Assembly: GCA_021324595.1 (NCBI GenBank)
Contig: JAJPIV010000136.1
Location: 1-46,387 of the forward strand
From: Actinomycetota bacterium
Lineage (GTDB): Bacteria > Actinomycetota > Actinomycetes > Streptosporangiales > Streptosporangiaceae
Direction: 5' to 3'
Length of the DNA stretch: 46,387 bases
The notes beneath the pieces were generated by a model. That model saw only the letters and a program-made list of their open reading frames with translations. It ran no database searches and had not been told where the DNA came from. The first letter of the stretch is position 1; each line of letters starts with the position of its first letter. Position numbers and translations under genes: made by a program. This document shows, piece by piece, positions 1-46,387 of the stretch.

Positions 1-374
1 GCCAGGTCCCAGCCGTGCACGAGCACCTCGGTGAGTCGCAGGTTCGCGGCGACGGCACCGGGGACGGTGCCGAACGGCACGGTCACGGGCTCGTCCATGG
101 CGCCGGGGGCGCGAAAGGCGTCGAGGAGCCCGGGGATCGACCGCCTGTACGCACCCGCCGGGTCGGCGTCGACCGTCCCGTCGTCGGCAGGATCCTGGTG
201 GCGCAGCGCCGCCTCGAAGCAGGCGTTGCCGCTCGCCAGGTGAGCGACCAGTTCGGTGACGTTCCAGTCGGTGCAGGGAGTCGGCAACTTCCACTGGCCG
301 GCGCCGACTGCGCCGATCACCTTGCCGGTGCACTCCAAGGCCGTGGACAGCTGGTCGACAGGATCGGGGCTCAC
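1..374 (-). CDS. TIGR03086-family (DinB/mycothiol-dependent isomerase-like) metal-binding protein, 3' partial
   Basis: The reverse-strand frame starts at a GTG (374-372) and runs off the window edge, giving about 124 residues. The visible protein has the family layout: a helix with QLSTALECTGKVIGAV, then PTPCTDWNVTELVAHLASG carrying the conserved His of the DinB/MDMPI helical bundle, and near the edge RLTEVLVHGWDLA, where the second metal-ligand His lies. Proteins of this family are cytosolic and bind a divalent metal; many are thought to use mycothiol, but the substrate here is unknown. An AGGAGGT ribosome site (384-378) sits very close to the GTG. The gene is divergent from the HxlR regulator at 450, which may control it. 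The family is clear; the C-terminus and substrate are not visible. Confidence 0.8.
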   Translation of the reverse strand, partial: MSPDPVDQLSTALECTGKVIGAVGAGQWKLPTPCTDWNVTELVAHLASGNACFEAALRHQDPADDGTVDADPAGAYRRSIPGLLDAFRAPGAMDEPVTVPFGTVPGAVAANLRLTEVLVHGWDL

Positions 375-401
375 AAGACCTCCTCTTGCCTTGGCAGCTT
401 C

Positions 402-431
402 ATACTGACCGAGCGCGCTTGAGAAAGTCAA
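402..431 (-). promoter_or_regulatory. Probable sigma-70-type promoter of the TIGR03086 gene
   Basis: On the minus strand TTGACT (431-426) is followed after 18 bases by CAGTAT (407-402), about 28 bases before the GTG start and just ahead of AGGAGGT. It is read from sequence only; no transcription start is known. Confidence 0.4.
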
Positions 432-432
432 G
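418..432. promoter_or_regulatory. Dyad CTTGA-N5-TCAAG, candidate HxlR operator
   Basis: CTTGA GAAAG TCAAG is a perfect 5-bp inverted repeat in the short gap between the divergent TIGR03086 and HxlR genes. It overlaps the -35 element of the minus-strand promoter. A binding site for the neighbouring HxlR protein is an inference from position and symmetry. Confidence 0.4.
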
Positions 433-449
433 TGCTACTCTTGTGGACG

Positions 450-1139
450 GTGAAGTCCTACGGGCAGTACTGCGCCCTGGCCCGGGCCCTCGACGTGGTC
501 GGTGACCGCTGGTCGCTGCTGATCGAGCGCGAGCTGCTCGACGGACCCGCCCGCTACCGCCGGCTCCTGGCCGGCCTCCCCGGCATCGCCACCAACCTCC
601 TCGCCGACCGGCTCCGCCAGCTCTCCGCTGCGGGCATCATCGAACGCGGCGGGAACGCCGAGTACCGGCTCACTCCCTGGGGGCAGGAACTGCGCGAACC
701 CCTCTACGCACTAGCGCGCTGGGCGGCGCCGGTCGTCATGCGCCGGCCCTTGGGAACCGACACCTTCCGCTCGCACTGGCTGGCCCACCCGCTCGCCGTC
801 ATCTATGCCGGGAGCGATCCCGCCAGGCGCCCCATGACCGTTGAGATCCGCGTCGACGGCGCCATCATGACCCTCCAGTCCGCCGACGGCCACGTCGAAC
901 TCCGCTCGGGCGAGGCGGCCAAGCCCGAGGTGACCTTGGCCGGGCCCCCCGACGCAATCCTCGGCCTCCTGGCCGGACAGCTCGACGCCTCCACCGCCAC
1001 GGCGGTCGGCCTCGACATCACCGGCGACGCCCGCCGCCTCGCCGAGCTACGGCCGACCACCCTCTTCCGAGCGGCGGCGGGCGACACGAGCACAAGCGAA
1101 CGCACCGACACCCATGACGTTGGGCGCTGCACGTCGTGA
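450..1139 (+). CDS. HxlR-family winged-helix regulator with C-terminal SCP2-like domain
   Basis: About 229 residues. The N-terminus YGQYCALARALDVVGDRW followed by SLLIERELLDGPARY is the signature of HxlR regulators, including the conserved early Cys that often acts as a redox or electrophile sensor. A winged helix spans roughly residues 10-100. The C-terminal half (TVEIRVDGAIMTLQSADG, then VTLAGPPDAILGLLAG) resembles the SCP2/sterol-carrier fold found in a subset of HxlR proteins, suggesting a hydrophobic ligand. GTG 450 was preferred because homologues begin a few residues before YGQYC; GTG 432 in the same frame is the alternative. A TACTCT hexamer 9 bases upstream fits a leaderless start. 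It probably autoregulates and controls the divergent TIGR03086 gene. Confidence 0.85.
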   Translation: MKSYGQYCALARALDVVGDRWSLLIERELLDGPARYRRLLAGLPGIATNLLADRLRQLSAAGIIERGGNAEYRLTPWGQELREPLYALARWAAPVVMRRPLGTDTFRSHWLAHPLAVIYAGSDPARRPMTVEIRVDGAIMTLQSADGHVELRSGEAAKPEVTLAGPPDAILGLLAGQLDASTATAVGLDITGDARRLAELRPTTLFRAAAGDTSTSERTDTHDVGRCTS

Positions 1140-1295
1140 CCGCCCGGCCCGATGGCGGCACCAAGCCGCCTGCCCGTCCGGCGCGGGCGCGGGCCAGGGT
1201 GACTCGGCCCGGGCCTGGCCGTTGGGCGTGGACGGCCGGCCGGAGTGCTGGGCGATGCGGGCTCCGGCCATGAGCGCCGCGGCGGCCTTGCTGGT

Positions 1296-1415
1296 CATCT
1301 GCGGCCGGACTTTGCCCGCATCGCGGGCGAGCACCTGGAGCAGGCGGGCTCGGATCTGCTGGGGGCGATGGTCAAGACGTTCGCCGGGGCATTGATGGGC
1401 GCCGAAGGTGCCAGC
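1296..1415 (+). pseudogene. N-terminal remnant of an IS256 (Mutator)-family transposase
   Basis: A short plus-strand stretch reads HLRPDFARIAGEHLEQAG followed by SDLLGAMVKTFAGALMGAE. This matches, from memory of the family, the start of IS256-type transposases (…DLLxxMVKTFAEALMxAE…). The expected continuation (the RNGYR…WDTR region and the DDE domain) is absent, as are terminal inverted repeats. It is therefore a fragment of about 40 codons without activity. It lies between an intact regulator and an intact efflux pump, so it marks an old insertion or recombination point. The identification rests on one conserved block, so confidence is moderate. Confidence 0.5.
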
Positions 1416-1671
1416 GTCGGCGTCGGGCTGCCACCCCATCTTCACCAGCCGCTCCTGGTAGACGGGCACGGTGGTGCGCACGACGAAGCCGACCTTGGTG
1501 CCGCCTGCGCCGACCGGCCGGCGCAGCTCGCTGTCGATGGTCGTGCCGGCCACAGGAGTCAGGTGGTGGCGACCAACCGTGGCCCCGCTTCTCGGTGACG
1601 GGGTCCGTCGGACATGAGACCCCTGTGGGCCGGAACCGCACGGCTTGCCTCAAGAAACTGATCCCAGGGGG
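1416..1671. other. Gap without a recognisable gene
   Basis: The stretch between the transposase remnant and the end of the DHA2 transporter holds open frames on both strands, but none has a recognisable domain or a convincing ribosome site. A minus-strand frame (1553 downward) reads KVGFVVRTTVPVYQERLVKM and could be a short decayed gene. I do not recognise it. Confidence 0.3.
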
Positions 1672-3096
1672 TCAGCCGGCCCCTCGGCCCCCTCCGACGA
1701 AGAGCGCGGTCATGATGGCGCCGAGGGCGAAGGCGGCTGCGGCGACGGCCATGGCGGTGCGCATGCCGCCGCTGAAGTTGCCGCCGGCGACGAGGGTGCC
1801 GAGCAGGGCGACACCGATGACCCCGCCGGTCTGGCGCGCCGCGTTGAGGGTGCCCGAGGCGAGCCCGCCGCGTGCGTCGGGGGCTGCTTCCATGACCGCT
1901 GCGGTGGCTGCGGGCATCGTGAAGGCCATCCCGAAGCCGGTCGCGATCAGCGGCGCGACGAGGAGCACGTACGACAGGTGGCCGCCCGCGGCGGCCCCGA
2001 GCCCTGACAGCCCGGCCAGTGCGGCCAGGCCGGCGGCGCCGAGGGCGAGCCCGGCGAGCATGACCGGTCGTGGGCCGCGTCTGGCGGTGATCCTCCCCGA
2101 GAGCATGGAGCCGACCGTCGCCATGGCCATCTGGGGCAGCAGCGCGATCCCAGCGACAAGGGCGCCAAGGCGGAGGTGGACCTGGAGGTAGAGGGTGAGG
2201 ACGAACAGCTCGCCGTAGAAGCCGAGGTTGATGAGCGCCCCGACCGCAGTTGCACCGGAGAAGCCAGCGGAGGTGAACAGCGAGAGTGGCAGCATGGGTG
2301 CAGCGGCGCGGCGTTCGAGGGCGACGAAGGCGATCCCGGCGAGAGCGGAGACGACGAGGGATGCGGCGACGAGCGGGGCGCTCCGGCCGGGGCTGCCGGC
2401 GTCGACCAGGGCGGCGGTGAGCGAGCCGAGGCTGACCGCGCCGGCGACCTGCCCGGCCGGGTCGGCCCTGTGGGGCCGGGGTGCGGGGTGGGGCAGGTGG
2501 CGGGCGCCGAGGAGGAGGCCGGCGGCGCCGATGGGGAGGTTGACGAAGAAGACCGAGCGCCATCCGAGCCCGGCGACGAGCGCCCCGCCGACGACCGGTC
2601 CCGCCCCCGCGGCAATGCCGGCGATCCCGCCCCAGATCCCGAAGGCCCGCCGGCGCCCGGCGAGGCTCGGGTAGGCGGCTTGGATGAGGGCGAGGGATGC
2701 CGGGACTGCGAGCGCCGCGCCGAGGCCCTGGACGGCTCGTGCGGCGACGAGCAGCGCCACCGACGGTGCGAGCCCGCAGGCCGCGGATGCGGCGACAAGG
2801 CAGGCGATCCCCGCCTGGAACACGCCCTTTGCTCCTCTGCGGTCCGACAGGGCTCCGGTGGAGAGCATCAGGGCGGCGAAGACGAGGCTGTAGGCGTCGA
2901 CGACCCATTCGAGCCCTGTGGTCGTGGTGTGCAGCCTGCGCCCGAGGCTCGGGAGGGCGACGTTGACGACGGTGGTGTCCGCGATGACCATGAAGTAGGC
3001 GACGCAGATCGCCACGAGCGCCACGCCCGGCCTGGCACCAGGGTCGGCATCAAGTGCAGCGCCATGCGAGGACGACGGCTCGGCCATGGCCGCCAT
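1672..3096 (-). CDS. DHA2-family MFS multidrug efflux transporter (14 TM type)
   Basis: 474 residues from ATG 3096, preceded by a GGGGGG ribosome site; the frame stays open upstream but without transporter sequence. This is a proton-driven export pump of the EmrB/QacA class in the cytoplasmic membrane. The first helix reads VALVAICVAYFMVIADTTVV with the typical membrane Asp. MFS motif A is seen as GALSDRRGAKGVF, the antiporter motif C as AGAGPVVGGAL, and hydrophobic segments continue to the C-terminus. It is divergent from an ArsR-type regulator starting at 3150; the 53-bp gap holds a perfect palindrome, so the regulator probably represses the pump and responds to its substrate. The substrate cannot be told from sequence. 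Confidence 0.9.
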   Translation of the reverse strand: MAAMAEPSSSHGAALDADPGARPGVALVAICVAYFMVIADTTVVNVALPSLGRRLHTTTTGLEWVVDAYSLVFAALMLSTGALSDRRGAKGVFQAGIACLVAASAACGLAPSVALLVAARAVQGLGAALAVPASLALIQAAYPSLAGRRRAFGIWGGIAGIAAGAGPVVGGALVAGLGWRSVFFVNLPIGAAGLLLGARHLPHPAPRPHRADPAGQVAGAVSLGSLTAALVDAGSPGRSAPLVAASLVVSALAGIAFVALERRAAAPMLPLSLFTSAGFSGATAVGALINLGFYGELFVLTLYLQVHLRLGALVAGIALLPQMAMATVGSMLSGRITARRGPRPVMLAGLALGAAGLAALAGLSGLGAAAGGHLSYVLLVAPLIATGFGMAFTMPAATAAVMEAAPDARGGLASGTLNAARQTGGVIGVALLGTLVAGGNFSGGMRTAMAVAAAAFALGAIMTALFVGGGRGAG

Positions 3097-3110
3097 CGTC
3101 GCCCCCCATT

Positions 3111-3123
3111 GCTTCGGCGAAGC
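3111..3123. promoter_or_regulatory. Palindrome GCTTCG-G-CGAAGC, candidate ArsR operator
   Basis: A perfect 6-bp inverted repeat around one base lies between the DHA2 transporter start (3096) and the ArsR gene start (3150). A second CGAAGC follows at 3125-3130. Its position would allow one bound dimer to block both divergent promoters. Regulator binding is inferred. Confidence 0.45.
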
Positions 3124-3149
3124 CCGAAGCGTTCCCGACGTAGCCTGGC

Positions 3150-3875
3150 GTGGTGGACGCCGACGTGGACGTCGCCGCGGTGGCCGCGCTTCTCGGCGAG
3201 CCGGCCCGGGCCCGGGTGCTCGTCGCGCTGGCCGACGGGCGGGCGCTCGCCGCCAGCACCCTGGCTGCCCAGGCCGGGGTCGCGCCGTCGACGATCTCGG
3301 CTCATCTCGCCCGCCTGGTCGACGCCGGGCTGCTTCGTGTCGAGGCGTCGGGCCGTCACCGCTACTTCCGCCTTTCCCGCCCCGAGGTCGCCCAGGCCAT
3401 GGAATCGCTCGCGGCGATCGCCCCGGGACGCCCGGTGCGCTCGCTTTCCGAAGCCACCCACGGTGCGGCCCTCCGGCGGGCACGGACCTGCTACGACCAT
3501 CTCGCCGGGCGCCTCGGCGCCGCCATCTTCGACGCGCTCGTCACCGAGGGCCTACTCCTGGCCGAGCCGAAGGCTCGGGGAGCCGACCCGGTCCTCGGCG
3601 CCGGCCGGGCCCTCGAGCTCGCCCTGACCGAGGTCGGTCGTGAACGCCTCGGTCGTCTCGGGGTGGCGGTGGACCCGGCGACGAGACGGCCCCAGCTCGC
3701 CTACTGCGTCGACTGGTCCGAGCAGCGCCCCCATCTCGCCGGCCACCTCGGCGCCGCGCTGCTGGCGCGCTTCGTCGCCCTCGGCTGGGTGGTCCGGCGG
3801 CCCCGCCGGGTCGTCACCCTCACCGACGCCGGACGGGCAGGGCTCGCCGACCAGCTCGGCGTCGTCGTCGACTGA
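3150..3875 (+). CDS. ArsR-family (HTH_5) regulator with C-terminal effector domain
   Basis: 241 residues starting at GTG 3150 (a second GTG follows at once). Residues 5-75 form an ArsR winged helix: LLGEPARARVLVALADGRAL, then STLAAQAGVAPSTISAHLARL as the recognition helix, then SGRHRYFRLSRP as the wing. The C-terminal part is the longer type seen in many actinobacterial ArsR regulators, ending with CVDWSEQRPHLAGHLGAALL and a Thr/Gly-rich LTDAGRAGL strand. No cluster of Cys typical of arsenic or metal sensing is obvious, so an organic ligand is likelier. It is divergent from the DHA2 efflux pump and most likely represses it. A degraded copy of the same C-terminal module lies just downstream on the opposite strand. 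Confidence 0.85.
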   Translation: MVDADVDVAAVAALLGEPARARVLVALADGRALAASTLAAQAGVAPSTISAHLARLVDAGLLRVEASGRHRYFRLSRPEVAQAMESLAAIAPGRPVRSLSEATHGAALRRARTCYDHLAGRLGAAIFDALVTEGLLLAEPKARGADPVLGAGRALELALTEVGRERLGRLGVAVDPATRRPQLAYCVDWSEQRPHLAGHLGAALLARFVALGWVVRRPRRVVTLTDAGRAGLADQLGVVVD

Positions 3876-3919
3876 ACCCGATGCGTCGACGGCTGGCCCG
3901 GGCGCTCCTGGGCGGCTCG

Positions 3920-4150
3920 CTATCGGGGTCGGGCGGGGATGAGCCGGGTGTCGGGCGTCGCCACTCCCGGTCGGGCCGGGAAGCGAAGAGCGGCGTGGAA
4001 GAGGGTCCTCCCGTCGACGGTGAGGCGAAAGGCTCGGGTCGTTCCGTTGCGGGCTACTGAGCCATCGTGGAGGAGGTGGGAGGGCACGGCAGCCCCGATC
4101 GCGCCGGCGAGGTGGTGGCGACGCTCGATCCAGTCCATGCACGCACGGCG
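3920..4150 (-). pseudogene. C-terminal remnant of a second ArsR-type regulator
   Basis: The minus strand encodes CMDWIERRHHLAGAIGAAV and then AFRLTVDGRTLF, which align with CVDWSEQRPHLAGHLGAAL and VVTLTDAGRAGL of the intact regulator at 3150-3875. No helix-turn-helix region precedes it: the frame upstream is low-complexity and closes with TGA near 4202. About 70 codons remain. It therefore appears to be the tail of a paralogous regulator, in the opposite orientation to the intact one. It has no convincing ribosome site and is unlikely to be functional. Confidence 0.6.
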
Positions 4151-4210
4151 AGCGGTCGTCGACCAGGCCGCCGCGGGCGGACCCGGCGCCGCTCGCGGCG
4201 GCTGAGCGAA

Positions 4211-4606
4211 TCAGGGGGGATCGGCCAGGTACTCCGTGTCGGAGACGTGCTCCCCCCACGTCGCGTCACCTTCGCTGACGGCGAGGTGCGTCATGAGGTG
4301 GCCGGGAGCGGCGCCGTGCCAGTGCCATTCGCCAGGAGCGGTGACCACGACCTCGCCGGGTCGGATGACGGCGACGGGTCCGCCGCGCGCCTGGACCCGG
4401 CCCTCGCCCTCGGTGACGTACAGGGTCTGGCCCGCCTTGTGGCTGTGCCACGCGGTGCGGGCGCCGAGGGTGAAGTGGACGTGGGCGACGCTGAGCGGCG
4501 TGTCGCCGTGTCCCCGGGCGATGGTGTCGATGAACACGTCGCCGGTGAACCACTCGGCCGGGCCCCTGGCGGTGGGGTTCTTCGGATGATGCTCCACGAG
4601 GCTCAT
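4211..4606 (-). CDS. Small cupin, hydroxynitrile-lyase/carboxymuconolactone-type
   Basis: 131 residues from ATG 4606. It is a single cupin barrel: GARTAWHSHKAGQTLYVTEG (motif 1, His54, His56, Gln60) and APGEWHWHGAAPGHLMTHLA (motif 2, His95, with His97 and His107 nearby). Spacing and context words (GPAEWFTGDVFID near the N-terminus, TAWHSH, GEWHWHGAAP) match the bacterial Mn-dependent cupin hydroxynitrile lyases and their uncharacterised relatives. The metal ligands and the cavity His are conserved. A metal-dependent lyase or isomerase activity on a small organic molecule is likely, but many members have no proven role. It is cytosolic, monocistronic, and sits among gene remnants; the ribosome site (GAGAGAAG) is weak. 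Confidence 0.85.
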   Translation of the reverse strand: MSLVEHHPKNPTARGPAEWFTGDVFIDTIARGHGDTPLSVAHVHFTLGARTAWHSHKAGQTLYVTEGEGRVQARGGPVAVIRPGEVVVTAPGEWHWHGAAPGHLMTHLAVSEGDATWGEHVSDTEYLADPP

Positions 4607-4761
4607 CTTCTCTCGGCGAATGGGCGGGCCGGGCATCGGGAACCCGATCGGCGCCGGCTCCCGGCATGGCCGGCCCAGCGGCGCCGGCGCGCCGGTCAGC
4701 CTACGCGCCCGGCGGGTCGGGTCTCCCACCGGTGGGCGAAGTCACCGCGCCTGCGGCCACC

Positions 4762-5031
4762 TCAGGCCACGCCCGCCGCGCGCGCCGCCGCCGCCCGGTC
4801 ATCGTACGGCTCGATCTCGGCGATCCGGCCGTCGCGCACCAGGTAGACGTGGAAGAGCTCGCGGTCCTGCCGGCCGGTCGCCGACGCGGGCCAGCGCTCC
4901 GCGAGGCCGCACAGGAGCCCGCGGCTTCCGGCCGCGACCTCGGTGATATCGGCGTTGTATCGCAGCCGCCTGGCCCGCGCCGCGCTGCGGCGCGGGCGAT
5001 CGCGCGCGGGCGATGCGTCACGGCGAGTCAT
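4762..5031 (-). pseudogene. NTF2/SnoaL-like C-terminal half, probable remnant
   Basis: 89 codons from ATG 5031. The C-terminal part, LFHVYLVRDGRIAEIEPYDD, is the last two strands typical of SnoaL/nuclear-transport-factor-2-like proteins, ending in DRAAAARAAGV. The expected N-terminal helices and active-site segment (about 50-60 residues) are replaced by an Arg-rich stretch, so the cone-shaped fold would be incomplete. A GATAAT box lies about 40 bases upstream of the ATG, so it may still be transcribed. I favour a truncated gene over a new short family, but cannot exclude the latter. Confidence 0.45.
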
Positions 5032-5101
5032 CGTTCATCATGGCCGGTCCCCGATTTGCCTATTATCGTTCCGCCGGCGGGCGTGCGGTGAAGCGGCGCA
5101 G

Positions 5102-5173
5102 GCGGCAGGCCCGCTGCGGTCGCCCGGAGCGGGAAGGGCGGCAGGCCCGCTGCGGTCGCCCGGAGCGGGAAGG
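5102..5173. repeat. 36-bp perfect tandem duplication (two copies)
   Basis: Copies at 5102-5137 and 5138-5173 are identical over 36 bases. A degenerate third start (GCGGGAGGC) at 5174 supplies the GGGAGG ribosome site of the CPBP protease gene. The repeat lies wholly in the leader of that gene and its unit is 12 codons long. Confidence 0.9.
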
Positions 5174-5187
5174 GCGGGAGGCTCGCG

Positions 5188-5826
5188 GTGGCCGACAAGG
5201 AGCGGGTGACGCGAGCGCCGTCGCGGCCGGACGGCGCGGCCGCCGCCCCCTCCCGCCGGGCGGCGCTGGCGGTCCTCGCGTGGTGGGCCTGGGCGATGGC
5301 GGAGGTCAGCGTGGTGCTGTTCGTCGTCTACCGCCACCGCTTCTCGCCGTGGGGGCTCGTCGGCGCGCAGGTGCTCGCGTACGCGGTCCTCGTCGCGCCG
5401 GTCGTGGCCCTGCGCCGGCCGGTCCAGGAGCCGGCCGGGCGGCGCAGGCGCCTCGCCGCCGCCGCGGCCGGGGCCGCTGTGCTGCTGGCGGCCGTCCTCA
5501 TCGTCGCCGCCGGGCATCCTGCGGGATACACGGCGCGCCAGGTGATCAGGCTCACGGCGACCGGCGTGGGCGAGGAGGTGCTGTGGCGCGGCGCGGTGTG
5601 GACCTCCCTGGCACGGCTCGGGCTGCGCCTGCCGGCCCTGGTCACGGCGGACGTGATCCTGTTCGTGTCCTGGCATGTCCCGTCGGTGCTGGCCGGGGAC
5701 AGCACCTGGAGCGGGCTCCCGGCCGTCGCCGCGCTCGGGCTGGTCTTCTGCCTGGCGCGCGCCGCCTCCCGCCGCGTCGAGCTTCCCGCGCTCCTGCACA
5801 TCGCGGCCGACCTGCTCGGCACGTGA
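5188..5826 (+). CDS. CPBP-family intramembrane metalloprotease (CAAX/Abi type)
   Basis: 212 residues from GTG 5188, with GGGAGG at 5176-5181. This integral membrane protein belongs to the CPBP/Rce1-like family, glutamate-dependent proteases that cut near membrane surfaces. The family motifs are present: GVGEEVLWRGAVW (Glu129, Glu130, Arg134), FVSWHVPSVL (His163) and ALLHIAADLL (His204, with Asp208 where many members have Asn). There are four to six hydrophobic helices, with a basic loop RRPVQEPAGRRRR near residue 85. It stands alone and converges on the amidohydrolase gene with a 22-base gap. Roles in bacteria include bacteriocin self-immunity and signal or peptide maturation; nothing nearby indicates which applies here. 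Confidence 0.85.
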   Translation: MADKERVTRAPSRPDGAAAAPSRRAALAVLAWWAWAMAEVSVVLFVVYRHRFSPWGLVGAQVLAYAVLVAPVVALRRPVQEPAGRRRRLAAAAAGAAVLLAAVLIVAAGHPAGYTARQVIRLTATGVGEEVLWRGAVWTSLARLGLRLPALVTADVILFVSWHVPSVLAGDSTWSGLPAVAALGLVFCLARAASRRVELPALLHIAADLLGT

Positions 5827-5848
5827 GGGGGCCAGGCCCCGGCGGCTC

Positions 5849-7525
5849 TCACGCTCCCGGCCGCTCGTAGACCACCCGGCCGCCGACGAAGGTCAGGTCC
5901 ACCCGCGCCAGCGCGATCTCGTCGGCGGGGCCGGCGAACAGGTCGCGGTCGAGCACGACCAGGTCGGCCCGCTTGCCGGCCTCGATGGAGCCGACCAGGT
6001 GGTCGTCGTGGTTGACGTACGCCGAGCCGATGGTCGCGGCCGCGATCGCGGTCGCCAGGTCGATCCGCTCGGCCGGCAGGAACACCTCGCCGGCGCCGGG
6101 ATCGGCGTACGGGTAGCCGGGAGGGACGGTCCGGTTGACCGCCGTGTGCAGCTCCCACAGCGGGTTCGGGCTGGACACGGGCCAGTCGCTGCCGAAGCAC
6201 AGCTGGGCGCCGGACCGGTGCAGGCTGCCGAACGGGTACTGCCAGCCGGCCCGCTCCGGGCCGAGGAACGGCAGCGTCAGCTCCGTCATCTGCGGCTCGT
6301 TGCAGGCCCACAGGGCCTGGCAGTTGGCGAGCACGTCCAGCTCGCGGAACCTGGGCAGGTCCTGCGGGTGCACCACCTGGATGTGCGAGATGTGGTGCCT
6401 GCCCCGGCCGGCGCCGTTCGCCGAGCGGGCCGCGGCGACCGCGTCCAGGGCCTCGCGGACCGCGCGGTCCCCGATCGCGTGGAAATGCGCCTGGAACCCC
6501 TGGGCGTCGATGGCCACCAGGGCGCGCTTCAGCTCGGCCGCGTCGAAGAACGGCACTCCGCTGGTCGGCCCCTCGTGGCCGTGGCCGTCCAGGTAGGGGG
6601 TCAGCATGGACGCGGTGAAGTTCTCGCAGACCCCGTCCATCATGATCTTCACGCTGGTGGCCCGGAAGAGCCCCGAGCCGGCCAGGGCGCGGCGCTCCAG
6701 CATCGCGTCCAGCTGCCCGGTTCCCGTCCCGCGCTGCCACCATTGCGCGCCGACCACGCGGGAGACCAGCAGCCCGCGCCGCTCGGCCTCCCGGTAGGCG
6801 TCGAAACAGTCGGGGATCACCGCGTAGTCGCCGACGATCGCCTCCTGCCAGCCGGTGACGCCGAGCGAGTGCAGGTAGCGCTGGCCCTCCGCGATCCCCG
6901 CGACCTGCTCGTCCAGCCCTGGCCGCGGCACCACCCGCTCGACCAGGCTCATCGCGCCCTCTTGCAGGGTGCCGACCGGGTTGCCGTCCGCGTCGCGCTC
7001 GATCCGGCCGTCCGCGGGATCGGGCGTTCCCGCGCCGATCCCGGCCAGCTCGAGCGCCCGGCTGTTCACCCACGCGGCGTGGTGATCACGGTTGGCCAGG
7101 AAGACCGGCCGGTCGGGCACGATCCGGTCAAGATCGCGCGCGGCCGGTATGCCGCCGGGGAACACGTCGATCGCCCAGCCGCCGCCGGTGATCCACGCGG
7201 CGTCCGGGTGGGCTGCGGCGAAGGCGGCCACGATCGACAGGTAGGCGCCGAGATCATGCGCCCCGGACAGGTCGCAGCGGAGCCGCTCCAGCCCGCCCGC
7301 CGAGGCGTGCACGTGCGCGTCGATGAAGCCGGGCAGCACCATCCGCCCGCCGAGGTCGATGACCTCGGTGCGCGGCCCGGCCAGCTCGCCGACCTCCGCG
7401 TCGGTGCCGACCGCGACGATCGCGCCGTCGCGGGCCGCCACCGCCTGTGCCCACGACCGGGCCGCGTCCACCCGGTACACGCGACCGCCGCGCAGCACCA
7501 GGTCGGGCCGCTTCTCGCCGTTCAT
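5849..7525 (-). CDS. YtcJ-like metal-dependent amidohydrolase (amidohydrolase_3)
   Basis: 558 residues, the usual length of YtcJ-type enzymes. The N-terminal strand domain reads LVLRGGRVYRVDAARSWAQA. GRMVLPGFIDAHVHASAGGL carries the HxH metal pair at the start of the TIM barrel; ANRDHHAAWVNSRALE and QAHFHAIGDRAVREALDAV supply further conserved His residues; LCFGSDWPVSSPNPLWELHT carries the final Asp. Members hydrolyse amides, imides or formamides in the cytosol with one or two metals. It is the last gene of the minus-strand run starting at 20805, 93 bases after HyuB, with GAGGGGAG ahead of ATG 7525. The context suggests a hydrolytic step in breakdown of the imported nitrogen compound. Confidence 0.85.
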   Translation of the reverse strand: MNGEKRPDLVLRGGRVYRVDAARSWAQAVAARDGAIVAVGTDAEVGELAGPRTEVIDLGGRMVLPGFIDAHVHASAGGLERLRCDLSGAHDLGAYLSIVAAFAAAHPDAAWITGGGWAIDVFPGGIPAARDLDRIVPDRPVFLANRDHHAAWVNSRALELAGIGAGTPDPADGRIERDADGNPVGTLQEGAMSLVERVVPRPGLDEQVAGIAEGQRYLHSLGVTGWQEAIVGDYAVIPDCFDAYREAERRGLLVSRVVGAQWWQRGTGTGQLDAMLERRALAGSGLFRATSVKIMMDGVCENFTASMLTPYLDGHGHEGPTSGVPFFDAAELKRALVAIDAQGFQAHFHAIGDRAVREALDAVAAARSANGAGRGRHHISHIQVVHPQDLPRFRELDVLANCQALWACNEPQMTELTLPFLGPERAGWQYPFGSLHRSGAQLCFGSDWPVSSPNPLWELHTAVNRTVPPGYPYADPGAGEVFLPAERIDLATAIAAATIGSAYVNHDDHLVGSIEAGKRADLVVLDRDLFAGPADEIALARVDLTFVGGRVVYERPGA

Positions 7526-7618
7526 CCGCTCGCTCCCCTCGTTCCGCCTGGGATTCGTCCCGGGCGCCGCCCGCGGCGCGCTGGCGCCCAGCCGCCGGCG
7601 CCCCCGGGGGCCGTCCGC

Positions 7619-9295
7619 TCACCCTCGCTCGTCCTCCCGGTCAGCCTCCGCCAGAGCCGGATCCCGCCCGGCCGGGTCGCCGTACCCGCCGCCGCCGCTG
7701 GTCTCGATCCTGATCACCGATCCGGGGGCGAGCACGAGGGAGGCCTTGGAGCCGACCGGCAGCTCCCGGCCGTCCGGGCCCAGCACGGTGATCTTGGACG
7801 GGCTGCCGTCGCCCCCCCCGCGCGCACCCCGCGGCGCGAAACGGGGATCGGTCTGCTCGGAGTAGAAGGTGACGGCCGAGTCCTCGCCCAGCACCTGGTA
7901 CTCGCGCCGGATCCCGAGCCCGCCGCGGAACGTCCCGTCGCCCTGCGAGCCGGCGATCAGCTCGGTCCTCAGGATCCGCACGCTGTAGCTGGACTCGGCG
8001 ACCTCCACCGGCATCAGCCCCACGTTGGCCATGTACGTGTCCACGCCGTCCAGGCCGTCCCCGGCCGCGTGCGCGCCGGTCCCGCCGCCGACCACCTCCG
8101 CCATCACGCTCATCGCCCCGGTCCGCGGCGAGCGGCTCGCGAGGTTCATCCCGAAGAAGGCGACCGTGCTGCTCGCGATCGCGCGGTCGGGCCAGATCTC
8201 CGAGGCGGCGCGGATCAGCGTGTCGGCCAGGCGCTGGCACGTGTTGTGGCGGACCGAGACCGCGGCGGGCGGGTCCGGGTTCAGCACGGTGCCCCGCGGG
8301 CAGGTGATCTCCACCGCGCGCAGGACGCCGTCGTTCGTGCTCCGCGCCGGATCGGTCATCGCCCGCACCGCGTACACCACGCTGGCGCGGGTGCTCGCCC
8401 ACGGCACGTTCATCGCGCCGCGCACCTGGGGCGCCGACCCGCTCAGGTCGGCCACCAGCCGGTCGCCGTGCTTGGCCAGCCGGACGTGGACGCGGGTGGG
8501 CGGCCCGCCCGCGCCGTCGTCGTCCAGGAACCCCTCGGCCTCGGCGGCTCCGTCGGGCAGGCCGGCCAGGTCCAGCCGGACGGCGCGCTCGACCGCGTCG
8601 AGCATCTGGTCGAAGACCGAGGCGAGCACCCGAGCGCCGTGGCGTCCGGCCAGCTCGGTCACCCGGCGCTCGCCGACCAGGCACGCGGCGCGCTGGGCGC
8701 GCAGGTCGGACAGGGTGGACACGGGGTCACGGACGGCGGCGCCGACGATGGCGAACACGTCCGGGTTCTCCGCGCCGCCCCGGTAGAGCCGCACCGGCGG
8801 GAGCAGCAGGCCCTCGGCGTAGATCTCGCCCAGGTCCGGCCCCTCGGTCCCGGGACGCACCCCGCCGACGTCGATGTGGTGCGCAGCCGTCCCGACCCAG
8901 CCGAACAGCCTGCCGCCGAGGAAGACCGGCATGATCACGTTCAGGTCGGGGGTGTGCATCGCGCCGTGGTACGGGTGGTTGGCCAGGTAGGCGTCGCCGG
9001 GCGCGATGCCGGCGCCCCATCGCTCGATGATCTCCTTGACGACCAGGGACATCGCTCCGAGCTGCGCGGGGATGAAGTCCGCCTGGGCGACCAGGTCGCC
9101 GTCGGCCCGGAAGATCGCGCAGCTGAAGTCGTCCATCTCCCGGATGATCGGGCTGTAGCTGGAGTGCTTGAGCACCTCGCCCATCTCGACAGCCGTCGCG
9201 CGCAGGGCCGCGCTGGCCAGCTCGAACGTGATGGGGTCGATCGCCTGGGCCCGGCGGCGAGCACCCCGCCGGGCGGATCCGGTCCCGGTCCTCAT
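7619..9295 (-). CDS. hyuB: Hydantoinase B/oxoprolinase family subunit (HyuB)
   Basis: 558 residues from ATG 9295, which overlaps the HyuA stop as ATGA, with GGAGGAG just before. Family signatures: DPITFELASAALRATAVEMG near the N-terminus, HSSYSPIIREMDDFSCAIF, then DLVAQADFIPAQLGAM, ANHPYHGAMHTPDLNVIMPV, and a C-terminal GGGGYGDP end. HyuB pairs with HyuA in ATP-dependent ring-opening of hydantoins, N-methylhydantoin or 5-oxoproline, and in the related acetone carboxylases. No third (gamma) carboxylase subunit is present, which favours amide ring opening over carboxylation. The true substrate is unknown; the context (amide importer, imidase-like hydrolases) favours a cyclic amide. Confidence 0.9.
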   Translation of the reverse strand: MRTGTGSARRGARRRAQAIDPITFELASAALRATAVEMGEVLKHSSYSPIIREMDDFSCAIFRADGDLVAQADFIPAQLGAMSLVVKEIIERWGAGIAPGDAYLANHPYHGAMHTPDLNVIMPVFLGGRLFGWVGTAAHHIDVGGVRPGTEGPDLGEIYAEGLLLPPVRLYRGGAENPDVFAIVGAAVRDPVSTLSDLRAQRAACLVGERRVTELAGRHGARVLASVFDQMLDAVERAVRLDLAGLPDGAAEAEGFLDDDGAGGPPTRVHVRLAKHGDRLVADLSGSAPQVRGAMNVPWASTRASVVYAVRAMTDPARSTNDGVLRAVEITCPRGTVLNPDPPAAVSVRHNTCQRLADTLIRAASEIWPDRAIASSTVAFFGMNLASRSPRTGAMSVMAEVVGGGTGAHAAGDGLDGVDTYMANVGLMPVEVAESSYSVRILRTELIAGSQGDGTFRGGLGIRREYQVLGEDSAVTFYSEQTDPRFAPRGARGGGDGSPSKITVLGPDGRELPVGSKASLVLAPGSVIRIETSGGGGYGDPAGRDPALAEADREDERG

Positions 9296-11430
9296 CGCCT
9301 CTCCTCCAGCCACATGGTGCCGCGGTCGTCCACCCGGGCCCGCTGGCCGGGGAGCACCACCGTCGTGGCGTCCAGCTGGTGGATGATCGCGGGCCCTCGC
9401 ACGGCCGTGCCCGCGCCGAGCCGCTCCCGGTCGTAGACGGGCACGGCACGGACGGCGGGCGCTCCGGGGAGGCGCACGGCGGCCCGGCCGATCCTGGCCG
9501 CGGCGCCCGGCCGCGTGAACCCGGCGGCACCGGGCGGCTCGAGCCCAGGCGGAGCCGCGTCCCCGGCGGAAGCGGCGTCCCCGGGGGGAGCGGCATCCCC
9601 GGCGGGCCTGTCCGCGCCGGCGACGGGGAGAGCGCCGAACGCCGACAGCCGGACGGTGACCACCTCGACCGGCTGATCCGGGTCCGCGTGCCCGTAGGCG
9701 CGCAGGTGCAGCTCGCGGAAGCGCGCCGCGAGAGCGGCCACGCCGGCCGGGCCGCGCGGCGTGACCGGCACGCTCAGCTCGTAGCCCTGGCCGGCGAACC
9801 GGCAGTCCGCCGAGGCCGCCAGCCGGATCCGCCCGCGCGGGATGCCGTCGCGGCGCAGCTGGGCCGCGAGCCGCCGGCCTGCCGCGGCGTACCAGGAGGC
9901 CAGCTCGCCGGCCAGCCCTGGCGCCAGCGGCGCCAGCACCGTGCGGGAGTCGTCGATCCTGATGTCGGTCGAGGTCAGCCCGGAGGCCGCGAACAGCCCG
10001 GGGAACCGGGGCACAAGCGCGGTGCGGAAGCCAAGCTCGCGCAGGAGCAGGCCCGCGTGGAGGGGCCCGGCTCCGCCGAAGGCGACCAGGGCGTACCCCC
10101 GCGGGTCGATGCCGCGCTGGACCGAGACCCGCCGCAGCGCAGCGGTCATCTGCGCGACGGCCAGCCGGATGATGCCGTCGGCCGCCTCGCCGGCCTCCAG
10201 GCCCAGGCTCCGGGCCACCGGTTCCAGCGCGGCGCGGGCCGCGTCCGCGTCCAGGGTCAGCGCTCCGGCCAGCGGCAGGTCGGCGGGAAGCGTGCCGGCC
10301 ACCACGTGCGCGTCGGTGAGCGTTGCCTGGTCACCGCCGTGGCCGTAGGCGGCCGGCCCGGGCCTGGCGCCCGCGCTCTCCGGGCCGACCAGCAGCCGGC
10401 CGGAGCGGTCCACGCGCGCGATGCTGCCGCCGCCGGCGCCGACCGTGACGATGTCCACCGACGGCGCCAGGATCGGCGATCCGTCGATCTCCTGGCGCGG
10501 CGCCACCGGCGGCACGCCGTCCGGGATCAGGCAGACGTCCAGGGAGGTGCCGCCCATGTCGAGCGAGACGAGCTGCCGCAGGCCGTAGCTCGCCCCGAGC
10601 GCCGCCGTTCCCGCCACTCCGGCGGCCGGGCCGGACAGCACCAGCCGGTGAGCCTGCTCGGCGGCCCGCTCGGCAGGCAGGCAGCCGCCGTTCGACTGCA
10701 TGATGTGCAGCCGGGATGGCGCGCCCAGGGCGCGCAGCCGGGACCCCAGGCCGAGCAGGTACCGGCCGACGACGGGGCGGAGCCCGGCGTTGATCACCGC
10801 CGTCGAGGTCCTCGGGTACTCGCGGAACTCGCGGGCCACGGACGCCGACAAGGTCACGGGGATCCCGGGCAGCCGCCGGGCCAGCGCCTCGCCCAGGATC
10901 CGCTCGTGGGCGTCGTCCAGGTAGGAGAAGAGCAGGCAGACCGCCACGGCGTCGGGGCGCAGGGCGGCGATCGCCTCCGCCGCCCGGTCGGCCTCGGCCC
11001 GCGTCAGCGGGGTGACCACCTCACCGAGCCCGGACAGGCGCTCATCGACCTCGACCCGGTCGGCGCGCCGGACCAGCTGCCTGGGCCGCGGCTGGGTGAG
11101 GTCGTAGACGAGCGGGCGCGACCCGGTCCGGTAGCCGAGCACGTCGCGGAAGCCGCGCGTGGTCGCCAGCGCCACTCGGGCCGTCCGGCCGGTCAGCAGC
11201 GCGTTGGTGGCCACGGTCGTGCCATGGAAGATCATCTGGATCGCGCCGGGGCTGACGCCCTGGCCGGACAGCTCTCGCAGCGCGCGCTCGAGCGCGTCCC
11301 CGGGATCTTGCGGCGTGGACGGGACCTTGGCGACGACGACGCGGCCATCGGAGCTGGCCGCGATCGCGTCGGTGAACGTGCCGCCAACGTCGACGCCGAC
11401 GACCCAGCGCCGGCCCGCCCGCTCACTCAC
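9292..11430 (-). CDS. hyuA: Hydantoinase A/oxoprolinase family ATP-binding subunit (HyuA)
   Basis: 712 residues from GTG 11430; the upstream frame belongs to the preceding enzyme's antisense of reading and is not homologous. The N-terminus RWVVGVDVGGTFTDAIAAS is the ASKHA-type nucleotide-binding start of HyuA, followed by FHGTTVATNALLTGRTARVA and, near residue 290, SLDMGGTSLDVCLI, the second phosphate-binding loop. VAFGGAGPLHAGLL is a further family block. The subunit phosphorylates or otherwise activates the lactam with ATP for HyuB. It overlaps the luciferase-like gene by 8 bases and HyuB by 4, indicating translational coupling. The region near residue 650 has an Ala/Pro/Gly linker with three near-repeats of GDAAPPG-like sequence. 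Confidence 0.92.
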   Translation of the reverse strand: MSERAGRRWVVGVDVGGTFTDAIAASSDGRVVVAKVPSTPQDPGDALERALRELSGQGVSPGAIQMIFHGTTVATNALLTGRTARVALATTRGFRDVLGYRTGSRPLVYDLTQPRPRQLVRRADRVEVDERLSGLGEVVTPLTRAEADRAAEAIAALRPDAVAVCLLFSYLDDAHERILGEALARRLPGIPVTLSASVAREFREYPRTSTAVINAGLRPVVGRYLLGLGSRLRALGAPSRLHIMQSNGGCLPAERAAEQAHRLVLSGPAAGVAGTAALGASYGLRQLVSLDMGGTSLDVCLIPDGVPPVAPRQEIDGSPILAPSVDIVTVGAGGGSIARVDRSGRLLVGPESAGARPGPAAYGHGGDQATLTDAHVVAGTLPADLPLAGALTLDADAARAALEPVARSLGLEAGEAADGIIRLAVAQMTAALRRVSVQRGIDPRGYALVAFGGAGPLHAGLLLRELGFRTALVPRFPGLFAASGLTSTDIRIDDSRTVLAPLAPGLAGELASWYAAAGRRLAAQLRRDGIPRGRIRLAASADCRFAGQGYELSVPVTPRGPAGVAALAARFRELHLRAYGHADPDQPVEVVTVRLSAFGALPVAGADRPAGDAAPPGDAASAGDAAPPGLEPPGAAGFTRPGAAARIGRAAVRLPGAPAVRAVPVYDRERLGAGTAVRGPAIIHQLDATTVVLPGQRARVDDRGTMWLEERR

Positions 11431-12475
11431 CACCGCCGTCCCCGGCCATCTCGCGCACCAGCGGCAGCACCTCGGCGGCCAGGATCTCCAGCGACCGCAG
11501 CTGCGCCGCCCAGGGCAGGCCGGGCAGGTAGCCGGCGGCGACGTAGTGCAGGTCGCCGCCGGCCGCCCGGCGGAACTCGTCGATCCGGGCGGCCACCCGC
11601 TCCGGGGTGCCCGCCAGGACCGCCGCGCGCAGCGCGTCCTCTTCACCGGGAGCCCACGGCGGCGGCGCCTGCGGCGGGCCGGCGGCCGCCCGCGCCGACT
11701 CCATGTCCGCGTACTTCCACGCCACGTACCTGACGTGGTCGCGGATCACGTCCCAGGCGTCGTCGCCGTCCCAGGCGAACGTCGGGGCGTGCATGGCGAC
11801 GGTGAACGGCCCGGCGGCCCCGCTCGCGGCCCGCTCGGCCCGCGCCAGCGCGACCTGGGCGGCGAGGGCCTCCGGCGTCACCTCGGCCGCCATGAGCCCG
11901 TCGCCCAGCCGCCCCGCCCGGGCGACCGCGCCGTCGCTCATCGCGCCGATCCAGATCGGCGGCCCGCCGGCCCGGGCGGGCAGCGGGCGCACGGCGACGC
12001 CGGGCCCGCCCGCGCCGGGCCCGCCCCGGACCAGCTCGCCCCGCCACGCCCCGCGCAGCACGCCGATCGTGGCGGTCAGCCTGCGCGCCCGCTCGGCCAG
12101 CGGGACGCCCAGGGCCTCGAACTCCTCCTCCCGCCACCCGAGGCCGAGGCCCAGGATCAGCCGGCCGCCGGAGATCAGGTCGGTGACCGCGGCGTCTTCC
12201 GCCAGCCGCAACGGGTCATGGAGGGGCGCGAGCAGCACGCCGGTGCCGATCGCCACCCGGGAGGTCCGGGCCGCGATCGCCGCGCACGCCGGCAGCAGCG
12301 ACGGCAGGTAGCCGTCGTCCACGAAGTGGTGCTCGGACACCCACACCGAGTCCAGGCCGAGGCCGTCCGCGGCGGCGGCCAGGTCCAGCGCCCGGGCGTA
12401 GATCTCGGCGCCGTCCCTGGGATCCCCCGGGTAGCGCTGGCAGGTGATCAGGCCGAAGCCGAGCTTGATGCTCAC
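11423..12475 (-). CDS. Luciferase-like (LLM) flavin/F420-dependent oxidoreductase
   Basis: 350 residues from GTG 12475, overlapping the stop of the C45 gene as GTGA. It shows the bacterial-luciferase TIM-barrel pattern: KLGFGLITCQRYPGDP at strand 1, AADGLGLDSVWVSEHHF, then TSRVAIGTGVLLAPLHDPLR and GGRLILGLGLGWREEEFEAL. A short insertion between WRGELVRGG and PPIWIGAMS resembles the TIGR03619-type F420 enzymes. Members oxidise or oxygenate small molecules with FMNH2 or F420H2. The cofactor cannot be decided from sequence alone. Its place between an amide-cleaving enzyme and HyuA suggests an oxidative step on the same substrate, such as N-dealkylation or ring oxygenation, which is an inference. 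Confidence 0.85.
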   Translation of the reverse strand: MSIKLGFGLITCQRYPGDPRDGAEIYARALDLAAAADGLGLDSVWVSEHHFVDDGYLPSLLPACAAIAARTSRVAIGTGVLLAPLHDPLRLAEDAAVTDLISGGRLILGLGLGWREEEFEALGVPLAERARRLTATIGVLRGAWRGELVRGGPGAGGPGVAVRPLPARAGGPPIWIGAMSDGAVARAGRLGDGLMAAEVTPEALAAQVALARAERAASGAAGPFTVAMHAPTFAWDGDDAWDVIRDHVRYVAWKYADMESARAAAGPPQAPPPWAPGEEDALRAAVLAGTPERVAARIDEFRRAAGGDLHYVAAGYLPGLPWAAQLRSLEILAAEVLPLVREMAGDGGGE

Positions 12476-13671
12476 GCCGCCCCCGCCTCGCCGTCCCCGC
12501 GGGCGGGCCGGGCTCCCGCGGGCGCCGGGCGGGCCGCCGCGACAGGCGAGGGCCTGGCGCGCAGCCCGGAGCAGTCCAGCTCCCGGTAGGGAGCCTGGCA
12601 GGGGTTGCCGTCGCTCACCCACATCCGGCGCGCGGTGAGGTCCATGAGCACCGAGGCGACCGTGGCCCCCTGGTCGAGCTCGCCGTCCCTCGCGTCGGGG
12701 TGGCAGCACACCGAGGACGGGTAGTTGGCATGGTCGGCCAGGAGTGACCGGAACAAGTCCAGCGACCGGCCGGCCGACGCGCGGACTCCGGCCCGCAGCC
12801 GCTGCAGCCGGACCGGGCTGTCCGGCATCGCCCACACCGAGACGTCGGTGCCGCCGAACCGGCCGGACAGGAAGTGGTTGGTGTGCAGGACGACCCCGTC
12901 GTCGGGGTCCGGGTAGGTGAGGAACACCTGCGAGAAGTCCCCGGGCGCGCACTCGGCGTTCACCGCGACGCCGTCGGCGTGCGCGAGCAGGTAGTTCGCC
13001 GAGGACGACCGGAAGCCCGCCTGCAGCACCGTGAGCGCGTCGGAGACGTTCTCGCAGTCCAGGATGGCCCGCAGCAGCACGTGGAACGGCAGGCCAGGAA
13101 CGCCGGCGTCCGCCGCGGTCACGAGCGCGTTGGCCGCCAGCCCGAGGCCGGAGGAGTTCATCCCGGCCTTGGCCAGCAGGCCGGCCTCGACGACGGTGAC
13201 GTAGCCGGGCCCGTCGTCCTGGGCGGCCTCCAGCACGACGACGGTCCGCGCGCACTGGGGCAGCCAGTCCCAGTTCTGGCCGAGCAGGGCCGGGCCTGGC
13301 CGCCCCGGCGCCGGCGCGACCGCGAAGGCGCTGCACTCGGCGGGCAGCTGGCGGCCTGTCGCCTGCCGCGCCCTGGCGGCGAACATCACCTCGGTGCGGA
13401 CGTTGACCGCGAGGATGTCGAGCAGGTCGAGCCCGGCGCCCTCGGCGATCCCGCGCATCTCCTCCAGGCAGCCGGGCCGGAACGCGGCGATCGGGGCCTC
13501 GAACCGGCCGGCCTCCGCGCGGACCCGGGCCCAGTCCCAGCCCGCGTAGTGCGCGAACACGTCCCGGTACAGGCTGACGGACCGGCGCACCCGGTCCCGT
13601 GCCTGCTCCCCGTACTGGCGGCCGCGCTGGGCGGCGGTGCCGGCGACCCTGACCAGCGGGAACTGCTCCAT
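12472..13671 (-). CDS. C45-family Ntn hydrolase (isopenicillin-N acyltransferase/acylase-like)
   Basis: 399 residues from ATG 13671, with AGGAGGAG upstream. The family pattern is clear: FPLVRVAGTAAQRGRQYGEQ at the N-terminus, ILAVNVRTEVMF, and AECSAFAV, where Cys113 should be the autocatalytic cleavage site and new N-terminal nucleophile. LLGQNWDWLPQC and EAGLLAKAGMNSSGLGLA then follow (the NxD and GxNxxG blocks), with VVLHTNHFLSGRF. Members cleave or transfer acyl groups at amide bonds of N-acyl amino acids, beta-lactams or peptides. There is no obvious signal peptide, so it is cytosolic. The last 30 residues are an Ala/Pro-rich tail. In this run it is a good candidate for opening or removing an amide-linked group. 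Confidence 0.85.
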   Translation of the reverse strand: MEQFPLVRVAGTAAQRGRQYGEQARDRVRRSVSLYRDVFAHYAGWDWARVRAEAGRFEAPIAAFRPGCLEEMRGIAEGAGLDLLDILAVNVRTEVMFAARARQATGRQLPAECSAFAVAPAPGRPGPALLGQNWDWLPQCARTVVVLEAAQDDGPGYVTVVEAGLLAKAGMNSSGLGLAANALVTAADAGVPGLPFHVLLRAILDCENVSDALTVLQAGFRSSSANYLLAHADGVAVNAECAPGDFSQVFLTYPDPDDGVVLHTNHFLSGRFGGTDVSVWAMPDSPVRLQRLRAGVRASAGRSLDLFRSLLADHANYPSSVCCHPDARDGELDQGATVASVLMDLTARRMWVSDGNPCQAPYRELDCSGLRARPSPVAAARPAPAGARPARGDGEAGAA

Positions 13672-13683
13672 CGCGCTCGCTCC

Positions 13684-13723
13684 TCCTCAGATGGCGGTGC
13701 TGCTCCTCAGATGGCGGTGCTGC
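13684..13723. repeat. 20-bp tandem duplication at the end of an SDR gene
   Basis: Two identical 20-base copies (13684-13703, 13704-13723). The upstream one (in gene direction) carries the last codons and stop of the SDR ending at 13707. The other copies those codons into the 35-base gap and ends in the ribosome site of the C45 gene. Confidence 0.9.
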
Positions 13724-14453
13724 CGCCGTCCACGGGGACGGCGGCTCCGGTCACGTAGCTCGCGTCGTCGGACGCCAGGAACGCGATGACGGCCGCCACC
13801 TCATCGGCGCCGCCGAGGCGCCGCAGCGGCACCCGCGCCTCCAGGTACGCCCGCCCGGCGGCCGGGTCATCCATCAGCCGCAGCATCGGGGTGTCGATCA
13901 CGCCGGGGCAGACCGCGTTGGCCCGGATGCCGTGCGGGGCCCACTCGGCCGCCATCTGCCTGGTGAGCGCGACCACGCCGGCCTTGCTCGCGTTGTAATG
14001 GGCGGTCGGCTCGGCGGCGTCGGCGACCAGTGCCGCGGTGGAGCCCACGTTGACGATCGCTCCCGGCAGCCCGGCCCGGATCAGGCCGCGGGCCACCGCC
14101 TGCCCGGCCAGGAAGGCGCCGCGCAGGTTGATCCCGAGGGTCTCGTCCCACTCCGCGGGCGTCAAGTCGGCCAGCGGCCGGATCCGGTAGATCCCGGCAG
14201 CGCTGACCAGCACGTCCGGCGGGCCGCCAAGCAGCCTGCTGGCTTCCTCGACGGCGGCGGCGACCTCCGCGGGGCGCCAGACGTCGGCGGTCAGGTACGG
14301 GCACGGCCGGCCGGCGCCCGGGGCGGGCGGGACCCGGTCGACGGCGACCGCCGCCGCGCCCTCCGCGAGGAGACGGCGGATCGTGGCCAGGCCGATGCCC
14401 GAGGACCCGCCGGTCACCAGGGCGCGGCGTCCCGCCATCCGGCCGGCCGTCAT
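13707..14453 (-). CDS. Classical SDR oxidoreductase
   Basis: 248 residues, standard for a classical short-chain dehydrogenase. Visible motifs are TGGSSGIGLATI (nucleotide-binding TGxxxGxG), an NAG-equivalent VSAAGIY, the catalytic Tyr-Lys in HYNASKAGVVAL, and NAVCPGVIDTPM. The C-terminus SYVTGAAVPVDGGSTAI is typical. The Asp after the second strand (AVAVDRV) suggests NAD(H) preference. It interconverts an alcohol and a ketone in the cytosol. It lies between a second SDR and the C45 enzyme in the importer-led run, 60 bases after the former. The substrate is unknown. Confidence 0.88.
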   Translation of the reverse strand: MTAGRMAGRRALVTGGSSGIGLATIRRLLAEGAAAVAVDRVPPAPGAGRPCPYLTADVWRPAEVAAAVEEASRLLGGPPDVLVSAAGIYRIRPLADLTPAEWDETLGINLRGAFLAGQAVARGLIRAGLPGAIVNVGSTAALVADAAEPTAHYNASKAGVVALTRQMAAEWAPHGIRANAVCPGVIDTPMLRLMDDPAAGRAYLEARVPLRRLGGADEVAAVIAFLASDDASYVTGAAVPVDGGSTAI

Positions 14454-14513
14454 GTCCGGGCCCCCGGGCGCCCGGCCCCGGCACGGGCGCGCCGTGCCCG
14501 GCTCGCCGGCCGG

Positions 14514-15290
14514 CTACCGGCCGAGCAGCAGGCCACCGTTGACTCCGATCACCTGGCCGGTCACGTAGCTGGCGTCGGCCGAGGCCAGCCAGGCGACGGC
14601 GCCCGCGACGTCGCCGCCAGTGCCGAACCGCCCCAGCGGGATGCCGGCCCGGGCCCGTTCCACCTGCTCGTCGAAGGAGGTCCCGGACCGCCGTGCCCGC
14701 GAGTGCAGCTCGTCCCAGTGCATCCGCGTCGCCATGTTGCCGGGCGCGATCGCGTTCACCCGGATCCGGTGCGGCGCCAGCTCCAGCGCGAGGGAGTGGG
14801 TCAGCAGGGCGACACCCGCCTTGGACGCGCAGTAGGCCGCCCCGCCGGGCACGCCCTGCTGGCCGAAGACCGACCCCAGGGTGACGATCGAGCCGCCGGC
14901 CCCCTGGCTGATCATCAGCCGCGCGGCGGCCCTGGCCGCCAGGAACGTGCCGGTCAGGTTGACGTCGAGCACCCGGCGGAACTCGGCCAGGTCCGTGTCG
15001 ACCACCGCGGTGTCCGGCCCGCCGATGCCGGCGTTGCTGACCAGCAGGTCGATGCCGCCGAGCAGCCCGGCCGACCGGGCGATCGCCTCGTCGCAGGCGG
15101 CCTCGTCGGACACGTCGGCCACCAGCCCGCACACCGGCCCGGCGCCGTCGCAGGCCGCCCGGACCCGGTCCGCGGTCGCCGTCACCTCGGCGCTGACGTC
15201 GATCAGCGCGACCGCGCCGCCGTCGGCGGCGAGCCGGGCGGCGATCCCCTCGCCCAGGCCGCGGGCGGCGCCGGTGACCACGGCCCTCAT
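14514..15290 (-). CDS. Classical SDR oxidoreductase (second copy in operon)
   Basis: 258 residues from ATG 15290, which overlaps the stop of the deacetylase-like gene as ATGA. It carries TGAARGLGEGIAARL at the N-terminus, LVSNAGIGGP, the catalytic YCASKAGVALL, NAIAPGNMATRM, and the C-terminal YVTGQVIGVNGG end. ALIDVS after the second strand points to NAD(H). It is clearly related to, but only moderately similar to, the next SDR, so the two may act on different intermediates or form a heteromer. It is cytosolic, and coupling to the deacetylase-like enzyme suggests that it uses that enzyme's product. The substrate cannot be assigned. Confidence 0.88.
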   Translation of the reverse strand: MRAVVTGAARGLGEGIAARLAADGGAVALIDVSAEVTATADRVRAACDGAGPVCGLVADVSDEAACDEAIARSAGLLGGIDLLVSNAGIGGPDTAVVDTDLAEFRRVLDVNLTGTFLAARAAARLMISQGAGGSIVTLGSVFGQQGVPGGAAYCASKAGVALLTHSLALELAPHRIRVNAIAPGNMATRMHWDELHSRARRSGTSFDEQVERARAGIPLGRFGTGGDVAGAVAWLASADASYVTGQVIGVNGGLLLGR

Positions 15291-16066
15291 GCCCGGCCCG
15301 CGATCTCGGCGGCGGTGGCGACCCACACGTCGGCGTGGCCTGTGACGAACGACAGCAGCCAGTCGAGGAGCCCCAGCCGCCCCGGCCGCCCGATGATCTG
15401 CGGGTGCATGGTGAACACGCACGCGCCGCCCATCCGCCGGATCCCGAGGAACTCGGCCTCCCAGATCGAGCGCACGCTGTCGGTCGTGGCGATCGACTTC
15501 GTCCAGCTCGCGCCGTCGAACCAGAAGTGGGCCGCGTCGTCCAGCACCCAGGAGATCGGCACCTCGACCAGCGGCCGGCCCGGGATGCGGTACGGCCGGA
15601 CGTCGTCCATGAGGTTGGACGAGTAGGCCAGGCCGTGCTCGGCGAGCAGGTCCAGGGTGTGCGGGCTCAGGTCCCAGGACGGGGACCGGTACCCCGTGAC
15701 CGGGGTGCCGAAGGCACGCAGCACCTCCAGGCCCCGGGCCAGCTCGGCCTCCTCCTCCGGCCGGGACAGCGCGCTCGGCGAGGTGTGGGTGTAGCCGTGG
15801 TGGGCGAGCTCGTGGCCGGCGGCCACGATCTCCCGCACCCGCCCGGGATGCCGCTCGGCGACACGGCCGGGCACGAAGAACGTGGCCCGGACGGCGTGCC
15901 GGGCGAGCAGCGCCAGGATCTCGGGCACGGCCACCTTCGCGCCGTAGGTGCCCTGCGACAGCACCCCGGGCCGGCCCGCGTTGGCGGGATCCTCCCCGAT
16001 CCACACCTCCTCGGCGTCGAAGTCGAAGGTGAACGCCGCCGCGGCGGAAGCTCCCTCAGGCCACAT
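15287..16066 (-). CDS. Polysaccharide-deacetylase-fold hydrolase (PuuE/cyclic-imidase-like subgroup)
   Basis: 259 residues from ATG 16066; GTG 16078 in the same frame is an alternative. The NodB-type motif 1 is FTFDFDAEEVW (Asp15/Asp17) and motif 2 is ELAHHGYTHTSPS (the HxxxH metal ligands). GYRSPSWDLSPHTLDLLAEH and FTMHPQIIGRPGRLGLLDWL complete the family. No signal peptide is present, so it is not a secreted cell-wall deacetylase. Cytosolic members of this subgroup include PuuE-type allantoinases and cyclic imide hydrolases, which agrees with the amide-rich neighbourhood. It overlaps LivM by 11 bases and the next SDR by 4, so it is the first catabolic gene after the importer. Confidence 0.82.
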   Translation of the reverse strand: MWPEGASAAAAFTFDFDAEEVWIGEDPANAGRPGVLSQGTYGAKVAVPEILALLARHAVRATFFVPGRVAERHPGRVREIVAAGHELAHHGYTHTSPSALSRPEEEAELARGLEVLRAFGTPVTGYRSPSWDLSPHTLDLLAEHGLAYSSNLMDDVRPYRIPGRPLVEVPISWVLDDAAHFWFDGASWTKSIATTDSVRSIWEAEFLGIRRMGGACVFTMHPQIIGRPGRLGLLDWLLSFVTGHADVWVATAAEIAGRA

Positions 16067-17120
16067 CCCGCTCGGCACCTCCTCGCGCCAGGACGCCGTC
16101 GCCCGGCCCGGCGTCGCCTCCGCCGTCCTCGGCCGCCCAGGCCGCGACCCGGCGCCAGTACCGGCTCACCAGCCCGGCGATGCCGCCGGGCACGAACACC
16201 ACGACCACCAGCAGGAAGACCCCGAGGATGGTCAGCTCGGCCCCCGGGTGGGTGACCAGAGCGGTCTGCACGACGGCGAGCAGGGCAGTGCCGATGATCG
16301 GCCCGCTGATCGTGCCCATCCCGCCGATCACCAGCATCGTCACGTCGATGCTCATCGGCGTCAGGCCCATCACGCTCGGGTCGATGCTCTGGTTGAAGCA
16401 GACGTACAGGGATCCGGCGATCCCGGCCAGGAAGCCCGAGACCGCGAACGCGATCAGCCGGTACTTCAGCGGGCTGACGCCGCGGGCCGCGGCGTAGGCC
16501 GGCGCGTCCCTGATGCCCCGCAGCGCGATGCCGAGCGAGGACCGGCTGACCGCCGCGACCGCGGCCGTCGAGGCCACGACCACGGCCAGCGCCGTCCAGT
16601 AGTAGTACCGGTCCGCCGCGGCGATGCTGTCCGAGCCGAAGAGGCCCCGCACGATCGGCAGCCCGAACGAGCCGCCGGTCAGGCCGCTGCCGTCGTTCAG
16701 GATGACGTACTGGACGACCTCGGCGAACGCGAACGTCAGCAGCGACGTGTAGATCCCGTACAGCCGCAGCGTGGGGAACGCCAGGAGCACCGCGGCGACG
16801 GAGGCGACCCCGCCGCCCGCCAGGACCGCCAGCCACGGCGACACCGGGGTGTGCAGCATGAGGATGCCCGCGCCGTAACCGCCGAGCGCGTAGATGGCGA
16901 GCTGGCCGAAGTTCCACACCCCGGCGATGCCGAGGACGAAGTTCCAGCTCGTGTTGAGCACCAGCAGGATCAGCGTGGTCACCATCACGGTCATCGCGTA
17001 CTGGTTGGAGACGACGACCGGGACCATCGCGGCGATCGCGACGAGCAGCGCGGTGACGCCCCAGCGCCCCGCCGTCATGTCGGGGAACGCGATCGCGAGC
17101 CCGGACTGGCGCGCGCTCAC
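16056..17120 (-). CDS. livM: Branched-chain amino acid/amide ABC importer permease, LivM type
   Basis: 354 residues from GTG 17120. LivM-type membrane protein with about ten hydrophobic helices. Conserved blocks include NTSWNFVLGIAGVWNFGQLA, ALGGYGAGIL, SSLGIALRGIRDAPAYAAARG (the EAA-like loop that contacts the ATPases) and MLVIGGMGTISGPIIGTAL. With LivH it should form the transmembrane channel of a HAAT-family importer (amino acids, amides, urea, small carboxylates). Its GTG overlaps as GTGA the TGA that would end full-length LivH, which indicates the original coupling even though LivH now has an internal TAG. The C-terminal tail is hydrophilic and overlaps the hydrolase gene. Confidence 0.9.
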   Translation of the reverse strand: MSARQSGLAIAFPDMTAGRWGVTALLVAIAAMVPVVVSNQYAMTVMVTTLILLVLNTSWNFVLGIAGVWNFGQLAIYALGGYGAGILMLHTPVSPWLAVLAGGGVASVAAVLLAFPTLRLYGIYTSLLTFAFAEVVQYVILNDGSGLTGGSFGLPIVRGLFGSDSIAAADRYYYWTALAVVVASTAAVAAVSRSSLGIALRGIRDAPAYAAARGVSPLKYRLIAFAVSGFLAGIAGSLYVCFNQSIDPSVMGLTPMSIDVTMLVIGGMGTISGPIIGTALLAVVQTALVTHPGAELTILGVFLLVVVVFVPGGIAGLVSRYWRRVAAWAAEDGGGDAGPGDGVLARGGAERDVA

Positions 17121-18013
17121 AGCCGTGCCTCCGACGGCCGTCCGAGCAGGCCGTAGGGCCTGAAGATGAGCACCAGCAGGATCACCCCGTACAGGATCGG
17201 CAGCGACCAGGTCTCGCCGACCAGCACCTCGGCGACCGCCTGGATCAGGCCGATCGCCTAGGCGGCGTAGACGGTGCCCGGCAGGCTGCCCAGTCCGCCG
17301 AAGATGACCACGATCAGCGCCTCGAGCAGCGGCAGGTCGCCGGCCTGCGGGTAGGCGAAGTACAGCCCGCCGAGGAAGACCCCGGCGACTCCGGCGAGGG
17401 CCGAGGCCAGGCCCATGGTCAGCGGGTAGAGCTTGCTCACCGGGACGCCCATCAGCCGCGCGGCGTCCAGGTCCTGGGCGACCGCGCGGATCGCCATTCC
17501 CCAGCGGCTGCGGGCCAGGAAGATCCCCAGGCCCCCCATCATGGCGACCGAGACGATGGCCATCGCGAGGGATTGATACGGCAGGTTGACGCCGTGGTAG
17601 ACGTTGATCCCGCCGGAGATCACCGGGGTCACGTTCCGCTGCTGCGGCCCGAGGACCTCCAGCGCCACGTTGGAGAGGATCATCGCGACCGCGAACGTGG
17701 TGATGAACGTGACCATCTCGAAGTCGATCGCGTTCATCCGCTTCATCAGCGGCTGCACCGAGACCAGCTGGGTCAGGGTGCCGAGGGCGAACGTGGCCAG
17801 GAACGCCAGCACGATGGCGATCACCGGGTTCCAGCCGGCCACCACCAGGATGCCCCAGCCCATGAAGCTGCCGACCATGACCATCGACCCCTGGGACATG
17901 TCCAGGATCCGCAGCGTCCCGTAGATCAGGGTCATGCCGATGGCGACCAGGCCGTAGATTGAGCCCAGGATGACCGTGGTCACGAGGATGCCGACGAGGT
18001 CTGACAGGCTCAT
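17117..18013 (-). CDS. livH: LivH-type ABC importer permease interrupted by an in-frame TAG
   Basis: From ATG 18013 the frame encodes a typical LivH: SIYGLVAIGMTLIYGTLRIL, SQGSMVMVGSFMGWG, SRWGMAIRAVAQDLDAARLM and LIVVIFGGLGSLPGTVYAA. A TAG at 17260-17258 then ends it after 251 residues. Read through, the same frame continues for 46 codons (AIGLIQAVAEVLVGETWSLP, then YGVILLVLIFRPYGLLGRP) to TGA 17119-17117, exactly overlapping the LivM start. The full 298-residue length is normal for the family, so the stop is a nonsense change, a sequencing error, or a readthrough site. Without the tail the last helix is missing. The gene starts 4 bases after LivF. Confidence 0.88.
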
Positions 18014-18017
18014 CGCG

Positions 18018-18737
18018 TCACACGCTTCCGAGGTAGGTCTGGACGATGGTCGGGTCGGCCGACAGCTCGGCGTAGCCTCCGGAGGCGACGATCGCGCCGG
18101 TCTCCAGGACGTGCACCGAGTCGGCGACCTGCCCGACGTGGGTGAAGTTCTCCTCGACCAGCACGATCGTGGCGCCGGCGGCCTTGAGCTCGGCGATCGC
18201 CTCGTACACGGTGTCGATCGCCACCGGCGCCAGCCCCAGCGAGGGCTCGTCGATGAGCATGATCCGCGAGGGCCGCATCAGGGCCCGGCTCAGGCTCACC
18301 AGACGGCGTTCGCCGCCCGAGAGCGTCCGCGCCCGCTGGCGCGCCCGGGAGGCCACCGCGGGGAAGCGCTCGTAGATCTTCACCAGCTCGGCACGGCGCG
18401 CCCGCCAGGCGGGCCCGGGGAACGCGCCCATGAGCAGGTTGTCCTCGACCGTCATCTCGGCGAACAGGCCGTCGCCCTGGGGCACGTGGACCAGCCCCAG
18501 GGCTGCGATCCGCTCCGCCGGCCATCCGGCCACGTCGGTCCCGCCGAGCTCCACTCGCCCGGCCGAGGGCCTGACCAGCCCGCTGATCGCGCGCAGCAGC
18601 GTCGTCTTGCCATGCCCGTTCGGGCCGATCACCACGGCGACCTCGCCCGCGCCGACCCGCAGGCTCAGGTCGCGGATGACGGCCGAGTCTGCGTACCCGG
18701 CCCGCAGGCCGGCCACCAGCAGGCGCGGCTCGCTCAT
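18018..18737 (-). CDS. livF: ABC importer ATP-binding protein, LivF type
   Basis: 239 residues from ATG 18737, overlapping the LivG stop as ATGA. Motifs: Walker A VIGPNGHGKTTLLRAI (with His where Ala is usual), Q-loop VHVPQGDGLFAEMTVEDNLL, signature TLSGGERRLVSLSRALM (SGGE followed by RRL rather than QQM), Walker B IMLIDEPSLGLAP, and switch LVEENF in place of the usual switch His, as commonly seen in LivF proteins. It pairs with LivG on the cytosolic face to drive uptake. Length and order are standard for the family. It is followed 4 bases later by LivH. Confidence 0.92.
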   Translation of the reverse strand: MSEPRLLVAGLRAGYADSAVIRDLSLRVGAGEVAVVIGPNGHGKTTLLRAISGLVRPSAGRVELGGTDVAGWPAERIAALGLVHVPQGDGLFAEMTVEDNLLMGAFPGPAWRARRAELVKIYERFPAVASRARQRARTLSGGERRLVSLSRALMRPSRIMLIDEPSLGLAPVAIDTVYEAIAELKAAGATIVLVEENFTHVGQVADSVHVLETGAIVASGGYAELSADPTIVQTYLGSV

Positions 18738-19495
18738 CCGCCCGGCGCCTTCCTGTGCCGGGAGCCGAGGTAGACCTCGATGACCTGCTCGTCGGCGAGC
18801 ATCTGCCCGGGCGTTCCCTCGAAGAACACCGAGCCGTGGTGCATCACCAGGACGCGGTCCGCGATGGAGGTCAGCGCCCGCATGACATGCTCGATGCACA
18901 CCACGGCGATCCCGCGGTCGCGGACGCGGGCGATCAGCCCGATGGTCTGGTCGATCTCGGCCGGGCTGAGCCCTCCGAACGGCTCGTCCAGCAGGATCAC
19001 CGACGCACCGGTGGCCAGGGCCGTGCCGAGCATGAGCCGCTTGCGGTCGAAGACGCCGAGCAGGTCCGAGGATGCCCGCGCCTGGCCGGCCATGCCGATG
19101 AGGTCCAGGTACTCGGCGGCGGCCTGCCGCCGGTGCCGCGCGGGCCTCCCCGGCCGCCCGAAGGCGACCGCGAGGACCATGTTCTCCTCGACCGTCAGCG
19201 ACCGCGCCACCGTGGGCTGCTGGAACGTCCGGGCCAGGCCCAGCCGGGTGCGGGTGTGCACCGGCGCGTCCGTGATCGTCCGGCCGGCCAGCAGCACCTC
19301 GCCGCCGGTGGCCTTGGTGTGGCCGGTGATCACGTCGAAGAGGGTGGTCTTGCCCGCCCCGTTGGGCCCGGCGATCCCCAGGATCTCGCCGGCGCTCACC
19401 GCGAGGGACACGCCGGCGACCGCGACCAGCCCTCCGTAGTCCTTGCGGATTCCGCGCGCCTCGAGCGCCGGCCCGCCGCCCCGGGCTACAGCCAC
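18734..19495 (-). CDS. livG: ABC importer ATP-binding protein, LivG type
   Basis: 253 residues from GTG 19495, which overlaps the end of the binding-protein gene by 10 bases. Motifs: Walker A GIAGPNGAGKTTLFDVITG, Q-loop LARTFQQPTVARSLTVEENM, Walker B SVILLDEPFGGLSP, and switch VVCIEHVMRAL. The signature loop is unusual: LLGVFDRKRLMLGTALATGA replaces the usual LSxGQQRRLEIARAL, with no SGGQ-like core. This variant occurs in some LivG proteins, but it could weaken ATP hydrolysis or make the dimer depend on LivF. It acts on the cytosolic membrane face with LivF. The earlier in-frame residues upstream belong to another frame's gene. Confidence 0.9.
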   Translation of the reverse strand: MAVARGGGPALEARGIRKDYGGLVAVAGVSLAVSAGEILGIAGPNGAGKTTLFDVITGHTKATGGEVLLAGRTITDAPVHTRTRLGLARTFQQPTVARSLTVEENMVLAVAFGRPGRPARHRRQAAAEYLDLIGMAGQARASSDLLGVFDRKRLMLGTALATGASVILLDEPFGGLSPAEIDQTIGLIARVRDRGIAVVCIEHVMRALTSIADRVLVMHHGSVFFEGTPGQMLADEQVIEVYLGSRHRKAPGG

Positions 19496-20805
19496 GGCGG
19501 GAGCTGGAACGCGCCGGTGGTGTAGGGGTCGGGCGACACCAGGACCTGCTTGCCGCCCTGGATCTGGAACGTCAGGTGCGGCATGCCCAGGCTCGGGTCC
19601 CTGGTGTAGTCCGGGTACGGGTAGCAGGTGAGGTAGTCGTCGGGGAACCGGTAGGTGCCGCAGACCCCGCGGTACGTCGTGCCCTTGATGATCTCGTTGA
19701 TGGTCTTGAAGTCGTAGGGGTCGCCCGCCTCGGCGGCGGCGTTCGCCCACAAGTGCACCAGGTCGTACTGGTCGCCGGCGTTGCTGAAGCCGGGGCTGGC
19801 GCCGAACCGCCGGGCGAACGACGCCTGGAACGGGCCGGCGATCGGGTCGTTCTGCAAGATCCCGACCACGGTGGACCACAGCACGCCGTCGGCCGCGCTG
19901 CCGGCGAGCTGGAGGTACTGCGGGATCGACGGGGCGTACTGCTGGTAGACCAGCGACTTGGTGGGCGACTGCCGGAACTGCTTGATGAACGCCGCCTCGT
20001 CGCTAGCGGCGTAGTCGCTGAAGAACACGATGCCCGGCGGGTTGTTGCGGATGTTCACCAGGACCGCGCTCCAGTCCGCCTGCGGCGCGGTGAACTGCTG
20101 GAACATCGTCGCCTTCCAGCCGAGCTTGGTCATCTCGGCGTTGAAGGCGTTGGCGATGTTGAGGCTGTACGGGTCGTTGCTGGTGACGATCGCCATCGTC
20201 TTCGATGACGGCGTCCACTTCTTGGTCTTGATCAGCTCCTCGACCAGCACCACGAAGCCCGGCCCGTACCACGTCTCGGACGGGTCGCCCTGGAAGATGT
20301 TCGTGATGCCGTGCTGCTTGACGAAGTCGACGTTGCCGTGCCAGGTGTTCACGTGGAACGTCGGGATGCCCGCCTGGGCGACGATCGGGAACTCGACCGA
20401 GCTGTAGGTGCAGAACGGGGCGAAGATGGCCGCCACGCCCTGGGACACGAACTTCTGGAACACGCTCTTCATCACGTCGGGCTGCTGGATCTGGGTGTCC
20501 AGCACCGAGATCTGGACCTTGCGCCCGAGCACGCCGCCGCGCGCGTTGATCTCCGCCACGGCCAGCTGCTGCCCGCGGCTCATCATCTGCCCGTCGCCGG
20601 AGTACAGCCCGGTGACCGGGACCCCCGCGCCGATCGTGATCGGCGCCTTGCTTCCCGAGGACCGGCCCGACGTGCCCGGCGACGAGGACGACGCGCTGCC
20701 CCCGGCGTAGCCCGCCGCGCCTCCGACGATCAGTCCCCCGGCTCCCGCGGCCCCGAGGCCGCGCAGGAACGATTTCCTGGTCACACCCGGGCTGCTGCCT
20801 GCCAT
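19486..20805 (-). CDS. ABC importer substrate-binding protein (amide/branched-chain amino acid type)
   Basis: 439 residues from ATG 20805 with GGAGGGGG upstream. The N-terminus TRKSFLRGLGAAGAGGLIVG is a Tat-like signal with an Arg-Lys in place of the twin Arg, followed by a Ser-rich linker, so the protein is exported and probably held at the cell surface. The mature part is a type-1 periplasmic-binding fold: ITIGAGVPVTGLYSGDGQMM, QLAVAEINARGGVLGRKVQI, and a C-terminal TRDPSLGMPHLTFQIQGG block. This C-terminus is shared with AmiC/FmdD-type amide and urea binders rather than with classical Leu/Ile/Val binders. It heads the minus-strand run and lies opposite the LuxR-fusion regulator, whose sensor half is its homologue. 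Confidence 0.9.
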   Translation of the reverse strand: MAGSSPGVTRKSFLRGLGAAGAGGLIVGGAAGYAGGSASSSSPGTSGRSSGSKAPITIGAGVPVTGLYSGDGQMMSRGQQLAVAEINARGGVLGRKVQISVLDTQIQQPDVMKSVFQKFVSQGVAAIFAPFCTYSSVEFPIVAQAGIPTFHVNTWHGNVDFVKQHGITNIFQGDPSETWYGPGFVVLVEELIKTKKWTPSSKTMAIVTSNDPYSLNIANAFNAEMTKLGWKATMFQQFTAPQADWSAVLVNIRNNPPGIVFFSDYAASDEAAFIKQFRQSPTKSLVYQQYAPSIPQYLQLAGSAADGVLWSTVVGILQNDPIAGPFQASFARRFGASPGFSNAGDQYDLVHLWANAAAEAGDPYDFKTINEIIKGTTYRGVCGTYRFPDDYLTCYPYPDYTRDPSLGMPHLTFQIQGGKQVLVSPDPYTTGAFQLPPWL

Positions 20806-20869
20806 GTTCCCGCGACCCCCTCCAGTGGGCGACGGACCGTCCCGGCCCGCCAGGTGATTGAAGGAACTG

Positions 20870-20888
20870 TGACTCAGCGTTACAGTCA
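20870..20888. promoter_or_regulatory. Inverted repeat TGACT-N9-AGTCA in the divergent control region
   Basis: TGACT (20870-20874) and AGTCA (20884-20888) form a 5-bp dyad just 5 bases from a longer palindrome, within the 173-base gap between the importer operon and the regulator. It may be a half-conserved second operator or overlap a promoter. This is an inference from position. Confidence 0.3.
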
Positions 20889-20893
20889 TCGCA

Positions 20894-20911
20894 ATCCGTC
20901 AGATGACGGAT
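20894..20911. promoter_or_regulatory. 18-bp palindrome ATCCGTCA-GA-TGACGGAT, candidate operator
   Basis: Perfect 8-bp arms around two bases, between the start of the binding-protein gene (20805) and that of the LuxR-fusion regulator (20979). The size and symmetry suit a NarL/LuxR-type dimer. It is the best candidate site for the fusion regulator to control both directions. No matching copy was noticed before the second catabolic operon. Confidence 0.5.
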
Positions 20912-20978
20912 ATCTGGCCGGGGGCTGGGTGCGAGAGCATGTCCTGGCCGGGCGGGCGAGGCTGGACGGGGACGGGCG

Positions 20979-22775
20979 GTGACGGCGGGACGGACCGGCA
21001 GGCACTTCGGCGGCCCTGGTGATCCGGGGCGGCGCGGCCTGGATGGCCCCGGGGCGGCCTCGCTCGCCGCCTACCCGCAGCTGGCCGCCTATGCCCGCGC
21101 GTTCATCGAGTCGGGCGCCGCGTCGGCGGCCTTCTACTGGCCCGATCCCGGCGGCGGCTGGCTGCGGGTCAGGTTCACGGCGGCGCGGGGCGAGCCGGGA
21201 GCGCCGGGCGCGCAGGTGACCATCACCCGGACGGAGCTGCCGAGCCGGCTGACCAACCGCGAGCTGGACGTGCTCACGCTGATGGCCGGCGGGCTGAGCA
21301 ACGGCCAGATCGCCGAGCGGCTCGTCTCCAGCACCCGGACCATCTCCACGCACGTGGAGCACATCCTGGCCAAGCTCGGGCAGGCGAGCCGCACGGGGGC
21401 GGCGGCGATGGCGGTGGAGCGCGGCTACCTGAAGCTCCCGGTGCCCGGGGGCGGCCCGCTGGGCGGGCTGACCGTCGGGGTGCTGCACGCGCTGGCCACC
21501 GGGGACCCCGGCGGGCAGGGCGGGGGGCCGCGCCGTCTTGCGCCGTCCCGCGGCCGCCCTGCGCCCGTCCTGGACGCCGTGCTCGCGCCGGCGGCGGCCA
21601 GGGCCAGCCGGCCGCTCCTCATCGGCTCGGCCTTCCCGCTGCACGGGCCGGCGGCCGACGACGGCGCGCAGATGCGGGACGGCTCGGCGCTGGCGGTCGC
21701 CGAGATCAACGCCCGCGGCGGGATCGGCGGGCGGCGGGTCGAGCAGCTCGTCGTCAGCATGGACATCTTCTCGCCCGACGGGGTGCGGCGGGCGTTCGAG
21801 GAGCTCTTCGCGGCCGGCGTGGACGCCGTGACCTCCGGCTACGTCTTCGCCGAGGACCTGGCCAGGGACCTGGCCGCCGAGTACGGCGCGCCCTACCTGC
21901 ACGCGATGACGTCCCAGTCGCAGGCGGTGACGGTGCGGGACAACCGGTCCCGGTACCGGAACTTCTTCCAGGTCTGCCCGACCGAGGCGCACTACGGCCC
22001 GGGATTCATCCGCTTCCTGTCCGAGGCGCGGGACGGGGGGTGGCGTCCCCGCAGCCGGCGGATCGCGTTCATCGAGAGCGCGCTGCCCAGCGGGCAGATG
22101 CTCAACCCGCCGACGGTGGCGCTGGCGGAGCGGCGCGGCTGGGAGATCGCCTGGGTGCGGACGGTGCCGGCCTTCGGCACCGACTGGGACGCGGTGGTCG
22201 GCGACCTGGAGCGGATCGACCCGGCTGCGGTGATGATCACCCAGTTCCTCCCGGGCGAGATGGCCGAGTTCCAGATCCTGGCCCGCGGCCGGCTGCCCGG
22301 CACGGTGATCTACGCCGTCTACAACCCCTCGGTTCCCGAGTTCCTCAAGATGGCGGGCAGCGCGGCCGAGGGCCTGGTCTGGGCGACCGTCACCGGCACC
22401 TACCACGACGTCATCGGCCGGCGCTTCCGGTCCGACTACGCGGCCAGGTTCGGCGCGCCGCCGGGCTGGTCGCACGCGGGGATCGCCTACGACGAGATCC
22501 ACCTGCTCGCCCAGGCGTGGATGTCGGTGCCCAACCCGCGCGACTTCGGCGCGGTCTGCCGCGAGCTGCGGCGGGTGCGGCACCGCGGCGTCAACGGGGC
22601 GTACTTCCTCGACAACGCCGAGCAGGCGGGGCTGAGCTACCCGGACACCACGCCGGACCCCTCGCTCGGGCAGGCGCACCTCGTCCTGCAGATCCAGGAC
22701 GGCGCCCATCGCATCATCAGCCCGGCGCCTTACGCCGAGGGCCGGTTCCGCGTGCCCTGCGCCCTCCCGGGCTAG
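20979..22775 (+). CDS. LuxR-type HTH fused to a periplasmic-binding-protein sensor domain
   Basis: 598 residues from GTG 20979, without signal peptide or membrane helix. Residues 25-85 form a small uncharacterised domain. Residues 90-150 form a LuxR/NarL helix-turn-helix (LTNRELDVLTLMAGGLSNGQ, then TRTISTHVEHILAKLGQAS). After a Gly/Pro/Arg linker, residues 212-598 form a type-1 periplasmic-binding domain (LLIGSAFPLHGPAADDGAQM, ALAVAEINARGGIGGRRVEQ) with a C-terminal TPDPSLGQAHLVLQIQDG. Both ends match the exported binding protein of the divergent importer (AVAEINARGG; T-DPSLG--HL--QIQ). It is therefore probably a cytosolic one-component regulator that senses the transported compound, comparable in logic to AmiC controlling AmiR, but in one chain. 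The ribosome site is weak; a leaderless start is possible. Confidence 0.88.
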   Translation: MTAGRTGRHFGGPGDPGRRGLDGPGAASLAAYPQLAAYARAFIESGAASAAFYWPDPGGGWLRVRFTAARGEPGAPGAQVTITRTELPSRLTNRELDVLTLMAGGLSNGQIAERLVSSTRTISTHVEHILAKLGQASRTGAAAMAVERGYLKLPVPGGGPLGGLTVGVLHALATGDPGGQGGGPRRLAPSRGRPAPVLDAVLAPAAARASRPLLIGSAFPLHGPAADDGAQMRDGSALAVAEINARGGIGGRRVEQLVVSMDIFSPDGVRRAFEELFAAGVDAVTSGYVFAEDLARDLAAEYGAPYLHAMTSQSQAVTVRDNRSRYRNFFQVCPTEAHYGPGFIRFLSEARDGGWRPRSRRIAFIESALPSGQMLNPPTVALAERRGWEIAWVRTVPAFGTDWDAVVGDLERIDPAAVMITQFLPGEMAEFQILARGRLPGTVIYAVYNPSVPEFLKMAGSAAEGLVWATVTGTYHDVIGRRFRSDYAARFGAPPGWSHAGIAYDEIHLLAQAWMSVPNPRDFGAVCRELRRVRHRGVNGAYFLDNAEQAGLSYPDTTPDPSLGQAHLVLQIQDGAHRIISPAPYAEGRFRVPCALPG

Positions 22776-22831
22776 GAGCCCGGCCCGCGGGGTCTTCGGG
22801 TCATCGCGGGGCCGGGCGACCTGTTCCCAGT

Positions 22832-22900
22832 CGCGCGCCGGCGGCCGCGCCCCAGCCGCGGGGGCGCTGCACCCCGGGATGCCCTGCCGCCGGCCGCGCG
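22832..22900. terminator. GC-rich imperfect hairpin between convergent genes
   Basis: CGCGCGCCGGCGGC (22832-22845) pairs with GCCGCCGGCCGCGCG (22886-22900) apart from one extra base. Two imperfect direct copies of a CAGCCGCGGGGGCGCTG-like segment flank the second arm. It lies between the convergent ends of the fusion regulator (22775) and the dehydrogenase (22913), so a bidirectional terminator is plausible. No U-tract is present, as is usual at this GC content. Confidence 0.35.
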
Positions 22901-22912
22901 CGAGGCCGTGCC

Positions 22913-25363
22913 CTAGCCTCGGGGGCGCTGTGACGCAGGGTCGTACATCGGGCGCAGGGACGCCCGCGCGGGCACCCGCTCGGCGGCGATCTCGATCTCG
23001 TAGGCCCCCGAGGTGTACCACGACGGCTCGGTCCCCGGCTCCGGGGCGCTGACCCAGCCGAGGCCGACCGTGCGGCCGAGCGTGTGGCCGTAGGCGGCGG
23101 AGCACAGCTGGCCGACGAGGGCGCCGTCCCGGTAGACCGGCTCGTCGTGGTAGGCGAACGCGCCGGCGTCCTCGAGGGCGAACTGGACGAGCCGCCGCGA
23201 CGGCCCGCGCTCGCGCTGCCGGAGCAGCGCCTCGCGCCCGATGAACCCGCCGGGCTTGTCCCACGCGACGGCGAAGCTCAGCCCCGCCTCGACCGGCGTG
23301 TCCCGCCCGCCGATGTCGTGGCCCCAGCTCCGGTAGGCCTTCTCCAGCCGCAGCGAGTTCATCGCGTAGTACCCCGCGTGGCGCAGCCCGCGGCCGGCCC
23401 CGGCGTCCACCAGGGTGCCGTAGACGTGCGCCGCGTACTCGGCGGGTATCAGGAGCTCCCAGCCGAGCTCGCCCACGTACGTGATCCGGGTGGCGCGGAC
23501 GTAGCCGAGGCCCAGGTCGATCTCCCGGGACGCGCCGAACGGGAACGCCTCGCCGGACAGGTCGTGGTCGGTGAGCGGCTGGAGCATGCGCCGGGAGCCC
23601 GGCCCCATGACGGACACCATCGCCCAGGCCGCGCTGACGTCGGTGACGGTGGCAAACTCGCCGGGCCCGATGTGACGCTCCAGCCAGTCGCGGTCACGGC
23701 CGACGGTCGCCGGGCCGGACAGCACCAGGAACTCCCGCTCGCCGACGCGGGTGACGGTGACGTCGGCCTCGATGCCGCCCCACTGGTTGAGCCACTGGGT
23801 GTACACGATGCGCCCGGGCTCGACCCCGACGTCGTTCGCGCTCACGCGCTGGAGCACCGTCTCGGCGTCCCGGCCCTGGACCAGCAGCTTCCCGAACGAG
23901 GATGTGTCGAAGAGGCCGACGGCCTCGCGGACGGCCCGGTGCTCGGCGGCCGAGGGATCGAACCAGCTCGGCCGGCCGAAGGCGGGCTCCTCCGTCCGGT
24001 CCGCACCGGGCGGGGCGTACCAGTTGGCGCGCTCCCAGCCGAGCTGCTCGCCGAAGACGGCGCCCGCCGCGCGGACCTGCTCGTGGAGCGGGCTGCGCCG
24101 CAGGCCGCGCGCGCTGGCCCGCTGCTGGAACGGCCAGTGGATCTCGTACGCCAGGTCCAGCGTCTCGGTGACCCGCCGCTCCAGGTAGCGCCGGTTGGCC
24201 TCGTGCGGCGCGACCCGGCGCGGGTCGGTCTCCGGCACGTCGACCGGCGGCTGGCCGTCGACGATCCAGTCGGCCAGGACGGAGCCGGCCCCGGGCCCGC
24301 TGAGGAAGCCGATCGAGTTGAAGCCCGCCGCGACGTAGTAGTTCCGCAGGCCGGGTGCCAGGCCGAGGTGGTACAGCCCGTCGGGGGTGAAGCTCTCCGG
24401 CCCGCAGAAGTGCAGCCGGATCCCGGCCTCGGCCAGGCACGGCAGCCGTTTGATCATGTTCTCGTAGAACGGGCCGATGTGGTCCCAGTCCTCGGGGAGC
24501 CGGGTGAACTCGGCGTCCTCCGGGATGCCGCCGGAGGCCCACGGGTAGCTGCCGGGCTCGAAGAAGCCGACCATCAGGCCGGCGCCCTCGTTCTTCACGT
24601 AGGCGTGATCCGGGCCGCTCTTGATCGTCGGCAGGCCGGGAGGCAGGCCGGGGATGGCCTCGGTGACGATGTAGTAGTGGGCGAGCGCCTGCAGCGGGAC
24701 CCGGACGCCGGCCGCGGCGCCGAACTCGCGGCCCCACATGCCGGTGGCGTTGACCACGTGCCCGGCCTCGATGCGGCCGCGCTCGGTCCGCACGGCGACG
24801 ACCCGGTCGCCGCTGCGGACCACTCCGGTCGCCGGCGTTCCCTCGAGGATCCGCACGCCCAGCGCGCTCGCGCCCCGGGCGAGGGCCATCGTGGTGTCGG
24901 TCGCGTTGCCGCGCCCGTCGTCGGGGAAGTACAGCGCGCCCGCCAGGTCGTCGACGTGCAGCGGGGGGAACAGCTCGCGAGCCTCCCGCGGGGTGATCAG
25001 CTCGACGCGGATGCCATCCGCGCGGCACGCCGACGCCTGCCGGCGCAGTTCTTCCCAGCGCTCGGGGGAGTCCGCCAGGTGCAGCGTCCCCGTCCGCTCG
25101 AATCCGGTCGAGAAGCCGGTCTCGCGTTCCAGCGACTCGAAGATCCGCAGGCTGCGCCTGACGATCAGCCGGGTCCCGCGGGTGGGCCGGGCCTGCGTGA
25201 TGAGGCCGGCCGCGTGCCAGGTCGTGCCCGAGGTGAGGCGCCGGCGCTCCAGGAGCACGACGTCGGTCCAGCCCCGCTTCGCCAGGTGGTACGCCGTGCT
25301 CGCGCCGATGATGCCGCCGCCGACGATGACCACCTGGGCGCGGGCGGGCAGTGTCTGGTCCAT
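22913..25363 (-). CDS. Dimethylglycine/sarcosine dehydrogenase-like flavoprotein with GcvT domains
   Basis: 816 residues from ATG 25363, after GAGGAAGG. The N-terminal DAO domain begins VVIVGGGIIGASTAYHLAKR. SGTTWHAAGLITQARP contains His50 in the WHAAG context that carries covalent FAD in dimethylglycine dehydrogenases. A FAO_M linker follows at roughly residues 375-430. The GCV_T and GCV_T_C domains (RAVREAVGLFDTSSFGKLLV; GELGWELLIPAEYAAHVYGT) bind tetrahydrofolate. Such enzymes oxidise N-methyl amino acids and pass the methyl carbon to tetrahydrofolate or release formaldehyde. It is the last gene of a four-gene minus-strand set. It complements HyuAB in a possible N-methyl-hydantoin or N-methyl-amino-acid route, which is inference. 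Confidence 0.88.
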   Translation of the reverse strand: MDQTLPARAQVVIVGGGIIGASTAYHLAKRGWTDVVLLERRRLTSGTTWHAAGLITQARPTRGTRLIVRRSLRIFESLERETGFSTGFERTGTLHLADSPERWEELRRQASACRADGIRVELITPREARELFPPLHVDDLAGALYFPDDGRGNATDTTMALARGASALGVRILEGTPATGVVRSGDRVVAVRTERGRIEAGHVVNATGMWGREFGAAAGVRVPLQALAHYYIVTEAIPGLPPGLPTIKSGPDHAYVKNEGAGLMVGFFEPGSYPWASGGIPEDAEFTRLPEDWDHIGPFYENMIKRLPCLAEAGIRLHFCGPESFTPDGLYHLGLAPGLRNYYVAAGFNSIGFLSGPGAGSVLADWIVDGQPPVDVPETDPRRVAPHEANRRYLERRVTETLDLAYEIHWPFQQRASARGLRRSPLHEQVRAAGAVFGEQLGWERANWYAPPGADRTEEPAFGRPSWFDPSAAEHRAVREAVGLFDTSSFGKLLVQGRDAETVLQRVSANDVGVEPGRIVYTQWLNQWGGIEADVTVTRVGEREFLVLSGPATVGRDRDWLERHIGPGEFATVTDVSAAWAMVSVMGPGSRRMLQPLTDHDLSGEAFPFGASREIDLGLGYVRATRITYVGELGWELLIPAEYAAHVYGTLVDAGAGRGLRHAGYYAMNSLRLEKAYRSWGHDIGGRDTPVEAGLSFAVAWDKPGGFIGREALLRQRERGPSRRLVQFALEDAGAFAYHDEPVYRDGALVGQLCSAAYGHTLGRTVGLGWVSAPEPGTEPSWYTSGAYEIEIAAERVPARASLRPMYDPASQRPRG

Positions 25364-25422
25364 GCGTCCTTCCTCGGTGAGCGCCGATGTGACACGGCGG
25401 GCGGAGCGGCGGCCGGGCCGGG

Positions 25423-26895
25423 TCAGTCGCCCTCGCCGGCCGCCGGGCGCGCCCCGGCCGCGCCCGGCGGCCTGGCTGGCGCGCTCGCGGCGGGGCGCGA
25501 GCGCAGCGCCCACCCGAGCCGGTGGCCGACGGCGTGGTAGGCGAGGGCGCACCCCAGGATCACCGGCGTCGAGGCCGTGATCACGTTGTAGACGCCGACG
25601 CCCGTGCCGAAGGACTGCGCCCACGAGATCAGCGTCGTCGACCCCGCCAGCCACAGCCACGCGGCGACGCCCAGCACCCAGATCACGATGGCCCCGAGGT
25701 TGAAGCCGCTGGTGAACCAGTACGGGCCGTTCCGCCGGTACAGGTCGGGGACCGACAGGCGCTCGCGCCGCAGGAGGAAGTAGTCGCCGAGCGCGATGCC
25801 CCAGTACGGCGCCTCCAGGGCGCCGACGACCGTGAGGATGTCGTTGAACTTCGCCGACAGCGTGCCCTGGTACAGGAACGGGATCGAGGGGATGGCGACC
25901 AGCAGCACGACGAGGTGATAGCTGACCTTCGGGATGGCAACCTTCAGCGCCATCACCGAGGCGTAGAAGAGCATCGCGCAGTTGATGATCGTCGAGAAGA
26001 CGATGATGAAGATGGCGGGGATGCCCAGGCCCGCGCCGGTCGCCCAGGCGCTCGGGTCGGCCGTCTTGAACGCCAGCGCCGCCATCCCGCCGATCACCGC
26101 GAACAGGATGCTGACCACGGTCAGGCCGCCCCAGGCGCCCCAGAACGCCGCCTTCTGCGTCTTGGCGAACCGGTTCCATGAGCCCATGTAGGGGAACCAG
26201 GAGATGTTGTAGGCGACCGCGGCCTCGATCGCGTAGGCGAACGTCACCGAGTGGTCGGGGCGGATCGCGGCGAGCCTGCCCCAGCTGAAGTCGGCCAGCA
26301 GCTTGCCGAGCAGGATGACCGCGAAGACGATCAGCAGCGGCACCGCCCACTTGACCAGCCGGAACACGGTCTTCGGGCTGATGTAGAGCATGATGACCGG
26401 GATGACGATCCCGCAGATCAGCGCGAAGAGGGTGAACCAGTTCGCGCCGAACCCGGTCGAGCCGCTGGCGGTCGCGCTCAGCTCGCGGACGGCCGAGATC
26501 CCGGAGTTGCCCGCGATCTGCGACAGGATGCCGATCCAGCCGAAGTTGATGACGACGAGCAGCACGACGCCGATGTACGAGCCGTAGGTCCCGAAGGTGG
26601 ATCGCATGCCGATGTACTCGTCGACGCCGTACCGGGCGCTGCGCAGCCCGGTCAGCGCCGGCCACAGGCAGCCGAGCAGGCTGCCCGCGGCGGTGGCGAC
26701 GATCATGCCGCCCAGCCCCAGCGCCGACGCGTAGTAGCCGCCGAGCAGGAACGTGGTGAGCAGGACGTTCCCCCCGGCCCAGAGCCAGAACATCAGCAGC
26801 GTTCCGGCGTACCGGTCCTTGCGGGGCAGTGGCAGGATGTCCTGCCCGTAATGAGCCGATCCCGGCTCGACGGTGTCGAGTGCCTCGGTCGCCAT
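25423..26895 (-). CDS. NCS1-family purine/cytosine/hydantoin-type permease
   Basis: 490 residues with about 12 hydrophobic helices. LLMFWLWAGGNVLLTTFLLG is the first helix with the family Asn; GLRSARYGVDEYIGMRSTFG, AYNISWFPYMGSWNRFAKTQ and ALEAPYWGIALGDYFLLRRE are typical NCS1 blocks, the last one being the loop before helix 10. Members import nucleobases, allantoin or hydantoins with H+ or Na+. The ligand cannot be assigned, but the surrounding HyuAB, PucR and dehydrogenase genes make a hydantoin- or purine-derived compound likely. It lies 59 bases ahead of the dehydrogenase gene and follows a 72-residue membrane protein. The C-terminal 35 residues are Ala/Pro-rich. Confidence 0.88.
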   Translation of the reverse strand: MATEALDTVEPGSAHYGQDILPLPRKDRYAGTLLMFWLWAGGNVLLTTFLLGGYYASALGLGGMIVATAAGSLLGCLWPALTGLRSARYGVDEYIGMRSTFGTYGSYIGVVLLVVINFGWIGILSQIAGNSGISAVRELSATASGSTGFGANWFTLFALICGIVIPVIMLYISPKTVFRLVKWAVPLLIVFAVILLGKLLADFSWGRLAAIRPDHSVTFAYAIEAAVAYNISWFPYMGSWNRFAKTQKAAFWGAWGGLTVVSILFAVIGGMAALAFKTADPSAWATGAGLGIPAIFIIVFSTIINCAMLFYASVMALKVAIPKVSYHLVVLLVAIPSIPFLYQGTLSAKFNDILTVVGALEAPYWGIALGDYFLLRRERLSVPDLYRRNGPYWFTSGFNLGAIVIWVLGVAAWLWLAGSTTLISWAQSFGTGVGVYNVITASTPVILGCALAYHAVGHRLGWALRSRPAASAPARPPGAAGARPAAGEGD

Positions 26896-26958
26896 GGACG
26901 CCTCCTGCGGTACGAGACTGTGCGGGCGGGCAGCCCCGGCCGGGCGCTGCCTGGGGGA

Positions 26959-27177
26959 TCAGCGCCCGGTCGCCACCCACCAGATGGCGGCGCCGACCGC
27001 GGCGGCGAGCGAGGCGATGGTCCAGCCGGCCAGCGCCAGCGAGGAGGTCCTGCCGTCATCGTCCGGCTCCTCGAGCACCGCCTCGAGCCGGGCGGGATCG
27101 ACGAGCATGTCCCGCGCGGGGATGGCGCGCAGCGCCTGGAGCTGGCTGGCCGGTGCCTGCGGTCGGCTGTCGTTCAC
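26959..27177 (-). CDS. Small single-TM protein, unknown function
   Basis: 72 residues from GTG 27177, with CGAGGAGC 6-7 bases upstream. It has a hydrophilic N-terminal half (SQLQALRAIPARDMLVDPAR, then AVLEEPDDDG) and one C-terminal hydrophobic helix (SLALAGWTIASLAAAVGAAI) ending WWVATGR, so it is probably anchored with the N-terminus in the cytosol. I do not recognise a family. It sits between the aldehyde dehydrogenase and the NCS1 permease in the same direction, 63 bases before the permease, which suggests an accessory or regulatory role for the permease. The codon usage and ribosome site support it as a real gene. Confidence 0.6.
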   Translation of the reverse strand: MNDSRPQAPASQLQALRAIPARDMLVDPARLEAVLEEPDDDGRTSSLALAGWTIASLAAAVGAAIWWVATGR

Positions 27178-27207
27178 GAGGGCTCCTCGCGGTCGGGCGG
27201 GACGGGG

Positions 27208-28644
27208 CTAGCCGATGTCGAAGACGATCTGCTTGGTCTCGGTGAGCGCGTCGAGCATCCAGGAGGACAGCTCCCGCCCGGTGCCGGACCTGCCGCGCCC
27301 GCCGAACGGGGCGAGCTGGTCCCAGTAGTTCGTCGTCTCGTTGATCAGGACCGTGCCGTGCCGCAGCGAGTCCGCGTACCGCCAGGCCATGCGCAGGTCG
27401 TTGGTGAACACGGCCGCGGTGAGGCCGTACCCGGTCGCGTTGGCCAGGTCGATGGCCTCCTCGTCGGAGCCGACGCTGATGACCGGCGCGACCGGGCCGA
27501 ACGTCTCCTCGCGCGCGATCGCCATGTCCGGGGTCACGCCGGCCAGCACCGTCGGCATGAAGTACAGGCCGCGGCTCGTCCCGCCCAGGACCACCGTGGC
27601 GCCCGCCGCGACCGCGTCGTCGACATGCTGCCTGGTCCGCTCCAGCACGCCCGCGTGGCAGAGCGGGCCCATGTCCGTCGAGTCGGCCAGCGGGTCGCCG
27701 ACCCGCAGCTTGCCCGCGCGCTCGGCGAGCAGGGCGACGAACCGCTCGCGCACCGACTCGTGCACCAGCAGCCGCTCGGCGGCCGTGCAGCACTGCCCGG
27801 CCAGGTAGAAGCAGCCGGCGACGGCCGCGTCCGCGGCGCGCTCCAGGTCGGCGTCGCGGCGGACGATGATCGGGCCGTTCCCGCCGAGCTCGAGCACGCG
27901 GTTCTTCAGCCCGGTGGCGGAGGCAACCTCCATCCCCGTCCTGGTGCTGCCGGTGAAGACGACCGCCGCCACGTCCGGGTGCGCGACGACGGCGCGGCCC
28001 GCCTCGCCGCCGCCGGTCACCATGTTCAGGGTGCCGGGCGGGAAGCCCGCGTCGAGGAAGATGTCGGCGAGCATCGCGGACGACAGCGGCGCGTACTCGC
28101 TTGGCTTCCACACCACCGTGTCCCCGATCGCCAGGGCGTAGCAGATGGTGATCGCGGCGATGTCCACCGGGAAGTTCCAGGGCGTCACCACGGCGACGAC
28201 GCCGGCGGGCTCCTGGGATACCACGATCCGCTTGCTGTTCGTGCGCTCCTGGGTCGACGGGAGGAACTGGCCCCGGTAGCGCAGCGCGTCCTCGGACGCG
28301 CGCCGGAAGTGCTCGCACGCGTACTCGGCCATCTCCTCGCGGGACTCCCGGATCGTCTTCCCCATCTCCCGGGAGATCTGCCGCGCGATGGCCTCGTTGC
28401 GCTCCTTGCACAGCTCGTACGCCTTGTACAGCAGGGCGACCCGGTCGAGCAGCGGGGTCTTCCGCCACCCGGGGAACGCCCGCGCCGCCGCGGCGACCGC
28501 CTGGGCTGCCTGGCCGGCGGTGCAGCGGGCGACCGTCCCGACGAGCTCGCCCGAGTGCGGGCTGCGGACCTCGATCTCCCCGTCGCCGCCGTCGGCCCAC
28601 TGGCCGTCGATCAGCGCCCGCCGGTGCGTCACGGTCGTGGTCAC
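27208..28644 (-). CDS. Aldehyde dehydrogenase, NAD(P)-dependent
   Basis: 478 residues from GTG 28644 (GGAGGAG just upstream); an ATG at 28698 is further from family starts. The motifs are complete: VVTPWNFPVDIAAITICYAL with the catalytic Asn, GDTVVWKPSEYAPLS, FTGSTRTGMEVA (dinucleotide loop), LELGGNGPIIV with the general-base Glu, and AGQCCTAAERLLVHE with the nucleophilic Cys. ETFGPVAPVISVGSDEEAID completes the C-terminal signature. The enzyme oxidises an aldehyde to an acid in the cytosol. As first gene of the set that includes the sarcosine/dimethylglycine-type dehydrogenase, it may oxidise an aldehyde from demethylation or deamination. Divergent PucR gives probable control. Confidence 0.9.
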   Translation of the reverse strand: MTTTVTHRRALIDGQWADGGDGEIEVRSPHSGELVGTVARCTAGQAAQAVAAAARAFPGWRKTPLLDRVALLYKAYELCKERNEAIARQISREMGKTIRESREEMAEYACEHFRRASEDALRYRGQFLPSTQERTNSKRIVVSQEPAGVVAVVTPWNFPVDIAAITICYALAIGDTVVWKPSEYAPLSSAMLADIFLDAGFPPGTLNMVTGGGEAGRAVVAHPDVAAVVFTGSTRTGMEVASATGLKNRVLELGGNGPIIVRRDADLERAADAAVAGCFYLAGQCCTAAERLLVHESVRERFVALLAERAGKLRVGDPLADSTDMGPLCHAGVLERTRQHVDDAVAAGATVVLGGTSRGLYFMPTVLAGVTPDMAIAREETFGPVAPVISVGSDEEAIDLANATGYGLTAAVFTNDLRMAWRYADSLRHGTVLINETTNYWDQLAPFGGRGRSGTGRELSSWMLDALTETKQIVFDIG

Positions 28645-28789
28645 AGCTCCTCCGCGCCAGGTGCGTGCTGGCCCGGCCCGCTCATGCCGGGAACTCACGG
28701 GACCGGCGGGCCGAGCCGAATGCCCACGACGCTAGGCTTGGCAGTTTGCCCGGTCAATTGGCACTTCATACTGTCCGGGCTTTGCAGAT

Positions 28790-28803
28790 TGTGCACTTGC
28801 ACA
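28790..28803. promoter_or_regulatory. Palindrome TGTGCA-CT-TGCACA, candidate PucR operator
   Basis: Perfect 6-bp arms around two bases; allowing one bulged base, AGA/TCT extends them. It lies in the gap between the divergent aldehyde dehydrogenase (28644) and PucR gene (28825 or 28900). Control by PucR is inferred. Confidence 0.4.
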
Positions 28804-28899
28804 TCTCCGCGCCCGGGCGGGATCATGAGTGCCCGGCCGCGGCGCGGCGCGAGGCCGCCGGGCGCGCGCCGGGTGCGGCGGACGGCGGGAGCGGGAGGC

Positions 28900-30384
28900 A
28901 TGGGCCTGACGGTCGGCGACATCGCCTCGATGTCGCACCTTGGCATCACCGTGCGGGCGGGCGGCGCCGGCCTGCGCCGGAGCGTCGAGTGGGCGCACGT
29001 GTGCGAGCTTGAGGATCCGACGAGCTGGCTGGACGGGCCGGGCCTGGTCCTGACCACCGGCCTGGCCATCCCGGCCCGGGCCGAACGCCAGCGCGCCTAC
29101 GTCGAGCGGCTCGCCAGGGCGGGAGTCGCCGCCGTCGCCATCGCCCAGGGCATGTCGGCCCCGCCGCTGACGCGGCAGATGCTCGCCGCCGCCGACGAGC
29201 TCGGGTTCCCCGTCCTCGAGGTGGCCTACGAGGTGCCGTACCTCGCGGTCACCAGCGTCGTCATCGCCGCCAACCGGGAGCGGACGCAGCGCCAGCTACT
29301 GTCGTACCTGCGCATCTTCGACACCCTGCGGCTGGCGACCAGCCTCGGGCTCGGCGCGCCGCAGCTGTTCGACCGGCTCCGCGAGGTCTCCGGCTACGAG
29401 CTGCACCTGTGCTCCGCGAGCGGCCGCCCGCTCATCCGCGGCGTTCCCGGCGCGCCGCCGGGATGGGAGCCGCCGGCCTCCTCCGGCGCCGGCGCGGCGG
29501 CGGCCGGCGCCGGCTGGGTCACGGTGCCCGTCCCGCTGCGCGGCCAGGTGGCCGGCTACCTGGTGGGGACCGAGCTGCCCGGCCGCGAGGCGCTCGGCAT
29601 GCTGGCCCTGCGCCACATCGCCACCATCGCCGCGCTCGAGCTCGCGAACCTCATGCGCGAGCGGGAGGCCATGCGCCGCGAGGGCGCCGAGACGCTGAGC
29701 GAGATGCTCTCCGGGATCCTGGAGCTGGACGCGGTCCGGGCCAGGCTCCGGCTGGCCGGGCTCGACCCCGGCCAGCCGCTGACGCTCGCCGCGGTGGCCG
29801 GCGACCGCGGCCGGGACAGCGACCTGCCGGGCCGGCTCGTGGAGCTCGGGATCCCGCACCTGGCCCTGCGGCGCCATCATGAGCTGTACGTCCTGCTGCA
29901 GGAGCCCGCGGGCGGGGCCGAGGTGCTCGCCGCCGCTCCCGGCTCGCACGTCGGGGTGAGCCGGCCGTTCCGGGCCCGGAAGTCCCTGGAGCTGCCCAGG
30001 CGGGAGGCGCTGTGGGCGCTGCGCTACGCCAGGTCCCAGCGCCGGGCGCTGATCGAGTACGCCGCGATGCGCAGCTCGGCGGTGTGGCTGCCCGCCGACC
30101 CGCAGGCGCTGTCCGGCATCGTCGAGGAGATCCTCGGCCCCCTCGCCGCCCACGACGCCGAGCACGGCACGGACCTGCGCCGGACGCTGCTGGTGCTGCT
30201 GGACCGCGACCGCAACGTCGCCGCCACGGCGCGCGCCCTCGGGGTGCACCGGAACACGGTCGTCCACCGGATCACCCGGATGGAGCAGCTCACTGGCCGG
30301 GACCTGCGGCGGGTTCAGGACATCGCCGAGCTGTGGCTCGCGGCGGGGGCCAGCGAGCTGCTGAGCCCCGGTCATCCATCGTGA
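28900..30384 (+). CDS. PucR-family transcriptional regulator
   Basis: 494 residues if read from ATG 28900; ATG 28825 adds 25 basic residues and has a better-spaced ribosome site (GGGCGGG), so the start is open. The N-terminal PucR domain begins LTVGDIASMSHLGITVRAGG and contains ELEDPTSWLDGPGLVLTTGL. A central GGDEF-like/CdaR region follows. The C-terminal PucR-type HTH reads TLLVLLDRDRNVAATARALG then VHRNTVVHRITRMEQLTG, which is diagnostic. PucR proteins activate purine, allantoin or related nitrogen-compound catabolism on sensing an intermediate. It is divergent from the aldehyde dehydrogenase-led operon and so is its likely activator. Confidence 0.9.
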   Translation: MGLTVGDIASMSHLGITVRAGGAGLRRSVEWAHVCELEDPTSWLDGPGLVLTTGLAIPARAERQRAYVERLARAGVAAVAIAQGMSAPPLTRQMLAAADELGFPVLEVAYEVPYLAVTSVVIAANRERTQRQLLSYLRIFDTLRLATSLGLGAPQLFDRLREVSGYELHLCSASGRPLIRGVPGAPPGWEPPASSGAGAAAAGAGWVTVPVPLRGQVAGYLVGTELPGREALGMLALRHIATIAALELANLMREREAMRREGAETLSEMLSGILELDAVRARLRLAGLDPGQPLTLAAVAGDRGRDSDLPGRLVELGIPHLALRRHHELYVLLQEPAGGAEVLAAAPGSHVGVSRPFRARKSLELPRREALWALRYARSQRRALIEYAAMRSSAVWLPADPQALSGIVEEILGPLAAHDAEHGTDLRRTLLVLLDRDRNVAATARALGVHRNTVVHRITRMEQLTGRDLRRVQDIAELWLAAGASELLSPGHPS

Positions 30385-30529
30385 CGTCCTTCAGGCGGTA
30401 GGCGCGAGCGTGACCGAGGAACGCGTGCCGGCCAGCGCCTCGATCATCAGTTGCGGAAGTAGGGGCCGGCGGCCAGAGCCGGCGGCCGGGGGCGCCTGCC
30501 GGGCACCGCGCGCGGGCAGGGCCCCGCGG

Positions 30530-31122
30530 GCCGGCCTTTCCACCCGTCCGCACTGGGACCACGTGCTGTGGACCCGCGCTCGGCGACGTCCCCCGGTACG
30601 CCGCCCCGGCAGCCGTGGCCGCTGCGGAGCGGGACCGCGCCGCCCTGGTCGCCGGCGCCGAGCGCGAGGCCCCCGGCCACGACCACGCCCTCGTCGCCAG
30701 GCTCGTGCCGCTGCCCGGCGGCGCGGACCAGGTCCCGTGGGACGGCCCGTTCACCCAGGTGCTGGTCCACGACGCCCACGCGCCCGGCCACGCGGCCGCC
30801 TTCCTGCCGGAAGCTCGTGGCGGGCGGCATGCTCTCCGGCATCGAGATCCCGCTGCTGGACGCTGCCGCGGCCGACCCCCTCGGGGGCTACCTGGCCGGG
30901 CTCGGCCGGCTCGCGGGCCTGGCCGGCGTGCGCTGGCTGGTGCCCGGGCACGGCACGGCCGGCGACGCCGCGGAGTTCCGCCGGCGGGTCGCCGCGGACG
31001 CTCGCTACCTGGAGCTGCTGGCCTCCGGGCGGCCGTTCGCCGATCCCCGCTGCACGGCGGGCTGGCTGTGCGAGGCGCACCGCGCGCGGCTCGCGCTGGC
31101 GGGGCCGGGCGGGCGCGCCTGA
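30530..31122 (+). pseudogene. Frameshifted metallo-beta-lactamase-fold hydrolase
   Basis: Homology is split among three frames. Frame A (to about 30573) has GLSTRPHWDHVLW, the HxHxDH zinc motif but with Arg in place of the first His. Frame B (30576 to about 30810) has ALGDVPRYAAPAAVAAAERD, VPLPGGADQVPWDGPFTQVL and HDAHAPGHAAAFLPEA, including the third-motif GHAAAF. Frame C (about 30812 to 31122) has LVAGGMLSGIEIPLLDAAAA and RWLVPGHGTAGDAAEFRRRV. The breaks lie near 30571-30575 and 30808-30815. The N-terminal strands before HWDH are not recognisable. With two frameshifts and a lost zinc ligand it is almost certainly inactive, though sequencing errors could explain the shifts. Confidence 0.7.
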
Positions 31123-31152
31123 CCGGGCCGCGGCCAGCACGGCCCGGTCAGG
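31118..31152. terminator. Bidirectional hairpin between convergent genes
   Basis: A perfect 13-bp inverted repeat (31118-31130 and 31140-31152) with a 9-base loop overlaps the stop codons of the decayed hydrolase (+) and of the GT39-like gene (-). Its stability and position suggest a shared terminator. Confidence 0.7.
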
Positions 31153-32698
31153 AGTAGTCGCGGAACGCGGGCCAGGCGCGCGGCCACGGCACCCGCAGGC
31201 CGGTCGCCAGGTAGAGGGGGACGCCTTGCTCGTCGTCGCTGACCCCGAGGCCGTTGCGGAACACCGCGACCAGCCGGACCCTGGCGAAGTACCGGCGAAG
31301 GAGCGGCAGGTAGCCGTTGACCGCGATCGCGGCCGTGTCCGGGGCCGGCGGCGGGCCCCAGAGCCAGAAGTTGTTCGCGCCGCTGTACGCCTGCGGCAGG
31401 CCGAGCGCCGGGCCCAGCCGGTCGATCGCGCCCGCCTCGCCGTAGTTGCCGGCCAGGATCGTCGTGCGCCGCCTCAGGCCGGACGGCAGCGCGCGGTACT
31501 CGCGGGCGACCAGCGCGACCTCCCTCGGCCAGCCGATCTCCTCGCCGAGGTCGTAATTGATCTTCTGCAGCGGGACCGCGCGCAGCGCCCCGGCCGGCAG
31601 CACCGGCAGCGCCGCCGGCAGCATGATGGCGGCCGACGCGACCAGCACGGCGCCGGCCAGCAGCGGGCGGGGCGCGCGGCCGGCGCGCCCCGCCCGCCGC
31701 TGGCTGGCCAGCCAGCGCCCGAACGGCACGCATCCGGCCGCGAGCAGGAACGCGTACGCCCCGCCCGCGTAGTACGGCTTGCCGCCGAGCGCGAACTGCA
31801 GCGCGATCGCGATCCCGCAGCCGAGCCCGACCGGGCGGAACCGCCGGCCCGCTTCGCTCCGCAGCGTCCAGGCCAGCCCGGCAACCCACAGCGGGGTCAG
31901 CGCCACCCCGGTGAACAGCACCTGGGCCGGCCAGTAGGTCGCCCGGTTGTGCCACGCCTGCCCCTGCAGCGCGCGGAACACGGCCAGCGCCGGCCAGCCG
32001 TGCGCCGCCTGCCAGATCAGGTCGGGGGCCGCGATCGCTGCGGCGATCAGTCCGCCGACCGCGAGGTAGCGGCTGCGCAGCAGCCGCCGGGCGCCGGTAG
32101 CCAGCAGGCCGGCGATGAGCGCGGCGATCAGGAACGCGATGTTCCACTTGGCCTCGCCGGCCAGTCCGGCGCACAAGCCGGCCGGCACCCACCAGCGCGG
32201 GTCGCCGCTGGCGACGAGCCTGGTCACCAGCAGCAAGGTGGCGGCCCAGAACACGAAGTCCGGCATCGTCGTGGTCAGCTCGTGCATCGCCGCCACGTAC
32301 TCGGCGCAGCAGGCGGCGGACAGGCCCGCCATCACCTGGCCGGCCCGCCCGGCCCGCAGCTCGCGCGCGATCGCCGCGGTGAGCAGCACCATCGCGGCCA
32401 GCCCGAGCGCGGGCACCACGCGAAGGCCGATCAGCGAGTCGCCGCTGGCGATCGCCGACAGCCGCGCGATGAGCGCGACCATCGGCGGCTGGTCGACGTA
32501 CCCGAGCGCCAGGTGCTGCCCGCAGGCCAGGAAGTAGAGCTCGTCGCGCACGTACCCGTACCGGTCGCTGACGGCCATTTCGAGGCCGAAAGCGGCAGCG
32601 GCGATCAGGCCGATGGCAAGCCGCGGGGCGCTGGCCCGCGGCGGGAGCGCGGCCGGCTCCGCCGCGGCGCGCGCCCGGGACGGGAGGGCTGCTGTCAT
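31148..32698 (-). CDS. GT39/ArnT-like membrane glycosyltransferase (GT-C fold)
   Basis: 516 residues from ATG 32698 with roughly 10-12 hydrophobic segments. The diagnostic external loop is YGYVRDELYFLACGQHLALG followed by YVDQPPMVALIARL, the acidic motif of dolichyl-phosphate-mannose/polyprenyl-phosphate-sugar transferases. LTTTMPDFVFWAATLLLVTR is a second conserved block. Such enzymes take a sugar from a polyprenyl-phosphate donor and add it to a protein, lipid or wall polymer outside the membrane. The C-terminal 130 residues form a soluble-looking domain (TTILAGNYGEAGAIDRLGPA) common in this subgroup. The acceptor is unknown. The gene is divergent from the histidine kinase, with a 110-base gap. 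Confidence 0.8.
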   Translation of the reverse strand: MTAALPSRARAAAEPAALPPRASAPRLAIGLIAAAAFGLEMAVSDRYGYVRDELYFLACGQHLALGYVDQPPMVALIARLSAIASGDSLIGLRVVPALGLAAMVLLTAAIARELRAGRAGQVMAGLSAACCAEYVAAMHELTTTMPDFVFWAATLLLVTRLVASGDPRWWVPAGLCAGLAGEAKWNIAFLIAALIAGLLATGARRLLRSRYLAVGGLIAAAIAAPDLIWQAAHGWPALAVFRALQGQAWHNRATYWPAQVLFTGVALTPLWVAGLAWTLRSEAGRRFRPVGLGCGIAIALQFALGGKPYYAGGAYAFLLAAGCVPFGRWLASQRRAGRAGRAPRPLLAGAVLVASAAIMLPAALPVLPAGALRAVPLQKINYDLGEEIGWPREVALVAREYRALPSGLRRRTTILAGNYGEAGAIDRLGPALGLPQAYSGANNFWLWGPPPAPDTAAIAVNGYLPLLRRYFARVRLVAVFRNGLGVSDDEQGVPLYLATGLRVPWPRAWPAFRDYS

Positions 32699-32808
32699 GG
32701 CGCCATGGTGACCGCCGCCGCCCCCGCCGCGCCTCGGCCGCGCGGGTGAATTCCGGGCTCGGCCGCGCGGCCGATCCGCCGCCGGCGGCCCGGCCATACG
32801 ATCATCTC

Positions 32809-33972
32809 GTGACGGGATCCGCGGCGCGCCCGCACGATCGCTGGCGGGACGCTGGCCTGGCGCTGGCCCTGGCCGCGGTCAACGTCGTCTCGGTGCTGCC
32901 CTACCGCGGCCGGCTCCACCCGTTGTGGCTGGCCATGCTGCTGGTCGTCGCGCAGGCGGCACCGCTCGCGTGGCGGCGCTCCCAGCCGGTCGCGGTCGGC
33001 CTGGTGGTCGGCGCGGCGCGGGTGAGCTACGACAAGATCGGGTTCGGGTTCGCACCGTTCCCGCTCGGCCCGGCCATCGCCTTCTACACGATCGTCGACC
33101 GGTGCGGCGCGGCCTGGCGGCGGATCGCGTGCGCGCTGGTGGCCGCCGGGATCGCGGTCTCCCAGACCGCGCCGGGGCACGCCCAGCCGTACGACTCGAT
33201 CTTCCAGGTGCTGATCTTCTCCACCGCGTACGCGGCCGGCACGATGGCCCGCGCCGGCCGGGCCCGGCTGCGGGCGCAGGAGGACCGGGCGGACCGGGCG
33301 GAGGCCGAGCTGGACCGGCAGGCGGCCAGGGCGGCCGCGCAGGAGCGGGCCAGGATCGCCCGGGAGCTGCACGACGTGGTGGCGCACCACGTGAGCCTGA
33401 TGGCCGTCCAGGCCGAGGCCGCCTCGGCGCTGCTGCCCGGCCACCCGGAGCAGGCCGGGCGCTCCGTGGCGGTGATCGGCGACACCGCGCGGCAGGCGCT
33501 GGCGGAGCTGCGGCGGCTGCTCGGCGTGCTGCGCGGCCCGGCGGAGCCGGCGCGGACCGCCCCGCTTGCCTCGCTGGCCGACCTGCCGGCCGTGCTCGAC
33601 CAGGTCCGCGGCGCCGGCCTGGCGGTGGACCTGGAGGTGGCCGGCACCCCGTTCCCGCTCGCCCCGGGCATCGACCTGACCGCCTACCGGATCGTCCAGG
33701 AGGCGCTGACCAACACCCTCAGGCACGCCGGGACGGACCGGGCGGCGGTCTCGCTGCGCTACGAGCCGGGGTACCTCACCGTGCGGGTGAGCGAGCCGGC
33801 CGGGGCCGGCGGCGACCGGGCGGGCAGGGGGCTGCGGCGGTCCGCCGTCGCCTCGTCCGGGCTGGGCCTGGCCGGGATCGCGGAGCGGGTCGCGTCCTGC
33901 GGCGGCCACCTGACCGTGGGGCCGACCCCGGCGCACGGCTTCATGGTCGCCGCCCGGCTCCCGGCGTCGTGA
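32809..33972 (+). CDS. Sensor histidine kinase, NarL-type (HisKA_3)
   Basis: 387 residues from GTG 32809. A TACGAT -10 box at 32797-32802 lies about 7 bases ahead, so the mRNA is probably leaderless. The N-terminal half has four or five hydrophobic helices without a large external sensor. Next come a coiled-coil and the dimerisation box QERARIARELHDVVAHHVSL with phospho-His188. The ATPase domain follows (YRIVQEALTNTLRHAG as N box, SGLGLAGIAERVASCGGHL as G box). It phosphorylates the response regulator that starts within its stop codon. With so little extracytoplasmic sequence it may sense membrane state. The ORF extends upstream of the GTG without similarity. Confidence 0.9.
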   Translation: MTGSAARPHDRWRDAGLALALAAVNVVSVLPYRGRLHPLWLAMLLVVAQAAPLAWRRSQPVAVGLVVGAARVSYDKIGFGFAPFPLGPAIAFYTIVDRCGAAWRRIACALVAAGIAVSQTAPGHAQPYDSIFQVLIFSTAYAAGTMARAGRARLRAQEDRADRAEAELDRQAARAAAQERARIARELHDVVAHHVSLMAVQAEAASALLPGHPEQAGRSVAVIGDTARQALAELRRLLGVLRGPAEPARTAPLASLADLPAVLDQVRGAGLAVDLEVAGTPFPLAPGIDLTAYRIVQEALTNTLRHAGTDRAAVSLRYEPGYLTVRVSEPAGAGGDRAGRGLRRSAVASSGLGLAGIAERVASCGGHLTVGPTPAHGFMVAARLPAS

Positions 33973-34664
33973 CCGGGCCCGCGGCGCGGCCCCCGGCCCC
34001 GGTCCGGGTCCTGGTCGCCGACGACCAGGAGCTGGTCAGGGCGGGGTTCTGCGTGATCCTCGACGCCGCGGACGGGATCACCGTGGTCGGCGAGGCCGGC
34101 GACGGCGCCGCCGCCGTGGAGCTGGCCGCCGCGCTCCGGCCGCACGTGGTGCTGATGGACGTGCGGATGCCCGGCATGGACGGGCTGGAGGCCGCCAGGC
34201 TGATCGGCCGGGGATCGGCCGGCCCGCCCAAGGTGATCATGCTCACCACGTTCGACATCGACGAGTACGTGTACGCGGCGCTGCGGGCGGGGGCCAGCGG
34301 GTTCCTGCTCAAGGACGCGCCCCGGGCTGACCTGATCGCCGCGGTCCGGGCGGTGGCGGCCGGCGACGCGCTGCTCGCGCCGTCGGTGACCCGCCGGCTC
34401 ATCGAGGCGTTCGCCCGCCGGCCGGCCGAGCTGAACCCCGCCCCGTCGCGGCTGGCGGCGCTCACCGGGCGGGAGCGGGACGTGCTGCTGCTGCTCGCCC
34501 GGGGCCGCAGCAACGCCGAGATCGCCGCCGCGCTGGTGGTCAGCGAGGCGACGGTCAAGACCCACGTCGCGAACGTGCTGGCGAAGCTGGGCCTGCGGGA
34601 CCGGGTGCAGGCCGTGATCCTGGCCTACGAGACCGGCCTCGTCGTCCCCGGTGACCTGCCGTGA
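33969..34664 (+). CDS. NarL/LuxR-type response regulator
   Basis: 231 residues; GTG 33969 overlaps the kinase stop as GTGA. The receiver domain has VRVLVADDQELVRAG (acid pair Asp18/Asp19), VVLMDVRMPGMDGLEAARL with phospho-acceptor Asp64, IMLTTFDIDEY and FLLKDAPRADL with the conserved Lys. The LuxR HTH is RLAALTGRERDVLLLLARGR then SNAEIAAALVVSEATVKTHV. It is the cognate partner of the preceding kinase. The targets are unknown; the divergent glycosyltransferase gene is one candidate. A 10-bp hairpin follows its stop. Confidence 0.93.
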   Translation: MTGPAARPPAPVRVLVADDQELVRAGFCVILDAADGITVVGEAGDGAAAVELAAALRPHVVLMDVRMPGMDGLEAARLIGRGSAGPPKVIMLTTFDIDEYVYAALRAGASGFLLKDAPRADLIAAVRAVAAGDALLAPSVTRRLIEAFARRPAELNPAPSRLAALTGRERDVLLLLARGRSNAEIAAALVVSEATVKTHVANVLAKLGLRDRVQAVILAYETGLVVPGDLP

Positions 34665-34669
34665 TCGCC

Positions 34670-34690
34670 AGCCGGCCGCAGCGGCCGGCT
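34670..34690. terminator. Hairpin after the response regulator gene
   Basis: AGCCGGCCGC-A-GCGGCCGGCT is a perfect 10-bp inverted repeat starting 5 bases after the stop at 34664, between convergent genes. Confidence 0.6.
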
Positions 34691-34717
34691 CACGGGCGCG
34701 ATCCGGCGGCCGCCTCG

Positions 34718-34767
34718 CCGCTCACCCGCGCGGCCGCCGCGCGGCCGGCCGCTCACCCGCGCGGCCG
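34718..34767. repeat. 19-bp direct repeats in a convergent gap
   Basis: CCGCTCACCCGCGCGGCCG occurs at 34718-34736 and 34749-34767, separated by GC-rich self-complementary sequence. It has no coding role that I can see and may contribute to termination or be a slippage product. Confidence 0.6.
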
Positions 34768-34772
34768 TGCGG

Positions 34773-35375
34773 TCACGCGGCCGGAGGGCTCGGCGCCTCA
34801 GTGACGGTGATGATGACGCCCGGCGGGGCGCCGAGCGCGGCCAGCGTCCGGCGAGCCGCCTCGTCGATCTGGATCCGGGGCTCCGGCGGCGGCTCGGCCT
34901 CGTGGTAGGTGCCCGGGCCGTAGAACGCGCCGTACCGCAGCACGACGCCGCCGGCGTCCAGGACCATGCGCTCCAGGTCCGCGACGGCCTGGCCGCCCTC
35001 GCCGGGCAGCTCCCAGGCGACGCTCTGGGCCAGGAAGCTCCCGGCCCCGGCCTCCCGGGCCGCGGCGAGCAGGTTGCGGGTGCCCTCCCGGCGGATCCTG
35101 CTGTTCGCGGCGGCATGCCCGGCCAGCCGCGCCCGGTCGTCCGGCAGGTCGGTGAGCTGGTGGATCACGGCGCCCGGGCGGAACCGCCGGACGGCTCCGG
35201 CGAGCGCAGGGGCGTCGAAGGCGTCGCACACGACAGGTTCGGCGCCGAGCCGCTCCAGCAGGCCGGCCTTCCCCGGCGTCCGGGTCATGCCCGCCACCAC
35301 GTGGCCCGCGGCGACCAGGAGCGGAACGAGGCGGACCCCGATCACGCCACTCGCCCCCGCCACGAAGATCCGCAT
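34773..35375 (-). CDS. NAD(P)-binding epimerase/reductase-like SDR (short form)
   Basis: 200 residues from ATG 35375, with AGGAGGGGG upstream. MRIFVAGASGVIGVRLVPLL is the extended-SDR nucleotide site (GASGVIG), followed by AGMTRTPGKAGLLERLGAEP and VIHQLTDLP. VVLRYGAFYGPGTYHE is the YGxFYGPG block of nucleoside-sugar-epimerase-like proteins. The usual 250-300 residue length is shortened: the substrate-binding part after YGPG goes straight to RIQIDEAARRTLAALGAP. The canonical YxxxK pair is not evident. It may act as an atypical reductase or as an NADP-sensing protein. It is monocistronic and convergent with the response regulator. Confidence 0.75.
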   Translation of the reverse strand: MRIFVAGASGVIGVRLVPLLVAAGHVVAGMTRTPGKAGLLERLGAEPVVCDAFDAPALAGAVRRFRPGAVIHQLTDLPDDRARLAGHAAANSRIRREGTRNLLAAAREAGAGSFLAQSVAWELPGEGGQAVADLERMVLDAGGVVLRYGAFYGPGTYHEAEPPPEPRIQIDEAARRTLAALGAPPGVIITVTEAPSPPAA

Positions 35376-35535
35376 GCGCCCCCTCCTGCCGCCGGGTCGC
35401 CTCGCCATCCGGGCCCTCACGCTACTCCCAGCCGGCCGGCGCCGGAGCCCGCGGCCGCGGCCAGGGCTGGCCCGGCGCACGTCGGCCCGGGGCCACGGGA
35501 CGGCCGCCGGCCTGGTCAGGGTAGGTTCTGATCTC

Positions 35536-36489
35536 ATGGCTGAACGCACGTGCATCCTGGTCACTGGCGGCGCGGGGTTCGTGGGGGCCGCGCTGGTGCG
35601 CCGGCTCGCCGCCAGCGGGTACCGGATCCGGGTTCTCGACAACTTCACGACGGGCGACCCCGCGCATCTGGCGGGCGTGGACGCCGAGCTGATCGAAGGC
35701 GACATCCGCGATCCGCGGGCGCTCGGCGCCGCGATCGCCGGGGCCGGCGCGGTCGTCCACCTGGCCGCCGCGGGGTCGGTGGTGATGTCGGTCGCGGACC
35801 CGGCGGCTAACTTCGACGTGAACGTGGTCGGCACGTTCCGAGTCCTGGACGCGGCCCGCCGGGCCGGGGCCGGGCGGGTCGTGCTCGCCTCCACCGGGGG
35901 AGCGCTCATCGGCGATGCGGCCCCGCCGGTGGATGAGCGGAGCCTGCCCAAGCCGATCTCCCCCTACGGGGCGAGCAAGCTCGCCGGCGAGGGGTACGCC
36001 CATGCGTTCGCCAAAGCGTACGGGCTGCGCACGATCTCGCTGCGGTTCGCGAACGTCTACGGGCCGTGGAGCGAGCGCAAGCAGGGCGCGATCACGCTGT
36101 TCTTCCGGGCGATCCACCGGGGGGAGCCGATCGTGATCTACGGCGACGGCACCTCCACCCGCGACTACCTCCACGTCGACGACATCGCCAGCGCCCTGCA
36201 GCTGGCGCTGGAGAAGGACGTGGCCGGGGGCACCGTGCTGCACATCGCCTCCGGCACCGAGACCTCGGTGAGCGAGCTGGCGGACCTGTGCCGCGCGGTC
36301 GCGGGCCGGCCGGACCACCCGGTGGAGTACCGGCCCAGGCGCCCGGGGGAGGTCGAGCGCAACTTCGCGGCCTACGACCTGGCCCGGCAGGTCCTCGGAT
36401 ACGAGCCGACCATCGGGCTGGCCGACGGGCTGCGGCGGACCTGGGAATGGTTCCGCGACGAGGTGTTCGCCCCGGCCGAGGTGAGCTGA
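35536..36489 (+). CDS. NAD-dependent sugar epimerase/dehydratase (UDP-glucose 4-epimerase-like)
   Basis: 317 residues from ATG 35536; a TAGGTT hexamer 9 bases upstream suits a leaderless start. This extended SDR has ILVTGGAGFVGAALVRRLAA (GxxGxxG), VVHLAAAGSVVMSVADPAAN, ASTGGALIGD, the catalytic SPYGASKLAGEGYAHAFAKA (Tyr and Lys), and SLRFANVYGPWSERKQGAIT. The C-terminal DGTSTRDYLHVDDIASALQL is typical of GalE and related UDP-sugar epimerases. It probably supplies a modified nucleotide sugar for wall polymers or natural products. No other sugar genes adjoin it except the distant GT39-like enzyme. The exact sugar is not determinable. Confidence 0.85.
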   Translation: MAERTCILVTGGAGFVGAALVRRLAASGYRIRVLDNFTTGDPAHLAGVDAELIEGDIRDPRALGAAIAGAGAVVHLAAAGSVVMSVADPAANFDVNVVGTFRVLDAARRAGAGRVVLASTGGALIGDAAPPVDERSLPKPISPYGASKLAGEGYAHAFAKAYGLRTISLRFANVYGPWSERKQGAITLFFRAIHRGEPIVIYGDGTSTRDYLHVDDIASALQLALEKDVAGGTVLHIASGTETSVSELADLCRAVAGRPDHPVEYRPRRPGEVERNFAAYDLARQVLGYEPTIGLADGLRRTWEWFRDEVFAPAEVS

Positions 36490-36557
36490 GGCGCCGCGGT
36501 CCGTGACCGCCGGGGCTCGTGACCGCCGGGCTCGTGAGCGCCGCGGCCGGCGAAGCG

Positions 36558-36580
36558 CCGGGCGGCCCGTTGCCGCCCGG
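36558..36580. terminator. Hairpin between convergent epimerase and terpene synthase genes
   Basis: CCGGGCGGC-CCGTT-GCCGCCCGG is a perfect 9-bp stem with a 5-base loop. Before it, CGTGACCGCCGGG-like segments are repeated two to three times (36500-36535). Confidence 0.6.
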
Positions 36581-36590
36581 AGACGGCCCT

Positions 36591-37580
36591 CTAGACGGCC
36601 TCGGCCTCGTCGGCATCCGGCTCGCCGGGGAACACGTACCGGCCGGTCTCCAGCGACCAGTGGTAGTTCCCGCCCATCCAGGCGCGCAGGCCGTCCAGGT
36701 ACCGCCGCAGGCCCGGCCCGGCGCCGCGGCGCACTCGAGCCTCGGCGGCCAGGTACCGGTCCACCTCCGCGTCATGCATGGCCGCCGCCGCCCGCAGCGC
36801 CTGGGTGACCGGCAGCCCGTGCTCGCGCGCCAGCACCGCGGGCAGGCTGTGCACCGCGACGCTGCGGGCCGCCTCCTTGGGATAGGACAGGATGTCGTTG
36901 GCCCAGCAGGTGACGTTGACAGCGATGTCGGTCACCGCCCGCACGTCCGCCCGGCAGTAGTCGCCGCCCGGCAGCTCGTAGCCGCCCGCCAGGTCGATCA
37001 GCGCCATGCAGGTCGGGACGGCGCCGCTGTGCCGTCGCATGTGGCGGTACTCGGCAAGCCCGGCCGGGGCGCCCTCGGCCCGGTGATCGGCCTCCCAGAA
37101 CTGGGCGAGGAAGTAGCCGCGCACCGCGCTGACGAACCGGGACACCTGCTGGCCGGTCGCGAGCCCTGCCAGGCGGTCCATCAGGTCCCCGAGCGCGCGG
37201 GTGAACGGGCCGTCCCGGCCGGCCGGGCCCGCGGCGCCGTCGAGCACCAGGGTGAACGCGGTGACCGCGCGGGTCAGCCGCGTCAGGTCCGCCCCGTGCG
37301 GTGACTCGTCGCAGTACCGGTCATCGAACAGGAACAGCCATGTCTGCCAGTCGGCGAGCAGCTCCACGACCTCCGGGCTGGCCTCGGGCGCCGTCCGGGC
37401 GGCGAGCCGTCCCACCCGGGTCGCGGCGAGCCGTTCGGCCTCCGCCTCGCCGTCCGGCAGCCCCCACCGGACGGCCCAGCGGACGCTGTGCAGGTCGGCG
37501 GCGTCCGCGTGCGGGCTGATCCGGTTGCCGAACGGGCACCGGATCGCCGGGACAGGTAACCGGCCTGCCACGGCGGTCAC
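36591..37580 (-). CDS. Class I terpene synthase (sesquiterpene-synthase-like)
   Basis: 329 residues from GTG 37580. It has the bacterial class I terpene cyclase pattern: FLFDDRYCDE, the Asp-rich motif (Asp86, Asp87, with Asp91/Glu92); CWANDILSYPKEAARS, the NSE triad (Asn228, Ser232, Glu236 with Lys235); and WMGGNYHWSLETGRYV, with Arg314-Tyr315 as the product-side RY pair. Length matches single-domain enzymes that cyclise farnesyl or geranyl diphosphate with Mg2+. The product cannot be predicted. No P450 or prenyltransferase is adjacent. The gene overlaps the stop of the upstream phosphatase gene as GTGA, so the two are translationally coupled, which is unusual for a terpene synthase. Confidence 0.9.
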   Translation of the reverse strand: MTAVAGRLPVPAIRCPFGNRISPHADAADLHSVRWAVRWGLPDGEAEAERLAATRVGRLAARTAPEASPEVVELLADWQTWLFLFDDRYCDESPHGADLTRLTRAVTAFTLVLDGAAGPAGRDGPFTRALGDLMDRLAGLATGQQVSRFVSAVRGYFLAQFWEADHRAEGAPAGLAEYRHMRRHSGAVPTCMALIDLAGGYELPGGDYCRADVRAVTDIAVNVTCWANDILSYPKEAARSVAVHSLPAVLAREHGLPVTQALRAAAAMHDAEVDRYLAAEARVRRGAGPGLRRYLDGLRAWMGGNYHWSLETGRYVFPGEPDADEAEAV

Positions 37581-39334
37581 CCCTTCGCCGTGCTGGCGGC
37601 AGCGCCCCCGGCGGGCGGGCCGATCCGGGCGAGAAGCAGCGCGACGTCGTCGCTGTGCCTGGCCGGCCGCGGCGTCTGGCTGAGCACGGTCGCGGCGAGC
37701 GCCTCCAGGTCGTCAGCCGGGCCCTGGCCGAGCACCTGGAGCAGGTGGCCGAGGTTGTGCTCGTCTCCGGCCTCTGCTTCGAGCAGGCCATCGGTGACCA
37801 GCGCGAGGACCGAGCCCGGCGGCACCCGCACGTCCGTCGCCCGGTAGCTGGCGCCGGCGTCCACGCCCAGCGGCAGGCCGGCCTCGCACCTGATGGCCCG
37901 CGGCTGCCGTCCCGGCTCGATGAGCACGGGCGGCGGATGGCCCGCCCGGCAGACCGCGATCCGCCCGGCCGCCGGATCGACCGAGGCGATGCAGCAGGTG
38001 GCGAACAGCGACCGGTCCGGATCGGCCTCCAGCGTGGCCAGCCAGCGGTTCGCGCGGGCCATCACCTCGGCCGCGCCGTGACCTTCGCGCGCGTACGCGT
38101 GCACGGCCGTCCGCAGGCGGCCCATCAGCGAGGCGGCGATCAGGTTGTGGCCCTGCACGTCGCCTATGACCAGGGCGACCTGGCTGCCGGAGAGCTGGAC
38201 GGCGTCGTAGAAGTCCCCGCCGATCTCGATCCCGGAGGTGGCGGCCCGGTACCTGGTGGCGACGGACAGGCCCGCGGCGTTCGCCATCTGGCGCGGCAGC
38301 ATGCCGTCCTGCAGTTCCCTCGCGATCGCCCGGTACGCCTCCAGCATGCGGGCCCGCTCCAGCGACTGGGCCAGCAGCCCGGAGAGCGTGTACAGCAGCG
38401 CCCGCTCCTCCACCGGGAACGCGTGCCGCGCGGGGAACCCGAACATGCACGCTCCGACGTTCCCGGCCGAATCGAACGCGGGCAGCGCCACCCACGCGCG
38501 CTGCGGGCAGTGCGAGGCCGCCTCCGCCAGCCGCGGGTAGTCCGCGGCGAGCGCCTCGGGGGACTCCACGTAAACGGGGACGCGCCAGTGGATGGCCGCC
38601 GACACCGGCGACGAGCCCGGTGACTCCAGGCTGGTGAGGAGCTCCAGGCACTTCTCGCCGAACCCGTGCGAGGCGACCGGCGTGAGGCGGCCGTCGGCCT
38701 GGGCGACGACGACGAAGCTGTCCGCGCCGCAGACGTGCAGGTTGTCCCTGGCGGCCCTGATGACGGCGTCGACGGTGACCGCAGAGGTGAGGGCGACCGT
38801 GAAGTCCCTGGTCCGCCGCGCGCGGTCGGCCAGCTCGCGCAGGTGCCGGTCCTCGGCGTCGCGGCGCGCGCGCTCGGCGGTGGTGTCGATGACCAGCCCC
38901 ATCATGCGGGCCGGCTGGCCGTCAGCGCCGGGCGCGACCCGGCCGCGGGCCTGCATCGAGCGCAGCGAGCCGTCCGCGCCGCGGACCCGGTACTCGAGCT
39001 GGTAGTCGCCGCACGCGGCGGTCATGCGCGCCATCTCGGCGCGCACCTGCGCCAGGTCCTCCTCGGGAACCCGGGCGAGGAACGCGTCCATCGTCCCGAC
39101 CTGCTGCTCGGCCATGCCGTGCATCCGGTAGGTGACCGGATCGCAGATCACCTCGCCAGTGGCGATCTCCCACGCGAAGAACCCGACGTCCACGCTGCTG
39201 GAGAGCGGCCGGAAGCTCGCCTGCCCGCCCGCCGCGGGAGCGGGCGCGCGCCCGTCGCTCACGTGGACGACCGGAACCGGGGGCGCGAACGCGGACGCCA
39301 GGCCCGCCCGCGCCACCTCGCGATCGTCCGCCAT
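37577..39334 (-). CDS. PAS-GAF-SpoIIE (PP2C) serine phosphatase
   Basis: 585 residues. A PAS domain lies at about 45-165 (SSVDVGFFAWEIATGEVICD to MMGLVIDTTAERAR), a GAF domain at about 175-330, the linker ARELQDGMLPRQM at 339-351, and a SpoIIE-type PP2C phosphatase to the end (GGDFYDAV with Asp374, GDVQGHN with Asp392, RAGHPPPVLIE, HSDDVALLL). Metal-ligand Asp residues are present. Proteins of this type dephosphorylate anti-anti-sigma factors in response to PAS/GAF signals and so release alternative sigma factors. No anti-sigma or STAS gene is adjacent. AAGGTGAG precedes ATG 39334. Its stop codon overlaps the start of the terpene synthase. Confidence 0.9.
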   Translation of the reverse strand: MADDREVARAGLASAFAPPVPVVHVSDGRAPAPAAGGQASFRPLSSSVDVGFFAWEIATGEVICDPVTYRMHGMAEQQVGTMDAFLARVPEEDLAQVRAEMARMTAACGDYQLEYRVRGADGSLRSMQARGRVAPGADGQPARMMGLVIDTTAERARRDAEDRHLRELADRARRTRDFTVALTSAVTVDAVIRAARDNLHVCGADSFVVVAQADGRLTPVASHGFGEKCLELLTSLESPGSSPVSAAIHWRVPVYVESPEALAADYPRLAEAASHCPQRAWVALPAFDSAGNVGACMFGFPARHAFPVEERALLYTLSGLLAQSLERARMLEAYRAIARELQDGMLPRQMANAAGLSVATRYRAATSGIEIGGDFYDAVQLSGSQVALVIGDVQGHNLIAASLMGRLRTAVHAYAREGHGAAEVMARANRWLATLEADPDRSLFATCCIASVDPAAGRIAVCRAGHPPPVLIEPGRQPRAIRCEAGLPLGVDAGASYRATDVRVPPGSVLALVTDGLLEAEAGDEHNLGHLLQVLGQGPADDLEALAATVLSQTPRPARHSDDVALLLARIGPPAGGAAASTAKG

Positions 39335-39566
39335 CCGCGCTCACCTTCACCGCCCGGCGCGGTCGCGCCCGAGCGCCACTGCCGCCACCGAGTGGTGTCA
39401 CCCGCGCGCCGGCAGGTTCCGGGCAGCATGGCACAGTCCACGCCGACCTGGCTCAAGGATAGGCCGGCTGCGGGCTGCCGGGCAGGGGGCTTGCCCGGAC
39501 TCTTCGCGAAATCCTCCGCCTGCGCGGTGGCTGCCCGCCCCGGAATGGCGGAGCGACGGCCATTTC

Positions 39567-39595
39567 TTGCCCCGGGCATGGCGAGCCGTTACGGT
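39567..39595 (+). promoter_or_regulatory. Promoter for a leaderless gene at 39602
   Basis: TTGCCC (39567-39572), 17-base spacer, TACGGT (39590-39595), then the GTG start 7 bases later. The spacing suits a sigma-70-type promoter that starts transcription at or next to the GTG. Confidence 0.5.
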
Positions 39596-39601
39596 GCCGT
39601 C

Positions 39602-40480
39602 GTGGAATCACCAGGCGCGGGCCGGCCCGCGCGGCGCCCGGCCCGGCCCGCGGGGCCAGGCTCGCCGACGGCCCGCGAGGACCGCGTCGTCGGGCTGCTC
39701 AGGCAGGAGTGGGCGGCGCTCGCCGGCCTGCTCGCGGGGCTGAGCGACGAGCAGTGGGCGCGCCCGGCGCTCCCCGGCTGGGACGTGCATGACGTGGTCG
39801 CCCACCTGACGGGCATCGAGCGCCTGCTCTCCGGCGCGGCGCAGCCGCCGCTGCCCGAGGGCGCCGAGGCGGGCGGCCATGTCCGCAACGAGATCGGCCG
39901 GGTCAACGAGGCATGGGTGCTCGCGCTGCGCGGGCTGTCCCACGGCGAGCTGCTCGCCGCGTTCCGCGAGATCACGCGGGAGCGGCTCGCCGCGCTGAGC
40001 GCGATGTCCCCGGCGGACCTCGAGGCCCCGGCCTGGACCCCGGTGGGCAACGCGACGTACGGCCGGCTCATGCTGATCCGCGTGTTCGACTGCTGGATGC
40101 ACGAGCAGGACATCAGGGCGGCTGCGGGCGTCCCGGGCCACGAGGACGGCGCGGTCGCCGAGCAGTGCCTGAGCGAGGTCGTCGCCGCGCTGGGCTACAT
40201 CGTCGGCAAGCGAGGCCAGGCGCCCGAGGGAAGCTCGGTCCGGATCAGCCTCTCCGGGCCGATGGAGCGCGATCTGCTCGTCGCGGTCCGCGGGGGCCGG
40301 GCCGGCGTGGTGGACGCACTGGACGGCGAGCCGGCCGCGTCGCTGCGGCTGCCGTCCTCGCTGTTCCTGCGGCTGGCCGGGGGGCGCCAGGACCCGCGCC
40401 GCGCGCTCCCGGGGATCGAGCTCGGCGGCGACGAGGCCCTGGCGGAGAGGATCGCCACGCACCTGGCGTTCACGATCTGA
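39602..40480 (+). CDS. Maleylpyruvate-isomerase-N-terminal/TIGR03083-family protein
   Basis: 292 residues from GTG 39602, probably leaderless. The helical DinB-like domain carries LPGWDVHDVVAHLTGIERLL (metal His) and RVFDCWMHEQDIRAAAGV (His-x-x-x-Asp ligands). A second alpha/beta domain (SVRISLSGPMERDLLVAVRG onwards) resembles the SCP2-like C-terminal half common in this family. Members use a metal and often mycothiol, the actinobacterial thiol, for isomerisation or transfer reactions. The substrate is unknown. The N-terminal 35 residues are Pro/Arg-rich and unlikely to be structured. The gene is divergent from the PAS-GAF phosphatase. Confidence 0.85.
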   Translation: MESPGAGRPARRPARPAGPGSPTAREDRVVGLLRQEWAALAGLLAGLSDEQWARPALPGWDVHDVVAHLTGIERLLSGAAQPPLPEGAEAGGHVRNEIGRVNEAWVLALRGLSHGELLAAFREITRERLAALSAMSPADLEAPAWTPVGNATYGRLMLIRVFDCWMHEQDIRAAAGVPGHEDGAVAEQCLSEVVAALGYIVGKRGQAPEGSSVRISLSGPMERDLLVAVRGGRAGVVDALDGEPAASLRLPSSLFLRLAGGRQDPRRALPGIELGGDEALAERIATHLAFTI

Positions 40481-40517
40481 TCCCTGGCGCCCCCGGATCG
40501 GCCCGGAGCCCGGCGCC

Positions 40518-40534
40518 CGCCCCGGGCCGGGGCG
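40518..40534. terminator. Hairpin between convergent genes
   Basis: CGCCCCG-GGC-CGGGGCG, a 7-bp stem, lies directly against the stop of the SCO1-like gene (40535) and 38 bases after the convergent gene ending at 40480. Confidence 0.5.
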
Positions 40535-41350
40535 TCACCGCCCGACGGCCCGGGCCATGAGCGCGATTCCCCGTGCCCAGGTGGCGAGCTGGTTCGCCGG
40601 GAGGAACGCGGTGCCGCTCTTCGTGTGGTCGTCCATCGGCACGATCACGTAGCGCTCGCGGCCGCGCGGGTCGATGAAGTAGATCAGCGAGGTGTGGATC
40701 ACGTCGGCGTTCGGGCCCCTGGCCAGGACCTGGATGAGGTAGTCGCTCCAGATCCTCCGCAGCTCCCGCACCGGGCCGGTCAGGAAGTACCACGAGCCGA
40801 TCGAATCGAGTCCCTCCGCGCGGGAGAAGGCCGCCACGTCGGAGACCTTGACGTGGTAGGGATTCACGTTCACCGCGACGAAGGCCACCCGCGCGGCGGC
40901 GGCGCCCAGGTCGCGCTTGGCGTCGACGAACTCCCGGGAGACGATCGGGCACAGGTCGGTGCAGTGCGGGTCCATGAAGGTCAGCACGACCGCCTTGCCC
41001 CTGAAGCTCGCCAGCGAGACCGGGTGCCCCGCCTGATCCGTGAGGGTGAACCCGGGCGCGGGCCGCACCGGCACGGTGGACAGCTGCATCAGCTCGGCGA
41101 GCGGGGTGCTCACGTCCGACGGGATGCCCGAGGGGCGCGGGAGCTGGACGGCGGCGGGCCGGCGGCCCGCGAGCGCGAACGCGAACACTGCCGCGAACGC
41201 CACTCCGGCGAGCACGGCCAGGGCCACGGCCGCGGCCATCCCGGTGCCGCGGCGGCCGCCGGGAGCGGGCGTGACGCCGCCCCGCGCGGCGCCGCCGGGT
41301 GCCGCACCGGCCTCAGCGCTGCTCGCGCTCTGGTTCACGTCTGCCGTCAC
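40535..41350 (-). CDS. SCO1/SenC-family thioredoxin-fold protein, membrane-anchored
   Basis: 271 residues from GTG 41350. A hydrophilic Ala/Gly-rich N-terminus is followed by one membrane helix (MAAAVALAVLAGVAFAAVFA), then the SCO domain on the outer face. The copper/redox motif is MDPHCTDLCPIVSREFVDAK (CxxxC), with VIHTSLIYFIDPRGRERY giving the conserved third-ligand His. SCO proteins deliver copper to the CuA site of cytochrome oxidase or act as thiol-disulfide proteins; no oxidase genes are present here. The GTG overlaps a TGA at 41349-41347 in the third frame rather than the annotated end of the upstream transporter, suggesting a frameshift in the latter. Confidence 0.85.
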   Translation of the reverse strand: MTADVNQSASSAEAGAAPGGAARGGVTPAPGGRRGTGMAAAVALAVLAGVAFAAVFAFALAGRRPAAVQLPRPSGIPSDVSTPLAELMQLSTVPVRPAPGFTLTDQAGHPVSLASFRGKAVVLTFMDPHCTDLCPIVSREFVDAKRDLGAAAARVAFVAVNVNPYHVKVSDVAAFSRAEGLDSIGSWYFLTGPVRELRRIWSDYLIQVLARGPNADVIHTSLIYFIDPRGRERYVIVPMDDHTKSGTAFLPANQLATWARGIALMARAVGR

Positions 41351-42773
41351 GTCCGCGCCACCATCTTCCCGCCTCGGCGCCGGTGCCCGCCTGTCCAGTG
41401 ATAGTAGGCCGCCACGCCCAGCGTGGCGAGCCCGGCCGGCCATGACGCGCCGGGGGACGGGGCGGCCTGGCCGCGCCCGGGCCGGCGGCGGCGCCGGCCG
41501 GCTCCCTGGTCTCGCCCGCCGACAGGCCGAGCGCGGCGGCGACGACAAGCACGCTTCCGGCGAGGCCGAACGCGGCCGGGTACGACACGGCGTCGACGAG
41601 GAAGCCGACGGCGACCGGGCCGGCGACCGTGCCGGCGTCCCCGGCCATCTGGTAGGCGGCCACCATCGTCCCGCCCTGACCGCCGAGCAGGTCGCCCACG
41701 ATCGCCGCCGGGCCGACGTCGAGGAGCCCGGAGCCGGCGCCGATCAGCGCCAGCGCCGCGATGAACCCCCCGGGCGAGGGTGCCAGCGCGAGCGCCGCCA
41801 TGCCCGCGGCGCTGGCCAGGCAGCCGGCGACCACCACCGGCCTGCGGCCGAGCGTGTCGGCGATCCGGCCGGCGGGCAGCAGCGCGGCGGCGTTGAGCGC
41901 CGCCACCACGCCGAAGCCGATGCCGGTCCAGGTGGCCGGCCGGTGCAGGACGTCCCGCACGAACAGCGGCACGATGGCGCTGCGCACTCCCATGACCGCG
42001 AACCCGTCCGCGAGGTTGGCCGCCGCGGCCGCGCGGTAGGCGCCGCTCCGCCACGCCGGCCCGGGCCGCGCGGACGGCCATCGCGGTCCGCGGCGGTCCG
42101 CCCGGGGCTCCCCGGCCCCGCCGCCTCGGCCGCCCGCGCGGCCACCGGGCTCCTTCCGGCGGGCGGCGCCCCGGTGCCCGGCCTGGCCGCCCGGGATCAC
42201 GGCGGCGATCAGGGCGGGGATCAGCAGCATGCCGCCGTAGATGAAGAACGGCGCCCGCAGCGACCACGCGGCGACCAGCCCGCCGATCGCGGGGCCGGTG
42301 ATCCCGCCGAGCAGGAACCCGCCCGAGTACAGGCCGCTCGCCCGCCCGCGCAGGCCCGCGGGCACGCTGCGCAGCAGCAGTGCCTGCGCGCTCACGCTGA
42401 ACGCCGCGGACCCGAGCCCGCCGACGCCGCGCAGCACGATCAGGCCGGCGAACGACCCGGAGAAGCCGGCGGCGGCGCTGCTCGCCGCGACCACCGCGAT
42501 GCCGGCGGCCATCGTGGCCCGCTCGCCCACCCGGTCCGCCAGGCGCCCGGCGGGCAGCGCCCCGAGGATGCGCGTCAGGGCGAACGCGCTGATCACGCCG
42601 GCCGCCGCCGCCGTGCTGACCCCGAACTGCCTGGCGAACGCGGGGATGGCGGGCGCGACGATCCCGTAACCGAGCGCGACGGTGAAGGAGACCGAGCTGA
42701 GTGCCACCACCTCGCGGGGCATGTCCCGGAACGGGCCGCGGCGGGCGATCGCGCCGCCGCCCCCGGCGCTCAT
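41313..42773 (-). CDS. MFS transporter (DHA1-like), 12-TM type
   Basis: 486 residues from ATG 42773. MFS motif A is seen as GALPAGRLADRVGERATMAA, and helices run to GSVLVVAAALGLSAG near residue 430. A long Arg/Gly-rich loop (EPGGRAGGRGGGAGEPRADR) separates the two six-helix halves. The last 50 residues (PRPPARHGRPGSPRW onwards) look like translation in the wrong frame, and the frame overlaps the SCO1-like gene by 38 bases. In another frame the region reads SWPAGLATLGVAAYYHWTGG and ends at 41347 with a GTGA overlap. A frameshift around 41440-41500 is therefore likely. Drug or metabolite export is the probable role; the substrate is unknown. Confidence 0.82.
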   Translation of the reverse strand: MSAGGGGAIARRGPFRDMPREVVALSSVSFTVALGYGIVAPAIPAFARQFGVSTAAAAGVISAFALTRILGALPAGRLADRVGERATMAAGIAVVAASSAAAGFSGSFAGLIVLRGVGGLGSAAFSVSAQALLLRSVPAGLRGRASGLYSGGFLLGGITGPAIGGLVAAWSLRAPFFIYGGMLLIPALIAAVIPGGQAGHRGAARRKEPGGRAGGRGGGAGEPRADRRGPRWPSARPGPAWRSGAYRAAAAANLADGFAVMGVRSAIVPLFVRDVLHRPATWTGIGFGVVAALNAAALLPAGRIADTLGRRPVVVAGCLASAAGMAALALAPSPGGFIAALALIGAGSGLLDVGPAAIVGDLLGGQGGTMVAAYQMAGDAGTVAGPVAVGFLVDAVSYPAAFGLAGSVLVVAAALGLSAGETREPAGAAAGPGAARPPRPPARHGRPGSPRWAWRPTITGQAGTGAEAGRWWRGRDGRREPEREQR

Positions 42774-42942
42774 CCGGGTCCCGCGTCCCGGCCTCCGGCC
42801 GGCACGCCAGGGGAGCGGGCTGGGCGGGGCACAGGGGCATTGTGCCAGGGCAGGGTAAGGCGCGGCCGCCTGCCGCGCCCGGGGCGATCCGCAGGGCGGG
42901 CGGGCCGGGCCGCTGGCGGCGCGAGCGCGGTGGCATGGGGGC

Positions 42943-43584
42943 GGCTCCGGGGTGCTCGTGGTCGATCAGGCCGACGCGGAGCGCCGCCATGAGCGCCTGC
43001 GCGCGGTTCGCCACGCCGAGCTTGTCGTACAGGCGCGACACGTACGTCTTGGCCGTGGAGTGGCTGATGAACATGGCGTGCGCGATCTCAGGGACCGTCA
43101 GCCCGCTCCTGAGCAGGCCGAGCACCTCCGCCTCGCGTGAGCTCAGCGACAGCGCCGCCTGGGCTTCCCGGCGCCGGGCCAGCGCCCTCGCCAGGCCGGA
43201 GGCGGTGAACGACCCGGCCGCGACGGCCGAGTGGCGGATCGCCGCGACGACCTCGTCCATCGGCGCGAACTTCGCGACGAACGCCGAGGCACCGGTCTCG
43301 AGCGCGCGGAACAGCAGGTCATCCTCGCCGCGGGAGGTCAGCATGACGATCCCGAGGTGACCGTGGCGGGCACGCAGGTCCCGGGCCAGGCTCAGGCCGT
43401 CGCCGTCGGGCAGCATCGCGTCGATGGTCACCACGTCCGGGCGCGCCTGCTCTACCAGGGCGTGCGCCTCGGCCGCCAAGGCGCACTCGCCGACGATCTC
43501 GATGTCCGGATGCGCGAAGAGAAGCTGGCGCAGGCCGAACCTGGTCAGCGTGTGGCCATCAACGATGGCAAGGCCGATGCTCAC
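42943..43584 (-). CDS. Orphan NarL/LuxR-type response regulator without an in-frame stop at its end
   Basis: Start GTG 43584. The receiver domain begins SIGLAIVDGHTLTRFGLRQL and carries VVTIDAMLPDGDGLSLARDL with Asp55 as likely phospho-acceptor. The usual second acid of the pair is Gly10 (VDGH). The LuxR HTH is SLSSREAEVLGLLRSGLTVP then TAKTYVSRLYDKLGVANRAQ, ending near RVGLIDHEHPG. No stop follows: the frame stays open through the whole MFS gene to 41347. The end given here (42943) is the end of recognisable homology. A lost stop or a frameshift near 42930 is likely; a shifted frame stops at a TGA overlapping the MFS start. No kinase gene is adjacent. Confidence 0.75.
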
Positions 43585-43726
43585 CGTCCACCCCCCCAGG
43601 TCGCGGCCCGCCTCGGCCCGCGGCCGCGCGGGCCTGCCATCCGGCCTGACCTGCGCGTTCCGCGGATCCAAGTGCCTAGAGTAGACGTTGGACCGATAAG
43701 CCCGGTTTGCAGTCGCCTCCGAATCG

Positions 43727-45289
43727 TTATGAGTCCGTTATCTCACCAGTGGCAACCCGCTGCCGCCTTCGCACGTACAGGACGCCGGCCGGCGGGTCGG
43801 ACGCCCGGAGCTCCCAGGCGTGGTCGGACCTGAGCCGGACGGCCAGGCCGGACGACGGCGGCACCAGGACGCACCCGGCGCCCGCCAGCCCGCGAGCCAG
43901 GTCGCCGCGCCCGGCGATCACGCGCTCCAGCGCGAGGAGCCTGCGCCTGCCGTAGAGCGTGTTCCGGGTGTCCAGCGAGACGAGCACGTCGGGCCGGGCC
44001 AGGATCAGGTAACCGCCGATCAGGTCGGTGCTGAACACCTTGCACCCGCGCGGGATGTCGCCGGCGATCGTGACCGGGTACTTCGCGAGGTCAGGCCGGC
44101 CGATGTGGGCCAGGCTGGGCAGGGCCACCACGGCGAGCGCGGCGAGTCCGGCCGCGCCGCACCGGCGGAACATGGTGCACCGGCTGCGCGCGTACCGGAG
44201 CACCGCCGGGCCCGGATCCGACAACGCGGAGGCCACGGTCGGCACTGCGATCAGCGCCAGGAACGGCAGCATCCTGATCGCGAGCGCCGAGCTGGCAGCG
44301 GCCACTCCTAGCGCCGCGGCCAGCGGCGCGTCGCGGCGCCGCACGGCCACGGCCAGCGCCCACATCCCGATCAGCGCCGTGATGTCGTCGATCGGGCTCG
44401 CGGGGTTGAAGGGCTGCCACTCCACGATGAGCCCGGCCGAGTCGGCCTGGACCTGCGCGGTCTGGCCAATGACGCCAGTGCCGTAAGGGCTGAGGAAGGA
44501 GCCGGCGAGCGAGGCCGACGCGGCCGCCAGGCACCACAGCGCCGCGCGGCGGCAGCCGAGGGCGAGCAGCGCCAGCGCGGCTGCGGCCGCCACCGCGACG
44601 CCGAGCAGCGCCCCTGCGTGCAGGTTGACCCACAGCGCCGACAGCCCGCCGGCGGCGGCTACGAGCCGCCACGAGCCCCCGGCCGAGGTGATCCGCCGCA
44701 GCAGCAGGACGAGCAGCAGGAACGCGACGTAGTCGGCGAGCTGGGGCCGGGCCGTCAGCCAGCCGACCAGCAGCGGCGACGCCAGCAGCAGGCACGCCCC
44801 GGCCACGACCGGGCTGGCGCCGAGCCGGCGGGCCAGCAGCAGCGCCTGTCCCGCGATCGCCATTGCGAGGGCCGCGCAGGCCCAGGCGACTGCCGGCAGG
44901 CCCCCGATGCGGTACGTGAGCGCGAGGCCGACGTTGAACCCCCAGGAGTTCAGCGTCCACGGCCGGCCGGCCACCGTCCAGGTGAACGTGTCGGTGGCCG
45001 GAATCGCCCCGCGGGAGAAAGTGATCAGGCCGGCCCGGATCTGCCAGAAGGTGTCGGCCTCGGCCAGGGTCCCGGCCCGCAGCACGGGGACCGGCGCGAA
45101 TGCCAGCCACGCGGTGAGCCAGGGCCTGCGCGCCGCCCCGGCGCGGAGAGCGCGCAGCGGCCGGGCCGCCGCCCGCGTGAGGCGGATCGCGGGGCGGCCG
45201 CCGTCGGCCCGGGGGTGGCCGCCGGCCAGGTGGCCCGGGGCTCGCGCGACGGGCGCGGCCGCATGGCGGGCCGGGCCGGGCAAGGTCAC
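43727..45289 (-). CDS. Polytopic membrane protein, GT-C-like, unknown function
   Basis: 520 residues from GTG 45289, three bases after the prepilin peptidase stop. It has about ten to twelve hydrophobic helices. The first external loop, GTLAEADTFWQIRAGLITFS, then TDTFTWTVAGRPWTLNSWGF, resembles the acidic/aromatic loop of GT-C glycosyltransferases and of membrane proteins found beside tad pilus genes. The C-terminal part is soluble (CKVFSTDLIGGYLILARPDV, SLDTRNTLYGRRRLLALERV), a layout seen in GT-C enzymes. I cannot assign a donor or acceptor. Coupling to a prepilin peptidase suggests pilus or surface modification. Confidence 0.65.
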   Translation of the reverse strand: MTLPGPARHAAAPVARAPGHLAGGHPRADGGRPAIRLTRAAARPLRALRAGAARRPWLTAWLAFAPVPVLRAGTLAEADTFWQIRAGLITFSRGAIPATDTFTWTVAGRPWTLNSWGFNVGLALTYRIGGLPAVAWACAALAMAIAGQALLLARRLGASPVVAGACLLLASPLLVGWLTARPQLADYVAFLLLVLLLRRITSAGGSWRLVAAAGGLSALWVNLHAGALLGVAVAAAAALALLALGCRRAALWCLAAASASLAGSFLSPYGTGVIGQTAQVQADSAGLIVEWQPFNPASPIDDITALIGMWALAVAVRRRDAPLAAALGVAAASSALAIRMLPFLALIAVPTVASALSDPGPAVLRYARSRCTMFRRCGAAGLAALAVVALPSLAHIGRPDLAKYPVTIAGDIPRGCKVFSTDLIGGYLILARPDVLVSLDTRNTLYGRRRLLALERVIAGRGDLARGLAGAGCVLVPPSSGLAVRLRSDHAWELRASDPPAGVLYVRRRQRVATGEITDS

Positions 45290-45292
45290 GGC

Positions 45293-46015
45293 CTACCTGC
45301 CGGGGCCGGCCATGGCCAGCATCCCGATCAGCGCGCCGCCGAGCAGGAACGGCCCGAACGCCAGGTGGCCGCGCAGGGTGACCCGGCGCAGCGCGAGCAG
45401 GATCACGGCCGCAGCGCCGGCGAGCAGGAAGGCCAGGGCCGCACCCGCGGCGACGACTGGCCATCCCAGCCAGCCGAGGGCCAGGCCGACCAGGCCCGCG
45501 AGCTTCACATCGCCACCGCCGACCTGCCCGGGGCGCAGCACGCCGAGCAGCAGCAGGCCGCCCGCCAGCGCGAGCCCGCCGAGCAGCGCCCGGGCCAGCG
45601 GCCAGGCCTGGTGGCCGAGCACGGCCGCGAGTCCGAGCAGCGCGATCATCACCGGGACCGCGGGCAAGGTCAGCCGGTCGGGCAGCCGCTGCGCCGCGGC
45701 GTCGATCGCGGCCAGCGCCACCCCGATCGCCCCGAGGAAGGCGAACGCCGGTGCCGCCGGCTCCCCGGCGAACCTGCCCAGCAGCAGCGCGAGCACCCCT
45801 GCGGTCACGAGCTCGAGGACGCCCGGGCGCCCGAGCCACGCGCCGCATCCTCCGCATCGGGCGGCGAGCCACCGGCCCAGCGGCGCCCCGCAGCGAGTGC
45901 AGGCCCGCCGGTCGGGATCGCCGGGCGGCACCGAGAACCGGAACACGGCGCCGCGCAGCGCGGCTCCGGCGCCGGCGCCGGCCACCGCGCCGGCCACCGC
46001 CCAGGCGATGTCCAT
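45293..46015 (-). CDS. Prepilin peptidase (A24 family) with N-terminal CxxC zinc domain
   Basis: 240 residues from ATG 46015; ATG 46036 is an in-frame alternative. A TATGGT box about 8 bases upstream suits a leaderless start. The N-terminal cytosolic loop has paired CxxC motifs (Cys39, Cys42, Cys54, Cys57), as in bifunctional PilD-type peptidases. The aspartyl protease site is AAIDAAAQRLPDRLTLP (Asp105) and VGGGDVKLAG (Asp169, GxGD-type). About seven hydrophobic helices follow. It cleaves the leader of class III signal peptides. The divergent gene encodes a Flp-type pilin, its probable substrate. Confidence 0.88.
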   Translation of the reverse strand: MDIAWAVAGAVAGAGAGAALRGAVFRFSVPPGDPDRRACTRCGAPLGRWLAARCGGCGAWLGRPGVLELVTAGVLALLLGRFAGEPAAPAFAFLGAIGVALAAIDAAAQRLPDRLTLPAVPVMIALLGLAAVLGHQAWPLARALLGGLALAGGLLLLGVLRPGQVGGGDVKLAGLVGLALGWLGWPVVAAGAALAFLLAGAAAVILLALRRVTLRGHLAFGPFLLGGALIGMLAMAGPGR

Positions 46016-46246
46016 GTCGCCCGACCATAGGGCCACACCAGGCCCGGAGCGCGGCGGACCGCAAGATCTGGCCGCCCGGCGCCTGGTGCCGGCCGTTGGG
46101 GGGACCCGCCGGCCGGACGGGTGGTTTCGGCCGCCGTCCGACCAGAATCCCCGCCGGCCGCTTCCGGGATCACGCCCGGCGTGTGAGTCTCACCGGGCAG
46201 CAGCGCCGGGCGGGATGGCGGTGCCACGGAGGAAGGGGCTGAACCG

Positions 46247-46387
46247 ATGCGCAAATCCCTCGTCGCCGCGGCGAACTGGCTCGCCGCGCGGTCGCGCCGT
46301 GACGAGCGCGGGGCGACCGCCGTGGAGTACGGCCTGATCGTCGCGCTGATCGCCGCAGTGATCATCGCGGTGGTGGCGATCCTCGGC
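46247..46387 (+). CDS. Flp/Fap-family type IVb pilin, 3' partial
   Basis: Starts at ATG 46247 with GGAGGAAGG about ten bases upstream and runs off the window; 47 residues are visible. The leader MRKSLVAAANWLAARSRRDE RG is followed by ATAVEYGLIVALIAAVIIAV, the class III signal with cleavage expected after the Gly and Glu at position +5 of the mature pilin, then the hydrophobic assembly helix. Flp pilins are assembled by the Tad system into thin adhesive pili. The remaining tad genes would be expected beyond the right end. The divergent prepilin peptidase is its likely processing enzyme. Confidence 0.88.
   Translation, partial: MRKSLVAAANWLAARSRRDERGATAVEYGLIVALIAAVIIAVVAILG

Follow-up and report, generated by a model that had tools for sequence, protein, structure and literature searches.

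An open reading frame in the window, by which we mean the whole 46,387-nucleotide stretch of actinobacterial DNA that was analysed, joins a LuxR/NarL-type helix-turn-helix (HTH) head to a complete type-1 periplasmic-binding-protein domain in one chain, and the same fusion is carried by 14 genomes or plasmids. We read the protein, a rare kind of bacterial gene switch, with a probability of roughly 0.6 as a cytosolic one-component sensor-regulator that responds to a small amide, imide or ureide, acts on a palindrome between its own gene and a divergent transporter–hydrolase operon and which arose by a sensor swap. Regulators that combine an HTH with a binding-protein fold are already known; what is new is the pairing of GerE with Peripla_BP_6, together with unfused cousins of GAF type that partly share the same palindrome.

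The fusion protein and its recurrence

The 598-codon frame at 20979–22775 starts with GTG and contains no stop, giving one chain of 598 residues (Table 1). Pfam matches GerE at 57.9 bits (curated cut-off 23.5) and Peripla_BP_6 at residues 215–545 (E 3.4e-27; 96.5 bits against a curated cut-off of 31.7), and both families are matched in all 12 members of the protein set A4 (GerE at E 0.001). The AlphaFold2 model, built from 12 input sequences (mean pLDDT 80.7), is confident in the HTH and in the binding domain and places a helix (33–45) and three strands (49–55, 61–69, 77–85) ahead of the HTH; the window protein has 89 residues before the HTH, and 113 at most if the frame is followed back to the upstream stop. 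Among solved structures 3h5l matches the binding domain best (Z 44.5, rmsd 2.8), and the domain is complete, since residues 211–596 cover 378 of the 397 residues of 3h5l. The second match is 8wch, with L-pyroglutamate bound (Z 40.3), and further matches include AmiC (1pea, Z 35.4) and UrtA chains (Z about 35). The open reading frame, Pfam, the model and the 3h5l alignment thus agree with the earlier note, which had described a NarL/LuxR HTH and a complete type-1 binding domain in a single chain.

Table 1. Features of the fusion gene, the intergenic gap and the divergent cluster (window coordinates)
Feature	Position	Strand	Basis
Fusion regulator of 598 aa, LuxR/NarL HTH joined to a type-1 binding domain	20979..22775	+	ORF, Pfam, AF2 model, 14 fusions in tree; GTG start uncertain
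Residues 27–88, helix and three strands, taken as last part of a PAS-like segment	21057..21242	+	AF2 models, sequence match with unfused GAF-LuxR regulators
GerE (LuxR/NarL) helix-turn-helix, residues 90–145	21246..21413	+	Pfam E 7.6e-16
Disordered linker, residues 177–209	21507..21605	+	pLDDT <50
Type-1 periplasmic-binding-protein domain, residues 211–598	21609..22772	+	Pfam 215–545; 3h5l (Z 44.5, 378 residues aligned)
Palindrome ATCCGTCAGATGACGGAT, probably the fusion protein's operator	20894..20911	.	Position, single genomic copy of CCGTCANNTGACGG, recurrence at other fusion loci
Divergent exported binding protein, Tat-like leader by eye	19486..20805	-	ORF open to 20889; Pfam; orthologue start
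ABC ATP-binding protein A	18734..19495	-	Pfam ABC_tran and BCA_ABC_TP_C; start approximate
ABC ATP-binding protein B (UrtE/LivF-like)	18018..18737	-	Pfam
Branched-chain-amino-acid-type permease 1	17258..18013	-	BPD_transp_2
Branched-chain-amino-acid-type permease 2	16056..17120	-	BPD_transp_2
Polysaccharide-deacetylase-family hydrolase, PuuE/cyclic-imidase-like, constant fusion partner	15287..16078	-	Pfam; PDB 3rxz, 3qbu, PuuE 3cl6
Short-chain dehydrogenase, same cluster	14514..15254	-	Pfam; start approximate
AAT-family (penicillin acyltransferase-like) protein, same cluster	12475..13671	-	Pfam

Inspection by eye shows no leader peptide, and the HTH comes before the binding domain; maximum hydropathy does not discriminate between the fusion (1.18) and the exported protein over its first 80 residues (1.29). 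As had been proposed, the fusion is probably located in the cytosol, where it probably senses a ligand directly. At E 0.01 the Pfam matches in the fusion are confined to GerE and Peripla_BP families, with no receiver domain, Autoind_bind, LacI-type HTH or GAF among them. Four familiar assignments were ruled out on these grounds: a NarL-type response regulator (no N-terminal receiver domain), a quorum-sensing LuxR protein (no autoinducer-binding domain), a LacI/GalR member (the HTH is GerE) and the AmiC/AmiR type (sensor and GerE head are in one chain).

The presence of the fusion in 14 genomes or plasmids excludes an assembly error. Identity to the window protein is 78% in L029, 67% in L030, 61% in L032, 58% in L031, 41% in L033 and 38% in L012 (L010 and L011 are repeats of L029 and L030), and two further copies are plasmid-borne, on pYJND-2 of Paenarthrobacter sp. 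YJN-D and pAt14-818c_b of Agrobacterium tumefaciens, where both records annotate the protein as 'ABC transporter substrate-binding protein'. Fusions at 78, 67, 58, 41 and 38% identity elsewhere and on two complete plasmids rule out a frameshift or mis-assembly, and the continuity of HTH and sensor, on which the earlier note depended, stands. Among 72,556 plasmid records 136 match, two of which (pYJND-2 and pAt14-818c_b) cover at least 80% of the query; plasmid records and the relatives search, from which the best 80 of 327 relatives were kept, are the two routes by which Pseudomonadota were sampled. In the class search, with at most four candidates scored per genome, nine of 296 genomes match at 1e-40, and in at least three of them, counting the window's own genome, the match extends over the HTH. 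The phylum search, with at most five candidates scored, finds the exported protein with a divergent fusion in at least four of 296 genomes (G000, G327, G388, G408). The fusion is present in 3 of 17 genomes of G327's family and 2 of 22 of G087's family.

The palindrome, the gene neighbourhood and the proposed mode of control

The frame of the exported binding protein is open to 20889, and we favour a start at 20805, where the orthologue in L029 starts and where the profile match ends; the gap to the fusion gene is therefore 173 bp, which agrees with the interval 20806–20978 named in the earlier note. A scan of this gap recognised no sigma-70 promoter. Within it lies a palindrome that the earlier note did not mention, and CCGTCANNTGACGG is found once in the 4.09-Mb genome, here between the divergent genes. 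We describe it by the 18-bp consensus ATCsGTCAnnTGACsGAT, which has 16 fixed positions, and count as a site any match at 14 or more of them. The scan covered 410 bp around the starts of 14 genes, namely 13 fusions and L034, the second contig of L032's bin, which represents that bin (the overlap of the two contigs differs by one residue). Sites occur near the start in 10 of the 14 genes, each reached by at most one of 500 first-order Markov shuffles, and lie up to 350 bp before the start: 16/16 in the window, L029, L033, L165, L166 and L167, 15/16 in L030, and 14/16 in L031, L034 and L110. L012, L111, L126 and L127 have no such site within 410 bp around the fusion start. L126 and L127 carry a 14/16 site at 5979 and 5927, respectively, 56 bp before the C-N hydrolase gene that precedes the hydrolase and the fusion, and L128, the larger locus of L012, has a site at 14554 that matches 16/16 and lies 192 bp ahead of the SDR match at the head of a minus-strand set of SDR, MFS, AAT and hydrolase genes. 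The palindrome is thus present in 13 of 14 fusion loci, with no site of 14/16 or better in the 25.6 kb of the Agrobacterium locus L111; second copies stand 53–96 bp before the hydrolase in L165, L166 and L167. The window, L029, L030, L031/L034, L033, L110 and L037 were known before the consensus was written and are not independent of it; the independent loci are L165, L166, L167, L126, L127 and L128 and, without a fusion, L130, L035 and L129.

The palindrome also occurs beside unfused regulators. Separate LuxR regulators without a binding domain, likewise absent from the earlier note, adjoin the binding proteins of L035, L036, L037/L038, L130, L131 and L132; those of dimethylformamidase clusters are here called DmfR-like and are not identified as DmfR. 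The match is 16/16 at L130 and 14/16 at L035, and at L036, L037, L131 and L132 the best site reaches 10–11/16, no better than shuffles. Among the 70 loci L039–L108, sites are found in 9 of 14 with a regulator that shares the wider head versus 4 of 56 others (Fisher 1.6e-5), a grouping made after the palindrome matches were known and in which six of the nine positive loci are close relatives (Nocardioides/Pimelobacter); three of the four site-bearing loci outside the group have the same THVEHILAKL helix. Across 41 relatives the strict palindrome is present in 10, with 19 sites in total, three of them (G000, G002, G026) at the fusion cluster, and the pattern read backwards gives no site in the 41 genomes. 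Since it stands beside unfused regulators and only 3 of 19 strict sites are at fusion clusters, the palindrome seems to go with the head type and not with the fusion as such. Strict sites away from fusion clusters number 16 and include some in genomes with no fusion found, such as G001, G006 and G018, and the head family probably has further regulons. Nocardioides/Pimelobacter and Arthrobacter loci have the palindrome near 12400 (L039, L043, L045, L046, L050, L051) or near 8350 (L056, L057); in L043, L046, L056 and L057 it precedes a gene that is symporter-like by eye, with a LuxR regulator bearing the same helix adjacent or about 4 kb away.

The most constant neighbour is the polysaccharide-deacetylase-family hydrolase, which lies 129–4971 bp from the fusion in all 13 loci with flanks (L032, without a flank, was omitted from this count). 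Its solved relatives are 3rxz, HpPgdA (3qbu) and the PuuE allantoinase (3cl6), and HpPgdA and PuuE are linked to cyclic imidases in the excerpt of PMC9304392. A C-N hydrolase gene stands beside it in L110, L111, L126 and L127 (Pfam on L110). The exported binding protein, directly divergent from the fusion, is found in seven of the 13 loci (the window, L029, L030, L031, L165, L166, L167), and the remaining six have no exported relative within the stretches examined; MFS genes occur in L033 and L128, and an NCS1-type permease gene lies about 7 kb from the fusion in L111. In the window a ureide/amide catabolic island surrounds the fusion (5852–13671 and 22916–30384), with genes for Amidohydro_3, hydantoinase A and B, AAT, an NCS1 permease, an aldehyde dehydrogenase, a PucR regulator and an enzyme with DAO and GCV_T domains that is sarcosine-dehydrogenase-like by eye. 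Because the hydrolase and the window cluster point to amide, imide or ureide catabolism, our guess from the neighbours is that the ligand is a small compound of that class. At L129:914-3826, in G071, the hydrolase and an exported binding protein 52% like that of the window are encoded divergently, with a 15/16 palindrome between them; the matches listed for this genome in the class search include no fusion.

We infer DNA binding, the ligand class, the sign of control and the order of the swap. The C-terminal type-1 domain would bind a small compound of amide, imide or ureide type once this has entered the cell, and closure of its two lobes would act through the linker and PAS-like remnant to re-pair or re-orient the LuxR/NarL HTH heads. 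The pair of heads would then act on the palindrome at 20894–20911 and switch both the divergent transporter–hydrolase operon and its own gene, so that a nutrient probably turns on its own breakdown genes directly. By analogy with DmfR, a LuxR-family activator that acts in the presence of dimethylformamide (excerpt of PMC4543880), control would most likely be activation. In the chief alternative the signal is a cytosolic intermediate or end product, or the protein is a repressor that its ligand releases, and not an activator that responds to the imported compound. The fusion does accompany the hydrolase rather than any one transporter, and a palindrome in so short a gap is placed where binding could block transcription as well as help it, but the precedent of DmfR, an activator working with its substrate present according to the same excerpt of PMC4543880, speaks for induction, and we regard this alternative as rather unlikely, if the strongest of those considered.

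Origin of the sensor and of the head

A tree of the binding domains (62 rows, 381 columns; IQ-TREE with a mixture model; partial proteins L002, L037, L038 and L115 omitted) recovers the 14 fused domains as a single clade (100/99), separate from that of the eight exported divergent proteins (100/99), with composition warnings for many rows in both the full and the reduced tree. Comparing these clades, with the five distant rows labelled D and the rows labelled O set aside for conservation and identity alike, we find 76 positions at least 85% conserved with the same residue in both and 17 conserved to that degree in both with different residues, several of them near the expected cleft by eye (Y288/F159, S312/W183, C333/D202, I502/D373). 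From these two sets of positions the fused domain is judged to be under constraint, and its ligand is probably not exactly that of the exported protein. The 17 differences could also be taken to mean that the domain no longer binds a ligand and survives only as a dimerisation or protein-contact module, with the signal coming from elsewhere; we think this improbable, as the binding fold is complete and the same positions are conserved among fused domains down to 33% identity, as expected of a kept pocket of different specificity.

To the earlier note the sensor looked like a duplicate of the binding protein that serves the transporter. Between the fused domain and its divergent exported counterpart identity is 34% over 384 residues and the alignment score is 548, compared with 32–120 (fused) and 40–154 (exported) against five of the seven other binding proteins of the genome; within that set the two are clearly closer to each other. 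They are not closer than the fused domain is to the binding proteins of dimethylformamidase clusters, to which it scores 486–564. The start and end motifs quoted in the earlier note are present in both proteins, but they recur in the subfamily, for instance as NDPSLAMPHLTYQIQ (L119) and DDPSLGMPHQFLQIQ (L113), and therefore mark no special pair. Mean identity is 32.5% between fused and exported domains, 32.2% between the fused domains and the six sister proteins described below, and about 35% (31–38%) for the seven same-locus pairs; the origin of the sensor could not be settled by identity alone.

In the tree, forcing the fused and exported clades together costs 70 units of lnL and is rejected (AU p = 2.6e-6), so the fused domain is no recent copy of the transporter's own protein. 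Its sister group (100/98; 97/97 with nine long or odd rows removed) consists of the exported proteins L035, L114, L036, L120, L121 and L122 of dimethylformamidase clusters. All six sister loci contain a gene or gene piece like L130:12306-14600, which is DMFA2_C, dimethylformamidase beta-like, by Pfam (L130 is the larger locus of L120, and the pieces in L131, for L121, and L132, for L122, are at the stretch edge). A looser grouping of the fused and exported clades with L112, L113 and L119 is not rejected (AU p 0.058, nine rows removed). Local duplication followed by fusion to a LuxR head, which would give sensor and importer a common ligand by descent, can appeal to this looser grouping, to the 34% identity and equal length, to the directly divergent exported gene in seven fusion loci, to same-locus pairs slightly above the fused-to-dimethylformamidase-type mean and to the 76 positions conserved alike, yet it is very improbable given the rejected direct sisterhood, the well-supported sister group and the six of 13 loci that lack an exported relative in the stretches examined.

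Five of the six sister binding proteins stand beside an unfused GAF-LuxR regulator, and L114 (the Agrobacterium cluster) has an AraC-family regulator in its place (Pfam). The model of the L036 regulator shows a GAF-type fold at about residues 1–171 (Z up to 14.7), followed by strands (185–189, 195–197), a helix (212–221), strands (227–232, 237–244, 253–260) and the HTH; Pfam matches GAF in 2 of 10 unfused regulators and Autoind_bind in one. Ten unfused proteins have 253–291 residues ahead of the HTH and eleven fusions 62–97, counted from chosen starts (those of L126, L127, L165, L166 and L167 are our own choice, and L032 is cut by its contig). If the frame is instead followed back to the upstream stop, 85–187 open residues precede the HTH in 11 of 13 fusions, 369 in L126 and 231 in L127; in these two about 134 remain once the preceding hydrolase gene is taken into account. 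The fusion head and the segment upstream of it match the unfused regulators in sequence, and both forms share the HTH type and a PAS-like segment before it, the GTCA-N2-TGAC palindrome (at L130 and L035) and a place beside a binding-protein transporter operon; the unfused form differs in having an N-terminal GAF-type sensor and no binding domain. The fusion is thus a protein without the GAF domain but with the adjoining segment and HTH of the unfused regulators, and the two forms appear in part to use one operator, with sites at L130 and L035 and none above shuffles at L036, L037, L131 and L132. A tree of the HTH heads alone is poorly resolved and does not group the fusions together, so a single origin holds for the sensor only.

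In the sensor swap that we favour, a GAF-LuxR regulator like those beside amide-uptake operons would have lost its GAF domain and acquired a binding domain at its opposite end, with head and operator retained. The fuller version of this history, in which the GAF sensor was removed, a transporter's binding domain was added at the opposite end and the resulting switch has stayed with an imidase/allantoinase-like hydrolase, irrespective of the transporter, across Actinomycetota and as far as a plasmid of an alphaproteobacterium, seems to us an even bet.

Related systems and further relatives

Several known systems resemble the fusion in part. AmiC/AmiR of Pseudomonas also places amide catabolism under a type-1-fold sensor, with two proteins where the fusion has one chain, and AmiR is an RNA-binding antiterminator. 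LacI/GalR proteins likewise unite an HTH and the type-1 binding-protein fold in one chain; their HTH is LacI-type rather than GerE, and their binding domain belongs to the sugar-type binding family, that of the fusion to Peripla_BP_6. SgrR and Btr/YbbB are natural regulators that combine an HTH with a solute-binding protein and use a transport-type binding domain as sensor, with HTH families and binding folds other than those of the fusion. The recruitment of a type-1 binding-protein domain by a DNA-binding domain has been described for LacI/GalR, and synthetic chimeras of ABC-transporter binding proteins with DNA-binding domains yield ligand-responsive regulators, engineered and, as described there, without a LuxR head (excerpt of PMC6079105). 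A search of the titles and abstract openings of open-licence papers found no natural fusion of LuxR with a binding protein. Fused and unfused forms apparently working on one palindrome make the re-wiring of a LuxR head to a new sensor directly testable and could supply natural components for amide, imide or ureide biosensors; if the sensor swap is true, it is a natural and transferable version of the protein engineers' chimeras.

Three observations concern relatives of the binding domain elsewhere. In a dimethylformamidase cluster of Aminobacter niigataensis p1 (L112:3403-7200), the binding protein follows genes for a response regulator and an ATP-binding, kinase-like protein, perhaps a third way of coupling this sensor family to control. 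In three plasmid records of Paracoccus pantotrophus (L115:5413-7054 on pPAN2, and matches H4–H6) a binding-protein relative is matched in three or four pieces, and the pPAN2 copy adjoins hydantoinase A/B genes. Finally, L037 and L038, titled as Bifidobacterium breve MAGs, carry a LuxR and binding-protein pair very like those of L036 and L132, and since the latter come from other actinobacterial genomes the B. breve labels look wrong.
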